Of a stretch of 64,000 nt of DNA, positions 1 to 64,000 are shown in pieces. Origin of the DNA: Phyllobacterium sp. OV277 (GTDB taxonomy: Bacteria > Pseudomonadota > Alphaproteobacteria > Rhizobiales > Rhizobiaceae); the NCBI RefSeq assembly GCF_900104355.1, contig NZ_FNIY01000002.1:806001-870000 (forward strand), in the 5' to 3' direction. The notes under the pieces are model-generated. The model was not told where the DNA came from. It searched no databases and worked only from the letters and a program-made list of their open reading frames with translations. Each line of letters begins with the position of its first letter. The first letter of the stretch is position 1. The position numbers and the translations under genes were made by a program.

Positions 1-1001
1 CGATCATTCTCGACACGTTCCTCAATCAGAAGCCGGCTCACGATGCTGGCAATGAGAGCGAGCGTCTTTACTGCGTTTACGTTGCTATCGGCCAGAAGCG
101 TTCGACAGTTGCGCAGTTCGTCAAGATCCTCGAAGAGCGCGGTGCGCTTGAATATTCCATCGTTGTTGCCGCTACGGCTTCCGATCCTGCGCCTATGCAG
201 TATCTGGCACCGTTTGCCGGCTGCGCCATGGGCGAGTACTTCCGTGACAACGGCATGCATGCGCTGATCGGTTATGACGATCTGTCCAAGCAGGCTGTGG
301 CTTATCGTCAGATGTCGCTGTTGCTGCGTCGTCCTCCGGGCCGCGAAGCTTATCCTGGTGACGTTTTCTATCTGCATTCCCGTCTGCTTGAGCGCTCTGC
401 CAAGCTCAATGATGAGAATGGTGCTGGTTCCTTGACCGCCCTGCCAGTCATTGAAACTCAGGCGAACGACGTTTCAGCTTACATCCCGACCAACGTGATT
501 TCGATCACTGACGGTCAGATCTTCCTCGAAACCAACCTGTTCTATCAGGGTATCCGCCCGGCTGTTAACGTCGGTCTGTCGGTTTCCCGCGTTGGTTCTG
601 CCGCGCAGATCAAGGCGATGAAGCAGGTTGCCGGTTCGATCAAGGGTGAGCTGTCGCAGTACCGCGAAATGGCGGCCTTTGCGCAGTTCGGTTCCGATCT
701 TGATGCTTCCACCCAGCGCCTGCTTAATCGCGGTGCACGCCTCACTGAACTTCTGAAGCAGCCGCAGTTCTCGCCGCTGAAAACCGAAGAACAGGTTGCG
801 GTGATTTTCGCTGGTGTGAACGGTTATCTCGACAAGCTGGCTGTTAATCAGGTCAGCAAGTTTGAGCAGGGCCTACTCACATGGCTGCGTACCGAGAGCA
901 AGGATGTTCTGGATGCGATTGCCAAAGAAAAGCAGCTGAGCGACGATATCAAGGGCAAGCTTAAAGCTGCCGTTGATGCCTTTGCCAAGTCTTTCGCTTA
1001 A
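1..1001 (+). CDS. atpA: ATP synthase F1 alpha subunit, C-terminal part (5' end outside window)
   Basis: The gene is cut by the window edge; the frame is open from base 3 and gives about 332 residues of a protein normally about 509 long. The visible part covers the end of the nucleotide-binding domain and the C-terminal helical domain. Family landmarks are the [13 protein letters not shown] stretch, the segment around [23 protein letters not shown], and [13 protein letters not shown] followed by [18 protein letters not shown]. It forms the alpha part of the catalytic F1 hexamer on the cytoplasmic side of the membrane. It is followed 20 bases later by atpG, the usual order in the F1 operon. Internal Met codons such as that at 195 are not the start, because the homology runs upstream of them to the edge. 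Confidence 0.97.
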
Positions 1002-1021
1002 ACCACTGACGGGATGAACGG

Positions 1022-1900
1022 ATGCCTTCGTTAAAGGATCTGAGAAACCGGATCGCCTCGGTCAAGGCGACGCAGAAAATCACCAAGGCGATGCAAATGG
1101 TCGCCGCGGCGAAGCTGCGTCGTGCGCAGGAAGCTGCGGAAGCCGCGCGTCCCTATTCACAGCGCATGGCCGCAGTTCTGGCCAACATCGCCGCCAATGT
1201 CGATGGTGACGATGCGCCTATTCTGATGAGCGGAACCGGTAAGGACGATGTGCATTTGCTCGTCGTCTGCACGTCGGAGCGTGGTCTTTGCGGCGGTTTC
1301 AACTCGCAGATCGTTCGTCTGGCACGTGAACATGCGCGCCGCCTTCTCGCCGATGGCAAGACGATCAAGATCATCACTGTTGGCAAGAAGGGCGCAGACA
1401 TACTGCGCCGCGATCTTAGCAAGCAGATAATCGAGCATGTTGATCTGCGCGAAGTAAAGCAGGTTGGTTTTGTTAACGCCGATCAGATCGGCCACAAGAT
1501 CATTGCCCTTTACAATGAAGGTGCATTCGACGTCGCCACTTTGTTCTATTCAGAATTCAAGTCGGTGATTTCGCAGATTCCAACTGCACAGCAGCTGATC
1601 CCGGCCAGCGCCATTGGCGATGCTGAACCGGAAACAGCAGGCGATGCGGTTTATGAATATGAGCCAGATCCGGCCGCCATCCTCGGCGATCTGATCCCGC
1701 GTAATATTTCCGTCCAGGTTTTCCGCGCTCTCCTTGAAAACGCGGCATCGGAACAGGGTGCGCGCATGTCCGCCATGGACAACGCAACCCGCAATGCCGG
1801 TGACATGATCAACAAGTTGACAATGTCGTACAACCGTCAGCGTCAGGCTCAGATCACCAAAGAACTGATTGAAATCATTTCGGGCGCGGAAGCGCTCTAA
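1022..1900 (+). CDS. atpG: ATP synthase F1 gamma subunit
   Basis: 292 residues, the usual family length. The N-terminus carries the conserved helix with [20 protein letters not shown], and the C-terminus has the matching helix with [12 protein letters not shown] and [13 protein letters not shown]. These two helices form the rotating central stalk inside the alpha3beta3 hexamer; the middle is the Rossmann-like foot domain that contacts the c-ring. It lies between atpA and atpD and is presumably co-transcribed. Start choice: ATG 20 bases after the atpA stop, at the N-terminal residue expected for the family. Nothing unusual was seen. Confidence 0.97.
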
Positions 1901-1912
1901 TCGCGAAGGTAA

Positions 1913-3535
<1,623 letters not shown>

Positions 3536-3548
3536 TCTGAAACATAAT

Positions 3549-3573
3549 GGCGGGCTTCGGCCCGCCCTTTCTT
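3549..3573 (+). terminator. Terminator-like hairpin between atpD and atpC
   Basis: A 7-bp perfect stem (GGCGGGC/GCCCGCC, 3549-3555 with 3560-3566) with a TTCG tetraloop, then CTTTCTT. It sits 13 bases after the atpD stop inside the atp operon, where it may reduce epsilon-subunit expression or protect the 3' end of the upstream mRNA. Confidence 0.65.
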
Positions 3574-3626
3574 GTCAAGGCCATCCCTTCTATCAGGTCA
3601 ATGACCGCAGGAATTGAGTGAATATC

Positions 3627-4034
3627 ATGGCAGAAGCCTTCCATTTTGAACTTGTGTCACCCGAACGTCTGCTCCTCTCGGAAGAAGTCACCGAAGTTGT
3701 GGTTCCGGGTACGGAAGGCTATATGACAGTGATGGCGCACCATGCGCCGCTGATGGCGACAGTGAAGCCGGGCGTTGTTACGGTGAAACTGGCTGACGGC
3801 AAGCCCGACAGCTATGTTGTGTTCGGTGGTTTTGTTGATGTGACGCCTGATGGTTGCACACTCCTCGCAGAATCGGCGGTACACGTCACTGATATAAAGG
3901 CTGATGAACTTCAGAACCGTATCAAAGACGCCCGCGAAGACTTCGAAGACGCGACAACACGCGAACAGCGCGCCAAGGCAGAAGACCTTCTCGGTCAACT
4001 GACGACACTGCAGGAAGCCATCAAGGCTGCTTGA
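3627..4034 (+). CDS. atpC: ATP synthase F1 epsilon subunit
   Basis: 135 residues from ATG 3627. The N-terminal beta-sandwich is evident in FHFELVSPERLLLSEEVTEV and PGTEGYMTVMAHHAPL, followed by the C-terminal helical hairpin. It links the rotor stalk to the c-ring and can inhibit ATP hydrolysis. A GTG at 3618 in the same frame has an AGGA five bases upstream and would add three residues; family N-termini (MAEAF-type) favour 3627. The 91-base gap after atpD contains a terminator-like hairpin, so expression may be partly uncoupled from the upstream genes. Confidence 0.95.
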   Translation: MAEAFHFELVSPERLLLSEEVTEVVVPGTEGYMTVMAHHAPLMATVKPGVVTVKLADGKPDSYVVFGGFVDVTPDGCTLLAESAVHVTDIKADELQNRIKDAREDFEDATTREQRAKAEDLLGQLTTLQEAIKAA

Positions 4035-4061
4035 TTGATCATAGGCAATCGTCAATGATTG

Positions 4062-4088
4062 AAAGCGGGCCTTTGGTCCGCTTTTTGT
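4062..4088 (+). terminator. Rho-independent terminator of the atp operon
   Basis: Inverted repeat 4062-4071 with 4075-4084 (10 bp, one G-U pair, 3-base loop) running into a T-rich tail TTTTTGTT. It lies 27 bases after the atpC stop. Confidence 0.85.
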
Positions 4089-4102
4089 TGTGAGGGTCCT
4101 CT

Positions 4103-5053
4103 ATGTCGTTGTTGAAGCCACGCGGTCCAGTTTCTACTTTCCTCATATCAATCTTGGGTGATCCGGTCGCTGGTTTGTTGTGGATCGGTCGAGGCCGGTT
4201 GGCTGTCCTCGCCGCGATCATACTATATGGCGCTGTAATTGCTGTTTGCTATGTGGGTATCCCGCCGTTTTCTCTCAAAGGACTGCCTAGTCCGATTTTC
4301 CTGAATATTATCGTGAAAGCGGCGCTCGCAGTCGGCGTTTGTATTCTTGCAACCAAGTCCATCCCAAAATGGTATTCAAGAGGCTACAGCCTGACACCGG
4401 TGTATATTGCTTGTTCCTTGATTTTGGCGCTTGTGGTTCGCAGTTTCATTTTGCAGCCGTTCAGTATGCCGAGCAGCAGCATGGCGCCTACATTGGTTGT
4501 CGGCGATCATTTCTTTGCGTCAAAATCAGCGTATGGGTATAGCCGATACAGCGCTCCGTTGGAATTATTACCGATAGAGAGAAGCGCTCTCTCAAAAACT
4601 CCAGAGCGTGGTGATATCGTAGTATTCCGCATGGACGGGGTTGATTATGTTAAGCGTGTTATCGGTTTACCGGGCGAAACGGTTCAGATGATTGACGGTG
4701 TTCTCAACATCAATGCAAAGTCGGTTAAACTCGAGAAAATTGGTACCTATCCTTACGGCGAAGGCGGAGCTAAGCGGCCGGTTCCTCTGGAGCGGGAGAC
4801 CTTGCCGAATGGGATATCCTACACGATCCTGAACATGATGGATGGAAGTGTAGGGGACAATACAAAGGTCTATGATGTTCCTGCAGGACATTACTTCGTG
4901 ATGGGTGACAACAGGGACAATTCAGCCGATAGTCGTTTTGGACTTGGACCGGTTCCATTTGAAAATATCTTCGCTAAAGCGATGCGGATTTTCTGGAATT
5001 CGGAAGGGATTAGTTATTCGGAACGGCAGTCACTCGTTCCAGTGAAAGAATAA
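4103..5053 (+). CDS. lepB: Signal peptidase I (S26), paralogue downstream of the atp operon
   Basis: 316 residues. Several hydrophobic stretches lie in residues 33-112. The catalytic serine box MPSSSMAPTL follows (Ser at about 126), then the lysine box DYVKRVIGLPGE (Lys at about 184) and the structural box GDNRDNSADSRFG. Together these define a leader peptidase that removes signal peptides at the periplasmic face of the inner membrane. The membrane part is longer than in a minimal LepB. Base composition is lower in GC than its neighbours (57 of 120 bases are G or C at 4501-4620), which hints at acquisition or a specialised paralogue. The main lepB of these bacteria usually lies near rnc, so this is probably a second copy. 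ATG 4103 starts 15 bases after the atp terminator. Confidence 0.9.
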   Translation: MSLLKPRGPVSTFLISILGDPVAGLLWIGRGRLAVLAAIILYGAVIAVCYVGIPPFSLKGLPSPIFLNIIVKAALAVGVCILATKSIPKWYSRGYSLTPVYIACSLILALVVRSFILQPFSMPSSSMAPTLVVGDHFFASKSAYGYSRYSAPLELLPIERSALSKTPERGDIVVFRMDGVDYVKRVIGLPGETVQMIDGVLNINAKSVKLEKIGTYPYGEGGAKRPVPLERETLPNGISYTILNMMDGSVGDNTKVYDVPAGHYFVMGDNRDNSADSRFGLGPVPFENIFAKAMRIFWNSEGISYSERQSLVPVKE

Positions 5054-5082
5054 GTAGTTTCGAGTGGCTAGATATTTAGCTT

Positions 5083-5604
5083 TCACGCCAGATGCTGGAA
5101 AGCCGCAACGACCTGCTCATAAACCCGGCGCTTGAACGGCACGATGAGATCAGGCAATTGTGCCATTGGCTTCCATGCCCATTCATCAAATTCAGCCGTG
5201 TGGCCGCCGGGCGGGGGATTGATCGCGATCTCGCTTTCATCGCCGGTAAATGCGTAGGCGAACCATTTCTGTGTCTGGCCGCGATATTTGCCTTTCAGCG
5301 CGATTCCAACAAGTTCTGGCGGCAGATCATAATTGATCCAGTCTGGTGCTTCAGCGAGCAGGGAAACGGTTTTCATGCCGGTTTCCTCGTAGAGTTCGCG
5401 GCGCGCAGCAATCTCGGCATCCTCGCCCTTGTCGATGCCGCCCTGTGGCATCTGCCAAAGCTGGGTTGCACCTTCCATCTCGTCATTGGGTATAACGATG
5501 CGATGTCCCGCCCAGACGAGCCTGTCTGCATTGAGGACCATAATGCCAACGCAAGGCCGGTAGGGGAGCGTCTCCGGGTCGACAGGCCCATGTTTCTTGC
5601 TCAT
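5083..5604 (-). CDS. rppH: RNA pyrophosphohydrolase (Nudix)
   Basis: 173 residues with a complete Nudix box: GGIDKGE, then seven residues, then RELYEETGM. The N-terminal [11 protein letters not shown] and the PQGG before the box are typical of RppH/NudH, which removes pyrophosphate from the 5' end of mRNAs and starts decay. The C-terminal [16 protein letters not shown] also fits. It is the last gene of a minus-strand envelope cluster, 39 bases after the deacetylase gene. The alternative of a dinucleoside polyphosphate hydrolase is the same family and cannot be excluded biochemically. Confidence 0.92.
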
Positions 5605-5643
5605 GAGATTACTCCACTGCGCGTGAGATGGTGATGATGGTGC

Positions 5644-6789
5644 CTAGCCCTTTTCAGGGTCCCGGACAAGGGCGGAAACCGGCACAATCTCGATCCCTCG
5701 GGTTTTGGCTTCATTGGCCCATGCGGCGACGGCGTCTACCGTAACGTCAAAGGCTGAGCCTGTCCCGATGGCTGTACCTTTGGCGCGGGCTATGCGCTCC
5801 AGCTCGTCCAGTTTCTTGAGAATGCTGCCCCGATCCTGCGAACCGTCGATCAGCACGTCGGCTGCCGCAAAAGGTGTTCCCTGCTGTGCTGCTATTGTAT
5901 CGGCTTGACTGCGGGCTGAACTGCCGTCATCCAGATAAAGCAGACCGCGCTTCGCCACGTCTTGCATGACGGAGGTCATCGCCTTGGTATCAGCGGTAAA
6001 GCGGGCGCCCATATAGTTCACAATGCCGGTATAATTGGTAATACGGCCCATGGTCTTGTGCAAACTATCCAGCGTCTCGGCCGCAGGCGCATCGACTGTC
6101 AATGTGTTTCGACCGGGATTGACGCGCGGATAGTCAAATGGCTCCAGCGGAACCTGCATCAGCAGTTCGTGACCGCTCTGGCGTGCCGTTTGCATCCAGC
6201 GGGTGAGGCTGTTGCCTTCGGGGGCAAAGGCCAGCGTCACTTCTGCGGGCAGCACTCCGATAGCGCGCTGTGTGCCTGTTTGAGACATGCCAAGCCCGCC
6301 TATGACAATGGCCACGCGTGCACCGCGCGCGCCAGACCAAGACCGGGCATAGGTATCAAGTGGCCTTCGACCATCGGGCGCGGTAATCGGCAAAAGGCCT
6401 TGGGCTGTTTCCTCAAGCAGATCGCGATCAGGAATATGCGCGGTCAATGGATTCTGCGATTGTCTCGCGGGATCGCCGACTACAATTATTTTCGGGCCGC
6501 CGGGACTTGTTGGCACATTTTCCGATCGTGTGCTTGCTGCCGGTGGCTTGGTCGCTGCGGATGCGATCTTCGGTTGTGGCGGCGTTGCCTCGGCGATCTC
6601 AGGCTTTTTCGGCTCCGGGGGTGGATTGCGAAAACCATGATTGCTTGTCAGTGAAATCAGCAATGCCACCGCGCCTATACCCAGCACGGCAGCCGAAGGC
6701 ATCAGCCAGCGAGTGCCAGCCTTGCGATCAGATTTCTCTTTAGGCCGTTTGCTGTTTTGTCCCAGCGGCCTGTTGATGTCGGAATTCAC
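5644..6789 (-). CDS. Divergent polysaccharide deacetylase family protein (YibQ/DUF610)
   Basis: 381 residues. A hydrophobic segment at about residues 30-47 (LMPSAAVLGIGAVALLISL) suggests an inner-membrane anchor, followed by a Pro-rich periplasmic linker to about residue 150. The globular part begins with ARVAIVIGGLGMSQTGTQRAI and contains GHELLMQVPLEPFDYPR, NYMGARFTADTKAM and LLYLDDGSSARS, hallmarks of the divergent deacetylase fold. The enzymatic role is not established; the family is linked to envelope or peptidoglycan metabolism. It lies between ctpA and rppH, the order known from Brucella-type genomes. Confidence 0.85.
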   Translation of the reverse strand: MNSDINRPLGQNSKRPKEKSDRKAGTRWLMPSAAVLGIGAVALLISLTSNHGFRNPPPEPKKPEIAEATPPQPKIASAATKPPAASTRSENVPTSPGGPKIIVVGDPARQSQNPLTAHIPDRDLLEETAQGLLPITAPDGRRPLDTYARSWSGARGARVAIVIGGLGMSQTGTQRAIGVLPAEVTLAFAPEGNSLTRWMQTARQSGHELLMQVPLEPFDYPRVNPGRNTLTVDAPAAETLDSLHKTMGRITNYTGIVNYMGARFTADTKAMTSVMQDVAKRGLLYLDDGSSARSQADTIAAQQGTPFAAADVLIDGSQDRGSILKKLDELERIARAKGTAIGTGSAFDVTVDAVAAWANEAKTRGIEIVPVSALVRDPEKG

Positions 6790-6833
6790 GCGCTTTGGCC
6801 GATGACGGAGGGAGAAGGAGGGGAAATATCACT

Positions 6834-6871
6834 GTTTAAAAAATGGGGACCAGACAAAGTGCCCGGTCCCC
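6834..6871 (-). terminator. Terminator downstream of ctpA
   Basis: GGGGACC (6845-6851) pairs with GGTCCCC (6865-6871). Read on the minus strand, the stem is followed by ATTTTTTAAAC. It lies just after the ctpA stop and separates ctpA from the deacetylase/rppH pair. Confidence 0.75.
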
Positions 6872-6880
6872 GTTCTCATA

Positions 6881-8206
6881 TTAGTTTGGCACACCCTTTG
6901 TCGGGTCTGCCGGGAATGCTGCGTTGGCCTGTTCGCCCCGCAGAAGCTTCAGGGCTTCGATCAACTGCAGATCATCCTTTGGATCTGGCGGAACATAGGC
7001 AATGGAGCCCGAACCTTCTGCATCTTCCTGAACGCCTTTGATGTGGCCTTTCAGGCTGGATTCGCTCATCGTCTCGGCACGGCCCTTGAGCTCATCGGGC
7101 AATGGCTGATCGACAGCGATATCCGGGACAATACCCTTGCCCTGAATAGACTTGCCGGCAGGCGTATAATAAAGCGCTGTCGTCAGGCGCAGTGCGCCAT
7201 TTTCACCCAGCGGGATAATTGTCTGCACGGAACCCTTGCCGAAGGAACGTGTACCAAGCACCGTTGCACGGCGATGATCCTGCAGCGCGCCAGCAACAAT
7301 TTCAGACGCGCTGGCTGAACCGCCATTGATCATAACGATCAGCGGCTTGCCATTGGTCAAATCGCCGGGGCGGGCGTCGAAACGGGTGATGTCCTGCGGA
7401 TCGCGGCCACGGGTCGATACAACTTCACCCTTGTCGAGGAAGGCATCGGATACGGCGACCGCCTGATCCAGAAGGCCGCCCGGATTAAGACGCAGGTCCA
7501 GTACAAAGCCCTTGAGCTTGTCCTCTGGCACCTTGCTCTGAATATCCTTGATTGCCTTCTGCAGGTCTTCAAAGGTCTGTTCGGTGAAGGAGATGACGCG
7601 GACATAACCAACATCGTTCTCGACGCGATATTTGACGGCCTTTACCTTCACGACGTCACGAACGATCGTCAGTTTGATCGGCTTGTCTGCGCCCTGACGG
7701 ATAAGTGTCAGTTCAATAGGCGTGTTGACCTCGCCGCGCATCTTGTCGACGGCATCGGTCAGGTTCAGTCCACGAACATCGGTACCATCAATCTGGGAAA
7801 TATAATCGCCAGCCAGAACACCTGCCTTGGATGCCGGTGTGTCTTCGATGGGGGAAATGACTTTCACAAGTTCATTTTCCATCGTGACTTCAATACCAAG
7901 ACCGCCAAATTCGCCCTTGGTCTGAACGCGCATGTCCTGCGCCTGTTCAGCGTTCATGTAGGATGAATGGGGGTCGAGCGACGTCAGCATGCCATTGATG
8001 GCGCTTTCAATCAGCTTCTTGTCATCCGGCGGGGTGACGTACTGATTGCGTACGCGCTCAAAGATGTCACCGAAGATCGACAGTTGCTTGTATGTGTCGT
8101 TGCCCGCAGCTTCTGCAGCGGTTGTGGGCAGCGAACCCTGCACAACGACCATTGCCGTGGCACCCAACAGGGCTCCGGCCATGAGAAGCGTTAACCTACG
8201 TATCAT
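6881..8206 (-). CDS. ctpA: Carboxyl-terminal processing protease (S41) with PDZ domain
   Basis: 441 residues from ATG 8206, preceded by GGAAGGA on the minus strand; an upstream in-frame Met at 8335 lacks homology. A signal peptide or anchor (MIRRLTLLMAGALLGATAM) comes first. The PDZ domain spans about residues 93-180 (GLGIEVTMENELVKVISPI). The S41 core has LDLRLNPGGLLDQAV, the serine cluster INGGSASASEI at about 294-303 and the lysine in GTRSFGKGS at about residue 324. It is a periplasmic Ser/Lys protease that trims C-termini, often of peptidoglycan hydrolases. Its start overlaps the stop of the EnvC-like gene by 11 bases, so the two are translationally linked. Confidence 0.94.
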   Translation of the reverse strand: MIRRLTLLMAGALLGATAMVVVQGSLPTTAAEAAGNDTYKQLSIFGDIFERVRNQYVTPPDDKKLIESAINGMLTSLDPHSSYMNAEQAQDMRVQTKGEFGGLGIEVTMENELVKVISPIEDTPASKAGVLAGDYISQIDGTDVRGLNLTDAVDKMRGEVNTPIELTLIRQGADKPIKLTIVRDVVKVKAVKYRVENDVGYVRVISFTEQTFEDLQKAIKDIQSKVPEDKLKGFVLDLRLNPGGLLDQAVAVSDAFLDKGEVVSTRGRDPQDITRFDARPGDLTNGKPLIVMINGGSASASEIVAGALQDHRRATVLGTRSFGKGSVQTIIPLGENGALRLTTALYYTPAGKSIQGKGIVPDIAVDQPLPDELKGRAETMSESSLKGHIKGVQEDAEGSGSIAYVPPDPKDDLQLIEALKLLRGEQANAAFPADPTKGVPN

Positions 8207-9533
8207 TTGTGGTCCTTCCAGCGAGCCTATCCGCCCACCAGGGAGCGGGATTAACAGGTTTTGTATCTTTTCGGAACTCAATGTAAAGCATTGGCGCTCC
8301 ATTTCCCATCTGAACGGTGCCGGTACTGGCGACAAGTTGCTCGTTCATCACACCAACAGGCTCTCCCGCCAAAACGAATTGATTCTGCGAGACATTGATT
8401 CTCTTCATACCCGCCAACACGACATGATAGCCATTGCCGGCATCAAGGATCAAGAGTTGACCATAGGAGCGGAATGCGCCGGCATAAAGGACGACGGCAT
8501 CCGTAGGCGCCGTAATGGTTGCTCCGGCGGATGTTTCCAGCGTGTCGCCCTGCAAAATTCCGCCCAAGCCGTCATCATCGCCAAAATGCCTGATCAGCTT
8601 GCCTGCGCCCGGCATGGAAAGATGGCCCTTGAGTGAGGCAAAATTCACCTTTGCGGAAAGGCGCTCCTGATTGGAAGCAAAATTATCGGCACGCTCCTTA
8701 CTCGCAGCAAGTTTCTGCTCTTCCTTCTGGTTGGCGGCACTCGCAGCTTTGCGCGCCTCTTCCATATCCTGTTCCATTGAGGCGATGAGATCGCGCAGCG
8801 ACGTCGCCTTCCTTGCCAATTCTTCCGCCCGTTGTTGTTCCGCCTTACGGGTCTCTTCGGAGGTTGTCTGCAGCTTCTGCTTTTCGGCAAGCAGTAAATC
8901 CAGCCGTTTCTTTTCTTCGGCCTGTCCTGACATGGCGGCGGTCAACCGGGTCTGTTCATCTGAAATCGATGTCTTGATCCGGGTCAATTCCTTAAGGTCT
9001 GCAATCAGCACTTCGGTCTGTTCGCGCATTTCGGGAACGACAGCACCAAGCAGGACAGCACTTCTGACGGAAGCAAGTGCGTCATCAGGACGTACGAGGA
9101 TAGCGGGCGGGGGATTGAGGCCCATGCGCTGCAGGGCGGCAAGCACTTCGGCAAGGGCACCACGGCGCTCTCTCAAGGACAACTTTATACCGTCTTCCTG
9201 CTCCCGCAGGTCGGTCAGCTTGTCGCCAATTCCGGCAATATCTTCCGTAAGTTTCTTTTCGGTCTTGGCCGACTGGATGAGCGCGGCCGTTATGGTTGTC
9301 TGATCTTTTTTCAGATCAGCTATTTCCTTATCGAGCGAGGCGACGCGTTCGGAAGACAGACTGATCTGCCCCGTGACTTCATCCAATTGCTTGACGGTTT
9401 CGGCACGTTTTGGATCGACTTGTTCCTGAGCCCTTGCAGGGAAAACGCAGGCAAACATCAAAAGAAGGAGACCGGCACACGCGCCCATAGTCTTCCCTGA
9501 ACCGATTGTTGCTTTTGAAACCAGAAAACGCAT
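8196..9533 (-). CDS. EnvC-like murein hydrolase activator with degenerate M23 domain
   Basis: 445 residues. The N-terminal signal peptide ends near FPARAQE. A long coiled coil (about residues 40-300, rich in Glu, Lys, Gln and Arg) leads to a LytM/M23 domain at about 315-430 (IRHFGDDDGLGGILQGDTLE; TDAVVLYAGAFRSYGQLLIL; GYHVVLAGM). The zinc-binding His/Asp motifs of active M23 peptidases are missing, as in EnvC, which activates amidases instead of cutting peptidoglycan. It is expected in the periplasm at the division site. A CtrA-like box lies about 50 bases upstream of the start, and the gene overlaps ctpA. Confidence 0.88.
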   Translation of the reverse strand: MRFLVSKATIGSGKTMGACAGLLLLMFACVFPARAQEQVDPKRAETVKQLDEVTGQISLSSERVASLDKEIADLKKDQTTITAALIQSAKTEKKLTEDIAGIGDKLTDLREQEDGIKLSLRERRGALAEVLAALQRMGLNPPPAILVRPDDALASVRSAVLLGAVVPEMREQTEVLIADLKELTRIKTSISDEQTRLTAAMSGQAEEKKRLDLLLAEKQKLQTTSEETRKAEQQRAEELARKATSLRDLIASMEQDMEEARKAASAANQKEEQKLAASKERADNFASNQERLSAKVNFASLKGHLSMPGAGKLIRHFGDDDGLGGILQGDTLETSAGATITAPTDAVVLYAGAFRSYGQLLILDAGNGYHVVLAGMKRINVSQNQFVLAGEPVGVMNEQLVASTGTVQMGNGAPMLYIEFRKDTKPVNPAPWWADRLAGRTTNDT

Positions 9534-9906
9534 ATGCGGACCGAAATGAATTATGATTAGAGCCCGACAATAGGAAGACTTCGATTAATGAACTATTAAC
9601 CATAAACCATCCACGCCGGATATTAGCGTGATGCTATCACTTTAGCATCGAATGGGATGGCGGAATTGCGGCGTGAACTTCACTCTTGCGTGAAACTCAG
9701 CCAGTTTAGCCGACATCGATGCATTGGCTTCCTCCATCCTGTGAACATTTGTTTTGCTTTCTCATTTTGAATGCTATGGGAACGGTTACAAAAGATATTT
9801 AATCTCCTGACGCATTGCGGTGATGCAATGATTTTCATACCGGACCGGGCATAACCCGAATCTGATCGAAATGCGGCAGGCTCATCATGGCTTCTGGATT
9901 TTTGAA
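9534..9906. other. Divergent intergenic region between the envC-like gene and a glycosyltransferase
   Basis: 373 bases without a convincing gene. It holds a TTAA-N7-TTAAC box at 9585-9600 and presumably promoters for both flanking genes. Short inverted pieces near 9630-9650 and 9809-9828 are too weak to call. Confidence 0.6.
9585..9600. promoter_or_regulatory. CtrA-type binding site
   Basis: A TTAA half site (9585-9588), seven bases, and TTAAC (9596-9600) match the full alphaproteobacterial CtrA consensus TTAA-N7-TTAA. It lies 52 bases upstream of the envC-like start, a normal operator or promoter position. Binding is inferred. Confidence 0.55.
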
Positions 9907-10626
9907 ATGACCGACCTGACAGTCGTAATCCCTGTCTACAATGAATCGGGAAACATCGGTGCACTTGTCACTGAAATCAATCAGGCCCTTTCAGGTGTCG
10001 CAGCCTATGAAATACTGATCGTTGACGATGGGTCCACCGATGGCTCAGCCGAGGAAGCTTTGAATGCCGGCCATCACGTCAGGGTTTTGCGGCATACGAA
10101 ACGGACGGGCAAATCCAGAGCGCTGGTGAGCGGATTTCAGGCAGCAAAAGGAAAATGGGTTGCCACGCTCGATGGCGATGGACAGAACAATCCGTCGGAC
10201 CTTGCGCAACTTTGGTCACGCATTGAAAAATCCCAACCCGTGCTTTTTGCCGGTGTCAGGAAGCGGCGCAATGATGGCGTGGTGAAATTGCTGACATCGA
10301 AATCTGCAAATTTCATACGCAAGCGCCTGCTCCGGGATAATTGCCGGGATGCGGGGTGCGGTTTCAAGGTTCTGCCAGCACATATTGCGAAGGGATTGCC
10401 CTACTTCGACAATATGCATCGCTTCCTCCCGGCACTCTCGATTCGGGCGGGATTGCCTGTGATTGAGGTCGACGTGGAAGATCGCCCGCGTCTGGCCGGA
10501 GTGTCGAAATATGGCTTCTTTGATCGCGCTGCCGTTGCTTTTCTCGATACGGTCGGTGTCTTCTGGCTTATCCGTCGCTATTCTGATCCGGGAGTGGTGA
10601 ATGAGATGAATAGCGCTGAAAGCTGA
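9907..10626 (+). CDS. Glycosyltransferase family 2 (polyprenyl-phosphate sugar transferase type)
   Basis: 239 residues from ATG 9907; an upstream in-frame ATG at 9871 adds 12 residues without homology. A GT-A fold begins at once (DLTVVIPVYNESGNI), with EILIVDDGSTDGSAE, VATLDGDGQNNPSD (nucleotide and metal site) and a GCGFKVLPAHIAKGL acceptor region. It resembles DPM1-type enzymes that transfer a sugar from a nucleotide donor to undecaprenyl or dolichyl phosphate. No membrane tail is obvious. It converges on the GT39 gene with a 59-base overlap of coding sequence; the two may act in one pathway, since GT39 enzymes use polyprenyl-phosphate sugars. Confidence 0.85.
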   Translation: MTDLTVVIPVYNESGNIGALVTEINQALSGVAAYEILIVDDGSTDGSAEEALNAGHHVRVLRHTKRTGKSRALVSGFQAAKGKWVATLDGDGQNNPSDLAQLWSRIEKSQPVLFAGVRKRRNDGVVKLLTSKSANFIRKRLLRDNCRDAGCGFKVLPAHIAKGLPYFDNMHRFLPALSIRAGLPVIEVDVEDRPRLAGVSKYGFFDRAAVAFLDTVGVFWLIRRYSDPGVVNEMNSAES

Positions 10627-12013
10627 AGGTTCTCGTTCGACCGCTGAAGTTCTTCAACGGGCCGATAACCCTTGTGATCGGGCCGACCGCAACAGCATCT
10701 ACCGGTAATCGCTCAAGCGTATCCTTGTTTGGTGCATCGCCGCCGCGCCAGATGAGAACGATATCGTCCGCACTGCCCTTCGCTGGCGGCCAGTTTAACT
10801 GGACTGCTACATTGGCGGCGTCATCCTGTCTGTCGCCCGCAATGCGTGCAGGGGCCGAATTTTGCGCGCGAATAGCCCCTGCAACGGCATCAAACGGTGT
10901 GGACAGGCGTTCGGCACCAAACAGCATGACAATGGCAAAGGCTATTGGTGCAAGAATGTAAAATCCTGCAGATATGACCAGCAGATTTCGCGCGCCGTAT
11001 TTTTGCGGGAAATAAAGTGCCAGCAGGATAGCGGTTGGTGCCAGAATGGGTGCCATGTAGCGCTCTGCCACCGAATGATAATCGGCGAAAAGGACAATCA
11101 GACCAAAAGCCGTCAAACCGATGACAACAGTGCGGAAGAGCACTTTTCTCATATCGGCATCCCCGTCAGGCGCGGGCTTTGGATCGTCCTTGCGTCGGCC
11201 AATCAAAAAGATCAGGAGAGCCGGGCCAGACCAGAGAAATGCCGAAATAACAAGGCTGAGAACACCGTCTATCCCAAACCATGGAAGATCGAATGGCTGT
11301 AGCATCGGGATCGGATGGTTGAGTTTGACCATACGTCCAGCTGTTGCAGCCAATGGAGCGTTAACGGATGCAATGACGATGGGACTCAAAGCGGCCAAAA
11401 AAATGGCGAGGGAAATCCATGCTGGTTTGCGAAAGATTTGACGGCGAATGGCGGGGTTCAGCGCACAGGCGATCAAAAAACTGAACAGGAATATGAAGAA
11501 GTTATATTTTGCCAGCCCGCCGACGGCAGCCCAAACGCCAAGCCAGATATAAGCGGTGTAACCTCGTCCCGAGCGGATCAATGTCAGGGCATGTATGATG
11601 CCGATGGACGCGACAATTACCAAAAGTGTGTGTGCCGTTGTCTGGATCGACATCCACACGATTTGAGGCAGCAAAGCCGAGGCTGCCAGGGCCAATACTC
11701 CTGCGCGATCCCCACCCAGACGGCGTGCCGTGTCGAATGAAAGCCAGTGGTAAAGACCAAGCAGGCAAAGCCGAACAGTGACGGTTGCGACGACCCAGTT
11801 CCAGCCGGTCAGGTCGAGCGCCAGCCGGACAAGCCAGTTGTAAAGCGGTGGGTGTGAGTTGCCGTAGATCCAGGAAAAATCAACCGAACCAACAAATTGC
11901 GCTTCATCAATATCGAGAAACGGCGATAGTGCCAGCCTCAAGGCGATGACACCTACCGTGTAGCACAGTATGGCAATGGGTATTCGCCGGGCGAAATATG
12001 TCCAGTTGATCAT
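10568..12013 (-). CDS. Glycosyltransferase family 39 / ArnT-like membrane protein
   Basis: 481 residues from ATG 12013. The first loop contains the catalytic-type acidic motif LDIDEAQFVG and the conserved HPPLYNWLVRL. The rest has about 10-11 hydrophobic segments and a soluble C-terminal part of about 120 residues. Members move sugars from polyprenyl phosphate to lipid A, proteins or other envelope acceptors on the periplasmic side. The donor may be made by the adjacent family 2 enzyme. A TTG at 12031 in frame is a weaker start. The 3' end overlaps the convergent gene by 59 bases. Confidence 0.85.
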   Translation of the reverse strand: MINWTYFARRIPIAILCYTVGVIALRLALSPFLDIDEAQFVGSVDFSWIYGNSHPPLYNWLVRLALDLTGWNWVVATVTVRLCLLGLYHWLSFDTARRLGGDRAGVLALAASALLPQIVWMSIQTTAHTLLVIVASIGIIHALTLIRSGRGYTAYIWLGVWAAVGGLAKYNFFIFLFSFLIACALNPAIRRQIFRKPAWISLAIFLAALSPIVIASVNAPLAATAGRMVKLNHPIPMLQPFDLPWFGIDGVLSLVISAFLWSGPALLIFLIGRRKDDPKPAPDGDADMRKVLFRTVVIGLTAFGLIVLFADYHSVAERYMAPILAPTAILLALYFPQKYGARNLLVISAGFYILAPIAFAIVMLFGAERLSTPFDAVAGAIRAQNSAPARIAGDRQDDAANVAVQLNWPPAKGSADDIVLIWRGGDAPNKDTLERLPVDAVAVGPITRVIGPLKNFSGRTRTFSFQRYSSHSPLPDQNSDG

Positions 12014-12152
12014 TGGGCCGTCCAGTTTCAACGCTGCACTTAAAGAGATGCAACCTGACCGTTATTGTCATTTTATAACTCCCCACTACAACCAAGTGGG
12101 GCGACCCGCAATGCTACAAACGTCAGACTAAATTGATACCTGCCGGAAATGC

Positions 12153-12182
12153 AAAAACCGCCGGTTGTAACCGGCGGTTTTA
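12153..12182 (-). terminator. Terminator of the DUF1328 gene
   Basis: AAAACCGCCGG (12154-12164) and CCGGCGGTTTT (12171-12181) form a strong stem with a 6-base loop. On the minus strand it ends in a T run. It lies just after the DUF1328 stop and may act in both directions. Confidence 0.8.
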
Positions 12183-12200
12183 AGGAAGTTCCCGTTTTGA

Positions 12201-12365
12201 CTAGGCTTTGCGAAGGAGCCCCGCAATCAGCGAAATCACCAGAAGCGCCAAGAATACAAAGAAGATAATCTTTGCAATACCGACAGAAGCGCCAGCAATT
12301 CCGCCAAAGCCCAATACACCTGCCACAAGGGCAATAATCAGAAAAACCACTGCATAATAAAGCAT
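12201..12365 (-). CDS. DUF1328 small membrane protein
   Basis: 54 residues, beginning [16 protein letters not shown] and continuing [16 protein letters not shown], then a second hydrophobic helix and RKA at the end. This two-helix pattern with a central Gly/Ala loop is typical of DUF1328 (YtjA-like) proteins, which are frequent in stress regulons; the molecular role is not known. An exact GGAAC-N16-CGTT promoter lies 29-53 bases upstream, and a strong terminator follows, so it is a single-gene transcript under the general stress sigma factor. Confidence 0.85.
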
Positions 12366-12393
12366 TCTTATCTCCCTATCTTGTTGCTTTCAG

Positions 12394-12418
12394 AACGCTT
12401 CCAAAGAGACTTTGTTCC
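12394..12418 (-). promoter_or_regulatory. EcfG-type promoter for the DUF1328 gene
   Basis: On the minus strand GGAAC (12418-12414), 16 bases, CGTT (12397-12394): an exact match to the alphaproteobacterial general-stress sigma factor consensus, 29 bases from the start codon. Confidence 0.85.
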
Positions 12419-12453
12419 GATGCGGATAGTTTGATGGAATGCTTTGAGCAGTT

Positions 12454-13248
12454 TTATGCCTTTGCCTTGCTGCTTTCCTTGAAGAACAATGCCTGTGTAA
12501 TCAGTGCCTTGACCATGTCAGGATTAAAAGGCTTGGTGACAAGGAAGGTTGGCTCCGGCCGTTCGCCAGTCAGCAGGCGTTCCGGAAACGCGGTGATGAA
12601 GATGACAGGAACAGCATCCTGGCTAAGGATATTGTTCACTGCATCAATACCCGAACTACCATCGGCCAACTGGATGTCTGCAAGGATCATGCTGGGGTGG
12701 GTCTGGGCATATAGCTTGATCGCCTCATCCCGGGTGCGGGCAATCCCGACGACCCTGTGGCCCAGGCTTTCAACCATGTGTTCGATATCCATGGCGATTA
12801 ACGGCTCATCCTCAATAATCATGATATCGGTGGCAATCTGCTTGGAGATGCCGACGGAGGCTTCATCGAGCAGGCCATAGAGTTCCCGCTCATCAATATC
12901 GAGGATATCCAGTGTTTCGGCCTGACTGAATCCTTCAAGGCTGATGAGAAGGAAAGCCTGTCGCGCCCGTGGTGCAATGGCCGTCAGATTCGCTGCGGCA
13001 TGCTTTTCCCAGCCGAATTCCGATTGCAGTTCGAGAGGCCGCACATTGACGGAGTTGAAATGCTTGATCAGCAGCTTGTAGAGACTGACGCGATCAGATG
13101 ACGTTTCAGGGAAAAGGGAGACATCGCTGATGAGAATTTCAAGTGTGGCCGCCACATAGGCATCACCGGAGGACTGCGAGCCTGTAATGGCACGAGCGAA
13201 ACGACGAAGGTAGGGCAGATGAGGAGCGATCCGAGTGGACAATGACAT
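12454..13248 (-). CDS. phyR: PhyR, general stress response regulator (sigma-like domain plus receiver)
   Basis: 264 residues from ATG 13248 (SLSTRIAPHLPYLRRFARA); an upstream in-frame Met at 13305 is not homologous. Residues 1-130 are the ECF sigma-like domain that mimics EcfG. Residues 141-260 are a receiver with IIEDEPLIAMD, phospho-acceptor Asp about 191 in MILADIQLADG, IFITAFPE and the TKPF lysine. When phosphorylated, PhyR binds NepR and frees the sigma factor. It is divergent from nepR-ecfG, the classical arrangement in rhizobia and Brucella. The intergenic region has back-to-back GGAAC elements, pointing to autoregulation. Confidence 0.96.
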   Translation of the reverse strand: MSLSTRIAPHLPYLRRFARAITGSQSSGDAYVAATLEILISDVSLFPETSSDRVSLYKLLIKHFNSVNVRPLELQSEFGWEKHAAANLTAIAPRARQAFLLISLEGFSQAETLDILDIDERELYGLLDEASVGISKQIATDIMIIEDEPLIAMDIEHMVESLGHRVVGIARTRDEAIKLYAQTHPSMILADIQLADGSSGIDAVNNILSQDAVPVIFITAFPERLLTGERPEPTFLVTKPFNPDMVKALITQALFFKESSKAKA

Positions 13249-13300
13249 TATGATGATTTCCCTGTTCCCCTTGGGGATATTGAAGAAGAATACGAACCAA

Positions 13301-13358
13301 AACACATTCGCGAAAAAAAAGTTCCCCGGTGACGGAACTTTTCCTCATCTAAGGTATT
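13301..13358. promoter_or_regulatory. Divergent EcfG-like promoter pair between phyR and nepR
   Basis: Two -35 type GGAAC elements face outward, 8 bases apart: minus strand at 13325-13321 and plus strand at 13334-13338. Toward phyR the -10 at 16 bases is TGTT (one mismatch to CGTT). Toward nepR it is TATT (two mismatches), so that side is weaker. Confidence 0.55.
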
Positions 13359-13417
13359 ATCGACATTAATGTGCCTGCCAAAAGCTTTTGCGACGAACGA
13401 CCAGCAAAGATAGTAGA

Positions 13418-13621
13418 ATGAACGCAAACAAAAGTCTCTCCGACGTCCCTGACAAGGGACGCGTCCGCCGCCGCGACGTCAGAAACGCGGAATCAGAAAT
13501 CGGTTTAAAGCTTCGTGCACTTTATGCCTCTGTTCAGGAGGAGGAAATCCCTGTGCGATTTCTGGACCTTTTGGAAAAGCTCGACGAAGCTGAACGCAAC
13601 CATGCTCAGTCGTCAAAATAG
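13418..13621 (+). CDS. nepR: NepR, anti-sigma factor of the general stress response
   Basis: 67 residues from ATG 13418. The NepR core is clear: IGLKLRALYASVQEEEIPVR (first helix and linker), then FLDLLEKLDEAE (second helix). NepR sequesters EcfG and is itself trapped by phosphorylated PhyR. The basic N-terminus (GRVRRRDVR) is disordered-like as usual. It sits 11 bases upstream of ecfG, in one transcript. An in-frame ATG at 13388 would add ten residues lacking similarity. Confidence 0.92.
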   Translation: MNANKSLSDVPDKGRVRRRDVRNAESEIGLKLRALYASVQEEEIPVRFLDLLEKLDEAERNHAQSSK

Positions 13622-13632
13622 TAGGCGGTCGA

Positions 13633-14184
13633 ATGGTACATGAGTCTCCTGATTTCAAGAGAAATCTGATTGCGTCGCTGCCAAAGCTGCGTGCTTTCGC
13701 CGTATCGCTGATCGGCAACCCCGATCGCGCCGATGATCTTGTCCAGGACACGATCATGAAGGCGTGGGCCAAACAGGATTCTTTCGAGGCTGGCACGAAC
13801 ATCAAGGCTTGGCTGTTCACAATTCTGCGCAATGAATTTTATAGCCAGATGCGCAAACGCGGGCGTGAAGTGCAGGATTCCGACGGTATTTTTACAGAGC
13901 AGCTTTCAGTGCATCCGGCGCAATATGGATCACTCGATTTGCAGGATTTTCGCAAGGCTTTGGAAAAACTACCCGATGATCAGCGTGAGGCAATTATCCT
14001 TGTCGGTGCATCAGGTTTTTCCTACGAGGAAGCGGCCGATATTTGCGAATGCGCTGTCGGAACAATCAAGAGCCGGGTGAGCCGTGCGAGAACGCGATTG
14101 CAAGAGCTTCTTGATGTGCAGGGCGAGGTGGATTACGGGCCCGATTCTATCTCTACCCAGGTTACCTCAAACAAATTTGCCTGA
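13633..14184 (+). CDS. ecfG: EcfG, general stress response sigma factor
   Basis: 183 residues with region 2 (LRAFAVSLIGNPDRADDLVQ, then DTIMKAWAKQDSFEAGTNIK and WLFTILRNEFYS) and region 4 (LPDDQREAIILVGASGFSYE, then EAADICECAVGTIKSRVSRA). There is no extra C-terminal domain, as expected for ECF group 15. It directs RNA polymerase to GGAAC-N16/17-CGTT promoters, several of which lie within this window. It follows nepR directly and overlaps the convergent receiver gene by 18 bases at the 3' end. Confidence 0.95.
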   Translation: MVHESPDFKRNLIASLPKLRAFAVSLIGNPDRADDLVQDTIMKAWAKQDSFEAGTNIKAWLFTILRNEFYSQMRKRGREVQDSDGIFTEQLSVHPAQYGSLDLQDFRKALEKLPDDQREAIILVGASGFSYEEAADICECAVGTIKSRVSRARTRLQELLDVQGEVDYGPDSISTQVTSNKFA

Positions 14185-14586
14185 AATATCATCCTCATTT
14201 GTCCCTTGAGGCATTGGCGATGGCTTGGAAAATGCGGCTGCTACTGCCTGCAGGATCTGGGTCTTGCCATAGGGTTTCAGGACGACAGGCACATTGGCAA
14301 AGCCTGTGATGCCACTCCTTTGCTGGTCATAGGCGGTGACGAAGACAATAGGGGTACCCTGTCGTTGCAAAAGCATTGCTGCTTCGAACGATGAAGCGCC
14401 TCGAGCCTGAACTTCAAGAATGGCGATGTCGCATGGCTGCCCGCTCTGGACCCAGAAAAGCAGTTCTGCAACGGTTGAAACCACTTGAACAGATTTGGCA
14501 CCGCACTCTTCGGCGATGCGTTCCAGCTCCAGTCCTATCAGAAATTCATCGTCCAGAACGAGAAGTCGCTTGCCGGTTAGTTCCAT
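14167..14586 (-). CDS. Single-domain receiver with Glu at the phospho-acceptor position
   Basis: 139 residues from ATG 14586, with AGGAG eight bases upstream (a GTG two codons earlier is too close to that site). It is a lone receiver: acidic pair VLDDEFLIG (Asp 12-13), Thr in IVFVTAYDQ at about 84, and Lys in VVLKPYG at about 104. The phospho-acceptor strand reads CDIAILEVQARG, so the usual Asp is Glu 58. Related single-domain receivers regulate the PhyR pathway as phosphate sinks or intermediates; with Glu, this one is probably not phosphorylated in the standard way and may mimic the active state. It overlaps the 3' end of ecfG by 18 bases. Confidence 0.85.
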   Translation of the reverse strand: MELTGKRLLVLDDEFLIGLELERIAEECGAKSVQVVSTVAELLFWVQSGQPCDIAILEVQARGASSFEAAMLLQRQGTPIVFVTAYDQQRSGITGFANVPVVLKPYGKTQILQAVAAAFSKPSPMPQGTNEDDISGKFV

Positions 14587-14727
14587 ATTCACTGCTCCTA
14601 AAAACAGTGCCTATGCGCCCAATCGCTGATGTCTGTCATTTAACTATGACATGTCAAATGCGAAGAATTATCGGGCATTTGAGCGCCATCGTGCTAGCGT
14701 GCCGGACAACTCTCAATTGAGAAAAAC

Positions 14728-15483
14728 ATGAAAACAAGCTCAGCTTCAACGGTGCGGCAATTCCCTTGCGAAAAGTGTCCCTTACAGGATTTTCCGCATT
14801 TTCAGCCGCATGACAAGGAAGAGGTAACGTTTCTATCTGGCTTCAAGTCAGGTGAACTTGTTGCTGACACCGGTACAACGTTTCTGGTTGAGGGCGCCAA
14901 CAGTGCGCATCTGTTCACGGTTCTGTCGGGGTGGGCGTTTCGCTATAAAACCCTTGAAGATGGCCGCAGGCAGATACTCAACTATGTGCTCCCCGGTGAC
15001 CTTATCGGATTGCAAGGGTCCCTGATGAAAGAGATGCAGCACTCTATCGAGGCGATGTCGCCAGTCATTCTGTGCATGTTCCAACGCGATAAGTTACCTA
15101 ATCTTTTTCGCAATTTCCCCAGTCTTGCCTATGACATTACATGGCTGGCATCACGCGAAGAGCAGATGCTGGATGAAATTCTGCTGAGTGTCGGCAGGCG
15201 CTCTGCGTTAGAGCGTGCGGCATATCTGTTTGCGTTTATTTTCCAGCGTGCCAAATCAGTGGGCATGGTGAAGGACAACAAACTTTTCGCTCCGCTCAGG
15301 CAACAGCATGTCGCAGACACGCTTGGCCTGTCTATTGTGCATACCAATAAGACACTCAAGAAACTCGCCGCTCGCGGTGCATTACGCTGGGTTGATCGCG
15401 GGTGTGAAGTTCTTGATGAAGCAATGCTTCTGGATATATCGGGGTGGCAGGGTTTGCCGAAGGTGCAGAGACCCTTTATCTAA
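14728..15483 (+). CDS. Crp/Fnr family transcriptional regulator
   Basis: 251 residues. A cyclic-nucleotide-binding-type beta barrel occupies about residues 35-150 (VEGANSAHLFTVLSGWAFRY, ILNYVLPGDLIGLQG). A winged helix-turn-helix follows at about 195-235 (LFAPLRQQHVADTLGLSIVH and TNKTLKKLAARGALRW). The N-terminal FPCEKCPLQ has two Cys, but the full four-Cys iron-sulfur pattern of Fnr is not evident. Such proteins are common beside stress genes in rhizobia. A sensor kinase follows 58 bases later. The effector is unknown. Confidence 0.85.
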   Translation: MKTSSASTVRQFPCEKCPLQDFPHFQPHDKEEVTFLSGFKSGELVADTGTTFLVEGANSAHLFTVLSGWAFRYKTLEDGRRQILNYVLPGDLIGLQGSLMKEMQHSIEAMSPVILCMFQRDKLPNLFRNFPSLAYDITWLASREEQMLDEILLSVGRRSALERAAYLFAFIFQRAKSVGMVKDNKLFAPLRQQHVADTLGLSIVHTNKTLKKLAARGALRWVDRGCEVLDEAMLLDISGWQGLPKVQRPFI

Positions 15484-15541
15484 GTCATTCATGGAACGCA
15501 GGCCGATCCGAACGCCTCGGTTGTCAGGAGCAATGCATGTG

Positions 15542-16954
15542 ATGCAATGGCGTAGAATATTGACGGGTTTTTCCGAGAGACCGGGGCGCGGGCTGGCAAT
15601 TTTGATCTCGCTTGTCCTAATTGTCACGGCGGCTGCATCAACCGTTATTCTGACCCGCGGTTTCAATAACCAGATGGATGACGTCATCGCCACGTACCGG
15701 GTGCGCGAGCAGGCAGACCGTACGCTGGCACTTCTGAATGCGGCTCATAGCAACCAGCGTGGTTTTCTTCTGACCCAGAACCCGGCCTTTCTCGATTTAT
15801 ATCGCACTTCATCATCGCATCTGGATGAATCGCTCAACACGTTAAACGAGATGACAAGGGGCAATTCGCGCCAGCAGGTCATCGTTAGCCAAATTCAGGG
15901 GCTGGCGAAACAGAAACAGCAAAAAGTTGATTCAGCTATTGCGCTGTCGCTTGCCGGAAACAACAGCGATGCCCTTGCTTCGCTTGGACCGGATTTCGGT
16001 ATCGGGCAAATGGATGAAATCAAGAAAACCATCGACGGTTTTCTGGCTGAAGAGGACCGGCGGCTCATAGCACGCAATATTGCCATGGATGACCTGCGAT
16101 TCTGGCTTACGATCGCGTCAATTGCGTCTCTCGGAGGTGCGCTTATTCTGGCCTATATCCTCGCCAGCCGTACCAAGCGCTATGTCCGCAAGCTTACCGA
16201 GGGCCAATCAACGCTCCTTTCTGAAAAATCACAGCTGGAAGAAATGGTGCAACTGCGTACCGCCGAGCTGGAAAAAGCCATGCTGGTGGCCACGCGCGAG
16301 AGGGCGCGTGTCGAAACGCTTCTTCAGGATTCCGATCATCGCATCGGTAATTCATTGGCAACAGTTTCATCGCTTCTCGGTATCCAGATGCGTGATGTGT
16401 CGTCGGAGGAAATCCGAGCAGCTCTTGGTGCTGCGCGTGATCGTATCCAGACGATTTCTTCGGCGCATCGTCGCCTCCGGCTGGGCAAAGATCACGAAAC
16501 TGTTCGAGCCGATGAGTATCTGCCGGAGATCATTGCTGATCTGAAAGAATCCCATATTCATGACCGGGATATCCGGATCAGCTCCCATATTGAACCCATT
16601 GACCTGAGTTCGCGCGACGCCACAACACTGGGTATCATCATTGGCGAGTTGACCATGAACGCAATCAAGCACGCCTTCCCGCATAACCGCGCCGGGTCGA
16701 TTGCAATCAGTCTGGCGCATGATGTGAACGGTGTTGTTGCGCTTGATATTGCAGATAACGGCGTTGGTATCCAGAAGAAGCTCCAAAAACGTGCATCCGG
16801 TATTGGATCGGTGATTGTTGCGCAGCTGTGTCAACAGTTTGGAGGTGAGGTGAACTACGCTGCAAACCCAAGCGGCGGCACATTGGTGACGGTTACATTT
16901 CCTTCGCTCCAGAGCGGCGGGACTCCAGAAAAAAAGAAGGCAGAAAACGAATGA
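15542..16954 (+). CDS. Membrane sensor histidine kinase: CHASE3 plus HisKA_2-type kinase
   Basis: About 470 residues. A first membrane helix (LAILISLVLIVTAAASTVIL) is followed by a CHASE3-like periplasmic domain to about residue 175 (typical NQRGFLLTQNPAFLDLYR), a second helix (FWLTIASIASLGGALILAYI) and a coiled linker. The kinase has its His at about 266 in DSDHRIGNSLATVSSLLG and an ATPase with GELTMNAIKHAFPH and DNGVGI. HisKA_2/HWE kinases commonly feed PhyR. Start is uncertain: AGGAG at 15526-15530 supports GTG 15539 or ATG 15542 by spacing; ATG 15533 and 15491 are also in frame. The stimulus is not known. Confidence 0.85.
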   Translation: MQWRRILTGFSERPGRGLAILISLVLIVTAAASTVILTRGFNNQMDDVIATYRVREQADRTLALLNAAHSNQRGFLLTQNPAFLDLYRTSSSHLDESLNTLNEMTRGNSRQQVIVSQIQGLAKQKQQKVDSAIALSLAGNNSDALASLGPDFGIGQMDEIKKTIDGFLAEEDRRLIARNIAMDDLRFWLTIASIASLGGALILAYILASRTKRYVRKLTEGQSTLLSEKSQLEEMVQLRTAELEKAMLVATRERARVETLLQDSDHRIGNSLATVSSLLGIQMRDVSSEEIRAALGAARDRIQTISSAHRRLRLGKDHETVRADEYLPEIIADLKESHIHDRDIRISSHIEPIDLSSRDATTLGIIIGELTMNAIKHAFPHNRAGSIAISLAHDVNGVVALDIADNGVGIQKKLQKRASGIGSVIVAQLCQQFGGEVNYAANPSGGTLVTVTFPSLQSGGTPEKKKAENE

Positions 16955-16961
16955 AGGCGCG

Positions 16962-17183
16962 TCAGAGCGTTGCCGCGCCGGTCTCCGGCAAGTCTGCTTT
17001 TAGCTTTTCAAGAGCAAGCTCGATATCGCGCAGGTTGCGGGTGGAACCATCGTCAGTGTCCATTCCGCCTTCGGTTGCCGCGCGCTGCAATCCTCTTGCT
17101 TCACTTAAAAGTTCCTGCAGTTTTTCAATTTTTGCGGGTCTGGTCAGACTATTGTCGGATAGAATGTCTTTGACTTCGAGCAT
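16962..17183 (-). CDS. Small hypothetical helical protein, EcfG-controlled
   Basis: 73 residues from ATG 17183, which has AAGGGAG six bases upstream. The sequence is charged and predicted helical (MLEVKDILSDNSLTRPAKIE, then KLQELLSEARGLQRAATEGG), with no membrane segment. I do not recognise the family. It has an exact GGAAC-N16-CGTT promoter 33-57 bases upstream, divergent from a second exact promoter for the next kinase gene, so it belongs to the stress regulon. The 3' end is 7 bases from the convergent CHASE3 kinase gene. Confidence 0.7.
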   Translation of the reverse strand: MLEVKDILSDNSLTRPAKIEKLQELLSEARGLQRAATEGGMDTDDGSTRNLRDIELALEKLKADLPETGAATL

Positions 17184-17215
17184 AAATTTCTCCCTTGCAG
17201 TGTTGATCAGAAAGA

Positions 17216-17240
17216 AACGGCGCTGGCGAATAAATGTTCC
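17216..17240 (-). promoter_or_regulatory. EcfG-type promoter for the 73-aa protein
   Basis: Minus strand GGAAC (17240-17236), 16 bases, CGTT (17219-17216). Exact consensus. Confidence 0.85.
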
Positions 17241-17246
17241 GATTGG

Positions 17247-17271
17247 GGAACAAAGGGTAATTCGTCGCGTT
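17247..17271 (+). promoter_or_regulatory. EcfG-type promoter for the HWE kinase gene
   Basis: Plus strand GGAAC (17247-17251), 16 bases, CGTT (17268-17271). Exact consensus, 57 bases before the GTG start and only six bases from the divergent GGAAC element. Confidence 0.85.
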
Positions 17272-17327
17272 GATATCCGAAGCTGTTTTAATGTTGAAAG
17301 TAAGGGCGGCTCGACAAGGGGCGTCAT

Positions 17328-18857
17328 GTGAATATGAAGTCAGGCCATATTTCCGAAAACATGTCAGAATCTCTGTCAGCCCCAGCTCGGTTGGATGTGC
17401 TTTCGGCTGTAAGTCAGTTGGAATTTCAGTCGGATGAACTTTACGATCTTGTGTCTCTGGCGTTGTCATTGTCGGGCAGTGACGTGGCTCAAATTGTGCT
17501 GGTTGGAGAGAACCAAAACCAGATACTGACGCAAGCAGGAACAATTTCCAACCGATCGCCTGACCTGTGGGTTTTCGGTGCTGGCGCGCTGGCTTTCTCC
17601 GGGGATGATTGTCTGGTCATTCCCGATGCGCGCGCAGACAAACGCTTTTCCGATAACCACGCCGTGTCCGCGGCCCAGGGAGTGCGGTTTGTCGCAGCTG
17701 TTCCTGTGCGCGTTGAAGAAGAGCCTGTTGGCGCATTGATTATCGCATCCGTCGAACCCGTTCATGCCATCGCGCCGCAGCTTCAATCCCAGCTCAACCG
17801 GGTGGCTCGGCTTGCAGGCTCGTTTCTTGGCCTGAAGCGTGATGCGCAAAGCCGCACCAATTCCATTGCAACATTGCACAGAGACGAGTTGCGCAATGAT
17901 ATGGCGCTGGAGGTCGGCAATGTTGGCAGTTGGGTGTGGGACCTGAAAACAGGGAAATTTACAGGCAATAAGATGGCCTATTCCATGCTTGGACTCAAGG
18001 ATGACAAGCCGATCAATGGGGAGGATGTGTTTCGTGCGATGCATCCGGATGATTTTCCGCTGATGAAATCCGCATTCACACGGGCGCTCGCCCATAATCA
18101 GGATTACGTCGGTGAGTTTCGCGCCGCATCGTCAGGTCAATGGCTATTGGGTCGAGGTCGTATTTTCGAGCGTGATGCGGCGGGCAAGCCGCTGGTTGCT
18201 GTTGGTGTGAATATCGATATCACCAGCACCCGCAATGCTGCGGAGAAAACGCGGCTGTTGCTGCGCGAATTGAATCACCGGGTCAAAAACACGCTGGCTA
18301 TGCTGCAGTCTCTGGCACGGCAGACGCTCAACCGGACCTCCGATCCGGCAGAATTCATGGAAGCATTTTCTGGCCGCCTGAGAGCGATTTCCGAGGCGCA
18401 TACGCTTTTGTCGGATCGGGAATGGAGCGGCATCAGTCTCATTGATCTCATTACAAAACAGGTCGAGCCCTATGCGATCTATGACCCCTCACAGGTCATT
18501 CTTGAGGGCGAGGATATGGTTCTGCCGCCGGATCATGCGCTGGGTCTTGGCATTGCGTTGCATGAACTGGCTACCAATGCAGCCAAACATGGTGCGCTGT
18601 CGTCAGCACATGGCCGGGTGCGTGTTTCGTGGCAGACGGAACCCGGTCTCGATGAATCGCGTGTCGTTATCCATTGGGTGGAAACAGACGGTCCGCGCGT
18701 CACGCCTCCGGCAGCCCGCGGTCTGGGCGAGCGATTGATTGAGCGCAGTCTGGATAAGGTTTTGTCGAGCAGTGTCCGGTTGAGTTATCCCGAAACCGGC
18801 ATGGAAGTTCTGATTTCCATGCCGATAAAGGAAAGCTCAAACATCGTCGTTGGTTGA
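17328..18857 (+). CDS. HWE-family sensor histidine kinase with GAF and PAS domains
   Basis: 509 residues from GTG 17328, which has AAGGGG six bases upstream; ATG 17334 is also possible. No membrane helix is seen, so it is probably soluble. Residues 20-170 form a GAF-like domain (PDARADKRFSDNH, VRFVAAVPVRVEEEPVGALI). Residues 190-305 form a PAS domain (VGSWVWDLKTGKF, MHPDDFPLMKSAF). The HWE kinase has His about 317 in LRELNHRVKNTLAMLQSLAR and LHELATNAAKHGAL. Its own exact EcfG promoter suggests positive feedback into the PhyR pathway. The last 21 bases overlap the convergent next gene. Confidence 0.9.
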   Translation: MNMKSGHISENMSESLSAPARLDVLSAVSQLEFQSDELYDLVSLALSLSGSDVAQIVLVGENQNQILTQAGTISNRSPDLWVFGAGALAFSGDDCLVIPDARADKRFSDNHAVSAAQGVRFVAAVPVRVEEEPVGALIIASVEPVHAIAPQLQSQLNRVARLAGSFLGLKRDAQSRTNSIATLHRDELRNDMALEVGNVGSWVWDLKTGKFTGNKMAYSMLGLKDDKPINGEDVFRAMHPDDFPLMKSAFTRALAHNQDYVGEFRAASSGQWLLGRGRIFERDAAGKPLVAVGVNIDITSTRNAAEKTRLLLRELNHRVKNTLAMLQSLARQTLNRTSDPAEFMEAFSGRLRAISEAHTLLSDREWSGISLIDLITKQVEPYAIYDPSQVILEGEDMVLPPDHALGLGIALHELATNAAKHGALSSAHGRVRVSWQTEPGLDESRVVIHWVETDGPRVTPPAARGLGERLIERSLDKVLSSSVRLSYPETGMEVLISMPIKESSNIVVG

Positions 18858-19283
18858 GGGCTTTTTCTTCGTAAGAAGAGAGAGGCCGGCAAAAGCAATG
18901 ACGGGAACAGCGAGCATCAGCAGTCCGCGCGATTTCAATACGGTAGGCGCGGTTGCCAGTGCAGCGATAGTCAGAAGGGTTGATTTATCAACCTTTGACC
19001 GCTCGCGTTGGCGCTTGCGGGCAATTATTTCGGAAATTTTCATGACGATATAGGCCAGTAGCGCAAGAACGAACGCGCCTCCGGCCAGAATCAGGGCTGC
19101 ATGCAGTTCGCCGAAACGTTCTGCGAGCGCGATGTAGCCTGCCACCAGCAGGAAGATCGCGCCAACTACCGATAGAATGCCAATCAGCGCCAGGAAAATA
19201 GCACGCCGTTTCGCCCTGTTCACCGCAGAACCGAGCTCTCCAGAAACAGCACTGGACAGAAGTGGGGCCAGCAATTTCAGCAT
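18837..19283 (-). CDS. Phage-holin-superfamily-like membrane protein (stress operon)
   Basis: 148 residues with two strong helices at about 29-50 (IFLALIGILSVVGAIFLLVA) and 60-80 (HAALILAGGAFVLALLAYIV), a basic stretch (IIARKRQRERSK), and a third hydrophobic region near the C-terminus (LLMLAVPVIAFAGLSLL). This resembles putative Actinobacteriophage-holin/DUF1469-type proteins that often pair with DUF883 proteins in stress operons; it is not evidence for a prophage. It begins one base after the DUF883 stop and shares its EcfG promoter. Confidence 0.7.
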   Translation of the reverse strand: MLKLLAPLLSSAVSGELGSAVNRAKRRAIFLALIGILSVVGAIFLLVAGYIALAERFGELHAALILAGGAFVLALLAYIVMKISEIIARKRQRERSKVDKSTLLTIAALATAPTVLKSRGLLMLAVPVIAFAGLSLLTKKKPSTNDDV

Positions 19284-19284
19284 G

Positions 19285-19623
19285 TCAGCGACGGGCTATC
19301 AGAGCCACAAGAAATCCGACACCCGCGGCGACAGCAACCGTCGTCAAGGGATTTTCCCGCACAGTCTCAGTCAACTGATCTTCAAGTGCCTTTGCCTGCG
19401 AGCGAATTTCGTCCAAAGCGTCTTCACCGCGTGCACGGGCGTTTTCAAAGCTTGAGGAGGCATTGCTTGTCGCCTCTCTCGCTGAATTCTTGCCGATTTT
19501 GGCGAGTGTCGCAGCAATGCTCGCAATATCCTCTTTCAATGCGGCCACCTGTGCCTGAAGATCAGGATTGGTTTCGGTTGCATCATCCACGGCTTTGCGA
19601 ACTTTTGAAGATACTGACGCCAT
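19285..19623 (-). CDS. DUF883 (YqjD/ElaB-like) membrane-anchored protein
   Basis: 112 residues from ATG 19623, preceded by AAGGAG. A long amphipathic helical region is followed by the family tail ETVRENPLTTVAVAAGVGFL, then VALIARR, a single C-terminal membrane helix with a glycine-rich motif. YqjD-type proteins bind ribosomes at the membrane in stationary phase in E. coli; whether this one does so is not known. An exact EcfG promoter lies 40-64 bases upstream, and the holin-like gene follows in the same operon. Confidence 0.85.
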   Translation of the reverse strand: MASVSSKVRKAVDDATETNPDLQAQVAALKEDIASIAATLAKIGKNSAREATSNASSSFENARARGEDALDEIRSQAKALEDQLTETVRENPLTTVAVAAGVGFLVALIARR

Positions 19624-19662
19624 TAAAGGAACTCCTTGAGAAATATAGGTTTCATGGGTGGA

Positions 19663-19687
19663 AACGCCCCGCACAGATATTGGTTCC
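19663..19687 (-). promoter_or_regulatory. EcfG-type promoter for the DUF883/holin-like operon
   Basis: Minus strand GGAAC (19687-19683), 16 bases, CGTT (19666-19663). Exact consensus. Confidence 0.85.
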
Positions 19688-19746
19688 AAAGCGGAGCAAA
19701 GACCATCGCCGGCGCAACTGCCCACTTTTGTTATGGTATACAGGTG

Positions 19747-20619
19747 CTATTCGGCGCTGCCGCGCAGCAGAATTTTCTCGCTATCCGCTTTGTAAGCCTC
19801 CTCGGTATAGGCTGGATGCGCTTCAAGCTGCTGCTTGGTGAACGGCGTATAGACAGCGATCTTGCCGTCCTTGCCAGCGAGCAGGTCAAGATTCTCAATT
19901 GAAATAGCGATTGGTTTCTTTCCCAAACCGAGAAAGCCACCGACATCCACGACAAATGCTTCCACCTGACCATCAGGCGTCATCAGGGCATCTCCCACTG
20001 TGCCCAATGTCTCTTCGTCAGAACCGTAGACCGTTGTGCCAATCAACTTTTCGGCGCTGACAGCAGTTGCCGGTACCGCTTTCAAACCATCGCGCACGCT
20101 TGTTGTTGCTTCCGGCACAGGCTTTGCGGGCTGAAGTGCGGGTTTTGCAAATTCTGCAGAAACGCCTTCGCCAGCCAATGCAGCCTTGTCAAAGGCGGGT
20201 GCTTTTTCGAGCTCCTCCTTGCTGGTGGTGATAACGAGCCAACGGCTACCATCCGCGCGGTCTGCCCAGTTCAGGTCATTCAATACAACAGCCACATCTT
20301 TCTCGCCGATACCGAGGAAACCACCCACACCGACGATTGCAGCCTGCGCCATACCATTGGCATCGAGCACCACATCTTTTACTCCGCCGATGGAGACAGC
20401 ATCATCCTGAGGGCCGGTATAGACTTTCTGCCCGATTAATCCTGATGTCAGAATTTGTCCTCGCTCGGCTTTCAGATAGCGTCCGGCGCTTGGCACCGGC
20501 TTGGCCGCTTCGTTAAAAATTCCGCGCATTTCAGTCGGGTTGGAACCCTGGCTCTGAGCGAAGCCGGAGGTGGTAAGAACTGTCATCAAAGCGGTGGTGA
20601 TCAAGAGGCGTTTCATCAT
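19747..20619 (-). CDS. Exported protein with two PRC-barrel domains
   Basis: 290 residues (or 289 from the next ATG). A signal peptide (KRLLITTALMTVLTTSGFAQ) precedes two PRC-barrel-like repeats, at about residues 58-140 (LIGQKVYTGPQDDAVSIGGV; VGVGGFLGIGEKDVAV) and 192-270 (LIGTTVYGSDEETLG; VDVGGFLGLGKKPIAI). The duplicated GGFLGxGxK signature shows internal duplication. PRC barrels bind small ligands, RNA or partner proteins; here the location is periplasmic. Such genes are common in the rhizobial stress regulon. I saw no exact EcfG promoter directly upstream. Confidence 0.85.
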   Translation of the reverse strand: MMKRLLITTALMTVLTTSGFAQSQGSNPTEMRGIFNEAAKPVPSAGRYLKAERGQILTSGLIGQKVYTGPQDDAVSIGGVKDVVLDANGMAQAAIVGVGGFLGIGEKDVAVVLNDLNWADRADGSRWLVITTSKEELEKAPAFDKAALAGEGVSAEFAKPALQPAKPVPEATTSVRDGLKAVPATAVSAEKLIGTTVYGSDEETLGTVGDALMTPDGQVEAFVVDVGGFLGLGKKPIAISIENLDLLAGKDGKIAVYTPFTKQQLEAHPAYTEEAYKADSEKILLRGSAE

Positions 20620-20650
20620 GGGAATATGGTTCCTGTGTAATGTAATGATG

Positions 20651-20679
20651 AGAAAGAAACGCCGGCCCAGTGGCCGGCG
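20651..20679 (-). terminator. Terminator after the small membrane protein pair
   Basis: CGCCGGCC (20660-20667) pairs with GGCCGGCG (20672-20679). On the minus strand it is followed by TTTCTTTCTC. It separates the 27-aa gene from the PRC-barrel gene. Confidence 0.75.
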
Positions 20680-20703
20680 CAAAGGACATGGGTTGAAGTG
20701 CTC

Positions 20704-20787
20704 CTATGAAAGGTAGCCAAGGAACCAGAGAATGAGAATGATCGGTAATGGCAAGCCGATGAGCCAAAGCAAAACTCCACGCAGCAT
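20704..20787 (-). CDS. 27-residue membrane microprotein
   Basis: Translates as MLRGVLLWLIGLPLPIILIL, then WFLGYLS: one hydrophobic helix with a Gly/Pro kink. AGGAGTT lies seven bases upstream of the ATG, a very good ribosome site. Very small proteins of this pattern recur in proteobacterial genomes. It follows the DUF3309 gene by 62 bases and precedes a terminator, so the two likely form a stress-inducible pair. Function unknown. Confidence 0.6.
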   Translation of the reverse strand: MLRGVLLWLIGLPLPIILILWFLGYLS

Positions 20788-20849
20788 ATTCAGTAACTCC
20801 TGATTGTGATGTCTGATCTGTGGGTCAGGTCAGAATTCAAGCATTTCAA

Positions 20850-21008
20850 TTAGATGCGGCCCAAAAGAAGCAGGATAAGCAGGATAACCAGCACAATACC
20901 AAACAGGCCGGACGGGCCGTAACCCCATGCCCGCGAGTAGGGCCAGCTGGGAAATACGCCGATGAGGACCAGTATCAGAATGATAATCAGAATGGTGGTC
21001 ACTGGCAT
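20850..21008 (-). CDS. DUF3309 small membrane protein
   Basis: 52 residues: an N-terminal helix (MPVTTILIIILILVLIGVFP), the conserved middle SWPYSRAWGYGPSG and a second helix (LFGIVLVILLILLLLGRI). This is the DUF3309 pattern of short two-helix proteins with a Trp/Tyr-rich loop. The role is unknown. Upstream is an EcfG-like promoter with a one-base deviation in the -10. Confidence 0.8.
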   Translation of the reverse strand: MPVTTILIIILILVLIGVFPSWPYSRAWGYGPSGLFGIVLVILLILLLLGRI

Positions 21009-21046
21009 GTCTGCCTCTCTCCTTTTGAGCGGTCCGTTATTCTGAA

Positions 21047-21071
21047 AACTTCCGATATCGGTTTTTGTTCC
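21047..21071 (-). promoter_or_regulatory. EcfG-like promoter (variant -10) for the DUF3309 gene
   Basis: Minus strand GGAAC (21071-21067), 16 bases, AGTT (21050-21047) against consensus CGTT. The spacer contains the palindrome CCGATATCGG. Confidence 0.5.
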
Positions 21072-21236
21072 GGGGCATTGCAGCCTCTATTTCGGACCGT
21101 CTGATCGCAAGACGATGATTTTGTCCGCTTTGCAGCGATGTCAGCATGGCTGATGCAACCAAATTCAGCCGGCTTCGTTTCAGTGGCGTGTTTCAAATGG
21201 AGAGGGATTGTATGATTTCGGGGGAGTGGGGCGATT

Positions 21237-23186
21237 ATGCCGTCTGAAACTACGCGGAAGACTTCACCTCGCGCGGTAGAGCGCGTCACGCAAAAATCAG
21301 TTTATGCGCCCACTCAGGCTGAGATTGACGGGCGAATGCAATTTCCGCCCGTTATTGTTGCCATTGCCGTGATTGGTGCGCTCTATTTTGCCCGGGATAT
21401 TTTGGTTCCGCTTGCGTTGGCGCTGCTTTTAACCTTCGCCCTGTCGCCTTTGGTCACTTATCTCCATCGCTTCGGAATTCCAAAAGTTCTGTCGGTTATC
21501 AGCGTTGTGCTGACCGCCTTTATCGCAATATTCCTGTTTGCCACAATTGTGGTTGGTCAGTTGACAGTGCTGGCGCAGAATTTGCCAAGTTATCAGTATA
21601 ATATCGAGGCGAAGATCCGGACCATCAAAGATGCTCAGTCGGGCAACGGTGTTTTTGATCGCGGCGTGCGTATGTTCAAACGCCTTGGCGAGGAAATTGG
21701 CCGGTCCGATGAAGTGGAGCGGTTTGCTGCCAATAATAACGATCAAAAGGCCCAGCCGCCGCAAAATGTAGCACCGGCGGACCAGCAAAACCGGCCGCCT
21801 CTGCGCAAGGACGATCCCGACAAGCCCGTTCCGGTGGAAATTCGCTATCCTGCGCCTGATCCCCTGCAATTGCTGCAAACCGTTGCCGGACCCTTGATCC
21901 AGCCATTGGCGACGGTTGGCATTGTCATTGTGTTTGTCATCTTCATGTTGCTGCGACGCGAGGATTTGCGTGATCGCTTTATAAAACTCGTGGGGGCCAG
22001 CGATATTCATCGCACGACGACAGCCTTGCATGATGCGGGCAAGCGTGTCGGCCAATATCTCCTGATGCAGTTGGTCATCAATATCTGCTTTGGTGTTCCG
22101 ATCGGGATTGGTCTTTGGCTTATCGGTATTCCCAATCCCATGCTTTGGGGTCTTCTGGCAATTGCGCTGCGCTTTGTGCCCTATATCGGCCCATTCATCG
22201 CCGCGTCTTTCCCGCTTATTCTTGCACTGGCGGTCGACCCCGGCTGGATGCTTTTATTGTGGACCGCTGCCCTGTTCATCGTTCTGGAACTCATCAGCAA
22301 CAACATTATGGAGCCTGTGCTTTACGGTTCAAGGACCGGGCTCTCGCCGGTTGCCATTCTGCTCGCGGCCATTGTCTGGACCTGGATATGGGGTCCTATC
22401 GGGCTTCTTCTTTCCACCCCACTGACGGTCTGCCTCGTCGTGCTTGGTCGCCATGTGCCGCGCTTCGAGTTTCTCGATGTGCTGCTCGGCAACGAGCCTG
22501 TGCTGCTGCCGCCACAACAGCTTTATCAGCGGTTGTTGTCAGGCGATCCTGATGAAGCCACGGAGAAGGCAGAGGATTATCTCCAGTCGTCACCAATCAG
22601 CGATTATTATGTATCGGTTGCTGTGCCCGCACTGTTTCTCGCCGAACACGACCGGGGGCGGGGTGTGCTGGATGCGTCCCGTCGCGGCAGGGTTGTACAG
22701 AGCATGATACGCCTCGTTGAAAACCTGTCCGATCATGAGGATATGGAAGAGGAAGCAGAGGAGGGTGCTACAAGTGCCGAACCTGCAAAAGCAAAGAACG
22801 ATACAACCAAAAAACCGAAGACGATCATCTCGGCGGGCGGGCGTGGCAATCTTGACGATGCAGCGGCAGTCATTGTCGGCGACATTCTGGAGCGGCAAGA
22901 TTTCGATGTTCGTGATATTACCCATGATGAACTTGAGACCGTCAATATCGATAAACTTGATCTGACGGATGCGAGCGCTGTTTATGTCAGCTATCTCAAC
23001 ACGTCTTCCATAGCGCATGCCCGCTATCTCGTTCGCCGTATCCGGCGGCGCAACGCGCGCATTAAAATCATCATTGGTTTCTGGGCGGAAGATTCTGGGA
23101 ATGTCGAGGGTGAAAAGATCGTTGGGTCGACCAAAAATTGCTATTTTTCCTCGTCCATCAAAGAAGCTGTGGCTTTGATCGCCTGA
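21237..23186 (+). CDS. AI-2E family transporter with long C-terminal extension
   Basis: 649 residues, well above the usual 350-400. Residues 40-400 carry the AI-2E/PerM pattern with paired N-terminal helices (FPPVIVAIAVIGALYFARDI), a soluble insert rich in Asp, Lys and Pro at about 160-200, and the conserved LIGIPNPMLWGLLAIALRFVP and TPLTVCLVVLGRHVP. After an acidic linker (EDMEEEAEEGATSAEP) comes a domain at about 540-645 that reads like a Rossmann or B12-binding-like fold (AAVIVGDILERQDFDVRDIT; YVSYLNTSSIAHARYLVRRI; IIIGFWAED). The substrate is unknown; E. coli TqsA exports autoinducer-2, but many relatives do not. It sits within the stress island. Confidence 0.85.
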   Translation: MPSETTRKTSPRAVERVTQKSVYAPTQAEIDGRMQFPPVIVAIAVIGALYFARDILVPLALALLLTFALSPLVTYLHRFGIPKVLSVISVVLTAFIAIFLFATIVVGQLTVLAQNLPSYQYNIEAKIRTIKDAQSGNGVFDRGVRMFKRLGEEIGRSDEVERFAANNNDQKAQPPQNVAPADQQNRPPLRKDDPDKPVPVEIRYPAPDPLQLLQTVAGPLIQPLATVGIVIVFVIFMLLRREDLRDRFIKLVGASDIHRTTTALHDAGKRVGQYLLMQLVINICFGVPIGIGLWLIGIPNPMLWGLLAIALRFVPYIGPFIAASFPLILALAVDPGWMLLLWTAALFIVLELISNNIMEPVLYGSRTGLSPVAILLAAIVWTWIWGPIGLLLSTPLTVCLVVLGRHVPRFEFLDVLLGNEPVLLPPQQLYQRLLSGDPDEATEKAEDYLQSSPISDYYVSVAVPALFLAEHDRGRGVLDASRRGRVVQSMIRLVENLSDHEDMEEEAEEGATSAEPAKAKNDTTKKPKTIISAGGRGNLDDAAAVIVGDILERQDFDVRDITHDELETVNIDKLDLTDASAVYVSYLNTSSIAHARYLVRRIRRRNARIKIIIGFWAEDSGNVEGEKIVGSTKNCYFSSSIKEAVALIA

Positions 23187-23283
23187 TGATCCGGGCATTT
23201 GCAGAAAGCAATGACTTGATGGGAACCAAGACAATTCTGTGACGTTTCAAATTAGCTGATCACATGGTGGTCGGTACGTTCAG

Positions 23284-23320
23284 AACCCGGTGCCTGTTCC
23301 CCCGTGGGCGCCGGGTTTTC
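23284..23320 (+). terminator. Terminator-like hairpin after the AI-2E gene
   Basis: AACCCGGTGCC (23284-23294) pairs with GGCGCCGGGTT (23307-23317) with one G-T pair and a 12-base loop, followed by TTC. Confidence 0.6.
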
Positions 23321-23380
23321 TCGCATAAAAAATTCATATTTCACTTTGTTTTCAATATCTTGAATATTTCTTTGGTCGTT

Positions 23381-23405
23381 GGAACCTGATGCCAATTGGG
23401 CCGTT
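23381..23405 (+). promoter_or_regulatory. EcfG-type promoter for the CsbD-like gene
   Basis: GGAAC (23381-23385), 16 bases, CGTT (23402-23405). Exact consensus, 36 bases before the start codon. Confidence 0.87.
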
Positions 23406-23440
23406 TAGAGTGCGTGAACAAACACGCAAGGAGTTCCCCG

Positions 23441-23632
23441 ATGGGTAGCACAAGTGACAAGATTTCCGGACTTGCAAACAAGGCAGCCGGTAACATCAAA
23501 CAGGCAGCCGGCAAGGCGACAGGTTCCACGAAGCTGCAAGCCGAAGGCAAGGCTCAGGAGCTGAAGGGCGATGCCCAGCAGGTGAAGGGCAAGGCCAAGG
23601 ATGCCGTCAAGAAGGTCGTTGACCGGGCGTGA
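23441..23632 (+). CDS. CsbD family stress protein
   Basis: 63 residues from ATG 23441 with AAGGAG seven bases upstream. The sequence is low in complexity and rich in Lys, Ala, Gly and Gln, with repeats such as [16 protein letters not shown] and [20 protein letters not shown], as in CsbD/YjbJ proteins. These are abundant, highly hydrophilic stress proteins of uncertain mechanism. Exact EcfG promoter upstream and strong terminator downstream, so a monocistronic stress gene. Confidence 0.9.
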
Positions 23633-23655
23633 TCGCCGATATGATTTAACGTTCT

Positions 23656-23686
23656 AACCGGCTCGTCATCGAGCCGGTTGCTTTTT
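23656..23686 (+). terminator. Terminator of the CsbD-like gene
   Basis: AACCGGCTCG (23656-23665) and CGAGCCGGTT (23670-23679), a 10-bp perfect stem with a TCAT loop, then GCTTTTT. Confidence 0.88.
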
Positions 23687-23753
23687 GTCTGATAGTCTGT
23701 CGTCTTGAACATCATTCCAAAAATAATAATCCAATATCTTGAGGGGCCTGCTG

Positions 23754-24560
23754 ATGAGACTGAGTGTCGGGTGTGAGTTGAGTTTCGATTTCGCGCAGGA
23801 AACGCCCCTGATTGCCATTTTGAATGTGCATCATTCGCGGGTGGATGACATTGAAGGCATTGAGACATTTGAGGCGACACTGGGCTCCAGCGTTGATGGT
23901 TATCACGACCAGTTCGGCAATTGGTGCAATCGTATCCTTGCCGCGCCGGGTCCATTCACCTGCTCGACCAATGCGGTGGTTCATGACAGCGGCATGCCTG
24001 ATCCGGTTGTTCTAGATGCCGTTCAGCACCGGGTACAGGACTTGCCCGCTGAAACTTTGGTCTATCTTCTGGGCAGCCGCTATTGTGAGACGGATGTATT
24101 GAGTGAGGACGCATGGCGGCTTTTCGGCTACACGCAGGAAGGCTGGCCGCGGGTTCAGGCGGTTTGTGATTATGTCCATAATCACATTACATTCGGCTAC
24201 GAGTTTTCCAATCCGACACGCACCGCTGCATCGGGCTATTGGGAAGGCCGTGGCGTTTGCCGGGATTTTACCCATTTGGCGGTGGCATTTTGCCGGTGCC
24301 TCAATATTCCGACCCGCTATTGCACTGGCTACATCACCGATATTGGCGTCCCTCTGCCGCACTCCACTATGGATTTCTGTGCCTGGATGGAAGTTTATCT
24401 GGGCGGACAGTGGCATGCATTTGATCCGCGCAACAACAAGCCGCGCATAGGGCGCGTGAAAGTAGCACATGGACGGGATGCAGCGGATGTTCCGCTGACC
24501 AATGTTTTTGGTCCAAATGTGCTGACCAAGTTTACGGTTTGGGCAAAAGAAGCAGTGTGA
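23754..24560 (+). CDS. Transglutaminase-like cysteine protease family protein
   Basis: 268 residues from ATG 23754, with GAGGGG upstream. An N-terminal beta domain (RLSVGCELSFDFAQETPLIA) is followed by the transglutaminase core with the nucleophile in RGVCRDFTHLAVAFCRCLNI, the His in GGQWHAFDPRNN and the following Asp. This is the bacterial transglutaminase-like superfamily, probably a peptidase or amidase. There is no signal peptide. It is 121 bases after the CsbD-like gene with a terminator between, so it is transcribed separately. Confidence 0.88.
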   Translation: MRLSVGCELSFDFAQETPLIAILNVHHSRVDDIEGIETFEATLGSSVDGYHDQFGNWCNRILAAPGPFTCSTNAVVHDSGMPDPVVLDAVQHRVQDLPAETLVYLLGSRYCETDVLSEDAWRLFGYTQEGWPRVQAVCDYVHNHITFGYEFSNPTRTAASGYWEGRGVCRDFTHLAVAFCRCLNIPTRYCTGYITDIGVPLPHSTMDFCAWMEVYLGGQWHAFDPRNNKPRIGRVKVAHGRDAADVPLTNVFGPNVLTKFTVWAKEAV

Positions 24561-24627
24561 TATTCTGCTTTTTTCGCAACCTTCTCCGCCGCCGACAGTT
24601 TTGACTGGAGGTATATAGGAGGACAGC

Positions 24628-24870
24628 ATGAGCCAACGTGCGATTGATTTCGTCAATAATTGGATTGAAGCCAATGTCCACGCCACACGACCGGCGGATA
24701 TGGCGCATCATGATCCAAGGCCAAAACAGCTTGTAGCCAAATGCACCGCCGATGCGGAGGCAGCCGGTATTTCGAGTGAAGAAATACTTGATGGTATTGG
24801 TGATCTGGAGATTTGCATGATCACCGCCATTGATCGGACCGCCTTGGTCAAAGGCCGTAAACAGGCCTAA
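24628..24870 (+). CDS. DUF768-like small protein
   Basis: 80 residues, soluble and acidic. MSQRAIDFVNNWIEANVHAT and AEAAGISSEEILDGIGDLEI resemble the rhizobial DUF768 family, whose function is unknown. A GGAGG lies 7-11 bases upstream of the ATG. It ends in a 4-base tail-to-tail overlap with dnaE2. Confidence 0.75.
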   Translation: MSQRAIDFVNNWIEANVHATRPADMAHHDPRPKQLVAKCTADAEAAGISSEEILDGIGDLEICMITAIDRTALVKGRKQA

Positions 24871-27800
24871 TGAAAATCCCGGGATTTGGGTAGGATGCGC
24901 ACATTGCGTGGATGGCGAGCTCTTGATTGATCGGGAACCGGATGCACCACTTCGTCGCCCCGAGATACGGGCAAAGATGGCAATTGCTCGGAAAGACGGT
25001 AAAGGTCAGCTGTGCGATCAATCAGCTTGCCAGCAACGATATGCGTTACGTTATCGCTGCTTTGCACGACACCCTCAATGAGGATGAGACGGGAACTCAT
25101 GACTTCCTTGCGATAGATGCGCATTATCTTTGACCAGACGATGATATTGGCAATGCCGGTTTCATCCTCGATTGTCATAAAGACGACGCCCTTAGCACTG
25201 CCCGGCCTCTGCCGAACAGTGACAACACCGGCAAGTTTGACGCGCTTTTTACTGGTCATGGACGTCGCCTGTTTGCAGGTCACCACGCCTTCAGCGATAA
25301 GAGATTCACGCAGAAACTGCATGGGGTGGCCCTTGAGCGAGAGCCGGATGGATTCATAATCGGCAATGACATGCTCGGCCATTTGCATTTGCGGCAAGCG
25401 TGTTTCTGCTTCCTGTGCCAGTTCGTTGGTTTCCGCAATTTGAAATAGGGGTAGAGTTGTGTTGTCTGGAAATCTGCGAACAGCCCAGAGTGCTTCGCGC
25501 CGGTCGATACGAAGCGAGCGAAAACAGTCTGCATCGGCAAGCAGGACAAAGGCGCGGCGTTCCAGCCGTGTCATGCGGCGCACTTCTTCGATATCCACAT
25601 AAGGCCGCATCCGCATTTTGCAAATCTCCTCCGCCCAAGCCTTAGAGAAGCCGTCGACCTGTCGAAAGCCCATGCGCATCGCGAGTTGGTTATTGGTGTC
25701 TTTTTCCAGCGTATTGTCCCACTCACTAAAATTGACATCGACCGGAAGCACTTTTACCCCGTGTTCTCTTGCATCGCGGATAATCTGAGCCGGGGCGTAG
25801 AAACCCATGGGCTGGGAGTTCAGCAGCGCGACAGCGAAAACTTCCGGGTGATGACATTTGATCCACGAGGAAATGTAGACAAGAATGGCGAAACTCGCCG
25901 CGTGGCTTTCCGGAAAACCATATTCGCCAAAGCCTTTGATCTGGTTGAAACAGTTCTGCGCAAAGGTGCGTTCATATCCCCGACGCACCATGCCTTCGAC
26001 CATCTGTTCCTGCATTTTATGAATGGTGCCGCGATTGCGAAATGTAGCCATGGCGCTGCGCAATTTATTGGCTTCATCAGGAGTAAAGCCCGCCGCCTCA
26101 ATGGCGATGCGCATAGCCTGTTCCTGAAACAGTGGAACGCCAAGGGTTTTTACCAGAACATTTTTCAGTTCGTCCTTGTCGCCATGCTCAGGAGACGGGG
26201 AGGGATAATCAACTTTTTCAATCTCATTTCGACGGCGCAGATAGGGATGAACCATATCGCCCTGAATGGGGCCAGGACGCACAATAGCCACCTCGATGAC
26301 CAGATCATAAAATTTCTTCGGGCGCAGCCGCGGCAACATGTTCATCTGGGCACGGCTTTCCACCTGAAACACACCAAGGGAATCGGCTTTGCAGAGCATG
26401 TCGTAAACCCGAGAATCCTCTTGCGGGACAGTCGCAAGTTCGTAGCGTTCGCCGCCTTTATGCAGATGAATGAGATCAAAAGCCTTGCGGATGCAGGTCA
26501 GCATGCCGAGTGACAGCACATCGACTTTCATAATCCTGAGGGTGTCGATGTCATCCTTGTCCCACTCGATAAAAGAGCGATCTTTTTTGGCTGCCGGACC
26601 AATGGGAACAGTTTCATCCAGCCGTTGCTGTGTCAGAACAAAACCGCCCACATGCTGCGAGAGATGGCGGGGGAACCCCATAAGCTCCGTTGCCAGTTTG
26701 ACGGCGCGGCGGATCATGATGTTTTCAGGATCGAGTCCCGCTTGGCGCACCTCATGCTGCTCCACGGTTGTACCCCAACTGCCCCACACCGTATTGGCAA
26801 GGGCAGCGGTTACATCTTCCGTCAATCCCAGCGCCTTGCCGACATCACGGATGGCGCTGCGCGGGCGATAGCTGATGACAGTCGCGACAATGGCGGCGCG
26901 ATGTCGACCATAGCGCTCGTAAACCCATTGCATGATTTCTTCGCGCCGCTCGTGTTCGAAGTCGACATCGATATCGGGTGGTTCCTTACGCTCTACTGAA
27001 AGAAAGCGTTCGAAAAGCGCATTGCCGTTGGTGGGATCGACAGCGGTGATATGCAGACAGTAGCAGACTGCGGAATTGGCGGATGAACCGCGTCCCTGAC
27101 ACAGGATGTTCAATGACCGCGCATGGGTGACGATATCATGCACTGTCAGGAAATAGGGTGCATATCCAAGCGTTCCGATCAGCGTCAGCTCCTTGTTCAG
27201 GAGGTCGCGGACCATATCAGGAATGCCTTCAGGATAACGTTTTGCAGCTCCTTTCCACGTCTCGTCGACCAGATGCTGCTGTGGCGTTTTACCCGGTGGT
27301 ACCGGTTCATCCGGATAGAGATATTGCAACTCACCCATGGAGAAGGTGATCGGTTTGACGAAGCGCGGGACTTCCTCAAGGGCAGAGCGGAAATGCCGGA
27401 AAAGATGCTGCATCTCCTCCTGTGATTTCAGATGTCTTTCCGCATTCTGTTCCAGTCTTCGTCCCGCCGTATAAATGGTCACATGCTCGCGAATGCAGGT
27501 CAGCACGTCCTGCAAGGGACGACGGGAGGGGGTGTGGTAGAGCACATTGTTGACCGCCAGCAGAGGAACGCCAGCAGCAACCGCTGTTCGTTCCAGCCGC
27601 TCACCGTAGCGCCGGTCAGCCCCTTGATAGGGCATGGCGAGCCCAAGCCAGACGCAGCCCGGCGCTACCATGGCGAGTTTTTTCAGCAAAGATCCGAGGC
27701 TTTTATCGGGGTGTGCCGGAGGCATAACCACCGTCTGGAAATCCTTGGCGTGCAAGAGGAAGTCCTCAAGCTCCAGATGGCACAGGCCTTTGATTTTTGC

Positions 27801-28118
27801 CCGCTCTTTGCCTTCACTTAAAAGACGGCAAAGCTGGCCGTAGGCTGTGCGGTCGCGCGGGTAGACAATCAGATCGGGGGTGCTGTCGGTAAACATCAGC
27901 CGGCAGCCGATAAAGAGGTTGAGCTTTACGCCTTCTTCCTCCGTCAGTTCCTTATGGGCCTTATAGGCGCGCACCACCCCAGCAAGCGTGTTGCGATCAG
28001 CAATGCCAATGCCTTCAAGGCCCAGCAGGGCTGCCGCTTGTACCAGTTCTTCCGGCTGTGACGCGCCTTCGAGAAAGGAGAAATTGCTGGTGACGGCAAG
28101 CTCCGTATAGCTCGCCAT
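24867..28118 (-). CDS. dnaE2: Error-prone DNA polymerase DnaE2 (ImuC)
   Basis: 1083 residues, the usual length. An N-terminal PHP domain (SNFSFLEGASQPEELV) is followed by the polymerase III alpha-type palm with GRGSSANSAVCYCLHIT and PPDIDVDFEHERR (catalytic acidic pair), and an OB-fold at the end (VKLAGVVTVRQRPGSAKGVV). It is the catalytic translesion polymerase of the SOS mutasome. The ATG overlaps the imuB stop as TGATG, showing translational coupling. Expected to be LexA-controlled through the box upstream of imuA. Confidence 0.96.
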   Translation of the reverse strand: MASYTELAVTSNFSFLEGASQPEELVQAAALLGLEGIGIADRNTLAGVVRAYKAHKELTEEEGVKLNLFIGCRLMFTDSTPDLIVYPRDRTAYGQLCRLLSEGKERAKIKGLCHLELEDFLLHAKDFQTVVMPPAHPDKSLGSLLKKLAMVAPGCVWLGLAMPYQGADRRYGERLERTAVAAGVPLLAVNNVLYHTPSRRPLQDVLTCIREHVTIYTAGRRLEQNAERHLKSQEEMQHLFRHFRSALEEVPRFVKPITFSMGELQYLYPDEPVPPGKTPQQHLVDETWKGAAKRYPEGIPDMVRDLLNKELTLIGTLGYAPYFLTVHDIVTHARSLNILCQGRGSSANSAVCYCLHITAVDPTNGNALFERFLSVERKEPPDIDVDFEHERREEIMQWVYERYGRHRAAIVATVISYRPRSAIRDVGKALGLTEDVTAALANTVWGSWGTTVEQHEVRQAGLDPENIMIRRAVKLATELMGFPRHLSQHVGGFVLTQQRLDETVPIGPAAKKDRSFIEWDKDDIDTLRIMKVDVLSLGMLTCIRKAFDLIHLHKGGERYELATVPQEDSRVYDMLCKADSLGVFQVESRAQMNMLPRLRPKKFYDLVIEVAIVRPGPIQGDMVHPYLRRRNEIEKVDYPSPSPEHGDKDELKNVLVKTLGVPLFQEQAMRIAIEAAGFTPDEANKLRSAMATFRNRGTIHKMQEQMVEGMVRRGYERTFAQNCFNQIKGFGEYGFPESHAASFAILVYISSWIKCHHPEVFAVALLNSQPMGFYAPAQIIRDAREHGVKVLPVDVNFSEWDNTLEKDTNNQLAMRMGFRQVDGFSKAWAEEICKMRMRPYVDIEEVRRMTRLERRAFVLLADADCFRSLRIDRREALWAVRRFPDNTTLPLFQIAETNELAQEAETRLPQMQMAEHVIADYESIRLSLKGHPMQFLRESLIAEGVVTCKQATSMTSKKRVKLAGVVTVRQRPGSAKGVVFMTIEDETGIANIIVWSKIMRIYRKEVMSSRLILIEGVVQSSDNVTHIVAGKLIDRTADLYRLSEQLPSLPVSRGDEVVHPVPDQSRARHPRNVRILPKSRDFH

Positions 28119-29680
28119 CACGCAAAGAGCCCGTGCAGATACCAGCGCGGTGTGGTCTGGCCGCGCTCATACAGGCCCTCGCGAAACACCCAGAAGCGAT
28201 GGCCCTGATTGTCCTCAAGCCGATAATAATCCCGTGTCAGGGCACCCGCATGTTCACGCCACCATTCCGGTGCGATGCGCTCCGGTCCTTCAGCCAGAAC
28301 AATATTGTGCCTGATTTTTCGCCAGACGAATTGTGCCGGGGCACCATCAGGAACCCCGGCCATGGTTTCGATCCGCTCCGGCGGCTGAAACAGACGGATC
28401 GGGCGCTCAGGTGGTTCGCCCGGATGATGATCCGGTGTCCATTCAACAGGCGGGGTTGTCGTCGTCTGCGATGCAGGTTCCAGTGAAACGGCGCGTTCGG
28501 GAATGTGTGTATCGACGGGGTGCGGGCGCAAGACCCTGTTCGTGCCGAGACGAATGGAGAGCCGGTCGATCAGGCTACCGATTTCCTCGGTTTCCTGAAC
28601 ATTGTTGTCGAGGCTTTTCTGAAGTGTCTGCGTTCGCTCGACCCGTACGGCAGCGAGGCGGACAATATCAAAACCGTAACCGGCATCAAGTGGTTCAGAC
28701 AGCGTGGACAGCCGCTCTTTCAACAGTCTGAACAGGGTCTTGGTATCAACAACCGGCTGTCCCGCCTGAATATTGATACGCCTGACATGGCCATCGACGC
28801 GGAAAAAGGAGGCCTCGATTTCCCGCGCGCCATCGACGCGCTGTTGCAACTGTCTGAAGAGTTCGTCGCCCAGCGCATGAAGCACAAGCTCAACCGATTC
28901 CATGACGATCAGCGGCTCGGCCATCCGTCGCTCGACCATACAGACTGGCACAATGCGCCGAGGGGAGATCGGTTGGTTCGTGTAACCGAAAAGCGCATCC
29001 AGACGGTCAATCAATTCGGAGCCGAAACGAGCAGCAAGGGCCGCGCGCGGGAGAACTTCGATATCACCAACACTGCGCAATCCCGCCCGTTTCAATCCGG
29101 CCAGATGCACGTCTTCGATATCGAGACTGACGAGACGCAAACGGCGCAATTTCTCGTTGAGTGATGCGTCCTCAATCACACCACCCGGCGAATGACGGGC
29201 AAAGGCATGGGCTGCGGGAGCGTTGCCAGCAATGGCGGAGCGGACAATCATGCCATGCTGGTTCAGGCGCTGGTGGATGTCTTTCCGCATCGTCTCTTCG
29301 TCACCGAAAAGATGCACGCAGCCTGAGATATCGAGTATGAGCCCATCAGGCCCATCAAGTGCCACCAGCGGCGTGTAACGGTCGCACCAGTCGGCCAGTT
29401 TTTCCAAAAGGACTGCATCCTTGCGCGGCGAAGCGAAGGCAATATCAAGCTGTTCGAATTGCGCACGGGCATCGGTCAAAGCCATGGTCTTATATAATCC
29501 TGCCTTGGTGGCTCTCTCATCGAGTGCAGTCAACCGCAGGGCATTGGCCACCTTGTCGACCACGATCAGAAACTGATCGGATTTAGCCCGTTGCGGATTT
29601 TCGCGTTTGAGGCGGTCGGTGGGCAGGTGTAGAAACCACAGCGCCAGAAACCGGTTCGATCTGTCTGAAAACATGATCAT
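28118..29680 (-). CDS. imuB: ImuB, Y-family polymerase-like mutasome subunit
   Basis: About 520 residues. The N-terminus RFLALWFLHLPTDRLKRE is diagnostic, with a Y-family fold (VVDKVANALRLTALDERATK, DGLILDISGCVHLFG) and a long Pro-rich C-terminal part. ImuB is catalytically inactive and connects DnaE2 and ImuA to the beta clamp. The start is ATG 29680 or ATG 29674; either overlaps the imuA coding end by over 90 bases. The dnaE2 start overlaps the stop. Confidence 0.93.
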   Translation of the reverse strand: MIMFSDRSNRFLALWFLHLPTDRLKRENPQRAKSDQFLIVVDKVANALRLTALDERATKAGLYKTMALTDARAQFEQLDIAFASPRKDAVLLEKLADWCDRYTPLVALDGPDGLILDISGCVHLFGDEETMRKDIHQRLNQHGMIVRSAIAGNAPAAHAFARHSPGGVIEDASLNEKLRRLRLVSLDIEDVHLAGLKRAGLRSVGDIEVLPRAALAARFGSELIDRLDALFGYTNQPISPRRIVPVCMVERRMAEPLIVMESVELVLHALGDELFRQLQQRVDGAREIEASFFRVDGHVRRINIQAGQPVVDTKTLFRLLKERLSTLSEPLDAGYGFDIVRLAAVRVERTQTLQKSLDNNVQETEEIGSLIDRLSIRLGTNRVLRPHPVDTHIPERAVSLEPASQTTTTPPVEWTPDHHPGEPPERPIRLFQPPERIETMAGVPDGAPAQFVWRKIRHNIVLAEGPERIAPEWWREHAGALTRDYYRLEDNQGHRFWVFREGLYERGQTTPRWYLHGLFA

Positions 29681-30371
29681 CACTCTCCCATTGCAGGATC
29701 CAATGGCCTGTCATGCCCTGCCTGTTGCGGATAAGGGTTGCGTCAAACACCGGGTGCCCGGGTGCGTTGGCACCACTCGACTGCGAAGGCGCAGAGCGGA
29801 TTATCCAGCGGGTCACGGCGGAATTGTCGATAGGAACGGCGCCCAGCCGGAGAAGCAAGGCAGGCACATCCGTCTGCTGGGCAGTAAGCAGCAATTTTCG
29901 GGTGGCGGTGAGGTCAAGGCACTTCGGATTGCTCCACGGTGCAATGATGACAGCGCCAGTTCCCCTGATGCCAAGACTGTCCGATGCGGCTTTCAGAACA
30001 TCCTGTGGTGACGAGCAACGCACGATCACAAGGCGTTCCGGGTCCAGTCCGAGATTTTTTAGCCCCGGCGCATAGGGAAAGCCATGTTCCTGAGCTGCAA
30101 AATCTTCTTCGAGCCAGATAACAGGGCTTTGACCAGAAGAAGAGCGCAAGGCAAGGGCGATGACAAATCCGGTTGCTGCTCCTGCATCATTCATTTCAGC
30201 TGAAAAGACCTCGTGCAGGGCTCCCCGTTGCAGGCCTTTGCCAAGCACTTTGTCGATGCTTCTGTCGCCAAAACCAAAGGCGCTGCGCTGCGCATGCGCT
30301 TCCAGCGCATCTCGCTCGCTTAAAGACGCAATGTCGCGCCGCAACGCCGTAAGGTCGACGGTTGTCACCAC
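29583..30371 (-). CDS. imuA: ImuA, RecA-like mutasome accessory protein
   Basis: About 262 residues from GTG 30371 (or GTG 30368), with AGGGG five bases upstream; the open frame continues further upstream without homology. The RecA/SulA-like core includes GKGLQRGALHEVFSA, VIWLEEDFAAQEHGFPYAPG and LLLRLGAVPIDNSAVTRWII. The C-terminus is short and basic. ImuA takes part in damage-induced mutagenesis with ImuB and DnaE2. It is the first gene of the operon; a LexA box lies 15-29 bases upstream. Confidence 0.9.
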   Translation of the reverse strand: MVTTVDLTALRRDIASLSERDALEAHAQRSAFGFGDRSIDKVLGKGLQRGALHEVFSAEMNDAGAATGFVIALALRSSSGQSPVIWLEEDFAAQEHGFPYAPGLKNLGLDPERLVIVRCSSPQDVLKAASDSLGIRGTGAVIIAPWSNPKCLDLTATRKLLLTAQQTDVPALLLRLGAVPIDNSAVTRWIIRSAPSQSSGANAPGHPVFDATLIRNRQGMTGHWILQWESDDHVFRQIEPVSGAVVSTPAHRPPQTRKSATG

Positions 30372-30385
30372 GGTTTCCCCTGAAT

Positions 30386-30400
30386 GTTCATGATATGTTC
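30386..30400 (-). promoter_or_regulatory. LexA (SOS) box of the imuA-imuB-dnaE2 operon
   Basis: GTTC (30386-30389), seven bases, GTTC (30397-30400): exact alphaproteobacterial LexA site (GAAC-N7-GAAC on the minus strand), 15 bases upstream of the imuA start. Confidence 0.85.
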
Positions 30401-30462
30401 TATTATGGAATCCATTGAGGCAAAGAGTCAAGCGGACTCTGACGCAGCGGGAATTCTGTTTT

Positions 30463-30891
30463 TTAGCGGTCGATGCGTGTGGATAGGATAATGGAAGAAA
30501 TGGTGCGCTCCACGCCTTCCAGCGCGCCGATCTGGTCCAGCAGGGTGTCAAGTTCACTGATTGATGGAGCCTCAAGAATGACGATCATATCATACTGCCC
30601 GCTGACCGAATGCAGGGTGCGCACCCAGGCAATCTCGCGCAAAGCCACTTCCACCCGCTTGGCAAATTTGGGCAAAGCCGTCACCAGCACGTGAGCCTTG
30701 ACCAGATCGCGCTCATATTCGGGCGAAAGCAGCACGCTGTAGCCGCGAATCATGCCGCGTTTTTCCAGCCGCTCTATCCGGCTTTGCACGGTGGTGCGCG
30801 AAACGCCCAGCCTGCGGGCAAGGTCGGCAGTGGAGGCGCGGGCATTCTCGCGTAGCAGGGAAAGCAGGGCGTGATCGGCATCTGTCAGCAT
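30463..30891 (-). CDS. Lrp/AsnC family transcriptional regulator
   Basis: 142 residues from ATG 30891 (ATG 30912 would add seven). The N-terminal winged helix-turn-helix (STADLARRLGVSRTTVQSRI) is followed by an RAM/AsnC ligand-binding domain (VKAHVLVTALPKFAKRVEVA; RTLHSVSGQYDMIVILEAPS; ISSIILSTRIDR). It is divergent from a saccharopine/lysine dehydrogenase-family gene, so it probably senses lysine or a related amino acid and controls that gene; this is inferred from position. Confidence 0.9.
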   Translation of the reverse strand: MLTDADHALLSLLRENARASTADLARRLGVSRTTVQSRIERLEKRGMIRGYSVLLSPEYERDLVKAHVLVTALPKFAKRVEVALREIAWVRTLHSVSGQYDMIVILEAPSISELDTLLDQIGALEGVERTISSIILSTRIDR

Positions 30892-31013
30892 AATGTCAAA
30901 CTCATACGGCATATTGACCAAAAATAGGGTGGCATATCGTCAGTTTACACGCTTCATTTCGCCGAACAAGAGTGGAATAATAGTGAAAGTTCTGAAATCC
31001 TGAGGGGAATCAC

Positions 31014-32117
31014 ATGAAAGAGATCGTCATTGTCGGTGCAGGCAAAATCGGCGGAACAATCGCCAACCTGCTCGCAAACACCGGAGATTACCGCGTTACC
31101 GTCGTCGACCGGGCCCAGGCACAGCTTGATGCTCTCGAAGTTTCCCCGCTCGTTGTTACCCGTTGCATTGAAATCGGCGAAGAGGGTGCACTTGAAAAGG
31201 TTCTTGCCGGCAAGTTTGCTGTGCTGAGTGCTGCTCCTTTCCACCTGACCACACGCATTGCCCAGGCTGCTGCTTCATCGGATGTGCATTACCTTGATCT
31301 GACCGAAGACGTTGCCAGCACCCGCATCGTCAAGCAGCTTGCCGCAACGGCAAAGACCGCTTTCATTCCCCAGTGCGGCCTGGCTCCGGGCTTCATCTCG
31401 ATTGTTGCCAATGATCTGGCCAAGCGCTTCGACACGCTGGAAAGTGTGCGTATGCGCGTCGGCGCTCTGCCGCAGTATCCGTCCAATGCGCTTAACTACA
31501 ACCTTACCTGGAGCACGGATGGCGTCATCAACGAATATTGCGAGCCATGTGAAGCCATTGTCGATGGCGAGTTAACCGAAGTGCCGCCGCTCGAAGAGCG
31601 CGAGGAATTCTCGCTCGATGGCGTAACCTATGAAGCCTTCAATACATCAGGTGGTCTTGGCACTTTGTGCGAAACACTCCTCGGCAAGGTTCGCACCCTG
31701 AATTACCGCACGATCCGCTATCCCGGCCATGCGGCCATCATGAAGGCTCTGCTCAACGATCTTGGTCTGCGTGACCGCCGTGATGTGTTCAAAGATATCC
31801 TTGAGAATGCACTGCCTTCAACGATGCAGGACGTTGTGGTGATTTTCGTAACAGTCAGTGGCCGCAAGAAGGGCCGTCTGTTGCAGGAAACCTATGCCAA
31901 CAAGGTTTATAGCGGTCACATTGGCGAGATGCTCTATAGCGGCATCCAGATCACCACGGCTTCGGCTATCTGCGCCGTTCTCGACATGCTGGCCAATGGC
32001 GATCTGCCGCAGCAGGGCTTCCTCAAGCAGGAAGACATTGCGCTTGATGCCTTCCTCGCCAATCGCTTCGGCAAGGCCTATGCGCAGGCTGACACAGCAG
32101 GCCGCCTCGTCGCCTGA
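31014..32117 (+). CDS. Saccharopine dehydrogenase family oxidoreductase (possible lysine dehydrogenase)
   Basis: 367 residues. A Rossmann nucleotide site opens the protein (EIVIVGAGKIGGTIANLLAN, then VVDRAQAQLDALE). Later landmarks are HYLDLTEDVASTRIV, FIPQCGLAPGFISIVANDLA and YRTIRYPGHAAIMKALLNDL. The length matches single-domain lysine 6-dehydrogenases and saccharopine dehydrogenases, not the bifunctional form. Lysine catabolism is the likeliest role given the divergent Lrp gene; the exact reaction cannot be told from sequence alone. A terminator follows. Confidence 0.85.
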   Translation: MKEIVIVGAGKIGGTIANLLANTGDYRVTVVDRAQAQLDALEVSPLVVTRCIEIGEEGALEKVLAGKFAVLSAAPFHLTTRIAQAAASSDVHYLDLTEDVASTRIVKQLAATAKTAFIPQCGLAPGFISIVANDLAKRFDTLESVRMRVGALPQYPSNALNYNLTWSTDGVINEYCEPCEAIVDGELTEVPPLEEREEFSLDGVTYEAFNTSGGLGTLCETLLGKVRTLNYRTIRYPGHAAIMKALLNDLGLRDRRDVFKDILENALPSTMQDVVVIFVTVSGRKKGRLLQETYANKVYSGHIGEMLYSGIQITTASAICAVLDMLANGDLPQQGFLKQEDIALDAFLANRFGKAYAQADTAGRLVA

Positions 32118-32149
32118 TCGTTTCATCTGACCGCACAGATTAAAATCCA

Positions 32150-32180
32150 CGCGCTGGACCCTGTGTCCGGCGCGTTTTTT
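32150..32180 (+). terminator. Terminator after the saccharopine dehydrogenase-family gene
   Basis: CGCGCTGGAC (32150-32159) and GTCCGGCGCG (32165-32174) with one G-T pair, 5-base loop, followed by six T. Confidence 0.88.
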
Positions 32181-32330
32181 GTTGCGGTATTTCGTCCATT
32201 TCCTTGCCTTGCGCTTCTGGAATCCGGGTGGTAGCGTTTTGAAAACATGTGAAAACAGGTGGACATCACGCGGATCGTCAAGGCGTTTCGATCGTCTTGT
32301 GAGCTGGAAAGTGATGCCGGGAGGAAGACA

Positions 32331-33350
32331 ATGGAACGGCGTGAATTTCTTGCGGGCGCAACAGCACTGTCGATGCTGGCTGCGTCAAACACCAAGCTTA
32401 TGGCACAAACAGCCGGGGCACTGGAAAAGACCAGTCTGACGCTGGGTGTTGGCGGAAAGCCACTTCTTTATTATCTGCCGCTGACCATTGCCGAGCGCCG
32501 CGGTTTCTTTAAGGACGCTGGACTTGACGTGACAATCAATGATTTTGGTGGTGGCGCCAAATCCTTGCAGGCGCTGGTTGGCGGTTCTGTCGATGTGGTG
32601 ACGGGTGCCTATGAGCACACGATCCGCATGCAGGCCAAGGGGCAGGACGTCCGTGCCCTGTGCGAGCTTGGCCGTTTTCCCGCCATTGTCATCGCCGTGC
32701 GCAAAGAATTGGCTGACAAAGTTAAGTCTCCGGCGGATTTTGCCGGTTTAAAGCTTGGTGTGACAGCGCCGGGTTCGTCGACAGCGCTGACTATTCAATA
32801 TGCGATGGTCAAGGCTGGTCTGAAAGCCAGCGATGCGCCGCTGATCGGTATTGGTGGTGGTGCCAGCGCCGTTGCTGCAATCAAGCAGGGTCAGGTGGAT
32901 GTGATCTCGCATCTCGATCCTGTCATTGCCAAGCTTGAAGCCGATGGTGATATCAAGATTCTTATCGATACACGGACCGAGGAAGGCACGCGTGCCCTGT
33001 TTGGCGGCTCCAATCCAGCGGCTGTTCTCTACGTGAAAAAGGATTTTGCGGACGCCAATCCCAACACCTCGAAAGCGCTGGTGGGTGCCTTTGTCAAATC
33101 TCTGAAGTGGTTGCAAACAGCCTCGCCGGAAGAGATTGCCGATAGTGTTCCTGCCGAATATCAGCTCGGTGACAAGCCGCTTTATCTCAAGGCGATTGCC
33201 AATTCGCTGCCCACCTATTCGCTGGATGGTATTCTTCCCATGGAAGGCATGCAATCCGTTCTCAATACGTTGAAAATCCTCGATCCTGAATTTGCCAATG
33301 CTACGATCGACCTTGCTGCGACCTATGATGACCGTTTCATCAAGGGATAG
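32331..33350 (+). CDS. ABC transporter substrate-binding protein (NMT1/SsuA-like)
   Basis: 339 residues from ATG 32331, with GGAGGAAG upstream. The N-terminus MERREFLAGATALSMLAA is a Tat-like signal (Arg-Arg then hydrophobic run). The mature protein has LLYYLPLTIAERRGFFKDAG, NDFGGGAKSLQALVGGSVDV and VTAPGSSTALTIQYAMVKAG, typical of the NMT1/THI5/sulfonate-binding group. The substrate is undetermined (aliphatic sulfonate, taurine, pyrimidine or other). It is the first gene of a three-gene importer. Confidence 0.88.
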   Translation: MERREFLAGATALSMLAASNTKLMAQTAGALEKTSLTLGVGGKPLLYYLPLTIAERRGFFKDAGLDVTINDFGGGAKSLQALVGGSVDVVTGAYEHTIRMQAKGQDVRALCELGRFPAIVIAVRKELADKVKSPADFAGLKLGVTAPGSSTALTIQYAMVKAGLKASDAPLIGIGGGASAVAAIKQGQVDVISHLDPVIAKLEADGDIKILIDTRTEEGTRALFGGSNPAAVLYVKKDFADANPNTSKALVGAFVKSLKWLQTASPEEIADSVPAEYQLGDKPLYLKAIANSLPTYSLDGILPMEGMQSVLNTLKILDPEFANATIDLAATYDDRFIKG

Positions 33351-33363
33351 GGCATAAGGAGCG

Positions 33364-34215
33364 ATGACCATTGCAGAAAAGAACACAGCAGAGCTGAACG
33401 AGACGCAAGACGCCAACGCCGTCGAACTCAATGGCGTCCATATCGCGTTCAGCCTGCCAGATGGCGGCATCTATGAGGCCGTTGGCGAAACGAATCTCGT
33501 GGTCAGCGACCGGGAGTTCGTGGCGATTGTCGGCCCGACTGGTTGTGGAAAATCGACATTGCTCAATGCAACGGCAGGTCTTCTTAAACCCGCGCAGGGA
33601 CAGGTGAGGACATTCGCCAAGCCTCTGTCCGGATTGAACAAACATGCGGGCTATCTCTTCCAGCAGGATTCACTGATGCCGTGGAAGACAGCCATAGATA
33701 ATGTGGCTATCGGGCTTGAGGTATCAGGCACATCGCGGCGCGAGGCACTGGAACAGGCACGTATCTGGCTTGGCAAGGTTGGGCTATCCGCCTTTGCTGA
33801 TCGCTATCCGCACATGCTGTCGGGCGGGCAGCGCAAGCGCGTCGGGCTGGCGCAGGTGCTGATCCGTCATCCGAAGATATTGTTGATGGATGAGCCATTC
33901 GGGCCGCTGGATGCGCAGACGCGGCTGATCATGGGTGATCTCCTGCTCAGCCTCTGGTCGGCGGACCGCAAGGCGGTGATGTTCGTTACCCACGATCTTG
34001 ATGAAGCGATAGGGCTTGCCGACCGGGTGATTATCATGTCGGCGGGGCCTTCCTCCCGCATTATCGGGAATTATACGATCCCGCTGAAACGGCCGCGCAA
34101 TATGGCTGATATCAAATCAGAGCCGCAATTCCATGAAGTGCACCGCGAGATTTGGAATGCACTGAAGGAGGAAGTTCTCAAAGGCTACCGTCAAACCGAA
34201 GAGGTGCAGTCATGA
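33364..34215 (+). CDS. ABC transporter ATP-binding protein (SsuB/TauB-like)
   Basis: 283 residues with Walker A GPTGCGKST, Q-loop LFQQDSLMPWKTA, signature MLSGGQRKRVGLAQ, Walker B ILLMDEPFGPLD and switch His in VMFVTHDLDEAIGLADR. This subfamily pairs with NMT1-type binding proteins. ATG 14 bases after the binding-protein stop; the stop overlaps the permease start by four bases (ATGA). Confidence 0.93.
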   Translation: MTIAEKNTAELNETQDANAVELNGVHIAFSLPDGGIYEAVGETNLVVSDREFVAIVGPTGCGKSTLLNATAGLLKPAQGQVRTFAKPLSGLNKHAGYLFQQDSLMPWKTAIDNVAIGLEVSGTSRREALEQARIWLGKVGLSAFADRYPHMLSGGQRKRVGLAQVLIRHPKILLMDEPFGPLDAQTRLIMGDLLLSLWSADRKAVMFVTHDLDEAIGLADRVIIMSAGPSSRIIGNYTIPLKRPRNMADIKSEPQFHEVHREIWNALKEEVLKGYRQTEEVQS

Positions 34216-35003
34216 ACAGGCTGACGCTCATAAGTCTTCAGGTTCTTGTCGCCGTTGTCGTTCTGGTCTTCTGGCATATTGCATCGACAACAACGTTGAT
34301 CGGCAATCCGAAAACCATCAGTTTCTTTTTCGCAGAACCTCTCGCTGTGGGTAAGCGCATGGTCCAGTGGTTCATGGAAGGGTCGATCTGGTATCATCTT
34401 GGCATTACACTGACTGAAGCGGCACTGGCCTTTATCATCGGCTCGCTGGGCGGCGTAATCATCGGATTCTGGTTTGCCCGCAAGCCTTTGCTGGCAGCGG
34501 TGTTTGATCCCTATGTCAAGGCTGCCAATGCCTTGCCGCGTGTTGTGCTTGCGCCGATCTTTGCGTTGTGGCTGGGTCTCGGCATCTGGTCCAAGGTGGC
34601 GCTCGGCGTGACGCTGGTGTTCTTTATCGTGTTTTTCAACGTCTATCAGGGCGTCAAGGAAGTCAGCCCGGCGGTTCTTTCCAACGCCCGCATGCTCGGC
34701 ATGAACGAGCGGCAGTTGCTGCGCCACGTCTATATGCCCTCAGCCCTGTCATGGATGTTTTCATCACTGCACACATCGGTTGGCTTTGCCGTGGTTGGTG
34801 CGGTGGTGGGCGAATATCTCGGATCGGCGGCGGGTCTGGGTTATCTCATCCACGAGGCCGAAAGTGTGTTTGATGTCACTGGCGTTTTTGCCGGGATGTT
34901 TGTGCTGATGGGGTTTGTCATTCTGGTGGACTGGCTGGTGACGCTGGTCGAAAACAGACTGCTTGTCTGGCGGCCCAAAACCTCGGTTATTTCCAACCGG
35001 TGA
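34212..35003 (+). CDS. ABC transporter permease (SsuC/TauC-like)
   Basis: 263 residues from ATG 34212 overlapping the ATPase stop. There are about six hydrophobic segments; the cytoplasmic EAA-type loop is at about residues 155-180 (VSPAVLSNARMLGMNERQLL). The pattern LPRVVLAPIFALWLGLGIWS is typical for sulfonate/nitrate/taurine permeases. It completes the importer encoded from 32331. Confidence 0.92.
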   Translation: MNRLTLISLQVLVAVVVLVFWHIASTTTLIGNPKTISFFFAEPLAVGKRMVQWFMEGSIWYHLGITLTEAALAFIIGSLGGVIIGFWFARKPLLAAVFDPYVKAANALPRVVLAPIFALWLGLGIWSKVALGVTLVFFIVFFNVYQGVKEVSPAVLSNARMLGMNERQLLRHVYMPSALSWMFSSLHTSVGFAVVGAVVGEYLGSAAGLGYLIHEAESVFDVTGVFAGMFVLMGFVILVDWLVTLVENRLLVWRPKTSVISNR

Positions 35004-35008
35004 GATGA

Positions 35009-35033
35009 CCGCCACCGCATCGCGGTGACGGTC
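35009..35033. terminator. Imperfect hairpin between convergent operons
   Basis: ACCGCCACCGC (35009-35019) with GCGGTGACGGT (35023-35033), one mismatch, 3-base loop. Only a weak T tract follows; it may stop transcription in both directions. Confidence 0.5.
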
Positions 35034-35039
35034 TTATAT

Positions 35040-36332
35040 TCAAATGATGGCCGTAAGATCTGTCCCACGCGTTTCCTTCGACAAAAGCACGCAGATAATG
35101 CCGGGAACGACCATAACCGCCGCATAGATAATCACCGCATGGGGCGAGCCTGTTGCGCCAAGCAGCAGCGTTGCAATCAGCGGCGCGACCGAGCCGCCAA
35201 CCACCGAGGCCACCTGATAGCTGATGGACATGGCCGAATAACGCACATGGGTCGGAAAGAGTTCGGTGAAGAACGGCGCCATGCTACCAACGATAATGCC
35301 ATGAAAGGTCAGGGTGAGCAGTGTCGCTTGCAGGACCAGTTGCGGATCGGCGCCATGCGGCAGACTGAACAGATAGGCACCTGCAGCCAGACCACCAACA
35401 AGCCCCAGCAGCATCAGGGGTTTGCGGCCAAAGCGATCCGAAGCATAGGCCGCCGCCATGATCACGACTACTTCCAGAATTGATCCCCAGAACAGTGCCC
35501 CTACACCCACTGACCGGGCAAGTCCAAGAAACTGGACGGTGAGAACGAGAAAGAACGTTGTAAACAGATAGAACAGCGTGTTCTCGGCAGTCTTGACCAG
35601 AAACACCTGACCCATGGGCTTGCTGAAATTTTTGAAGGCTTCCGACAGTGGTGCGGCCGGTACGGATTTGCGCTTTTCAACAAGCTCGATGAAGGCGGGC
35701 GATTCTTCCACCTTGCGGCGCATCCAGAAGCCGAGGACAACCAGAACTATCGAAAACAGGAATGGCAGGCGCCAGGCCCAGTCGATAAAGGCCTGTTCGC
35801 CAAGGCGCAGGGTAAGAAAACTGATAGTGGCTGCTGCCAGCACGTTTGCGGCTGGTCCGCCCACCATCGGAAAACTGGTCCAGAAGCCACGCTGTTTGCC
35901 TGGCATGGATTCGGCGACAATCAGCAGCGCTCCAGTGGCCTCGCCGCCAACGGCAATGCCCTGAAAAATCCGCAGCAACACCAGCAGAACCGGTGCGAGA
36001 ACGCCAACGGACGCGTAGGTTGGCAATAGGCCCATGGCAAAGGTCGAACCGCCCATCATGGCAAGGCTGACCACCAGCGCATTCTTGCGGCCGATGCGAT
36101 CACCAAGCACACCGAAGATGATACCGCCGAGCGGGCGGGCGATGAACCCGATGGCAAAGGTGCTCAGCCCCAGCAGAATGCCGATTGCCGGATCGGCAGT
36201 CGGAAAGAACGCCTTATCAAAAACCAGCACCGCGCATGTGGCGAAAATAAAGAAATCATACCATTCGATGATGGTCCCAACAGCGCTGGCAAAGAGCAGC
36301 CGTGCGCGTTTTCCGAATCCGTCCTGAGCCAT
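35040..36332 (-). CDS. MFS metabolite:H+ symporter (MHS family)
   Basis: 430 residues from ATG 36332, preceded by GGAGG. About 12 membrane segments. Family motifs: GTIIEWYDFFIFATCAVLVF, RPLGGIIFGVLGDRIGRKNA (loop 2-3 signature), RIFQGIAVGGEATGALLIVA and the Arg-rich loop FWMRRKVEESPAF. MHS members import organic acids or amino-acid-derived compounds with protons (shikimate, citrate, proline betaine). The substrate is undetermined. It lies next to an M29 aminopeptidase and a second MHS gene, hinting at use of small organic nutrients. Confidence 0.88.
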   Translation of the reverse strand: MAQDGFGKRARLLFASAVGTIIEWYDFFIFATCAVLVFDKAFFPTADPAIGILLGLSTFAIGFIARPLGGIIFGVLGDRIGRKNALVVSLAMMGGSTFAMGLLPTYASVGVLAPVLLVLLRIFQGIAVGGEATGALLIVAESMPGKQRGFWTSFPMVGGPAANVLAAATISFLTLRLGEQAFIDWAWRLPFLFSIVLVVLGFWMRRKVEESPAFIELVEKRKSVPAAPLSEAFKNFSKPMGQVFLVKTAENTLFYLFTTFFLVLTVQFLGLARSVGVGALFWGSILEVVVIMAAAYASDRFGRKPLMLLGLVGGLAAGAYLFSLPHGADPQLVLQATLLTLTFHGIIVGSMAPFFTELFPTHVRYSAMSISYQVASVVGGSVAPLIATLLLGATGSPHAVIIYAAVMVVPGIICVLLSKETRGTDLTAII

Positions 36333-36415
36333 GAATTTTCCTCCCAAGGTATTATTATCCCCGGGAGGTTCTATCGGCTCATTTTGTAACCATCAACGCA
36401 TGCGGTTAGGGCTTC

Positions 36416-37666
36416 TTAGGCCCATTCGCCCTTGCGCATGACGGGCACGGCGCTGCCATCCTTGTTGATGCCGTCAACGTCAACTTCGCCAGAGCCGATC
36501 ATCCAGTCGATATGAATGAGGCTCTTATTGCCGCCACGCGCTGCGACTTCTTCGGGCGAAAGCTTGTCGCCATTGACGAAGCATTTGGAATAGCACTGGC
36601 CAAGCGCAATGTGGCTTGCTGCGTTCTCGTCAAACAGGGTGTTGAAGAACAAAAGCCCCGATGCGGAGATCGGCGAGGAATGCGGCACCAGCGCCACTTC
36701 GCCCAGACGGCGGGCACCTTCATCGGTGTTCAGCACCTTGTTGAACACTTCTTCACCGCGCGAAGCCTTGGCTTCGATGATTTTGCCGTCTTCAAAGCGA
36801 ACCGAAATGTTCTCAATCAGCGTGCCCTGATGCGACAGCGGTTTAGTGCTGGAAACATGGCCGTCAACGCGCAGAACGTGCGGTGTTGTAAAGACCTCTT
36901 CGGTCGGAATGTTTGGATTGCAGGTGATGCCGTTCTTGGCGGTGGAAGCGCCGCCCTGCCATTGATGTTCATCGGCAAGACCAACAATAAGATCGGTACC
37001 CGGTCCCTTGAAATGCAGGGAAGCAAAATTAAGGCCGTTCAGCCATTCCCGCCGTTTGGCCAGCACCGCATTGTGCTCCCGCCATGCACTGACCGGATCA
37101 TCAATATCAACACGCGAAGCGGCAAAGATGGCATCGGCTAGCTTAGCAATGGCTGTGTTCCCGTCAAGATCCGGGAAAACCTGCTTCGCCCAGGATGGAT
37201 TCGGATACGAAACAATGTTCCAGTTGACGTCAAAACCGGCAATTTTCTCCAATGCTGGCTGATAAGCCTTCGAGGTCGCCCTGTTGGCACGGGCAACCTT
37301 TTCAGGGTCTTCCTGTGAAAGCAGCATCGGATTGTCACCGGCAATGGCAAGGCGTGCGGTGTTCGATGAAAAGGCCTTGGCCATTCCCTCATAGAGCCAT
37401 GTGGCGGCATGGTCGAAGCTCTCCGCCGGCGCATGACGATAGCGCATCAGCGTCGCTTCTTCGTCCGTATAAAACGGCGTTACCAGACCGGCGCCCGCCT
37501 TGTAGGCATGCTCGGTAATGCGGCGTACCAGGGGCAAGGCAGCCAGCGGTGCTGTGATCAAAAGATCTTGCCCCGCCTGCAGCTGCAGACCGATCTTGAC
37601 GGCGACTTCTGCCAGACGGTCGAGCTTGACGGGATCAACGGGATTTATTTTCGCGGATAAGGTCAT
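36416..37666 (-). CDS. Aminopeptidase, M29 family (thermophilic metalloprotease type)
   Basis: 416 residues, usual for M29. Landmarks: LQAGQDLLITAPLAALPLVR, GPGTDLIVGLADEHQWQGG, the metal-ligand region NPNIPTEEVFTTPHVLRVDG, the later EVALVPHSSPIS and GNKSLIHIDWMIGSGEVDVD. These Glu, His and Asp residues bind two divalent metals and remove N-terminal residues in the cytoplasm. It is transcribed in the same direction as the flanking symporter genes with gaps of 72-83 bases, so the three might work together on peptide or amino-acid nutrition. Confidence 0.92.
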   Translation of the reverse strand: MTLSAKINPVDPVKLDRLAEVAVKIGLQLQAGQDLLITAPLAALPLVRRITEHAYKAGAGLVTPFYTDEEATLMRYRHAPAESFDHAATWLYEGMAKAFSSNTARLAIAGDNPMLLSQEDPEKVARANRATSKAYQPALEKIAGFDVNWNIVSYPNPSWAKQVFPDLDGNTAIAKLADAIFAASRVDIDDPVSAWREHNAVLAKRREWLNGLNFASLHFKGPGTDLIVGLADEHQWQGGASTAKNGITCNPNIPTEEVFTTPHVLRVDGHVSSTKPLSHQGTLIENISVRFEDGKIIEAKASRGEEVFNKVLNTDEGARRLGEVALVPHSSPISASGLLFFNTLFDENAASHIALGQCYSKCFVNGDKLSPEEVAARGGNKSLIHIDWMIGSGEVDVDGINKDGSAVPVMRKGEWA

Positions 37667-37690
37667 GACGGTTCCAGAATGTCAGATGAG

Positions 37691-37726
37691 GGATAAGAAA
37701 ACGGGGAAGTCGGATCACTTCCCCGT
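37691..37726 (-). terminator. Terminator of the second MHS symporter gene
   Basis: ACGGGGAAGT (37701-37710) pairs perfectly with ACTTCCCCGT (37717-37726). On the minus strand the stem is followed by TTTTCTTATC. Confidence 0.85.
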
Positions 37727-37738
37727 ATGTTTGTTTGA

Positions 37739-39052
37739 TCAATCCTCGTGGATGAGGCTGTGATCGCGGCTATCGCGCATCTTGATGTAGACGATCAGGG
37801 ACAAGCCGATCATGATGGTCACATACCAGAAGAACCATGTCTCATGGCCCATTTCCTTGAACTTTAGTGCCACCCATTCGGCGGTGCCGCCAAAGATCGT
37901 ATTGGCCAAGGCATAGGGCAATGCGACGCCGAGCGCCCGGATATGGGCCGGGAAAAGCTCAGCCTTTACCACCGCGTTGATGGAAGTATAGCCGGTGACG
38001 ATCAGCAGACCTGCCAGTGAAAGGGCAAAGGCAGTATAGGGGTTGGTTGTGACTGCCAAAGTCGAAAAGATCAGATAGGTGAAAAGAACACCGAGAATAC
38101 CGAAGCCGACCATCAGCGGCTTGCGGCCGATCTTGTCCGACAGAGCACCGGCGATTGGCTGGCACAGCATGAAAATCAAAAGTGCCAGTGCGGTGATTTC
38201 AGTGGAGGATTCTTTGCTGAAACCCGAGGTGTTGACGAGGAATTTCTGCAAATAGGTGGTGTAGGCGTAGAAGGCGAGCGTTCCGCCCGATGTCAGCGCC
38301 AGAACAGTAAAGGCTTCTCTCGGATAATGCCGGAACAGGGCAAAGCCGCTGGATTTCGGCCCGGTGTCGTTCTTGGCGTTATGAAAGGACTGGGTTTCGG
38401 CAAGACCACGGCGGATATAGAAAACCGCAATCGCCAGAAAGCCGCCAATGGCGAAAGGAATGCGCCAACCCCAGGCACCAAGCTGTTCTGGTGTGAGAAT
38501 GCGTTGCAGGATGAGCAGAACGACGAGGGCAACCAGCTGTCCGGAAATCAGCGTTACATACTGGAAGCTTGAATAGAAGCCGCGGCGATTTTTGCCGGCC
38601 ATCTCGCTGAGATAGGTAGCGCTGGCGCCATATTCACCGCCGACGCTGAGGCCCTGCAACAGGCGCGCCAGAACCAGAAGTGCCGGCGCCAACAGACCGA
38701 TCGACGCATAACCCGGCGTGATAGCGATCAGAAGCGAGCCAAGGCACATCAACGTCACCGATAGTGTCAGACCGGCTTTGCGGCCCTTGCGGTCGGCGTA
38801 GATGCCCATGACCCAGGCACCGATGGGCCGCATAAGGAAGCCAACGGCAAAGACAGCGGCGGCGCTCAAAAGCTCTGCGGTCTGGTTGCCTGAAGGGAAG
38901 AACACCGGCGCAAAGTAGAGGGTGAACGCGGCATAGACATACCAGTCATACCATTCGACGAGATTACCTGCCGATCCACCGATGATGGATTTCAGTCGGG
39001 TTTTGACATCGGGGGCGACGGCGAGTGGCGCGGTTTCAGCAATATCGGTCAT
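37739..39052 (-). CDS. MFS metabolite:H+ symporter (KgtP/alpha-ketoglutarate permease-like)
   Basis: 437 residues with about 12 membrane segments. SAGNLVEWYDWYVYAAFTLY, RPIGAWVMGIYADRKGRKAG and ARLLQGLSVGGEYGASATYL are close to the alpha-ketoglutarate permease branch of the MHS family. A dicarboxylate such as 2-oxoglutarate is the likeliest substrate but not proven. A terminator lies directly downstream, so it is probably transcribed apart from the aminopeptidase gene. Confidence 0.88.
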   Translation of the reverse strand: MTDIAETAPLAVAPDVKTRLKSIIGGSAGNLVEWYDWYVYAAFTLYFAPVFFPSGNQTAELLSAAAVFAVGFLMRPIGAWVMGIYADRKGRKAGLTLSVTLMCLGSLLIAITPGYASIGLLAPALLVLARLLQGLSVGGEYGASATYLSEMAGKNRRGFYSSFQYVTLISGQLVALVVLLILQRILTPEQLGAWGWRIPFAIGGFLAIAVFYIRRGLAETQSFHNAKNDTGPKSSGFALFRHYPREAFTVLALTSGGTLAFYAYTTYLQKFLVNTSGFSKESSTEITALALLIFMLCQPIAGALSDKIGRKPLMVGFGILGVLFTYLIFSTLAVTTNPYTAFALSLAGLLIVTGYTSINAVVKAELFPAHIRALGVALPYALANTIFGGTAEWVALKFKEMGHETWFFWYVTIMIGLSLIVYIKMRDSRDHSLIHED

Positions 39053-39357
39053 GAAATTCCTACCTTTGACTATGACTGACCGTCTGTGCCGGTGAGATTT
39101 TCAGCACGACGTTTATCGGGTTTGGAACGGGGACTCCCTGATTTCAAGTCTTAAGGTAGCAACAGGCAGAATTCAAACGCTTATCCGACCCAATGGATTC
39201 GAAGCGACGCAACTGCACCAAAGCGTGATAGGAAGGAGCAGAAAATTGCCACGATCCGGGAACTCCTTCTGAATTGTACCGTTCTTCCAGATCGAGAAAG
39301 GCACGGTCCAAGACAAGTTTCGCTCATCTTGCCCTTAACAATCATCAGGAGAAGAAG
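39053..39357. other. Divergent intergenic region between symporter and SOD genes
   Basis: 305 bases with no gene seen. It contains an exact EcfG promoter (39259-39283) toward the SOD gene and the leader of the symporter gene. Confidence 0.6.
39259..39283 (+). promoter_or_regulatory. EcfG-type promoter for the SOD gene
   Basis: GGAAC (39259-39263), 16 bases, CGTT (39280-39283). Exact consensus, 75 bases upstream of the start codon. Confidence 0.85.
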
Positions 39358-40038
39358 ATGGATCTCAACAGACGCGATATGCTGGTGCTCTCGGGCGCGG
39401 CGGCGGCAACAACGCTCTTTGCTCCAACCATTCAGGCGCATGCGGCGGTTCCTTTCAAACAACCGGAATTGCCCTATGCGGAAGATGGTCTGGCGCCTGT
39501 GATATCCGCGCGCACTGTCGGCCTGCATTACGGCAAGCACCATGCGGGCTATTTCAAGAAGCTCAACACGCTGGTGGAAAAGACGCCCTATGCCGATCTT
39601 TCATTGGAAGAGGTGGTCATACGGGCGAAGAAGGAAGGCAATGCGCCTATTTTCAACAATGCGGCCCAAGCCTGGAACCACAATCTCTACTGGCAACAGT
39701 TCAAGGGCGGACCTACCGCTGCGAAAGGCGCTTTTGCTACGGCGGCGGAAAGCAGCTTTGGCGGAATTGATGGTTTGAAGAAGAAGATTGTTGCCGAGTC
39801 GGACAATGTATTTGGAACTGGCTGGGTCTGGCTGGTCAAAGACGGTGACAAGCTTGCTGTGGTGGGCATGAAGGATGCTGGTGATCCTCTTGCAGAAGGC
39901 AAGAAAGCTGTGCTTGGCATCGATGTCTGGGAACACGCTTATTATCTTGATTATGAAAACCGCCGCGCCGACCATGTTGCAGCGGTTCTCGATAAGCTTG
40001 TTAACTGGCAGTTCGTTTCCGAACAGTTTGACGCCTGA
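39358..40038 (+). CDS. Superoxide dismutase, Fe-type, with Tat signal
   Basis: 226 residues from ATG 39358, with AGGAGAAGAAG just upstream. The N-terminus MDLNRRDMLVLSGAAAATTL has the twin-arginine pattern, with cleavage likely near QAHAA, so the enzyme is exported folded with its metal. The SOD core has the ligands His in LHYGKHHAGYFKKLN, His in AQAWNHNLYWQQF, and Asp and His in GIDVWEHAYYLDYENRRAD. The Gln in NNAAQAWNH points to iron. It is distinct from the usual cytoplasmic SOD of these bacteria. The exact EcfG promoter upstream makes it a stress-induced periplasmic defence enzyme. It ends four bases before the convergent SDR stop. Confidence 0.93.
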   Translation: MDLNRRDMLVLSGAAAATTLFAPTIQAHAAVPFKQPELPYAEDGLAPVISARTVGLHYGKHHAGYFKKLNTLVEKTPYADLSLEEVVIRAKKEGNAPIFNNAAQAWNHNLYWQQFKGGPTAAKGAFATAAESSFGGIDGLKKKIVAESDNVFGTGWVWLVKDGDKLAVVGMKDAGDPLAEGKKAVLGIDVWEHAYYLDYENRRADHVAAVLDKLVNWQFVSEQFDA

Positions 40039-40042
40039 TCAG

Positions 40043-40888
40043 CTATTTCTCGCGTTTGAGGAAATCGGCAAATTCGTTCTGGTAATCCGGATGCCAACGC
40101 GACAAAGGCGGGCGATTTTCTATTATATCGCCCGCTGCCCAGAGGATGCGCCGATCGTCGGTACGACGAACCACATCATTATCAGGGCACAATATATAGA
40201 AATCTCCCGCCGTTACGCTCTCAAGCAGGAAGTCGACTGTTTGCTCGGATGTCCATGCACCCGCGGGCTTTTCCGTCCTGCCGCTTGATGTAAGTGCAGT
40301 AAAGACAAAACCCGGAATGAACAGATGCGCGGTCACCTGACAGCCTTCGGTATTGCGCAGCTCATGTTGCAGGGCTTCGGTAAAAGTTTTCACGCCTGAT
40401 TTGGAGACATTATAGGCAGGATCGCCGGGTGGGGTGGTTATACCTTGTTTTGAGCCTGTGTTGATGATGAGACCGGGTTTGCCCCGGGCAATCATATCAG
40501 GTCCGAATACCTGTGTTCCCCGCACAATGCCGAACAGATTGACCTCGATGATCCTGTCCCATCCGCCGGGTTCAAAGACACTGCTGCCGGGCTGGATGCC
40601 GGCATTGTTCATAAGAAGGCTGACTGGACCGAGTTCCGTCTCGACTTGCTGTTGCAGCCGCTGCAAGTCTTCAACCTTGGTTACATCCGTGCCAACGGCA
40701 ATGGTATTGGCCGGATTGCCGTGTTCGCGAACCTTTGCCAATGCTGTATCCAGTTTCTCGCCCGGCAAATCAGCAATACAGACCTTAAGACCCATCGTGG
40801 CAAAGCGGATTGCTGCAGCAAGACCTATTCCCGACGCGCCGCCAGTAACCACGGCAACGTTGGACGGCATAAGGACCGGATGTGTCAT
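40043..40888 (-). CDS. Short-chain dehydrogenase/reductase
   Basis: 281 residues from ATG 40888, preceded by AGGAGAATT. Cofactor site AVVTGGASGIGLAAAIRFA, LLMNNAGIQPGSSV, catalytic Ser in LIINTGSKQGITTP and YNVSKSG (Tyr/Lys) are all present, so it is a competent classical SDR. The C-terminal region (HPDYQNEFADF) is longer than the minimal 250. The substrate is unknown. It may share a transcript with the upstream 148-aa gene, 48 bases away. Confidence 0.88.
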   Translation of the reverse strand: MTHPVLMPSNVAVVTGGASGIGLAAAIRFATMGLKVCIADLPGEKLDTALAKVREHGNPANTIAVGTDVTKVEDLQRLQQQVETELGPVSLLMNNAGIQPGSSVFEPGGWDRIIEVNLFGIVRGTQVFGPDMIARGKPGLIINTGSKQGITTPPGDPAYNVSKSGVKTFTEALQHELRNTEGCQVTAHLFIPGFVFTALTSSGRTEKPAGAWTSEQTVDFLLESVTAGDFYILCPDNDVVRRTDDRRILWAAGDIIENRPPLSRWHPDYQNEFADFLKREK

Positions 40889-40936
40889 GGCAATTCTCCT
40901 GCTTGGATTCAATTCGGCTTTGCGATGGGGCAGAGC

Positions 40937-41383
40937 TTAGCCGAAATTCGGCACACGAATATAATGTTCCAGCGGACTGATATGTTCATGCGATTCGCCA
41001 TCCCGATCATCATCATGTGAATCCTGCGCAAGCGCGGCATCTTTCTGCCTGCGCGCCTCAAGGATTTCATTGTCGGAACTTTCGCCCATGCACAGCGCAC
41101 CAAGCAGGATCATGCGTGCTTTGTCGGCGAGCCCCGAATGGTTTTCATCGAGGGCAATATCCAGAATAACCCGGCTGAAATCGGTCGGTTCCAGCATTTT
41201 TTCCATGCTGTATCCGGCCTTTTCGCGGCGCGTATTCTCGGTGTCGATCAGGGTATAGAGCTTTTCACGCAGATCAGCGCCGACATTCTCATACTGGATT
41301 GTCAGACTTGGTGCGGCCGTGGCGAGCTTCTGCTTTTGCCGCTCCCGGTGCCGCTTTTGTCTCTCTGCGTTGGATAATGCCAT
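40937..41383 (-). CDS. Orphan basic/acidic hypothetical protein next to a repeat array
   Basis: 148 residues from ATG 41383. The N-terminus MALSNAERQKRHRERQKQKL is strongly basic, a pattern seen at the start of small phage- or plasmid-type proteins and of some DNA-associated proteins. The middle is helical (VGADLREKLYTLIDTENTRR; PTDFSRVILDIALDENHSGL). The C-terminus is acidic and His-rich (DSHDDDRDGESHEH). I do not recognise the family. Its upstream region holds a cluster of GTAACG-type repeats, so it may be a DNA-binding protein acting on them; this is only a positional inference. Confidence 0.6.
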   Translation of the reverse strand: MALSNAERQKRHRERQKQKLATAAPSLTIQYENVGADLREKLYTLIDTENTRREKAGYSMEKMLEPTDFSRVILDIALDENHSGLADKARMILLGALCMGESSDNEILEARRQKDAALAQDSHDDDRDGESHEHISPLEHYIRVPNFG

Positions 41384-41398
41384 GGGTATGTCTGTGCC

Positions 41399-41574
41399 GT
41401 AACGAACGCGAATCACTTACATTAACTTGATAAGGGTGCGTTCCCTAACGGGCAACATTATGGTCACGTAACACACAGACTGTTGATAACAGTCGTTACG
41501 ATTATGTGAGTTACGTAACGGGAACGTTATGAGATTTGGCTCTTGCCGTAACGTCAGGGGGCAATCGTAACGTT
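41399..41574. repeat. Cluster of GTAACG/CGTTAC elements
   Basis: At least eight copies of a (C)GTAAC(G)-like core in both orientations: 41399-41404, 41446-41450 (TAACG only), 41466-41472 (ACGTAAC), 41494-41500 (CGTTACG), 41510-41519 (GTTACGTAAC, perfect palindrome), 41523-41530 (AACGTTAT), 41547-41554 and 41566-41574 (CGTAACGTT). Spacing is irregular, between about 10 and 40 bases. This looks like a multi-site operator or iteron-like region. Confidence 0.65.
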
Positions 41575-41618
41575 GGTCGCAGCCTCCTGATGACAGCAAA
41601 TAAGACAGTTCTTCTATC

Positions 41619-41644
41619 GGAACCATCAAGAAGATAGTGGCGTT
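41619..41644 (+). promoter_or_regulatory. EcfG-like promoter (N17) for the MCE gene
   Basis: GGAAC (41619-41623), 17 bases, CGTT (41641-41644), 73 bases before the MCE start. Both core elements are exact; spacing is one longer than the other six sites. Confidence 0.6.
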
Positions 41645-41717
41645 TGGTGACATGCAAGGCTAGGGATATCGCACGATGTGGTTGTGAGCATGTCGGTCTG
41701 GATGAATGGAATCGTGA

Positions 41718-42704
41718 ATGGAAACCAAGGCCAATTATCTTGTGGTCAGTATTTTCACCGTGCTGGTGAGTGTGCTGGCCCTTGGTTTTGTCTACTGGAT
41801 CGAGCGTTTGGGCGACACCCGCCCGACATCAATGCTTGAAATCCGCATTCCCGGTTCCGTAACGGGGCTGGTCGTCAAGAGCCAGGTTTTGTTCAATGGC
41901 TTGAAGGTCGGCGAAGTGACGCGACTTTTCATTGATGCAAGCAATCCTGATGTGGTTATCGCCCAGACCGAGATCGATTCAACCACGCCGATCACGCGGT
42001 CGACTCAGGCGGAACTGGCCTTTGTCATGCTGACCGGACAGGCCTATATCGAGTTGAAGGGCGGCAAGAGCTATGAGCCCAAGCTGCTTGAAGAAGCGGA
42101 AAAGGAAGATACGGTCGCGCGTATCGATATTGATCCCTCGTCCCTGAAAACATTGGTGCAAACGGTGCAGGATGTTCTTCAGAAGGTGGATCGCGCGATG
42201 GATGCCACCGAAAGCTATCTGGACGAAATGAAAGGGCCAGCTCTCGACAGAGCGCATGAGGCAAAGGATTTTACCCAGCAGCTTGCGGATAGCACTGAGA
42301 TGATCAACCGTTACGGACAGCGGGCGCAGGATGTACAGGCGGTTATCAAGGATGCGCGCGAAACCATGTCGCGGATCAATGAGGCCTCGGTAAAAGTCGA
42401 TGATGCCCTGACCAGGCTGGACAAGGAACTTTCCGAGGACAAAGGCGGTACGGTTGCCAATATCCGCGAACAGCTGCAATCCTATCGCGACACGGCTGAT
42501 GGCCTGCAGGCGCGCCTTGCCCCGATCATGAAAACACTGGGAACCTATACGGGCGAAAAGCTGCGCAACGCGCAGAAGTTTATTTCCGATAGCCGCCGTT
42601 CGGTGGAGAGTATCGAACGCGCTATTTCGAATTTCGACAGCAATCCACAGGAACTGCTGTTTGGCGGAGAAAACAAAGTACCCGAGTATAATGGGCGGCG
42701 CTAA
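41718..42704 (+). CDS. MCE (MlaD-like) domain protein, orphan
   Basis: 328 residues. An N-terminal membrane anchor (YLVVSIFTVLVSVLALGFVY) is followed by one MCE domain at about residues 38-120 (IRIPGSVTGLVVKSQVLFNG; LKVGEVTRLFID; ELAFVMLTGQAYIELKGG) and a long coiled-coil helix to about 310. MlaD/PqiB-type proteins form rings that carry lipids between membranes together with an ABC permease and ATPase. No such permease or ATPase genes are adjacent here, so it either works with one encoded elsewhere or alone. A GGAAC-N17-CGTT promoter and a repeat array lie upstream; a lipoprotein gene follows. Confidence 0.88.
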   Translation: METKANYLVVSIFTVLVSVLALGFVYWIERLGDTRPTSMLEIRIPGSVTGLVVKSQVLFNGLKVGEVTRLFIDASNPDVVIAQTEIDSTTPITRSTQAELAFVMLTGQAYIELKGGKSYEPKLLEEAEKEDTVARIDIDPSSLKTLVQTVQDVLQKVDRAMDATESYLDEMKGPALDRAHEAKDFTQQLADSTEMINRYGQRAQDVQAVIKDARETMSRINEASVKVDDALTRLDKELSEDKGGTVANIREQLQSYRDTADGLQARLAPIMKTLGTYTGEKLRNAQKFISDSRRSVESIERAISNFDSNPQELLFGGENKVPEYNGRR

Positions 42705-42772
42705 CCAACCAAGGTTGCGCTCGACACGTCTCTTTTCGACAGGTAGCGTTGCGGCACATGATGGGGGATGCG

Positions 42773-43144
42773 ATGCGGTTTGCGGTGATCGGAACGGGAC
42801 TTGTGATTGCCTTGTTGGCGGGCTGTACGACACCATCCGGTGGCCGGAGTAGTGATGCCAGTCTGATCGCCGATGTCAAACAGCTGGTGACGACCTCCTA
42901 TCAATGTCAGAACGCACTTGGCCGCGAGCCGCATTATTCCGCCATTGAAAGCAGCGAAACCATTCTCAAGGCGCTGGGTCGCTCGCCCGAAGAGGCCGAC
43001 AAGACAGTCCGGGGCTGGCTGAAAGGGTTGATCGCTTCATCGAAACAGCCAACGGATATGGACCGCAAGGCGTGTAAAGACACATTGCTGAAGCAGGCGG
43101 AAAAAGTGCGAATCGAATTTGAGGCGCGAAAAGCCGGGGAATGA
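42773..43144 (+). CDS. Small lipoprotein downstream of the MCE gene
   Basis: 123 residues from ATG 42773 with GGGGGA four bases upstream; two further in-frame ATG codons lie up to eight codons earlier. The signal peptide ends in lipobox LLAGC (Cys 18), so the mature protein is lipid-anchored. The body is helical with two Cys (TSYQCQNALG, DRKACKDTLL). I do not recognise the family. Position after an MCE protein suggests an outer-membrane partner in lipid transfer, comparable to the auxiliary lipoproteins of Mla/Pqi systems, but no sequence motif proves it. Confidence 0.7.
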   Translation: MRFAVIGTGLVIALLAGCTTPSGGRSSDASLIADVKQLVTTSYQCQNALGREPHYSAIESSETILKALGRSPEEADKTVRGWLKGLIASSKQPTDMDRKACKDTLLKQAEKVRIEFEARKAGE

Positions 43145-43147
43145 TGC

Positions 43148-43300
43148 ATGGATGAGCCGCAGCCACCGCGTTCAGGGCTCCTGTCGCCAGTGCAATTCGT
43201 GCTGGTGCTTGTGTTTGCGGCTGGTGTGAGCTCAATCCTGTTTTATCCGGCGATGTCTCTGCTGGGGCGGATTGTTGGTCTGTTCCGGGCAACAGGATAG
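43148..43300 (+). CDS. 50-residue membrane microprotein
   Basis: Translates from ATG 43148 as MDEPQPPRSGLLSPVQFVLV, then one helix and LLGRIVGLFRATG. It starts three bases after the lipoprotein stop and ends three bases before the XRE gene, so it is very likely part of one transcript. No homology recognised. Confidence 0.55.
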   Translation: MDEPQPPRSGLLSPVQFVLVLVFAAGVSSILFYPAMSLLGRIVGLFRATG

Positions 43301-43303
43301 CGG

Positions 43304-43543
43304 ATGGGAAAAACGCTTGGGACGGAACAGCATAAGGCATTAATCGCCATGCTGATTGCCAAGCGTGAAGCCGCTGGCTTTACGCAAGCTGAACTTGCCA
43401 ACGCATTAGACGAATACCAGTCCTTCGTTGCCAGGTTGGAAAGCGGTCAACGCCGTGTGGATGTGGTCGAGCTGATCTGGCTTGCACGGGTTCTCGGCTT
43501 CGATGCGGCGCAGCTGGTAAAGGCGATTGAAGCTGTCAGGTGA
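43304..43543 (+). CDS. XRE-family helix-turn-helix protein
   Basis: 79 residues, essentially one Cro/C1-type domain: MLIAKREAAGFTQAELANAL, then DEYQSFVARLESGQRRVDVV and ELIWLARVLGFD. It has no extra ligand or dimer domain. It is the last gene of the MCE cluster, three bases after the microprotein gene, and may be an autoregulator of that cluster; nothing in the sequence shows the target site. Confidence 0.8.
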   Translation: MGKTLGTEQHKALIAMLIAKREAAGFTQAELANALDEYQSFVARLESGQRRVDVVELIWLARVLGFDAAQLVKAIEAVR

Positions 43544-43579
43544 AATATGCTTCACTGTGGAACGGAGCTACGATGGCCC

Positions 43580-43613
43580 AACCGGATCATGTCAATGATC
43601 GGATTATCCGGTT
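43580..43613. terminator. Nested hairpins between the XRE gene and the sugar operon
   Basis: Outer arms AACCGGAT (43580-43587) and ATCCGGTT (43606-43613). Inner alternative arms GATCAT (43585-43590) and ATGATC (43595-43600). A short T tract follows on the plus strand. Probably a convergent terminator; the two pairings exclude each other in part. Confidence 0.45.
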
Positions 43614-43673
43614 TCTGCGACCAGAAAAACAATAAGATTGGCGCAGATGCTTTCGTTGGCGTGATCACGGGCG

Positions 43674-44450
43674 TTAACCGTGCTGCCGTACACTCAAGCC
43701 ACCGTCGATAGTCAGGCATGTGGCATTCATGAAGGGGCACTCGTCAGAGATCATAAACACGGCGGCGAGTGCTATTTCTTCGGGGGATGCGATACGCCCG
43801 CCCGGATGCAGGGCCATTGTTTCCGCTTTGGCAGCATCAGGATCAGGAAACGAATTCCAGTAATCTATGACCTTCTGTGTCGAGACATAGCCGGGTGCCA
43901 GTGCGTTCACCCGGATGCCTCTGGCGGCATATTCCAGTCCCAACGACTTCGTCATGCCGAGCAATGCATGTTTGGCAAGAGGATAGGGGAAGGTATGGGG
44001 AATAATGGTGAAGGCATGGGTGGACGCAATATTCAAAATGGCGCCACCGCCGTTCGCGATCATATCAGGCAAAACCGCTTTGCAGCAATTCCATGCGCCC
44101 TTCAGGTTGACATCGAAGCAGCGTTGCCATTCTTCATCTGTCGTCAAAAGCGGCTCATTGAAGACGTTGATACCTGCATTGTTAATCAAGGCATTCAGCG
44201 GACCGATGACAGATTTCGCCCGGACCACCGCTGCCATAATGGCTGGCTCATCGGTGATACTCACCGCACTCGACTGTACCGTCGCACCGCTGGTTTGAAG
44301 GTCGGCTGCAACCTGCTGTAAGAGCAATTGGTCAGTGTCAATGAGATATAGGCTCGCCCCTTCTCTGGCGGATGCCTGAGCGATGGCAAGCCCTATCCCT
44401 TGAGCGGCGCCGGTGATCATGATCCGTTTGTCCGAAAGACGTCCCGCCAT
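43674..44450 (-). CDS. SDR family sugar dehydrogenase
   Basis: 258 residues. Cofactor site IMITGAAQGIGLAIAQASAR, LNALINNAGINVFNE, catalytic Ser in ILNIASTHAF and the Tyr/Lys pair in FPYPLAKHALLGMTKSLG. The C-terminal GGRIASPEEIALAAVFMISD and ATCLTIDGGLSVRQHG are typical of polyol and sugar SDRs. It is the last gene after araFGH-type transport genes and an aldose epimerase, so it probably oxidises an imported aldose (galactose, arabinose or fucose type) to its lactone. Substrate inferred from context only. Confidence 0.87.
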   Translation of the reverse strand: MAGRLSDKRIMITGAAQGIGLAIAQASAREGASLYLIDTDQLLLQQVAADLQTSGATVQSSAVSITDEPAIMAAVVRAKSVIGPLNALINNAGINVFNEPLLTTDEEWQRCFDVNLKGAWNCCKAVLPDMIANGGGAILNIASTHAFTIIPHTFPYPLAKHALLGMTKSLGLEYAARGIRVNALAPGYVSTQKVIDYWNSFPDPDAAKAETMALHPGGRIASPEEIALAAVFMISDECPFMNATCLTIDGGLSVRQHG

Positions 44451-44455
44451 CTGTA

Positions 44456-45295
44456 TCAGTCCCTCATTTCGTCGATGCGCAGTGTAATGCCGCCGCTTAA
44501 TTTATCACCAGGCTTCAGAATGGTGAGTTTGCCCAGTTCGGGCAAGTTATGCCCATTCGGCAGATGGCTCATCGGCTCGAAGCAAAAGAAGTCTATTTGA
44601 TCTTCTGGAGCATAAATCACGTAATGAGGAAACAAAGCATCTCCTGATATTGCAGCAGTCATGCGCGCTTCCGGCCAGTCGATTTGTGCTGTTCCGTCCC
44701 AACCCGCAAAAGCATTGTTGACCCACCGGTCCGGCAGGTGATTGAAAGCTGCAAAATTCAAATCATCAGGGACCGGTCCTGCCGTATCGGGTAGATGTCC
44801 TGTCTTTTCACTCCAGAATAGTCTTGCTGGCGCTCGCAGTCGCGTTTGCGGTGTCCTCGGAAAAAAGGGATGGAATCCCAGTCCGAAAGGCAGCGCAATT
44901 TCTCCCCGGTTTTCCACACTCAGGCCAAGATTAAGTGTGTTCCCGTTGATCGAAACTATCTGAACTGCGCGATAAGAATAGGGTGATTGGTGCGACGCTT
45001 GGTGCTCATAAGCCAAACGAACATGTGTTTGGCTTTCCTCCACCACCAGCCAAGGTGCCAGCCAGCCATCACCATGCAGATAAAGCGGATCGTCTTTCGT
45101 ATTGGGCTTGAGCACATGTGTTTGGTTGCGAAAGCGAAATTGGTTCCCCGCAACGCGATTGCCAAAGGGAACCAGTGGAAAGCACCCAACAGGTGCTGGT
45201 TTCAGGAAGGGTTTTCCGCAAAAAGTGGCTGCCATCAGGCAGCCGCCTTGAGGGTTGATTTGAACGTTCAGCTCGCTGTTGCCAAGGCGGACCAT
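44456..45295 (-). CDS. Aldose 1-epimerase family protein
   Basis: 279 residues. The galactose-mutarotase-like beta sandwich has PLYLHGDGWLAPW (first His), FGLGFHPFFPR (second His) and the Glu in FFCFEPMSHLPNG. It interconverts alpha and beta anomers so that the dehydrogenase receives its preferred form. Start ATG overlaps the permease stop by one base, and the dehydrogenase follows after five bases, so all are translated from one mRNA. Confidence 0.9.
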   Translation of the reverse strand: MVRLGNSELNVQINPQGGCLMAATFCGKPFLKPAPVGCFPLVPFGNRVAGNQFRFRNQTHVLKPNTKDDPLYLHGDGWLAPWLVVEESQTHVRLAYEHQASHQSPYSYRAVQIVSINGNTLNLGLSVENRGEIALPFGLGFHPFFPRTPQTRLRAPARLFWSEKTGHLPDTAGPVPDDLNFAAFNHLPDRWVNNAFAGWDGTAQIDWPEARMTAAISGDALFPHYVIYAPEDQIDFFCFEPMSHLPNGHNLPELGKLTILKPGDKLSGGITLRIDEMRD

Positions 45296-46248
45296 TAGCC
45301 TCTGCGGCCCACCGCACCAGATCTCAGATTGTCGAGCAGCACCGCCAGAAGCAAAATCAAACCGCGCACAACATATTGATAAAAAGCCTGAATGTTCAAA
45401 AGGTTCATGACATTCTCGGCTATGCCCATAATCAGAACGCCTACAATGACACCCGCCATGGCTGCCCGGCCTCCGGCCAGCGACACACCGCCAAGCACGC
45501 AGGCCGAAATTACCGACAGCTCAAGGCCTGTCGCCGCATTTGGCTGTCCAGACGTAATGCGTGAGGCAAGGAGAATACCCGCAATGGCGCAGACAAAGCC
45601 CTGCAGCGCAAATATCCAGACGCGCATGGAAACGACATTGACGCCGGCCAGTCTGGAGGCCTCGGGATTGCCACCGATGGCAAGTGTATTTTTGCCAAAG
45701 ACCGTGCGGTTGAGGATAAAGCCAAAAGCAATGAAAAGTACAAGCATGACCCAGATGGGCGCGGGAATTCCCAGGAATTTCGACAGGGCAAGCTGGTAGA
45801 AATTGGGATCGTTGATACCGACAGCTCTGCCATCGGACGAAATGAGCGCGAGGCCGCGAACGATCTGCATGGTCGCAAGGGTCGTGATCAAGGCATTGAT
45901 GCGAAAGCGCGCGATGACCACACCATTGACCAATCCGACGAGCGCGCCACACAGAAGCGCTGCGATCAGGCCGAGCAATATGGAGCCAGTGGCGTTTGAA
46001 GCCATGACTGCGATCATCCCGCAGAAGGCAACTGTTGACCCGACAGAAAGATCGAAATCCCGTGAGGCAAGGCAAAACATCATTGTGCAGGCGACAATGC
46101 CGATTGTCACAACCGACTGCAGCAAGCCGAGCATGTTGCGTTCCGTGAGAAAATTAGGAACGAACACCGCAACGACGATAAAGGCCAAAGCAAAGATGAC
46201 AACGAGACCTTGTTCGCCAAGGAGAAGCTTTTTGAGAGACACGCTCAT
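45295..46248 (-). CDS. araH: Sugar ABC transporter permease (AraH-like)
   Basis: 317 residues, about 8-10 hydrophobic helices. FCLASRDFDLSVGSTVAFCG, RFRINALITTLATMQIVRGL and GGVSLAGGRAAMAGVIVGVL match the monosaccharide permease family, and the first motif is particularly close to AraH. With AraF and AraG it imports arabinose or a similar aldose. The stop overlaps the epimerase start; it lies 22 bases after the ATPase gene. Confidence 0.88.
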   Translation of the reverse strand: MSVSLKKLLLGEQGLVVIFALAFIVVAVFVPNFLTERNMLGLLQSVVTIGIVACTMMFCLASRDFDLSVGSTVAFCGMIAVMASNATGSILLGLIAALLCGALVGLVNGVVIARFRINALITTLATMQIVRGLALISSDGRAVGINDPNFYQLALSKFLGIPAPIWVMLVLFIAFGFILNRTVFGKNTLAIGGNPEASRLAGVNVVSMRVWIFALQGFVCAIAGILLASRITSGQPNAATGLELSVISACVLGGVSLAGGRAAMAGVIVGVLIMGIAENVMNLLNIQAFYQYVVRGLILLLAVLLDNLRSGAVGRRG

Positions 46249-46270
46249 ATCAAACCTTTTTCAAATCAGT

Positions 46271-47779
46271 TTAGGCCACGGCTGCGGCAGATCTGTCGGG
46301 AAGGGCAGCTGCAAGGATTTTCCTCTCGTCGAAAGCGTCGCGATCATATACGGCAGCGATACGCCCCTGACACATCACCGCAATTCGATCCGAGATACCC
46401 ATGACTTCCGGCAGCTCGCTCGAAATTACGATAATAGCCATGCCATTTTCGGCCAGTTCGTAAAGAATGTTGTAAATTTCCGCTTTTGCACCGACGTCTA
46501 TTCCACGTGTGGGCTCATCAATGACAAGCACCTTGACGCCCTGCTCGGAAAGCCAGCGGCCAAGAATGACTTTCTGCTGATTGCCGCCGGAGAGATTGAC
46601 GATGTCCTGCTTGCGTGAAGGCGTCCGTATTCGCAATTTCTCGATGAAACGATCCGCGAGCCTTGCCTCTTTACCCGGCTGCAATATGCCCAACGGTGAA
46701 AAATGACGGCGTGATGAAACCGCAATATTCTCCTCGATGGAACGGCCCTGAATAATGCCATCGAATTTGCGGTCTTCCGGGCACAAGACCATACCGGCTT
46801 CAATGGAATGCCGGGGATTATTACCGCCAACCGCCACGCCGTCGATCGTGACGGTGCCGGTATGGCGATGGTCAGCGCCATAGAGCAACCGTGCCATTTC
46901 TGACCGCCCGGCACCGATCAGGCCGAAGAAACCGAAAATCTCGCCCGAGCGAACGTCAAAGGAAACAGGGTTGGGCAGAAGCCTGCCACCGAGCTTTTCA
47001 ACCTTCAGGCGCTCGGTTCCTATTTTGCGGGCGCGCCACCCCCAGATATTGCTGATCTCGCGCCCGACCATCTCCGTAATCACCTGATCGCGTGTCACCT
47101 TTGCGAGACTGGCATGATGGGCGGCAAGCTTGCCGTCCCGCAAAACAGTCAGGCTATCACAAAGACGAAACACCTCGTCGAGCCTATGCGAGATGTAGAG
47201 GATAATCTTGCCTTGGGCTTTCAGTTTACCAATCAGTGCAAACAGAATTTCGCTTTCACGGGACGACAGGGAAGAGGTTGGCTCATCCAGAGCGATCACG
47301 CGTGCATCAAGCATGACCGCCTTGGCAATCTCGACCATCTGGCGCTGGCCGATCGAAAGGTTTGCAACCTTGATTCTGGGATCAACATCAATGCCGATTG
47401 CTTCAAGCTTTTGCGACACATCCGAGACAAGCTTCTTGAAATCGATCATGCCTGCCTTGGCAGGGAACCGTCCGAGCCAGAGGTTTTCGGCAACCGTCAG
47501 TTCGGCGACAAGCTGCAGTTCCTGATGAATGACGATGACGCCAGCGTCAAACGCATCGCGCGCCGATGAATAGTGTTGAACTGAACCATCAAGAGAAATT
47601 TCGCCAGTGTCAGCGGACTGATCTCCGGAGAGAATGCGGATCAGCGTGGATTTCCCCGCACCATTCTCGCCCATGAGGCCGTGCACAGCGCCCTTTTCCA
47701 CTGCGAAGGAAATATCGGACAGCGCCTGTACGCCCGGATACCCCTTACTGATATTTTTGAATTCAAGGAAAGATGCCAT
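46271..47779 (-). CDS. araG: Sugar ABC transporter ATPase (AraG-like)
   Basis: 502 residues from ATG 47779, with two fused ABC domains. The first half has GENGAGKST, signature LSIGQRQMVEIAKA and ALDEPTSSL. The second half has a degenerate Walker A (GLIGAGRSEMARLL) and LSGGNQQKVILGRWLSEQGV, as usual in this family. It powers the monosaccharide importer. A hairpin in the 69-base gap after araF probably sets lower expression than the binding protein. Confidence 0.92.
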   Translation of the reverse strand: MASFLEFKNISKGYPGVQALSDISFAVEKGAVHGLMGENGAGKSTLIRILSGDQSADTGEISLDGSVQHYSSARDAFDAGVIVIHQELQLVAELTVAENLWLGRFPAKAGMIDFKKLVSDVSQKLEAIGIDVDPRIKVANLSIGQRQMVEIAKAVMLDARVIALDEPTSSLSSRESEILFALIGKLKAQGKIILYISHRLDEVFRLCDSLTVLRDGKLAAHHASLAKVTRDQVITEMVGREISNIWGWRARKIGTERLKVEKLGGRLLPNPVSFDVRSGEIFGFFGLIGAGRSEMARLLYGADHRHTGTVTIDGVAVGGNNPRHSIEAGMVLCPEDRKFDGIIQGRSIEENIAVSSRRHFSPLGILQPGKEARLADRFIEKLRIRTPSRKQDIVNLSGGNQQKVILGRWLSEQGVKVLVIDEPTRGIDVGAKAEIYNILYELAENGMAIIVISSELPEVMGISDRIAVMCQGRIAAVYDRDAFDERKILAAALPDRSAAAVA

Positions 47780-47807
47780 GGTCGGCCAAGCCCTCAAGGA
47801 TTGTACT

Positions 47808-47827
47808 GCCCGGCAAAATTGCCGGGC
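47808..47827 (-). other. Intercistronic hairpin between araF and araG
   Basis: GCCCGGCAA (47808-47816) and TTGCCGGGC (47819-47827), nine base pairs around AA. On the minus strand no T run follows, so it is more likely an mRNA-stabilising stem after araF than a full terminator. Confidence 0.55.
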
Positions 47828-47848
47828 GTTTATTGCCTGTTCCGAGGA

Positions 47849-48832
47849 TTATTCGATGCCGAGTTCCTTGCGCACTTCGGCATAATTATCGCGCAATGCC
47901 AGCTGCCCGGCTGTCAGGGTCAGCTTTGCCGGCTGTTTGCCGTTGGCGATCCAGTCGTACATGTTGAGGGCAGTTTCGTAGCCGTGACGCTTGGGCGAAA
48001 TGATCACCGTGCCGAAGAAACCGGTTGGTGTTGGCTTCTTGAACTCGTTGATCGCCGATTCCGCACCACCGATTCCGATACCAATCACACCATCAGCAGG
48101 AATGCCGACGCTTTCGGTAGCACGGACGGCACCAAGCACGGATTCATCGTTCAATCCCACTGCAACCCAATGTTTGATGCCAGCGTTTTTGTTGAGAACA
48201 ACCGTTGCCGCGTTGAGTGCAGCTTCCGTGTCAGTCTTGGCCTGCGGGGCGTCAAAAATATTGGCCTGCGGGAAGCCAGCTGCTTTCAGCGCCGATAAGG
48301 CGCCTTCAACGCGATCGACGGCAGTCGGTAACTGGTCATAGGAAACCCGGATTGCACCGACGGTCTTCATATCCCAGCCGCGCTTTTTGATTTCGTCGAC
48401 CATTGCCTGGCCTACAGCTTCACCAATCTTGCTGGCGGAAATTCCCATGTGCGGAACATCCTCCAATGGTTTGCCGTCTGCGCCGACGAGGCGGTCATCG
48501 ACCGTCATCATCTTGAGTTCATTGGCTGTCGCCTTGGCGACGATGCCAGGTCCGAGCTTCACGTCGGGTGTGCAGATGATGAAACCCTGTGCACCCTGTG
48601 CACCGAGATTATCAATTGCAGACTGGACTTTTTCACCGTCTTCCGCGCCGATCTTCACCAGCGTGAAGCCTTTTTCCTTGGCAGCGACGTCGGCAAACTT
48701 CCATTCATCCTGAAACCACGGTTCTTCGGGTTGTTTGACGATGAAGCCTATTTTGACATCTGCAGCAAAAGCACTGCCAGCTGCAATTATGGCGACTGTG
48801 CCAGCCAATATGGCTGCTTTTATAAAGCGCAT
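47849..48832 (-). CDS. araF: Sugar-binding periplasmic protein (AraF-like)
   Basis: 327 residues with a cleavable signal (FIKAAILAGTVAIIAAGSAF, then AAD). The mature start VKIGFIVKQPEEPWFQDEWK and VGLNDESVLGAVRATE, GIGIGGAESAINEFKKPTPT are characteristic of the L-arabinose-binding protein. It delivers the sugar to AraH/AraG. Ribosome site GGGAGAGAG is strong. Galactose or fucose could also be bound, as in E. coli AraF. First gene of the five-gene sugar operon. Confidence 0.9.
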   Translation of the reverse strand: MRFIKAAILAGTVAIIAAGSAFAADVKIGFIVKQPEEPWFQDEWKFADVAAKEKGFTLVKIGAEDGEKVQSAIDNLGAQGAQGFIICTPDVKLGPGIVAKATANELKMMTVDDRLVGADGKPLEDVPHMGISASKIGEAVGQAMVDEIKKRGWDMKTVGAIRVSYDQLPTAVDRVEGALSALKAAGFPQANIFDAPQAKTDTEAALNAATVVLNKNAGIKHWVAVGLNDESVLGAVRATESVGIPADGVIGIGIGGAESAINEFKKPTPTGFFGTVIISPKRHGYETALNMYDWIANGKQPAKLTLTAGQLALRDNYAEVRKELGIE

Positions 48833-48885
48833 ATCTCTCTCCCAAAATTTTGGCTGCTCCCAGCAGCACCCTAGGAATAAGTTAA

Positions 48886-48920
48886 ATCATCATACCAGTC
48901 AATTGCCAATGTATGATGAT
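48886..48920. promoter_or_regulatory. Perfect inverted repeat, candidate GntR operator
   Basis: ATCATCATAC (48886-48895) and GTATGATGAT (48911-48920), ten bases each with a 15-base spacer, in the divergent promoter region between araF and the GntR gene. Position and symmetry fit an operator shared by both operons. Confidence 0.6.
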
Positions 48921-49038
48921 TGAGATAGTAGAGAGAAGTGTTGTAGAGTGATAGGACGAGGAGCCCATCAACGGTGATGGGTGTGGATTATAGCGCCGAC
49001 TTATATGCGGGATGTCGCGTCGGGGTTTGGAGGGCAGG

Positions 49039-49794
49039 GTGGAGACAGTAATCTTGGGGCAAGCGGAGCCGACCGCTGATGGAGTGCTTCGGCGCCCGCG
49101 TGTCCAAAAGAATGTCACAGCGGCCATCGCCATGGAGATTTGTGCCGACCGTTATCCGTCCGGTACACTCCTTCCGCGTGAAAATGACCTTTGCGCACAG
49201 TATAACGTCAGCCGCACGGTCATTCGTGAATCATTGAAAACACTGGAATCAAAGGGCCTCGTGCGTGGCAAACCACGGGTTGGCACGACGGTCTGTGACA
49301 AGGACGACTGGAATATTCTTGACCAGCAGGTGCTGGAGTGGATGGGCCCGAACATAGCCAATTTCGATCTGCTTGGCTGTATTCTTGAAGCACGCCGCAC
49401 GGTTGAGCCTATGGCTGCGGAATTAGCTGCCGATAGGGCGACGGCACAGGAGATCGCTGATCTTGAAAAGGCTTGGCAAGACATGCGCGACAGTGAAGGC
49501 GATATTGGCCGGTTCACCGAAGCCGATGTGAATTTTCACGCGACCCTGCTCAAGGCCAGCCACAATCAGGTTTTCCGGCAATTGTCGGGAATTATCCATG
49601 CGGGCCTCAAATACTCGCTGCAGGCCTCCAACGAGGCGGTGGAAACGCGGGACGAAGCGATAGCCGCCCACGGAGAGCTTGTTGAGGCGTTGCGTATGCG
49701 CGACAGAGCCGCTGCCCGCAGATGTTCCGGACATCTGCTCGATCTTGCCGCCAGAGATCTGGCGTCAGCGCTCAACGACAGCAAAACGCGATAG
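49039..49794 (+). CDS. GntR/FadR-family regulator of the sugar acid cluster
   Basis: 251 residues from GTG 49039, with GGAGGG four bases upstream; an in-frame ATG at 49012 lacks a ribosome site. The winged helix-turn-helix ([20 protein letters not shown], then [20 protein letters not shown]) is followed by an FCD ligand domain ([60 protein letters not shown]). It resembles DgoR-type regulators. It likely controls dgoD and the divergent sugar operon, with galactonate or a related acid as effector; the effector is inferred. Confidence 0.9.
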
Positions 49795-49823
49795 ATTATC
49801 CGAATACTGAAAGTGCAGACACC

Positions 49824-50972
49824 ATGAAGATCACCAAGCTCACCACTTACATTGTCCCGCCCCGTTGGCTGTTTCTCAAAATCGAAACTGACGAAGGTGT
49901 TTCCGGATGGGGCGAACCGGTTGTTGAGGGGAGGGCTCTGACGACGGAAGCCGCGGTCCATGAACTCGCGGATTATCTGATCGGCAAAAATCCATTTCTG
50001 ATTGAGGATCACTGGAACGTTCTCTATCGCGGTGGTTTCTATCGCGGTGGCGCCATTCACATGAGCGCTCTGGCGGGCATCGATCAAGCGCTATGGGATA
50101 TCAAGGGCAAGGCACTCGGCCAGCCAGTACACGCTCTGCTTGGCGGTCAATGCCGTGATAAGATCAAGGTTTATTCCTGGGTTGGCGGTGATCGCCCTTC
50201 TGATGTGGCCCGCAACGCAACGGAAATGGTTGCGCAGGGTTTCAAGGCCATCAAGCTCAATGGATGCGAGGAAATGCAGATCGTTGACAGCTGGGAGAAA
50301 GTCGACAAGGCAGTTGCAACAATTGCAACGATCCGGGAGGCGGTAGGTCCGCATATCGGTATCGGTGTCGACTTTCACGGGCGGGTTCACAAACCAATGG
50401 CAAAGGTGCTTGCCAAGGAACTCGACCAGTTCAAACTGATGTTCATTGAAGAGCCTGTCCTGTCCGAGAATTATGAGGCGTTGAAGGAGATTGCGAACCA
50501 TTGTTCGACGCCAATTGCGCTTGGAGAACGCCTTTACTCACGCTGGGATTTCAAACGAATCCTTGCGGAAGGTTATGTTGACATTATCCAGCCTGATCTT
50601 TCGCATGCAGGGGGCATCACGGAGTGCCGCAAGATCGCAGCAATGGCTGAGGCCTACGATGTTGCTCTTGCGCCCCATTGTCCGCTCGGGCCTATTGCTT
50701 TGGCCGCATGCCTGCAAATCGATGCGGTCAGTTACAACGCATTCATTCAGGAACAAAGCCTCGGCATTCATTACAACAAGTCCAATGACATTCTTGATTA
50801 CATTCGCAACAAGGATGTTTTTCACTATGAAGACGGCTTTGTCAGCATTCCTCAAGGGCCGGGATTGGGTATTGACGTTGATGAGGCCTATGTTGCGGAA
50901 CGTGCCAAAGAGGGGCACCGTTGGCGCAACCCGATCTGGCGTCACGCAGATGGCAGCTTCGCCGAATGGTAA
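49824..50972 (+). CDS. dgoD: Galactonate dehydratase (enolase superfamily)
   Basis: 382 residues from ATG 49824, the length of E. coli DgoD. Landmarks: [60 protein letters not shown] (metal Asp and catalytic His), [12 protein letters not shown] and [12 protein letters not shown] (metal Glu residues), and [12 protein letters not shown] (second His). It dehydrates D-galactonate to 2-keto-3-deoxygalactonate in the De Ley-Doudoroff route. The gap after the regulator is 29 bases. The kinase and aldolase of the pathway are not in this window. Confidence 0.93.
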
Positions 50973-51031
50973 GTGGGTGATGCTGCAATGCCCGTTGTCT
51001 TCAACGTCTGCTTGCATTTCCTGATCAAATA

Positions 51032-51068
51032 AAAGCCCTTCGGGCATCCAATGCCAGTAGGGCTTTTG
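51032..51068 (+). terminator. Terminator of the GntR-dgoD operon
   Basis: Arms AAAAGCCCT (51032-51040) and AGGGCTTTT (51060-51068), with an inner stem GGCAT/ATGCC in the loop. The A and T sides allow action in both directions. Confidence 0.75.
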
Positions 51069-51097
51069 GCCGTTCCGAATTTTCGCAGGGCATTTGT

Positions 51098-51172
51098 TCA
51101 GTGACGGGGTTTAGTCTCGTAGACCAAGACAATAATCACTGCCAAAGCCAGAAGAAAAGTAAAATCACGCAT
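51098..51172 (-). CDS. Possible 24-residue membrane microprotein
   Basis: Minus strand ATG 51172 gives MRDFTFLLALAVIIVLVYET, then KPRH and a stop. GAGGA lies six bases upstream. One hydrophobic helix with a basic tail. The only support is the ribosome site and the amphipathic layout, so it remains tentative. Confidence 0.35.
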   Translation of the reverse strand: MRDFTFLLALAVIIVLVYETKPRH

Positions 51173-51578
51173 TTGTTAATCCTCGCATCAATCATCGATG
51201 CGCCGCTTCAACCAGAAAGCCTCAACGCTATCGATGAGGCGGCTATTTACCGCTACAAAGGACAACGCATGGCCAAGCTGCTATTCGCATGTTCACGTTC
51301 TTGATTGCGCTCAATTCGCGATGTCCTTTGTGCCTGTAAGCAGGAACCTCGCTACTCGATAAGTCAAATAAATATTCTCCTATAGTTGTTCCAATATAAA
51401 ATTAGGCATTTCGTTTATAAGATTTTTATTTCTTTCCGACGCCGTCGCAATCGAAAAAATATCCGATCGTAGTTAGTGTCCAGACGCCGTTGTTGCTCTG
51501 TGGTTATAAACTTTTTCTGAAGAGCGAAACCACATTTACTCGCGACAGCTGGCGTACTCAACAAAAGGACAGAATGCG
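51173..51578. other. AT-rich intergenic stretch upstream of the kdp region
   Basis: 406 bases with no supported gene; an open frame at 51101-51304 has no ribosome site or protein-like composition. A 14-base imperfect inverted repeat (51255-51268 with 51318-51331, one mismatch) is present. The part after 51350 is clearly AT-richer than the rest of the window. Confidence 0.5.
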
Positions 51579-51779
51579 ATGTTTACGCGCTCCAGAATAT
51601 ATTATTTCGCGCATAACAGACAGAATGAACAACCCGTAAGGTTGCCTCCGTCCAGTGCAAATCAGAATGATGTTCACGCCGCACCCGGTCATGAGGAGTT
51701 GGGTGTGTTTCTGCGGCTGTGGGGCGTCATTCTCACCGGTGTTGCCGTCATTCTATGCGGCAGCTGGTTGCTCAGATAA
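51579..51779 (+). CDS. 66-residue membrane protein, unknown
   Basis: MFTRSRIYYFAHNRQNEQPV begins a polar N-terminal half; residues 44-64 form a single helix (FLRLWGVILTGVAVILCGSW). AAAGGA lies about 13 bases upstream. No family recognised. It is the first of several tiny one-helix proteins that run up to kdpF. Confidence 0.5.
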   Translation: MFTRSRIYYFAHNRQNEQPVRLPPSSANQNDVHAAPGHEELGVFLRLWGVILTGVAVILCGSWLLR

Positions 51780-51881
51780 TGGGCCGCCGGCTCGACGCAA
51801 TCCGTAGCGACCGTAACGGCCAAGGGAAGCCCACATCCTTGTGGTGGTGAAAACGTGTTTGTTGCGCAATCGGAGACAATC

Positions 51882-52037
51882 ATGTCGGAGCAGCAAATGG
51901 ATAAGCGGCGCTTCAAGACGCCAACGAATGACGTCAAGGCCGATGCCGCGCGGATCAAATCATTGATACCGATTGCGCTCGGTATCCTTGTGTTGATGGC
52001 CGCAATTGACGGTCTTGTCAGGTTTTTCGCCAGGTAG
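51882..52037 (+). CDS. 51-residue membrane protein, unknown
   Basis: From ATG 51882, with GGAGA five bases upstream. Charged N-terminal half (MSEQQMDKRRFKTPTNDVKA) and a C-terminal helix (SLIPIALGILVLMAAIDGLV) ending RFFAR. No family recognised. It lies 102 bases after the previous small gene and 200 before the next. Confidence 0.5.
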   Translation: MSEQQMDKRRFKTPTNDVKADAARIKSLIPIALGILVLMAAIDGLVRFFAR

Positions 52038-52171
52038 CTGCTGCGCAAATCCTTATAGGAATTTTATATCTTTCCTACGTGTGACGTCTCGAACCTTTAT
52101 GGCGTTCGGAGTCATAATCCCCACGGTTCGCATCTTATGTACCGCACAAGTAAGCGCAGCATTTATTGAGG

Positions 52172-52181
52172 CTTAGCTAAG
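52172..52181. promoter_or_regulatory. Palindrome in the kdp upstream region
   Basis: CTTAGCTAAG is a perfect 10-base palindrome, extended imperfectly by TTGAGG on the left and TCTTCAA on the right. It lies 57 bases before the 26-aa gene, in the position expected for an activator such as KdpE; no known site was matched. Confidence 0.3.
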
Positions 52182-52237
52182 TCTTCAATGAAGTTCTGTC
52201 TTGCAGTGATACGATCAATAAAAAGGAGTTCTGTTCG

Positions 52238-52318
52238 ATGGACTTTATTGTTCTCGGAATAGGCGTTTTGTTCTTGGCTCTATCGCTGGCTTATACAAAA
52301 GCCTGCGATATCCTTTGA
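52238..52318 (+). CDS. 26-residue membrane microprotein preceding kdpF
   Basis: Translates as MDFIVLGIGVLFLALSLAYT, then KACDIL. A strong AAAAGGAG lies nine bases upstream. One hydrophobic helix ending in a short KACD tail. Similar very short proteins occur just before kdpF in other rhizobia as I recall, so it may be a genuine Kdp-associated peptide; it is separated from kdpF by 16 bases. Confidence 0.6.
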   Translation: MDFIVLGIGVLFLALSLAYTKACDIL

Positions 52319-52334
52319 CCGGAAAGACTGCCAA

Positions 52335-52424
52335 ATGATTATCGATTACATCCTCAGCGGTGCTGTCACCTTGTTCCTTCTCGCCTATCTCACCTACGCC
52401 CTTGTTCGCCCAGAGCGGTTTTGA
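52335..52424 (+). CDS. kdpF: KdpF, small subunit of the K+-transporting ATPase
   Basis: 29 residues: MIIDYILSGAVTLFLLAYLT, then YALVRPERF. The single helix and the closing RPERF are the KdpF hallmark. It stabilises the KdpABC complex in the inner membrane. It lies 33 bases before kdpA. Confidence 0.9.
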   Translation: MIIDYILSGAVTLFLLAYLTYALVRPERF

Positions 52425-52457
52425 TCGCATCTGGCGCCCGGCTCGGAAAGCTTCACC

Positions 52458-54161
52458 ATGACTCTCAACGGTTGGTTACAGATCCTCGTTTATTGCGGGA
52501 TCATCATTCTGCTCGTGAAGCCGTTAGGCGGCTACATGACGCGCGTTTTCAATGGCGACCGCACGTTTCTTTCGCCACTTCTCGTTCCTGTTGAACGGGG
52601 ACTTTATAAAATAGCTGGAACGAATGAGCGCGACGAACAGCATTGGACCACCTACACGGTGGCTTTGCTGCTTTTCAGCCTGGCTGGGTTCCTTGTGCTT
52701 TATTTCCTGCAGCGGTTCCAGGGTGCTCTACCCTTTAATCCTGCGGGGATGACAGCAACGGAGCCAACCCTCGCATTCAACACAGCCATCAGCTTCGTAA
52801 CAAATACCAACTGGCAGAATTATGGTGGCGAGAGCACGATGTCGTATCTCGTGCAGATGGCTGGCTTTACCGTACAGAATTTCGTTTCGGCGGCAACCGG
52901 TATCGCCATTGCTGTTGCGTTGATCCGCGGCTTCGCCAGAGCATCCGGCAATTCCATTGGCAATTTCTGGGTCGATCTGACGAGAGCGACACTCTACATT
53001 CTATTGCCCATTTGCATCGTCCTGACGCTTGTTTATGTCTATCTCGGCGTTCCACAGACCCTTGGGACCTATGTCGAGGCAACCACGCTGGAAGGCGCCA
53101 AGCAGACGATTGCGGTTGGCCCGGTTGCTTCGCAGCTTGCTATCAAAATGCTCGGCACCAATGGCGGCGGCTTCTTCAATGTCAATTCCGCTCATCCATT
53201 CGAAAATCCCGATGCAATCTCCAACTTCCTCCAGATGGCTTCAATCTTTGTGATTGGTGCAGCATTGACCAACGTGTTCGGCCGTATGGTCGGCAATCAG
53301 CGTCAGGGCTGGGCGATCTTCGCTGCCATGGGCATATTGTTCCTGACTGGTGTGATCGTTTGCTATTGGGGTGAAGCCGCTGGTAACCCGCTGGTCCATG
53401 CACTCGGTATTGATGGTGGCAACATGGAAGGCAAAGAGGCGCGTTTCGGCATCGCCTTATCCGCTCTCTTCGCTGTGATTACCACGGCAGCCTCATGTGG
53501 CGCAGTCAATGCCATGCATGACAGCTTCATGGCAATCAGCGGTATGATACCGCTTATCAATATGATGCTGGGCGAAGTGGTTATCGGCGGCGTCGGTGCT
53601 GGTCTTTACGGTATCCTGCTTTATGTCGTCATCGCAGTCTTCGTGGCTGGCCTGATGGTTGGCCGTACACCTGAGTATCTTGGCAAGAAGATCGAAGCGA
53701 AGGAAGTCAAGATGGCCATGCTGGCTGTCCTGTGCCTGCCTTTGGCAATGTTGGGCTTTACAGCCATTGCCAGTGTACTGCCATCAGCAGTTGCGTCTGT
53801 TGGCAATGCTGGCCCGCATGGTTTTTCCGAGATTCTTTATGCCTACACATCCGCCGCCGCCAATAACGGTTCGGCCTTTGGCGGGCTCTCGGGTAACACG
53901 CCTTGGTACAACATCACTCTCGGCATCGGCATGTGGATGGGCCGCTTCTTTGTCATCATCCCAGCTCTGGCCATCGCTGGCTCGCTGGTAACGAAGAAAA
54001 CTGTTCCAGAATCCGCAGGCACTTTCCCGACCCATGGCGGGCTGTTCGTTGGCTTGCTGGTGGGTGTGATCCTGATTGTTGGCGGCCTCACATTCTTCCC
54101 GGCGCTCGCCGTCGGACCGATTGTCGAGCATCTCGCCATCGGTCTTGGCCAGACATTCTGA
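52458..54161 (+). CDS. kdpA: Potassium-transporting ATPase subunit A
   Basis: 567 residues, about 10 membrane helices with the four-fold K+-channel-like pseudo-repeat. Selectivity-loop regions are seen in [56 protein letters not shown] and [20 protein letters not shown]. It selects and conducts potassium in the high-affinity Kdp pump. ATG 52458 begins [15 protein letters not shown]. The stop overlaps the start of a 59-residue gene as TGATG. Confidence 0.97.
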
Positions 54162-54340
54162 TGGAGCGTCCAATGCGTCATGGTTACCTGCAGTTCAACG
54201 CTCATTCCCGCGCCCGAAAGCTGGCGCGGGGGGCAGCCAAACGTGTGCGGGCTTCCGATATCGTCCTCGGCATGATGCTGGTGACGCTTGTTGTCTGGCT
54301 CATCGCATACGCATTCATTCACATGGTTACGTCGGTCTGA
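54161..54340 (+). CDS. 59-residue membrane protein inserted between kdpA and kdpB
   Basis: ATG 54161 overlaps the kdpA stop (TGATG), a typical coupling arrangement. The protein starts [20 protein letters not shown], is strongly basic to about residue 32, and then has one helix (IVLGMMLVTLVVWLIAYAFI) and HMVTSV. In standard kdp operons kdpB follows kdpA directly; I recognise no known subunit. An alternative ATG at 54173 gives 55 residues. It could be an accessory subunit or a regulatory peptide of the pump. The next gene begins 33 bases later. Confidence 0.65.
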   Translation: MERPMRHGYLQFNAHSRARKLARGAAKRVRASDIVLGMMLVTLVVWLIAYAFIHMVTSV

Positions 54341-54373
54341 TCGGCCGCTGTTCAGTCACAACTGGAGTCTCAA

Positions 54374-56446
54374 ATGAGCCAGTCCAAATCCGCGAGCCTA
54401 ATGGACGCTCGCATATTGTTACCAGCCGTCGGAGGCGCTTTCAAAAAGCTTGATCCGCGCACTCTTGCCAGAAATCCGGTGATGTTCGTCGTCGCTGTGG
54501 TTTCGGCGCTGACCACGATTTTGTTCATAAAGGACATCATTGTTGGCGGTCATGACCTCAGTTTTTCGTTTCAGATCATAGTGTGGTTATGGTTCACGGT
54601 GCTTTTTGCTAATTTTGCGGAAGCGGTCGCGGAAGGGCGGGGTAAGGCACAGGCCGATTCACTGCGCAAGGCCCGTACCGAAACCCAGGCAAAGCTCTTG
54701 TCGGGTGAAGACCGCACCAATTTCAAACTGGTTCCGGGCACGAGCCTGAAGGTCGGTGATATCGTTCTGGTTGACGCTGGCGACATCATCCCGTCAGACG
54801 GTGAAGTTGTCGAAGGTATCGCATCGGTCAATGAATCAGCAATAACAGGCGAATCTGCACCTGTCATCCGGGAATCCGGTGGTGATCGATCAGCGGTAAC
54901 GGGTGGCACACAGGTGCTGTCCGATTGGCTTCGTGTCCGCATCACGGCAGCAGCTGGTTCAACATTCATCGACCGAATGATCGCGCTGGTTGAAGGTGCA
55001 GAACGTCAAAAGACACCCAATGAGATTGCACTCAACATTCTCCTTGCAGGCATGACGCTTATATTCGTGTTGGCAACGGCGACTATTCCAAGTTTTGCAT
55101 CCTATGCCGGCGGCGCAATTCCCGTTGTGGTGCTGGTCGCTTTGTTCGTGACGCTCATCCCGACCACGATCGGTGCATTGCTCTCAGCCATCGGTATTGC
55201 CGGTATGGACAGGCTCATCCAGTTCAATGTGCTTGCGATGTCAGGTCGTGCGGTTGAGGCGGCGGGTGATGTGGATACATTGCTGCTCGATAAGACCGGC
55301 ACCATTACTTTCGGTAACCGTCAAGCCACTGAGTTCAGCCCGGTGAAGGGTGTGAGTGAACAGGAACTTGCCGATGCAGCACAACTTGCATCGCTCGCGG
55401 ACGAAACTCCTGAGGGCCGTTCCATCGTGGTTCTGGCCAAGGAAAAGTACGGAATCCGCGCCCGCGATATGGCGACCTTACACGCCACGTTTGTGCCATT
55501 CACAGCGCAGAGCCGCATGAGCGGCGTGGATATTGATGGTTCTTCAATCAGAAAAGGTGCGGTTGAGGCTGTCCTTTCATATGTCGACCTCTCGACAGTT
55601 GCGACAGGCGCCACACGCGCCAGCAGCGAAACCGTTCGCGAATTGCAGGCGATTGCCGATCAGATTGCCAAAGCAGGTGGAACGCCGCTTGCAGTTGTCA
55701 GGGACGGGAAGCTTCTGGGTGTTATTCATCTCAAGGACATCGTGAAGGGTGGCATCCGGGAACGTTTCGCTGAACTGCGGCGCATGGGTATCCGCACCGT
55801 CATGATCACCGGTGATAATCCTTTGACAGCAGCGGCAATTGCTGCGGAAGCTGGCGTTGACGATTTTCTTGCTCAGGCAACACCTGAAAACAAGCTTTCG
55901 CTCATCCGCGATGAACAGTCCAAGGGCAAACTCGTTGCCATGTGCGGTGATGGTACAAATGATGCTCCAGCGCTGGCGCAGGCGGACGTCGGCGTTGCCA
56001 TGAACACTGGTACAGTTGCTGCTCGTGAAGCGGGAAACATGGTCGATCTTGATAGTGATCCGACGAAGTTGATCGAAATCGTTGGCATCGGCAAGCAGCT
56101 GCTCATGACGCGTGGTGCCTTGACGACATTTTCCATCGCCAATGATATCGCCAAATACTTTGCGATCATCCCAGCAATGTTTCTGGCATTTTACCCGCAA
56201 CTGGCCGCGCTCAATATTATGGGTCTGCAGACACCTCAGAGCGCCATCCTATCGGCCATCATCTTCAATGCGCTTATCATCGTTGCCCTTATCCCCCTGT
56301 CACTGAAAGGTGTAAAATACCGCGCAGTGGGTGCCGGGGCGCTTCTAAGCCGCAATCTGCTCATCTACGGCCTTGGCGGCGTTATTGTTCCGTTCGTCGG
56401 AATTAAAGCCATCGACGTGGTCATAACAAGCCTTGGGCTTGTGTAA
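54374..56446 (+). CDS. kdpB: Potassium-transporting ATPase subunit B (P-type)
   Basis: 690 residues. The P-type motifs are intact: phosphorylated Asp about 306 in [37 protein letters not shown] (actuator TGES), [20 protein letters not shown] and [20 protein letters not shown]. It hydrolyses ATP and drives K+ through KdpA. The N-domain carries [20 protein letters not shown]. Position in the operon is standard apart from the small gene before it. Confidence 0.97.
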
Positions 56447-56457
56447 AGGATATCCCG

Positions 56458-57024
56458 ATGCTCAAACAACTTAAGCCCGCGATTGTCATGATAATCGCAC
56501 TCACAATTATCACAGGCCTGCTCTACCCCTTGGGGATGACCGGATTATCGCAGCTCCTTTTCGCACGTCAGGCAAACGGCAGCCTTGTTGAAAAGGACGG
56601 CAAGATAATCGGGTCTGAATTGATCGGTCAGGCGTTCACAAGTGACCAGTATTTTCATGGGCGGCCATCGGCTGCCGGTGACGGCTACAATGCTGCAGCC
56701 TCCAGCGGCTCCAATCTCGGACCGACAAACCCGAAATTGATTGATCGCATCAAGACCGATGCCGCATTCTTGAAGGAAAGTAACCCCGGCGCACCGGTCC
56801 CGATCGATCTCGTGACGACCTCCGGAAGTGGACTTGATCCGGACATTTCACCTGAAGCGGCTTATTTTCAGGTTGGACGAGTAGCCAAGGCTCGTGGTGC
56901 AGATGAACAGGCTATTCGCAAACTGGTTGACCAAAATGTCGAAGGCCGTGAACTCGGCTTTATGGGTGAACCGGTTGTGAATGTTCTGAAATTGAATCAG
57001 GCGCTTGATAGCCTGGACAAATAA
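56458..57024 (+). CDS. kdpC: Potassium-transporting ATPase subunit C
   Basis: 188 residues. One N-terminal membrane helix ([20 protein letters not shown]) and the periplasmic domain with [33 protein letters not shown] and [20 protein letters not shown]. It acts with KdpB in ATP use and assembly. A terminator-like hairpin lies 13 bases after the stop. Confidence 0.96.
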
Positions 57025-57037
57025 CTTTTGAATATGG

Positions 57038-57074
57038 AGGCCGGAGATTTGCATCAGCATAGCTCCGGCCTTTC
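57038..57074 (+). terminator. Hairpin between kdpC and kdpD
   Basis: AGGCCGGAG (57038-57046) pairs with CTCCGGCCT (57063-57071), nine base pairs with a 16-base loop, followed by TT and a mixed tail. It probably lowers read-through from kdpFABC into kdpDE. Confidence 0.6.
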
Positions 57075-57094
57075 GTCATTGGGAGGCTTTGTAA

Positions 57095-59800
57095 ATGCCT
57101 GACGACAATCGCGACTTGGATCGAAGACCATCTCCGGATGCGCTTCTCGAAAATGCCGATCGTGAACGTCGCGGCCGACTGAAGATTTTTCTCGGCGCTG
57201 CTCCGGGGGTAGGAAAGACCTACGAAATGTTGATGTCGGGCCGGGCAGCAATTGCCGACGGATCAGATGTCGTGATTGGTGTTGTCGAAACCCATGGTCG
57301 AAAAGAGACACAGGCTCTTGTCGAAGGTTTTGAAGTCGTGCCGCGCAGAAGCGTTGACTATAAAAATCATCAACTTGAAGAGATGGATATTGACGCAATC
57401 CTCGCGCGGCGTCCGGCTCTCGTATTGGTTGATGAACTTGCACACACCAATGCACCGGGCAGCCGCCATCCCAAGCGGTATATGGATGTTGAGGAAATTC
57501 TGTCTCAGGACATTGATGTCTATTCGACCTTGAATATTCAGCATGTCGAGAGCCTGAATGATATTGTTGCCCAGATCACCCGGGTTCGTGTGCACGAAAC
57601 TGTGCCGGATTCGGTCATTGATCAGGCAGATGAAGTTGAAATTATCGATCTTACCCCGGCCGATCTCATCAAGAGATTGCAGGAAGGCAAGGTATACCTG
57701 CCTGCGACGGCCAAACGAGCGACAGAGAACTATTTTTCTCCGGGCAATCTGACCGCACTGCGTGAGCTTGCCTTGCGCCGGACTGCCCAGCGCGTTGATG
57801 ATCAATTGCTTACGCATATGCAGGCCAATGCAATATCGGGACCATGGGCTGCCGGTGATCGCGTTTTGGTATGTGTTGATGAACAACCGCGCGGTGCCTC
57901 ACTTGTGCGCTATGCGCGGCGACTGGCAGACAGGCTCCGTGCTCCATGGGCCGCAGTTCATGTTGAAACGCAGCGGTTTGCTCGCCTCTCGGAGGTCGAC
58001 AGGGACAGACTGGCGTCAACCTTGCGTTTGGCCGACCAATTGGGCGGTGACACGATCACACTTCCCGGCCGGAATGCCGCGGAAGAAATCGCCCGGCATG
58101 CACGGGAGAACAATGTCACTCATATCGTAACGGGCAAGCCGAATAAGCCACGGTGGCGTGAGCTGTTTGAGGGATCCGTATCCCACGACCTGATACGGCA
58201 TGCCGGAAACATCAGCGTCCACGTTATTTCAGGCAATGATCAGGAGGTGGTCTCCTCGCAACGGCGTTCCGCGAGTGCGCCAAGACCAAACTTCCAGATC
58301 AAACCGTATCTCGTGAGCACCGGGTATGTTGTAGCAGCCCTCGGATTTGGTCTTCTGCTGTCGCGCTTTCTCGATGTGCGCAACATCGCGCTCGTATTTC
58401 TCATGGCGGTGCTGGCATCGGCCGTAACGTTGGGATTATGGCCAGCCTTGTTTGCCTCCGTCGTGAGCGCAGCGGTACTTAACTTCTTTTTCCTTGATCC
58501 ACTTTATACTCTGGTAATCAGTGATCCAGAGAGCGTTATTGCGCTTGGGTTTTTCTTTGTCGTCGCGGTGATCGCCAGCAATCTGACGGCTCGGGTCCAG
58601 CGGCAAGCCTCGTCGGCACGCCAGCGTGTTCGGACCACGGAAGACCTTTACTCCTTCAGCAAAAAATTAGCGAGAACCGGCACCCTTGATGACGTCCTTT
58701 GGGCAACAGCATTCCAGATTGCGTCGATGCTTAAAGTACGGGTGGTGCTTCTTTTGCCTGATCATGGTTCCATTCAGGTCAAGGCGGGATATCCGCCGGA
58801 TGATACGCTGGATGAGGCTGATATTGCCGCCGCGCGGTGGGCTTGGGAAAACAACCGCGCTGCGGGCCGGGGAGCCGATACGCTTCCGGGGGCAAAACGG
58901 CTCTATTTGCCCTTGCGAACGGGCCGTATGGCGGTTGGTGTCATTGGTCTCGACAATGATAAGCAAGGCCCGCTTCTGTCACCGGAGCAGCAACGGCTGC
59001 TGGACGCACTGGCGGATCAGGCGGCGGTTGCCATTGAACGGACACAGCTTGCAGGTGATGTTGACCGCGCAAAGCTGGCGGCCGAAGCAGATCGCCTGCG
59101 CTCGGCACTGCTGACGTCAATTTCACACGATCTCAAAACGCCGCTCGCGGCGATTATGGGCGCGGCTGGAACGTTGAAGGAATTTGCGCCCGCGCTTGCT
59201 GAAGACGCCAAAATTGACCTGTTGTCGACCGTGCTTGATGAGTCCGAAAGGCTCAATCGCTTTATTTCCAATTTGCTCGATATGACGAAGCTGGAATCCG
59301 GGGCAATGGAACCAAACTACGCCTTCCAGTATGTCGGTGATATCGTTGGGACTGCGCTCGATAGGGCCAGGAAAATTATTGGCCGGCATAAGACGGAGAT
59401 TGATATTCCCGCTGCTTTGCCCGTGTTGAGACTGGATGCGGTTCTGTTCGAACAGGTTCTGTTCAACCTGCTCGATAATGCCTCAAAATATGCACCTGAA
59501 GGATCAAGTTTGCGCATACAGGCGTGGAGCGACGATGGCTGGGTTATCCTGCAGGTTATGGACGAGGGGCCGGGTATCCCTGAAGAGGATCTGGAGCGCG
59601 TATTTGATACGTTTTATCGCGTCAGAAAAGGTGATCGGGTAACTGCCGGTACCGGGCTCGGACTTTCGATATCGAGAGGTTTCATTGAAGCCATGGGTGG
59701 CACGATCACCGCCGAGCGCAGAACAGACCGCTCCGGCGCCATCTTTACGATCAGAATGCCTATCCCAAAGGACACTCCAACAATTGAAGAGCTGACATGA
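57095..59800 (+). CDS. kdpD: KdpD, sensor histidine kinase for potassium limitation
   Basis: 901 residues from ATG 57095, with GGGAGG upstream. Domains in order: KdpD ATP-binding N-domain with Walker A GAAPGVGKT at about 34-42, a universal-stress-like domain to about 380, four membrane helices at about 405-500, a GAF-like domain, then the kinase with His about 678 in LTSISHDLKTPLAAIMGAAG and ATPase motifs NLLDNASKYAPEG and DEGPGIPEEDLERVFDTFYR. It senses K+ and ionic strength and phosphorylates KdpE. The stop overlaps the kdpE start by four bases. Confidence 0.96.
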   Translation: MPDDNRDLDRRPSPDALLENADRERRGRLKIFLGAAPGVGKTYEMLMSGRAAIADGSDVVIGVVETHGRKETQALVEGFEVVPRRSVDYKNHQLEEMDIDAILARRPALVLVDELAHTNAPGSRHPKRYMDVEEILSQDIDVYSTLNIQHVESLNDIVAQITRVRVHETVPDSVIDQADEVEIIDLTPADLIKRLQEGKVYLPATAKRATENYFSPGNLTALRELALRRTAQRVDDQLLTHMQANAISGPWAAGDRVLVCVDEQPRGASLVRYARRLADRLRAPWAAVHVETQRFARLSEVDRDRLASTLRLADQLGGDTITLPGRNAAEEIARHARENNVTHIVTGKPNKPRWRELFEGSVSHDLIRHAGNISVHVISGNDQEVVSSQRRSASAPRPNFQIKPYLVSTGYVVAALGFGLLLSRFLDVRNIALVFLMAVLASAVTLGLWPALFASVVSAAVLNFFFLDPLYTLVISDPESVIALGFFFVVAVIASNLTARVQRQASSARQRVRTTEDLYSFSKKLARTGTLDDVLWATAFQIASMLKVRVVLLLPDHGSIQVKAGYPPDDTLDEADIAAARWAWENNRAAGRGADTLPGAKRLYLPLRTGRMAVGVIGLDNDKQGPLLSPEQQRLLDALADQAAVAIERTQLAGDVDRAKLAAEADRLRSALLTSISHDLKTPLAAIMGAAGTLKEFAPALAEDAKIDLLSTVLDESERLNRFISNLLDMTKLESGAMEPNYAFQYVGDIVGTALDRARKIIGRHKTEIDIPAALPVLRLDAVLFEQVLFNLLDNASKYAPEGSSLRIQAWSDDGWVILQVMDEGPGIPEEDLERVFDTFYRVRKGDRVTAGTGLGLSISRGFIEAMGGTITAERRTDRSGAIFTIRMPIPKDTPTIEELT

Positions 59801-60489
59801 CCAACTCAAATGTCAAAATATTGGTTGTCGATGATGAATCGCCAATCCGTAAATTGCTTCGGGTGGGTCTGAGTACCCAAGGATACACCGTTCTTGAAGC
59901 AGGAAACGCATGGTCGGCAATAGAGCAGGTACGCCTCACGCGTCCCGACCTCATCATTCTTGATCTGGGTCTTCCTGATTTGTCTGGTCATGAATTGCTG
60001 CGCAGGTGGCGTGACGAAGAGCTGGAACTCCCGGTCATTATTCTGTCAAGCCGGACCGATGAGAAGGGCATCGTGGAAGCGCTTGAGCTTGGCGCAGATG
60101 ATTATATCACCAAGCCATTTGGAATGAATGAAATTGCGGCCCGTATTCGCGTCGCTCTGCGCCACCGACTTCAGCAACAGGGCGAAAGACCGGTGTTTGA
60201 AACGGGGAGTCTCTCCGTCGACATCGTCAAACGCATCGTCAAGGTTGATGGCAAGGAGATCAAGCTTTCCCCGAAGGAATACGATATCTTGCGTATTCTT
60301 GTTCAGTACGCCGGGAAGGTTCTGACACATCAGTTCCTGCTTGATCAGGTGTGGGGAGGGTCCACGGATGTGCAATATCTTCGCGTATATGTCCGGCAGC
60401 TACGCCAGAAAATTGAACAGACACCAGATCAACCAAAATACATCACGACAGAAACTGGCGTTGGCTACCGTCTCAGGGAGGTGGATTGA
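59797..60489 (+). CDS. kdpE: KdpE, response regulator
   Basis: 230 residues. Receiver with acidic pair VVDDESPIRKLL, phospho-acceptor Asp about 56 in LIILDLGLPDLSG, and Lys in DYITKPFGMNE. An OmpR/PhoB-type winged helix follows (LSPKEYDILRILVQYAGKVL; YLRVYVRQLRQKIEQ; YITTETGVGYRLREVD). It activates kdpFABC when phosphorylated. Start ATG overlaps the kdpD stop (ATGA). Confidence 0.96.
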   Translation: MTNSNVKILVVDDESPIRKLLRVGLSTQGYTVLEAGNAWSAIEQVRLTRPDLIILDLGLPDLSGHELLRRWRDEELELPVIILSSRTDEKGIVEALELGADDYITKPFGMNEIAARIRVALRHRLQQQGERPVFETGSLSVDIVKRIVKVDGKEIKLSPKEYDILRILVQYAGKVLTHQFLLDQVWGGSTDVQYLRVYVRQLRQKIEQTPDQPKYITTETGVGYRLREVD

Positions 60490-60542
60490 GCATCATTTGC
60501 TTGATCACCAAACTGCGCATCATAAATTGAATGAGTATTGCA

Positions 60543-60992
60543 ATGAAGCTTGTCGACTATATCGCTCTTGAGAGCATTGTTCCTGATCTTGACGTCTCGT
60601 CCAAGAGTCAGGCTCTGCAGGCGATTTCAACCAATATATCGCCGATGATTGGCGTATCGGCGGATGTGATCGTTCATTCGCTGCAAAAACGGGAAGAACT
60701 TGGTTCCACGGGTGTTGGTGGAGGTATCGCAATTCCGCACGCCCGCATTCTTGGGATATCAAAGCCGATCGCGGCTTTTGCAAAATTAAAGAAACCTATT
60801 GATTTTGAGGCGATAGACGATTTGCCCGTCGATATTATTCTTGTGTTACTGACACCGGATCAGGCACCGGCTGAACATCTGAATGTCCTTGCATGCTTTT
60901 CCAGAAAGCTTAGGTCGCCGGATGTGCTTAAGAGGATGAGGGCGACCAGAAATGCACAAACATTATTGGATTGTCTGGTGATGGACACATAG
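60543..60992 (+). CDS. ptsN: PtsN-like EIIA-Ntr protein linked to kdpDE
   Basis: 149 residues from ATG 60543; ATG 60531 adds four. PTS EIIA type 2 fold with the phosphorylatable His about 66 in GVGGGIAIPHARILGISKPI, and FEAIDDLPVDIILVLLTPDQ, EHLNVLACFSRKL typical of EIIA-Ntr. In E. coli the unphosphorylated protein binds KdpD and stimulates it, so placement 53 bases after kdpE makes functional sense. The genome probably has another ptsN near rpoN, making this a dedicated paralogue; that is an inference. Confidence 0.88.
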   Translation: MKLVDYIALESIVPDLDVSSKSQALQAISTNISPMIGVSADVIVHSLQKREELGSTGVGGGIAIPHARILGISKPIAAFAKLKKPIDFEAIDDLPVDIILVLLTPDQAPAEHLNVLACFSRKLRSPDVLKRMRATRNAQTLLDCLVMDT

Positions 60993-61085
60993 AGCGGGCC
61001 CTGAAACAGGCGGCAGCTCCCCGTTCACTGAAAAAACTGCCTCTGTTGATGCCTCGCTTTGAAGCATGAATGCGCTCTCCTGATA

Positions 61086-61394
61086 TCAAGCGCGTTTCCG
61101 CTGGCCGCGGTTCGCATCATGTCGATTGCGACTGGCGGTCTTTTGCTTGGACGTTTGTGCCAGATCACTCCAGGCATCGGCGAGTATAAATTCATTGTCA
61201 TCTGTACAGCAGACGGCTCCCGGTACATGATCGCTTTCAGCAGTAGCAAAATGAACCGCCGCTTCCTTGTCGGCGAACAGGCCGCCGACCAGGTGTTTGC
61301 GGTCGCATACCATCCAGCATCCGTCCGGATTCTTTCCGACAAGAAAACGGCTGCTCAAGTTTGAATTGGCGTGATTCTGATAAGCATAGGCCAT
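61086..61394 (-). CDS. Small hypothetical protein (rhizobial type)
   Basis: 102 residues from ATG 61394. The middle part (SRFLVGKNPDGCWMVCDRKH, then LVGGLFADKEAAVHFATAES, DHVPGAVCCTDD) reads like a compact beta/alpha domain found in small proteins of rhizobia; I recall similar sequences but no function. The C-terminus is polar and basic. No signal or membrane helix. It stands alone between convergent ptsN and the upstream dapA-type gene. Confidence 0.6.
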   Translation of the reverse strand: MAYAYQNHANSNLSSRFLVGKNPDGCWMVCDRKHLVGGLFADKEAAVHFATAESDHVPGAVCCTDDNEFILADAWSDLAQTSKQKTASRNRHDANRGQRKRA

Positions 61395-61477
61395 GATTGG
61401 TCACTTTCCGCTTGAATGGGACTCGAAGCGTTTCTGTTTTGATGATGTTATGAGGGTTGCGGAATTCGGCGTTCCAC

Positions 61478-62464
61478 TCACAGCCGCCAGGCAAGAGGCG
61501 CTGAGAGCATTTTGGACAGACCTTCGACCGCGTTTGTTTTCACGTTGTCCTGAGGAATTTGCCCGCCAGCTGCGGGACCGCCGAGTTCGTCCAGAGCCAA
61601 TCGGATCTGGAGGGCCGTTTCCCCTGATACAGGAACCAGAGGCAGGCGGAGTTCGTCGCTCATGCCGCGTCGATGCTTGAGTGCGGACTTGATGGAGCAC
61701 GGATTCGTATCGAGATCGAGTGCGCTGAGGACCGGCTGCAATCTTTGCTGGATATATCTGGCAGTCGGCCAATCATTTTTTCTGCAGGCATTGTGCATAG
61801 CGACGCAGACATGCGGCAGAACATTGGCAATGACCGAAATGCTGCCGTCGCCACCTGTCAGATTGAAGGCATGCGCGGTCGCGTCATGTCCTGACAGCAG
61901 AATGAAACGGTCCTGGAATGTGTGCCGAACTTCGTCGACGCGTCTGATGTCGCCGGTCGCGTCCTTGATGCCGATGATCGAGGGTATCTGTGCAAGCCGG
62001 TCAAGGGTCTGTAGCGACAGGTCGACACCGGTTCTTGACGGAACATTGTAGATGAAGATGGGCAGTTTCACCCGCTGCGCAATCGTTTCGAAGTGATGCG
62101 CGATGCCGTTTTGGCTTGGCTTGTTGTAGTAGGGGGTGACCACAAGAGCCGCATCGGCGCCGCGTGATTCCGCTGCCGATGTGTAGGCCACCGTAAGCTC
62201 GGTGCTGTTCGTACCTGTGCCAGCAATGACAGGAACCCGTCCCTTGGATACTCTGATGGTGGTGCGGATGATCTTTAAACGTTCGTCCCAGGAAAGCGTT
62301 GGGGCTTCACCTGTGGTTCCGCAGGGCACAAGGCCCTCTATGCCTGACATAATCTGCCATTGGATATGTTCAGCGAGGGTGTCGTGATCGACAACGCCAT
62401 TTTTGAACGGAGTGACGAGGGCAGTCATTATGCCCGATAATCGTGGGGGGATGGGATTGGTCAT
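61478..62464 (-). CDS. Dihydrodipicolinate synthase family protein (DapA paralogue)
   Basis: 328 residues, about 35 longer than DapA. The TIM barrel has VPCGTTGEAPTLSWDERLKI, VVTPYYNKPSQNGIAHHF, the catalytic Tyr and substrate Arg in IFIYNVPSRTG, and the Schiff-base Lys in IIGIKDATGDIRR. All DapA active-site residues seem present, so condensation of pyruvate with aspartate semialdehyde is possible, but paralogues often serve sugar-acid or hydroxyproline catabolism. The extra C-terminal tail (ALDELGGPAAGGQIPQDNVK onward) is unusual. A main dapA is expected elsewhere in the genome. Confidence 0.85.
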   Translation of the reverse strand: MTNPIPPRLSGIMTALVTPFKNGVVDHDTLAEHIQWQIMSGIEGLVPCGTTGEAPTLSWDERLKIIRTTIRVSKGRVPVIAGTGTNSTELTVAYTSAAESRGADAALVVTPYYNKPSQNGIAHHFETIAQRVKLPIFIYNVPSRTGVDLSLQTLDRLAQIPSIIGIKDATGDIRRVDEVRHTFQDRFILLSGHDATAHAFNLTGGDGSISVIANVLPHVCVAMHNACRKNDWPTARYIQQRLQPVLSALDLDTNPCSIKSALKHRRGMSDELRLPLVPVSGETALQIRLALDELGGPAAGGQIPQDNVKTNAVEGLSKMLSAPLAWRL

Positions 62465-62513
62465 GGATTTCCTCTTTTGGACGATCTGGTGGGATCAGCG
62501 CAAATTCTGAAAT

Positions 62514-62678
62514 TCAGATGAAGTTGTTGATGGCCGCATATATTCTCAAGGCGGCAGCGCCGGATAAAAGAGAGGCAAGTACCAGCAACGCGATCAGCGT
62601 TGGGCCGAGCTTCGATATATGGCGGGTTTCAATGGTCTGATTGTTGGCTGGCAACAAACGGTTCGACGTCATCGTCAT
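62514..62678 (-). CDS. 54-residue single-helix membrane protein, unknown
   Basis: ATG 62678 (or 62672) gives MTMTSNRLLPANNQTIETRH, then a helix (LGPTLIALLVLASLLSGAAA) and LRIYAAINNFI. GGAG lies nine bases upstream. No family recognised. It precedes the DapA paralogue gene by 49 bases in the same direction and could share its transcript. Confidence 0.5.
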   Translation of the reverse strand: MTMTSNRLLPANNQTIETRHISKLGPTLIALLVLASLLSGAAALRIYAAINNFI

Positions 62679-62990
62679 TTCCTTGCACTCCAATTCTTTG
62701 GGTACAGGAAAGAAATACCATGGTCTCGGATAGGAATTCCATTCCGCACCAAGCGCAAAGATATCAAGAAGTTATAAAGATGGAGCCCATACGCATGGCC
62801 GCCGGTATGCGGTGCGATATTATCGAGCCCAACAGGTGGGCACTCCGTGACCAATGCGTCTGGTGCATAGGTGGAATGAGGGATTGTGACTGTTTTAAAT
62901 CGATTGAAAGTCTTATGTTCCAGTCATCGAAACGACGCCGGGACCAAGCAAGGTTGCTGACGTCAGATAGCCCTCAGAAAGGGGATCATC
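62679..62990. other. Intergenic region upstream of the DUF1127 gene
   Basis: 312 bases. An open frame runs through it and over the DUF1127 start (62720-63013) but has Cys-rich, non-family composition and overlaps a better gene, so I do not call it. No clear promoter element was recognised. Confidence 0.45.
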
Positions 62991-63137
62991 ATGAACGTAG
63001 CACGCTCTTTTAATAACTGGCTCAAGTTCCGTCAGACCGTTACTGAACTTGGCCGCATGTCCAGCCGCGAACTTCAGGATTTGGGCATCGACCGCGCCGA
63101 TATCCGCAGTGTTGCCCGCGCATCGGTCGCTCGCTGA
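62991..63137 (+). CDS. DUF1127 small protein
   Basis: 48 residues: MNVARSFNNWLKFRQTVTEL, then GRMSSRELQDLGIDRADIRS and VARASVAR. The RELxDLGIDRADI motif is the DUF1127 (YjiS-like) signature. Arg-rich small proteins of this family bind RNA or regulate phosphate and carbon metabolism in some alphaproteobacteria. AAGGGG lies seven bases upstream. A strong terminator follows. Confidence 0.85.
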   Translation: MNVARSFNNWLKFRQTVTELGRMSSRELQDLGIDRADIRSVARASVAR

Positions 63138-63169
63138 TAGCGATAGACCAACCAGCCAATAACCGCTCG

Positions 63170-63196
63170 ACGCCCGCTTTTGACGCGGGCGTTTTT
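63170..63196 (+). terminator. Terminator of the DUF1127 gene
   Basis: ACGCCCGC (63170-63177) and GCGGGCGT (63185-63192), eight base pairs with a 7-base loop, then TTTT. Confidence 0.88.
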
Positions 63197-63301
63197 GCAT
63201 TGATCTGCCAGTTCATGCCGCAGCTGTTCCCCTGGCGGTAAGGCCAATTCGGCCAATCCCACTTTGATCAATGAAGGAAAATACAGGGAATTGAGTGTAT
63301 A

Positions 63302-63391
63302 TGGCGGAGAGGGAGGGATTTGAACCCCCGATGGAGTTGCCCCCATGCCGCATTTCGAGTGCGGTGCTTTCAACCACTCAGCCACCTCTCC
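63302..63391 (-). tRNA. tRNA-Ser (anticodon CGA)
   Basis: 90 bases on the minus strand with the CCA end encoded. Acceptor arms GGAGAGG and CCTCTCC pair fully. The anticodon stem CCGCA/TGCGG encloses loop CTCGAAA, giving anticodon CGA for the UCG codon. A long variable arm (TGGGGGCAACTCCA) is present as expected for a serine tRNA, and the T loop reads GGTTCAAATCC. Confidence 0.95.
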
Positions 63392-63756
63392 GCGTATAAG
63401 TGCCTGCCTTAGACAGACCCTCGATGTGGCCGGGACGATAATCCCAGCCGATGCCGCGATGTCTGTTGGTTTGATCCGTAAGACTTGGCTTGAGCGTGCG
63501 ACGCGCTAGATAGCGGGCAAAGCGCAAGGATACAAGAGCAATTTTGCGTTAAATTTCTTGACTCTCTTATAATCCTCACCTTATAAGCGCCCAACGACTG
63601 GCGTGGGGGATTCTCCGCGCCGTTTGTTTTTGAGTCTGGATGCCCAAATTCGCAAGGATAGAAAGCATCTTTCGATTAATATGTCACGACTGACAAAAAG
63701 ACGGTTATTGCCTTTAAACCGGCAAAAAACCGAACCGAACGCCGAAAGGGCATAAA
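63392..63756. other. tRNA-Ser to rplU intergenic region and rplU leader
   Basis: 365 bases. It contains a sigma-70-type promoter at 63558-63587. The leader from there to the rplU ATG is about 165 bases, long enough for post-transcriptional control, though no known ribosomal-protein leader structure was recognised. Confidence 0.55.
63558..63587 (+). promoter_or_regulatory. Promoter for rplU
   Basis: TTGACT (63558-63563), an 18-base spacer, TATAAG (63582-63587). Good housekeeping sigma-factor match. Confidence 0.65.
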
Positions 63757-64000
63757 ATGTTCGCAGTCATCAAAACTGGTGGTAAGCAGTATCGCGTTGC
63801 CGCCAATGACCTTCTGAAGGTCGAGAAAGTTGCCGGCAATGCCGGTGATATCGTTCAATTTGCCGAAGTTCTGATGGTTGGTGTCGGTGCAGACGCTACG
63901 ATCGGTGCTCCGACCGTTGGCGGCGCGCTGGTAACAGCTGAAGTCGTCGAGCAGGGCCGGGCGCGCAAGGTTATCGCTTTCAAGAAGCGTCGCCGCCAGA
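63757..64000 (+). CDS. rplU: Ribosomal protein L21, 5' part (3' end outside window)
   Basis: 81 residues visible of about 102 or more. [20 protein letters not shown] and [20 protein letters not shown] are diagnostic for bL21; the last visible part ([10 protein letters not shown]) is the basic RNA-binding end of the conserved domain. It binds 23S rRNA in the large subunit. GAAAGG lies 8-13 bases upstream of the ATG. rpmA would be expected next. Confidence 0.96.

Follow-up and report, generated by a model that had tools for sequence, protein, structure and literature searches.

Which genes an EcfG-type sigma factor would serve around its own regulatory genes, and whether a small RNA may be among them, is the question raised by a locus of Phyllobacterium sp. 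OV277. We analyzed a 64,000-nt stretch of this genome (hereafter the window), in which an island at 12201-24870 carries the genes of the general-stress switch. phyR (12454-13263, minus strand) encodes an anti-anti-sigma response regulator with a sigma-like and a receiver domain, which matched PhyR_sigma2 and NF006623 (374.9 bits; cut-off 240). nepR (13418-13621, plus strand; start codon read from the sequence) encodes the anti-sigma factor (PF18557) and is adjoined by ecfG (13633-14184, plus strand), whose product is an ECF sigma factor with sigma-70 r2 and r4 matches. All three genes were present in the islands of 20/20 Phyllobacterium genomes, and ecfG was 93-100% identical across them. Profile matches in Pfam and NCBIfam likewise upheld the gene names given in a preliminary description of this DNA, and the product of one 73-aa gene matched nothing in either collection.

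That description had listed six exact GGAAC-N16-CGTT sites, and all six were found where it had placed them. They precede the DUF1328 gene (site 12394-12418, gene 12201-12365, both minus strand), the 73-aa gene (17216-17240 and 16962-17183, minus), the HWE kinase gene (17247-17271 and 17334-18857, plus), the DUF883 gene (19663-19687 and 19285-19623, minus), the csbD gene (23381-23405 and 23441-23632, plus) and, outside the island, an Fe/Mn superoxide dismutase (SOD) gene (39259-39283 and 39358-40038, plus). The promoters of the HWE kinase and the 73-aa gene stand back to back, with their -35 boxes 6 bp apart. The weaker variants claimed before phyR and DUF3309 were also present: GGAAC-N16-TGTT at 13301-13325 (minus), ending 37 nt before phyR, and GGAAC-N16-AGTT at 21047-21071 (minus), ending 38 nt before the DUF3309 gene (20850-21008, minus). 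A seventh exact site, at 23222-23246 on the plus strand, had been overlooked.

To assess this clustering quantitatively, we compared the seven exact sites in the window with the 0.66 expected from the rate in the remaining genome; within the island, there were six, against 0.13 expected. Dinucleotide shuffles of the window (n = 100) gave a mean of 0.51 exact sites and a maximum of three, so that none reached seven. With N17 spacing, two extra matches appeared (41619 and 50897), both beyond the island, a number reached by 7 of the 100 shuffles. Across the whole genome, the raw total of exact sites is not elevated, since 61 were counted and a reversed-pattern control gave 86. Their placement, judged with a crude ORF caller, was nonetheless unlike that of the control: 34 of the 61 lay outside called ORFs, compared to 545 of 2040 control positions (p = 1.6e-6), and 27 of 54 did so when the seven window sites were left out (p = 2e-4). 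Thus the motif is not equally common in coding sequence, an outcome that had been named as one that would speak against the promoters. The signal lies in local clustering, noncoding placement and conservation, not in the total count. Because 27 of the 34 noncoding exact sites are elsewhere in the genome, calling the island a "compact readout of the regulon" was too strong. Among nine proteins downstream of these other sites, chosen by eye for a Pfam search, we found Ku, GTP cyclohydrolase I, OsmC, a transglycosylase-associated protein, DUF3008, DUF992, PepSY_2 and a sigma-70-family factor, which we take to be RpoH; one of the nine had no Pfam match.

We then examined the conservation of the island sites in the 20 Phyllobacterium genomes. 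The DUF1328 promoter was found in 20/20, 28-30 nt before the gene, and the HWE kinase promoter also in 20/20. The promoter of the 73-aa gene was present in all 18 islands in which that gene was found, and that of csbD in 18 of the 19 islands with csbD (in L088, the start of csbD could not be located). Before DUF883, the exact CGTT form occurred in 17 genomes, AGTT in two and no site in one. The TGTT or AGTT forms preceded phyR in 19/20 genomes and DUF3309 in 19/20. Island members thus carry a conserved GGAAC-N16/17-CGTT (or TGTT/AGTT) upstream; the SOD site, found before just 9 of 18 orthologues, fell below these rates. Besides the 23222 site, seven promoters are conserved in the island. Genes interspersed in it had no conserved EcfG-type sites in the 20 genomes, and the proposed clustering of the regulators with putative targets accordingly held up. 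By this comparison of sequences, the clustering of stress genes with promoters is genuine, and it is shared across Phyllobacterium, a genus associated with plants. In itself, such a promoter cluster is unsurprising.

The seventh site is followed by a candidate small RNA (23253-23320, plus strand, ends approximate), put forward on its fold, its covariation and its presence throughout the genus. Computationally, we could demonstrate conservation of its promoter and structure, base-pair covariation, no conserved ORF and a single genomic copy. The element was detected in 20/20 genomes, at 7.2-9.6 kb from ecfG in each, and GGAACC and CGTT were retained in its promoter in all 20. It consists of hairpin 1 (23255-23275) and hairpin 2 (23285-23316), the latter with a C-rich loop, UUCCCCCG, at 23297-23304, which was found in 19/20 genomes (L092 has a variant loop). 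The fold had a z-score of -3.97, and 0/200 shuffles were equally stable. When the structure was applied to all genomes, 97.5% of 399 cells were paired, compared to 23-45% in slid controls, over which it is favored since it was drawn from the same sequences. Changes on both sides were seen in 6 of 21 pairs (matched by 2/500 shuffles), the covariation score was reached by 0/500 shuffles, and the level of further pair types by 20/500. In hairpin 2, 9 of 12 pairs were invariant; hairpin 1 also covaries. Mean pairwise identity over the 20 genomes was 1.00 in the -35 box, 1.00 in the -10 box, 0.71 in hairpin 1 and 0.94 in hairpin 2; it was 0.41-0.43 in the linker, discriminator and tail and 0.35 in both flanks. 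A repeat element was rejected as an explanation, the element having one genomic copy (next match, E = 1.03), and so was a coding sequence, as no ORF covers the loop in 6/20 genomes and the start and length vary elsewhere.

Where this RNA ends bears on what it is. Hairpin 2 is followed by a short U-run that varies among the genomes, and a terminator scan flagged no terminator there, so the 3' end and the separation from csbD are uncertain. The 23222 site might then be a second, distal promoter of csbD, which starts 194 nt downstream on the same strand, with the hairpins serving as a folded 5' leader, or an attenuator, in its mRNA. We consider this quite unlikely: csbD has a promoter of its own in nearly every island that contains the gene, the interval between hairpin 2 and that promoter is as poorly conserved as the other flank, and in L100, where csbD was absent by tblastn and an ATG-GCT-TGA remnant stands behind its promoter, the RNA element is intact. 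It is more improbable still that hairpin 2 does no more than terminate the AI-2E-type gene upstream, with a fortuitous promoter-like site beside it. That gene does end 36 nt before the site, at 23186, and hairpin 2 is very stable; however, the promoter boxes are invariant in all 20 genomes, the first hairpin covaries as well, and one would not expect a simple terminator to preserve the letters of its loop and yet keep a poor U-run.

The island is therefore best regarded, with good but not full confidence from comparative sequence data, as a conserved Phyllobacterium general-stress module that includes an EcfG-driven small RNA behind the seventh promoter. The phyR-nepR-ecfG switch would sit amid genes that are probably transcribed by EcfG, among them small membrane and stress proteins, the HWE kinase and phyR itself. 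Under stress, EcfG would be freed from NepR, and polymerase carrying it would initiate at 23222-23246; the product would be an RNA of ~70 nt with hairpin 1 at its 5' end and hairpin 2 in its 3' part, exposing the C-rich loop. Since this loop is nearly invariant in its letters while the rest drifts, it is probably a pairing site for G-rich stretches of target mRNAs, as described for GsrN. The transcription of the small RNA, its dependence on EcfG, its 3' end, its mode of pairing and its targets are all what we infer from these comparisons.

We searched for sequences that the loop could pair with. The loop complement GGGGGAACA occurs at 11 places in the organism's own genome and GGGGAACAGG at 12, one place in each case being the element itself. 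One of the 11 other GGGGAACAGG places lies in the phyR leader, 12 nt upstream of the ATG, where 10 bases in a row are complementary (CCUGUUCCCC with GGGGAACAGG); at five more, a frame of at least 50 codons starts within 40 nt, the longest having 491 codons from a putative GTG start. Duplex energies were then calculated for the loop segment against the leaders of 18 island genes. The phyR duplex reached -22.9 kcal/mol in the window and in two other genomes (L082 and L084), a value matched by 0/1000 mononucleotide shuffles of the window leader, and -17 to -21 kcal/mol in four more genomes; over the 20 genomes, its mean was -15.4 and its weakest value -10.6 kcal/mol. The leaders of a CHASE3 kinase gene (mean -15.2 kcal/mol, n = 16) and of the AI-2E gene (mean -15.1 kcal/mol, n = 20; -23.1 in the window) were equally good, and phyR is therefore no demonstrated target. 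By these energies, no conserved target was found among the 18 island leaders, and the AACAGG core in front of phyR may be no more than the ribosome-binding site of that gene. A feedback loop in which the C-rich hairpin binds ribosome-binding sites rich in G, with the phyR leader among its targets at least in the clade of the window, so that EcfG would limit its own activator posttranscriptionally, is a doubtful proposal to which we give little weight.

We also investigated how far the element extends beyond the genus. Searching 394 genomes of the family with model R1 recovered all 8 sampled members of the genus (E <= 3.5e-16) and 10 matches outside it (E = 2.6e-5 to 9.8e-4), and among 385 genomes of the class, it matched the own genome and three others (best E = 4.2e-6). 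A hairpin-2 pattern run over genome contigs gave 18 stretches, 14 of them named Phyllobacterium and two "Rhizobiales bacterium"; its occurrences in Sphingomonas and in a Flavonifractor MAG were judged from the sequence to be chance, and none were found in plasmids. A composite pattern of promoter plus loop hit 48 places in 45 non-genus genomes of the family, which were taken collectively as chance by comparison with ~67 for a reversed control.

Rfam, searched at E <= 10, returned for the element just a Streptococcus sRNA model on the opposite strand and a fungal snoRNA model. Three of the 10 weak family matches (L109, L112 and L118) are ar14 (RF02344) at gathering score, and a fourth, L111, is ar14-like (44.2 bits, cut-off 58.8; E = 4e-7), with three hairpins bearing C-rich loops. 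The Phyllobacterium element might thus be a shortened, diverged relative of ar14, and some ar14-like RNAs may be driven by EcfG too. Hairpins with C-rich loops, the 3' one on a similar CCCGG stem, are common to both, and at L111 a GGAAC-N16-TGTT site ends 27 nt before the R1 match. We regard such kinship as improbable. The Phyllobacterium element has just two hairpins and other loop letters; the window element did not reach the ar14 gathering threshold, and in a search covering the window and eight genus loci, the window's included, none of the eight elements matched ar14 even at E <= 10. Within 200 nt upstream of the 13 out-of-genus R1 matches, L116 had GGAAC-N16-GGTT and 11 matches, the three ar14 loci among them, had no such site; the one at L111 is weak evidence because 40 of 3340 control stretches from the same loci also had a site of that form by chance.

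We favor the reading of an EcfG-driven candidate RNA within the stress island. This RNA had no Rfam match, and the literature searched, which lay outside subscription journals, yielded no general-stress small RNA for Phyllobacterium; the papers on sRNA that mention the genus looked unrelated. In these plant-associated bacteria, the RNA would regulate the general stress response at a second level, and the comparisons support it well enough to make a single Northern blot worthwhile as a test. Looking for conserved EcfG promoters that lack an adjoining gene may be a way to find more stress sRNAs, and the C-rich loop raises the question of a single or repeated origin of this feature among them. 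The island's EcfG-type sites are presumably of the same promoter type as those of RpoE2 in Sinorhizobium meliloti.

For RpoE2, promoters have been predicted before 23 sRNAs (PMC3616915). Closer parallels are GsrN of Caulobacter, with predicted GsrN-like RNAs near general-stress loci, and ReC64 of Rhizobium etli. GsrN is described as having a C-rich loop in its 5' part, pairing with G-rich stretches of target mRNAs and having katG as a proven target (eLife 2018, PMC5869019), while ReC64 is an 88-nt RNA from the phyR-ecfG region that has an EcfG consensus promoter and lies downstream of the phyR-tcrY kinase locus (PMC3892343). With GsrN, the Phyllobacterium element shares an EcfG-type promoter directly upstream, linkage to phyR-ecfG and an exposed run of C in its best conserved part; with ReC64, it shares short length, promoter type and region, although it lies between the AI-2E-type gene and csbD. 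These likenesses would fit an ortholog of GsrN or ReC64 that had diverged beyond recognition, a reading we hold to be unlikely. Those RNAs are described as carrying the C-rich loop in their 5' part, whereas here it is in the 3' hairpin, which is why the element was not filed as a GsrN ortholog; R1 matches outside the genus were weak throughout the family and class genomes; and katG (PF00141) had no match in the organism's own draft genome, although 5 of 14 control genomes, Caulobacter included, gave one. Compared by description and with no claim of homology, the element is, in our best reading, like GsrN and ReC64 in its wiring: an apparently EcfG-controlled short RNA near phyR-ecfG that presents a C-rich loop.

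The exact EcfG-type motif, GGAAC-N16-CGTT, occurs seven times in the window, a count reached by none of 100 shuffles. The six exact sites named in the preliminary description were all recovered, which confirms its observation, and a seventh, at 23222-23246 (+), was absent from its list. Across the whole 5.33-Mb genome, we counted 61 exact sites versus 86 for a reversed-pattern control, so that the genome total is not high in itself. However, at the rate set by the 54 sites outside the window, 0.66 sites are expected per 64 kb against the 7 observed (Poisson 6e-6), and 0.13 against the 6 observed in the phyR-nepR-ecfG island, 12201..24870 (Poisson 6e-9). By a crude codon-based ORF caller, 34/61 exact sites lie outside called ORFs, compared to 545/2040 control positions from the same loci; removing the 7 window sites leaves 27/54 outside.

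We then took the island stretch from 19 other Phyllobacterium genomes, placed the genes by tblastn, and scanned 260 nt upstream of each. GGAAC-N16/17-CGTT was found upstream of both the DUF1328 and HWE kinase genes in 20/20 islands, ending 28-30 and 58-64 nt from the start, respectively. It also preceded the 73-aa gene in all 18 islands (of 20) having this gene, csbD in 18 of the 19 having it (locus L085 lacks the site; for L088, we could not locate the start), and the DUF883 gene in 17/20, with an AGTT form in two and no site in one. The weaker variants attributed to phyR and DUF3309 were likewise borne out, with a TGTT -10 upstream of the former, and TGTT or AGTT upstream of the latter, in 19/20 islands each. 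The SOD site was present upstream of 9/18 close orthologues. No EcfG-type site was detected within 260 nt upstream of nepR, ecfG, dnaE2, or the Crp-like, CHASE3 kinase, 148-aa, PRC-barrel, AI-2E-type, and transglutaminase genes in the genomes carrying each. In one genome, a lone GGAAT variant precedes the receiver-domain gene; DUF768 has a single exact site, in locus L100, which is the promoter remaining at the place of a missing csbD. These interspersed genes without sites act as internal negative controls.

Several features of local organization were also recorded. At 17216-17271, two EcfG promoters stand back to back with their -35 boxes 6 bp apart, a spacing identical in 17 of the 18 islands with both (L097 is off by 1 bp); joint firing of the 73-aa gene and the HWE kinase is probable. 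The 73-aa protein itself (16962-17183, minus strand) had no Pfam or NCBIfam match. In the divergent phyR/nepR region (13264-13417), opposed GGAAC boxes are kept, and the nepR-ecfG side reads GGAACT in 20/20, followed by an ATT block in place of CGTT. A stand-alone receiver-domain protein (14167-14592, minus strand) overlaps the end of ecfG, lacks an EcfG site, and occupies this position in 17/20 islands. The stretch 20704-20787 (minus strand), read by eye, is a candidate for a 27-residue membrane peptide.

The island had been described as a compact readout of the regulon. However, 27 non-coding exact sites lie elsewhere in the genome. Among nine of the proteins downstream of them, chosen by eye, Pfam identified Ku, GTP cyclohydrolase I, OsmC, a sigma-70-family factor, a transglycosylase-associated protein, DUF3008, DUF992, and PepSY_2; one had no match. 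Given these sites and the proteins named behind them, the island is a conserved core rather than the regulon, and the earlier interpretation is right in direction but too broad in scope.

No separate gene goes with the seventh site, which falls between the AI-2E-type gene, stopping at 23186, and csbD, which starts at 23441 and has its own promoter at 23381. Immediately 3' of the seventh site's CGTT box lies a two-hairpin RNA element (~23253-23320, plus strand; fold z -3.97), a candidate small RNA. When the 254-bp intergenic region was used as a blastn query against 99 relatives, all 20 genus genomes matched; beyond the genus, a single weak match (E 6.5e-4) spanned just 31 bases. In 16/20 genus genomes, the match stopped where hairpin 2 does (query 129-133), and in seven it began with the first base of GGAAC (query 36); in six, the 32 bases of hairpin 2 alone aligned. 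Column conservation was 1.00 for the -35, 0.59 for the spacer, and 1.00 for the -10, then 0.71 for hairpin 1, 0.41 for the linker, 0.94 for hairpin 2, and 0.42 for the tail, with 0.35 in either flank. The conservation profile thus tracks the promoter and hairpin elements. Standard pairs filled 97.5% of cells versus 23-45% in slid controls, a comparison biased toward the structure, which was drawn from the same sequences. Both-side changes occurred in 6/21 pairs, and the covariation score was reached by 0/500 shuffles, which keep relatedness; in hairpin 2, 9/12 pairs are invariant and uninformative for pairing either way. The loop reads UUCCCCCG in 19/20 genomes, with L092 as the exception.

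We considered whether this conservation might reflect something other than a small RNA. A coding reading was rejected, as no shared-start ORF spans the loop and six genomes have none at all, and so was a repeat, the element being single copy in the genome. With regard to a csbD leader, csbD was not found in L100, where ATG-GCT-TGA (a start and early stop) is left after its promoter; the RNA element is intact there, and both EcfG promoters are retained despite the loss. The U-run is short and variable and no terminator was called, making the 3' end of the candidate RNA approximate. Between the element and the csbD promoter lies a palindrome, TTCAA-N4-TTGAA (23351-23364, plus strand), in whose TCAA half conservation is 90% or more across the 20 genomes, although the surroundings drift. 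The window holds a second copy at 41892-41905 (a count of 2 was reached by 0/100 shuffles), and the first is a possible operator of another regulator.

A model of the element, R1, matched 8/8 sampled genus members and 10 weak others among 394 genomes of the family; among 385 genomes of the class, it gave weak matches alone outside the genus. A loop-plus-stem pattern searched in 84,980 species genomes returned 16 genus members; its two other hits were put down to chance. The element had no plasmid match and no Rfam match, strongly diverged relatives being beyond the reach of such searches. Three of the 10 weak family matches were ar14 (RF02344), which matched 0/8 genus elements at E<=10. A further one of the 10, locus L111 in a different genus of the family, holds an ar14-like RNA (1503-1640, minus strand) that scores under the Rfam cut-off, carries three C-loop hairpins, and starts directly after a GGAAC-N16-TGTT site. 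Since such sites occur in 40/3340 control stretches of the same loci and 13 matches were examined, this site is a lead, not a result; the RNA is possibly an EcfG-driven ar14 relative. A seemingly perfect inverted repeat, GGAACCAATGCGAA..TTCGCGTTGGTTCC, is common to six genomes of the g111 genus (G129, G211, G272, G367, G403, and G431; L133-L138); one of its strands matches the EcfG pattern.

In Caulobacter, GsrN uses a C-rich loop to act on targets rich in G, the katG leader among them, and RNAs resembling GsrN are predicted near the GSR locus in several Rhizobiaceae (PMC5869019). A tested case of EcfG dependence is ReC64 of R. etli (PMC3892343). The overlooked, putative non-coding gene is the part worth testing; pairing of its loop with the leader of phyR is no more than a lead. 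The Phyllobacterium element shares its wiring with GsrN and ReC64 but, unlike in either, its C-rich loop is in the 3' hairpin, and KatG was not found in the window's genome. By this comparison, it would join the EcfG-driven, GSR-linked, C-loop small RNAs as a new candidate that works like them rather than as an ortholog.
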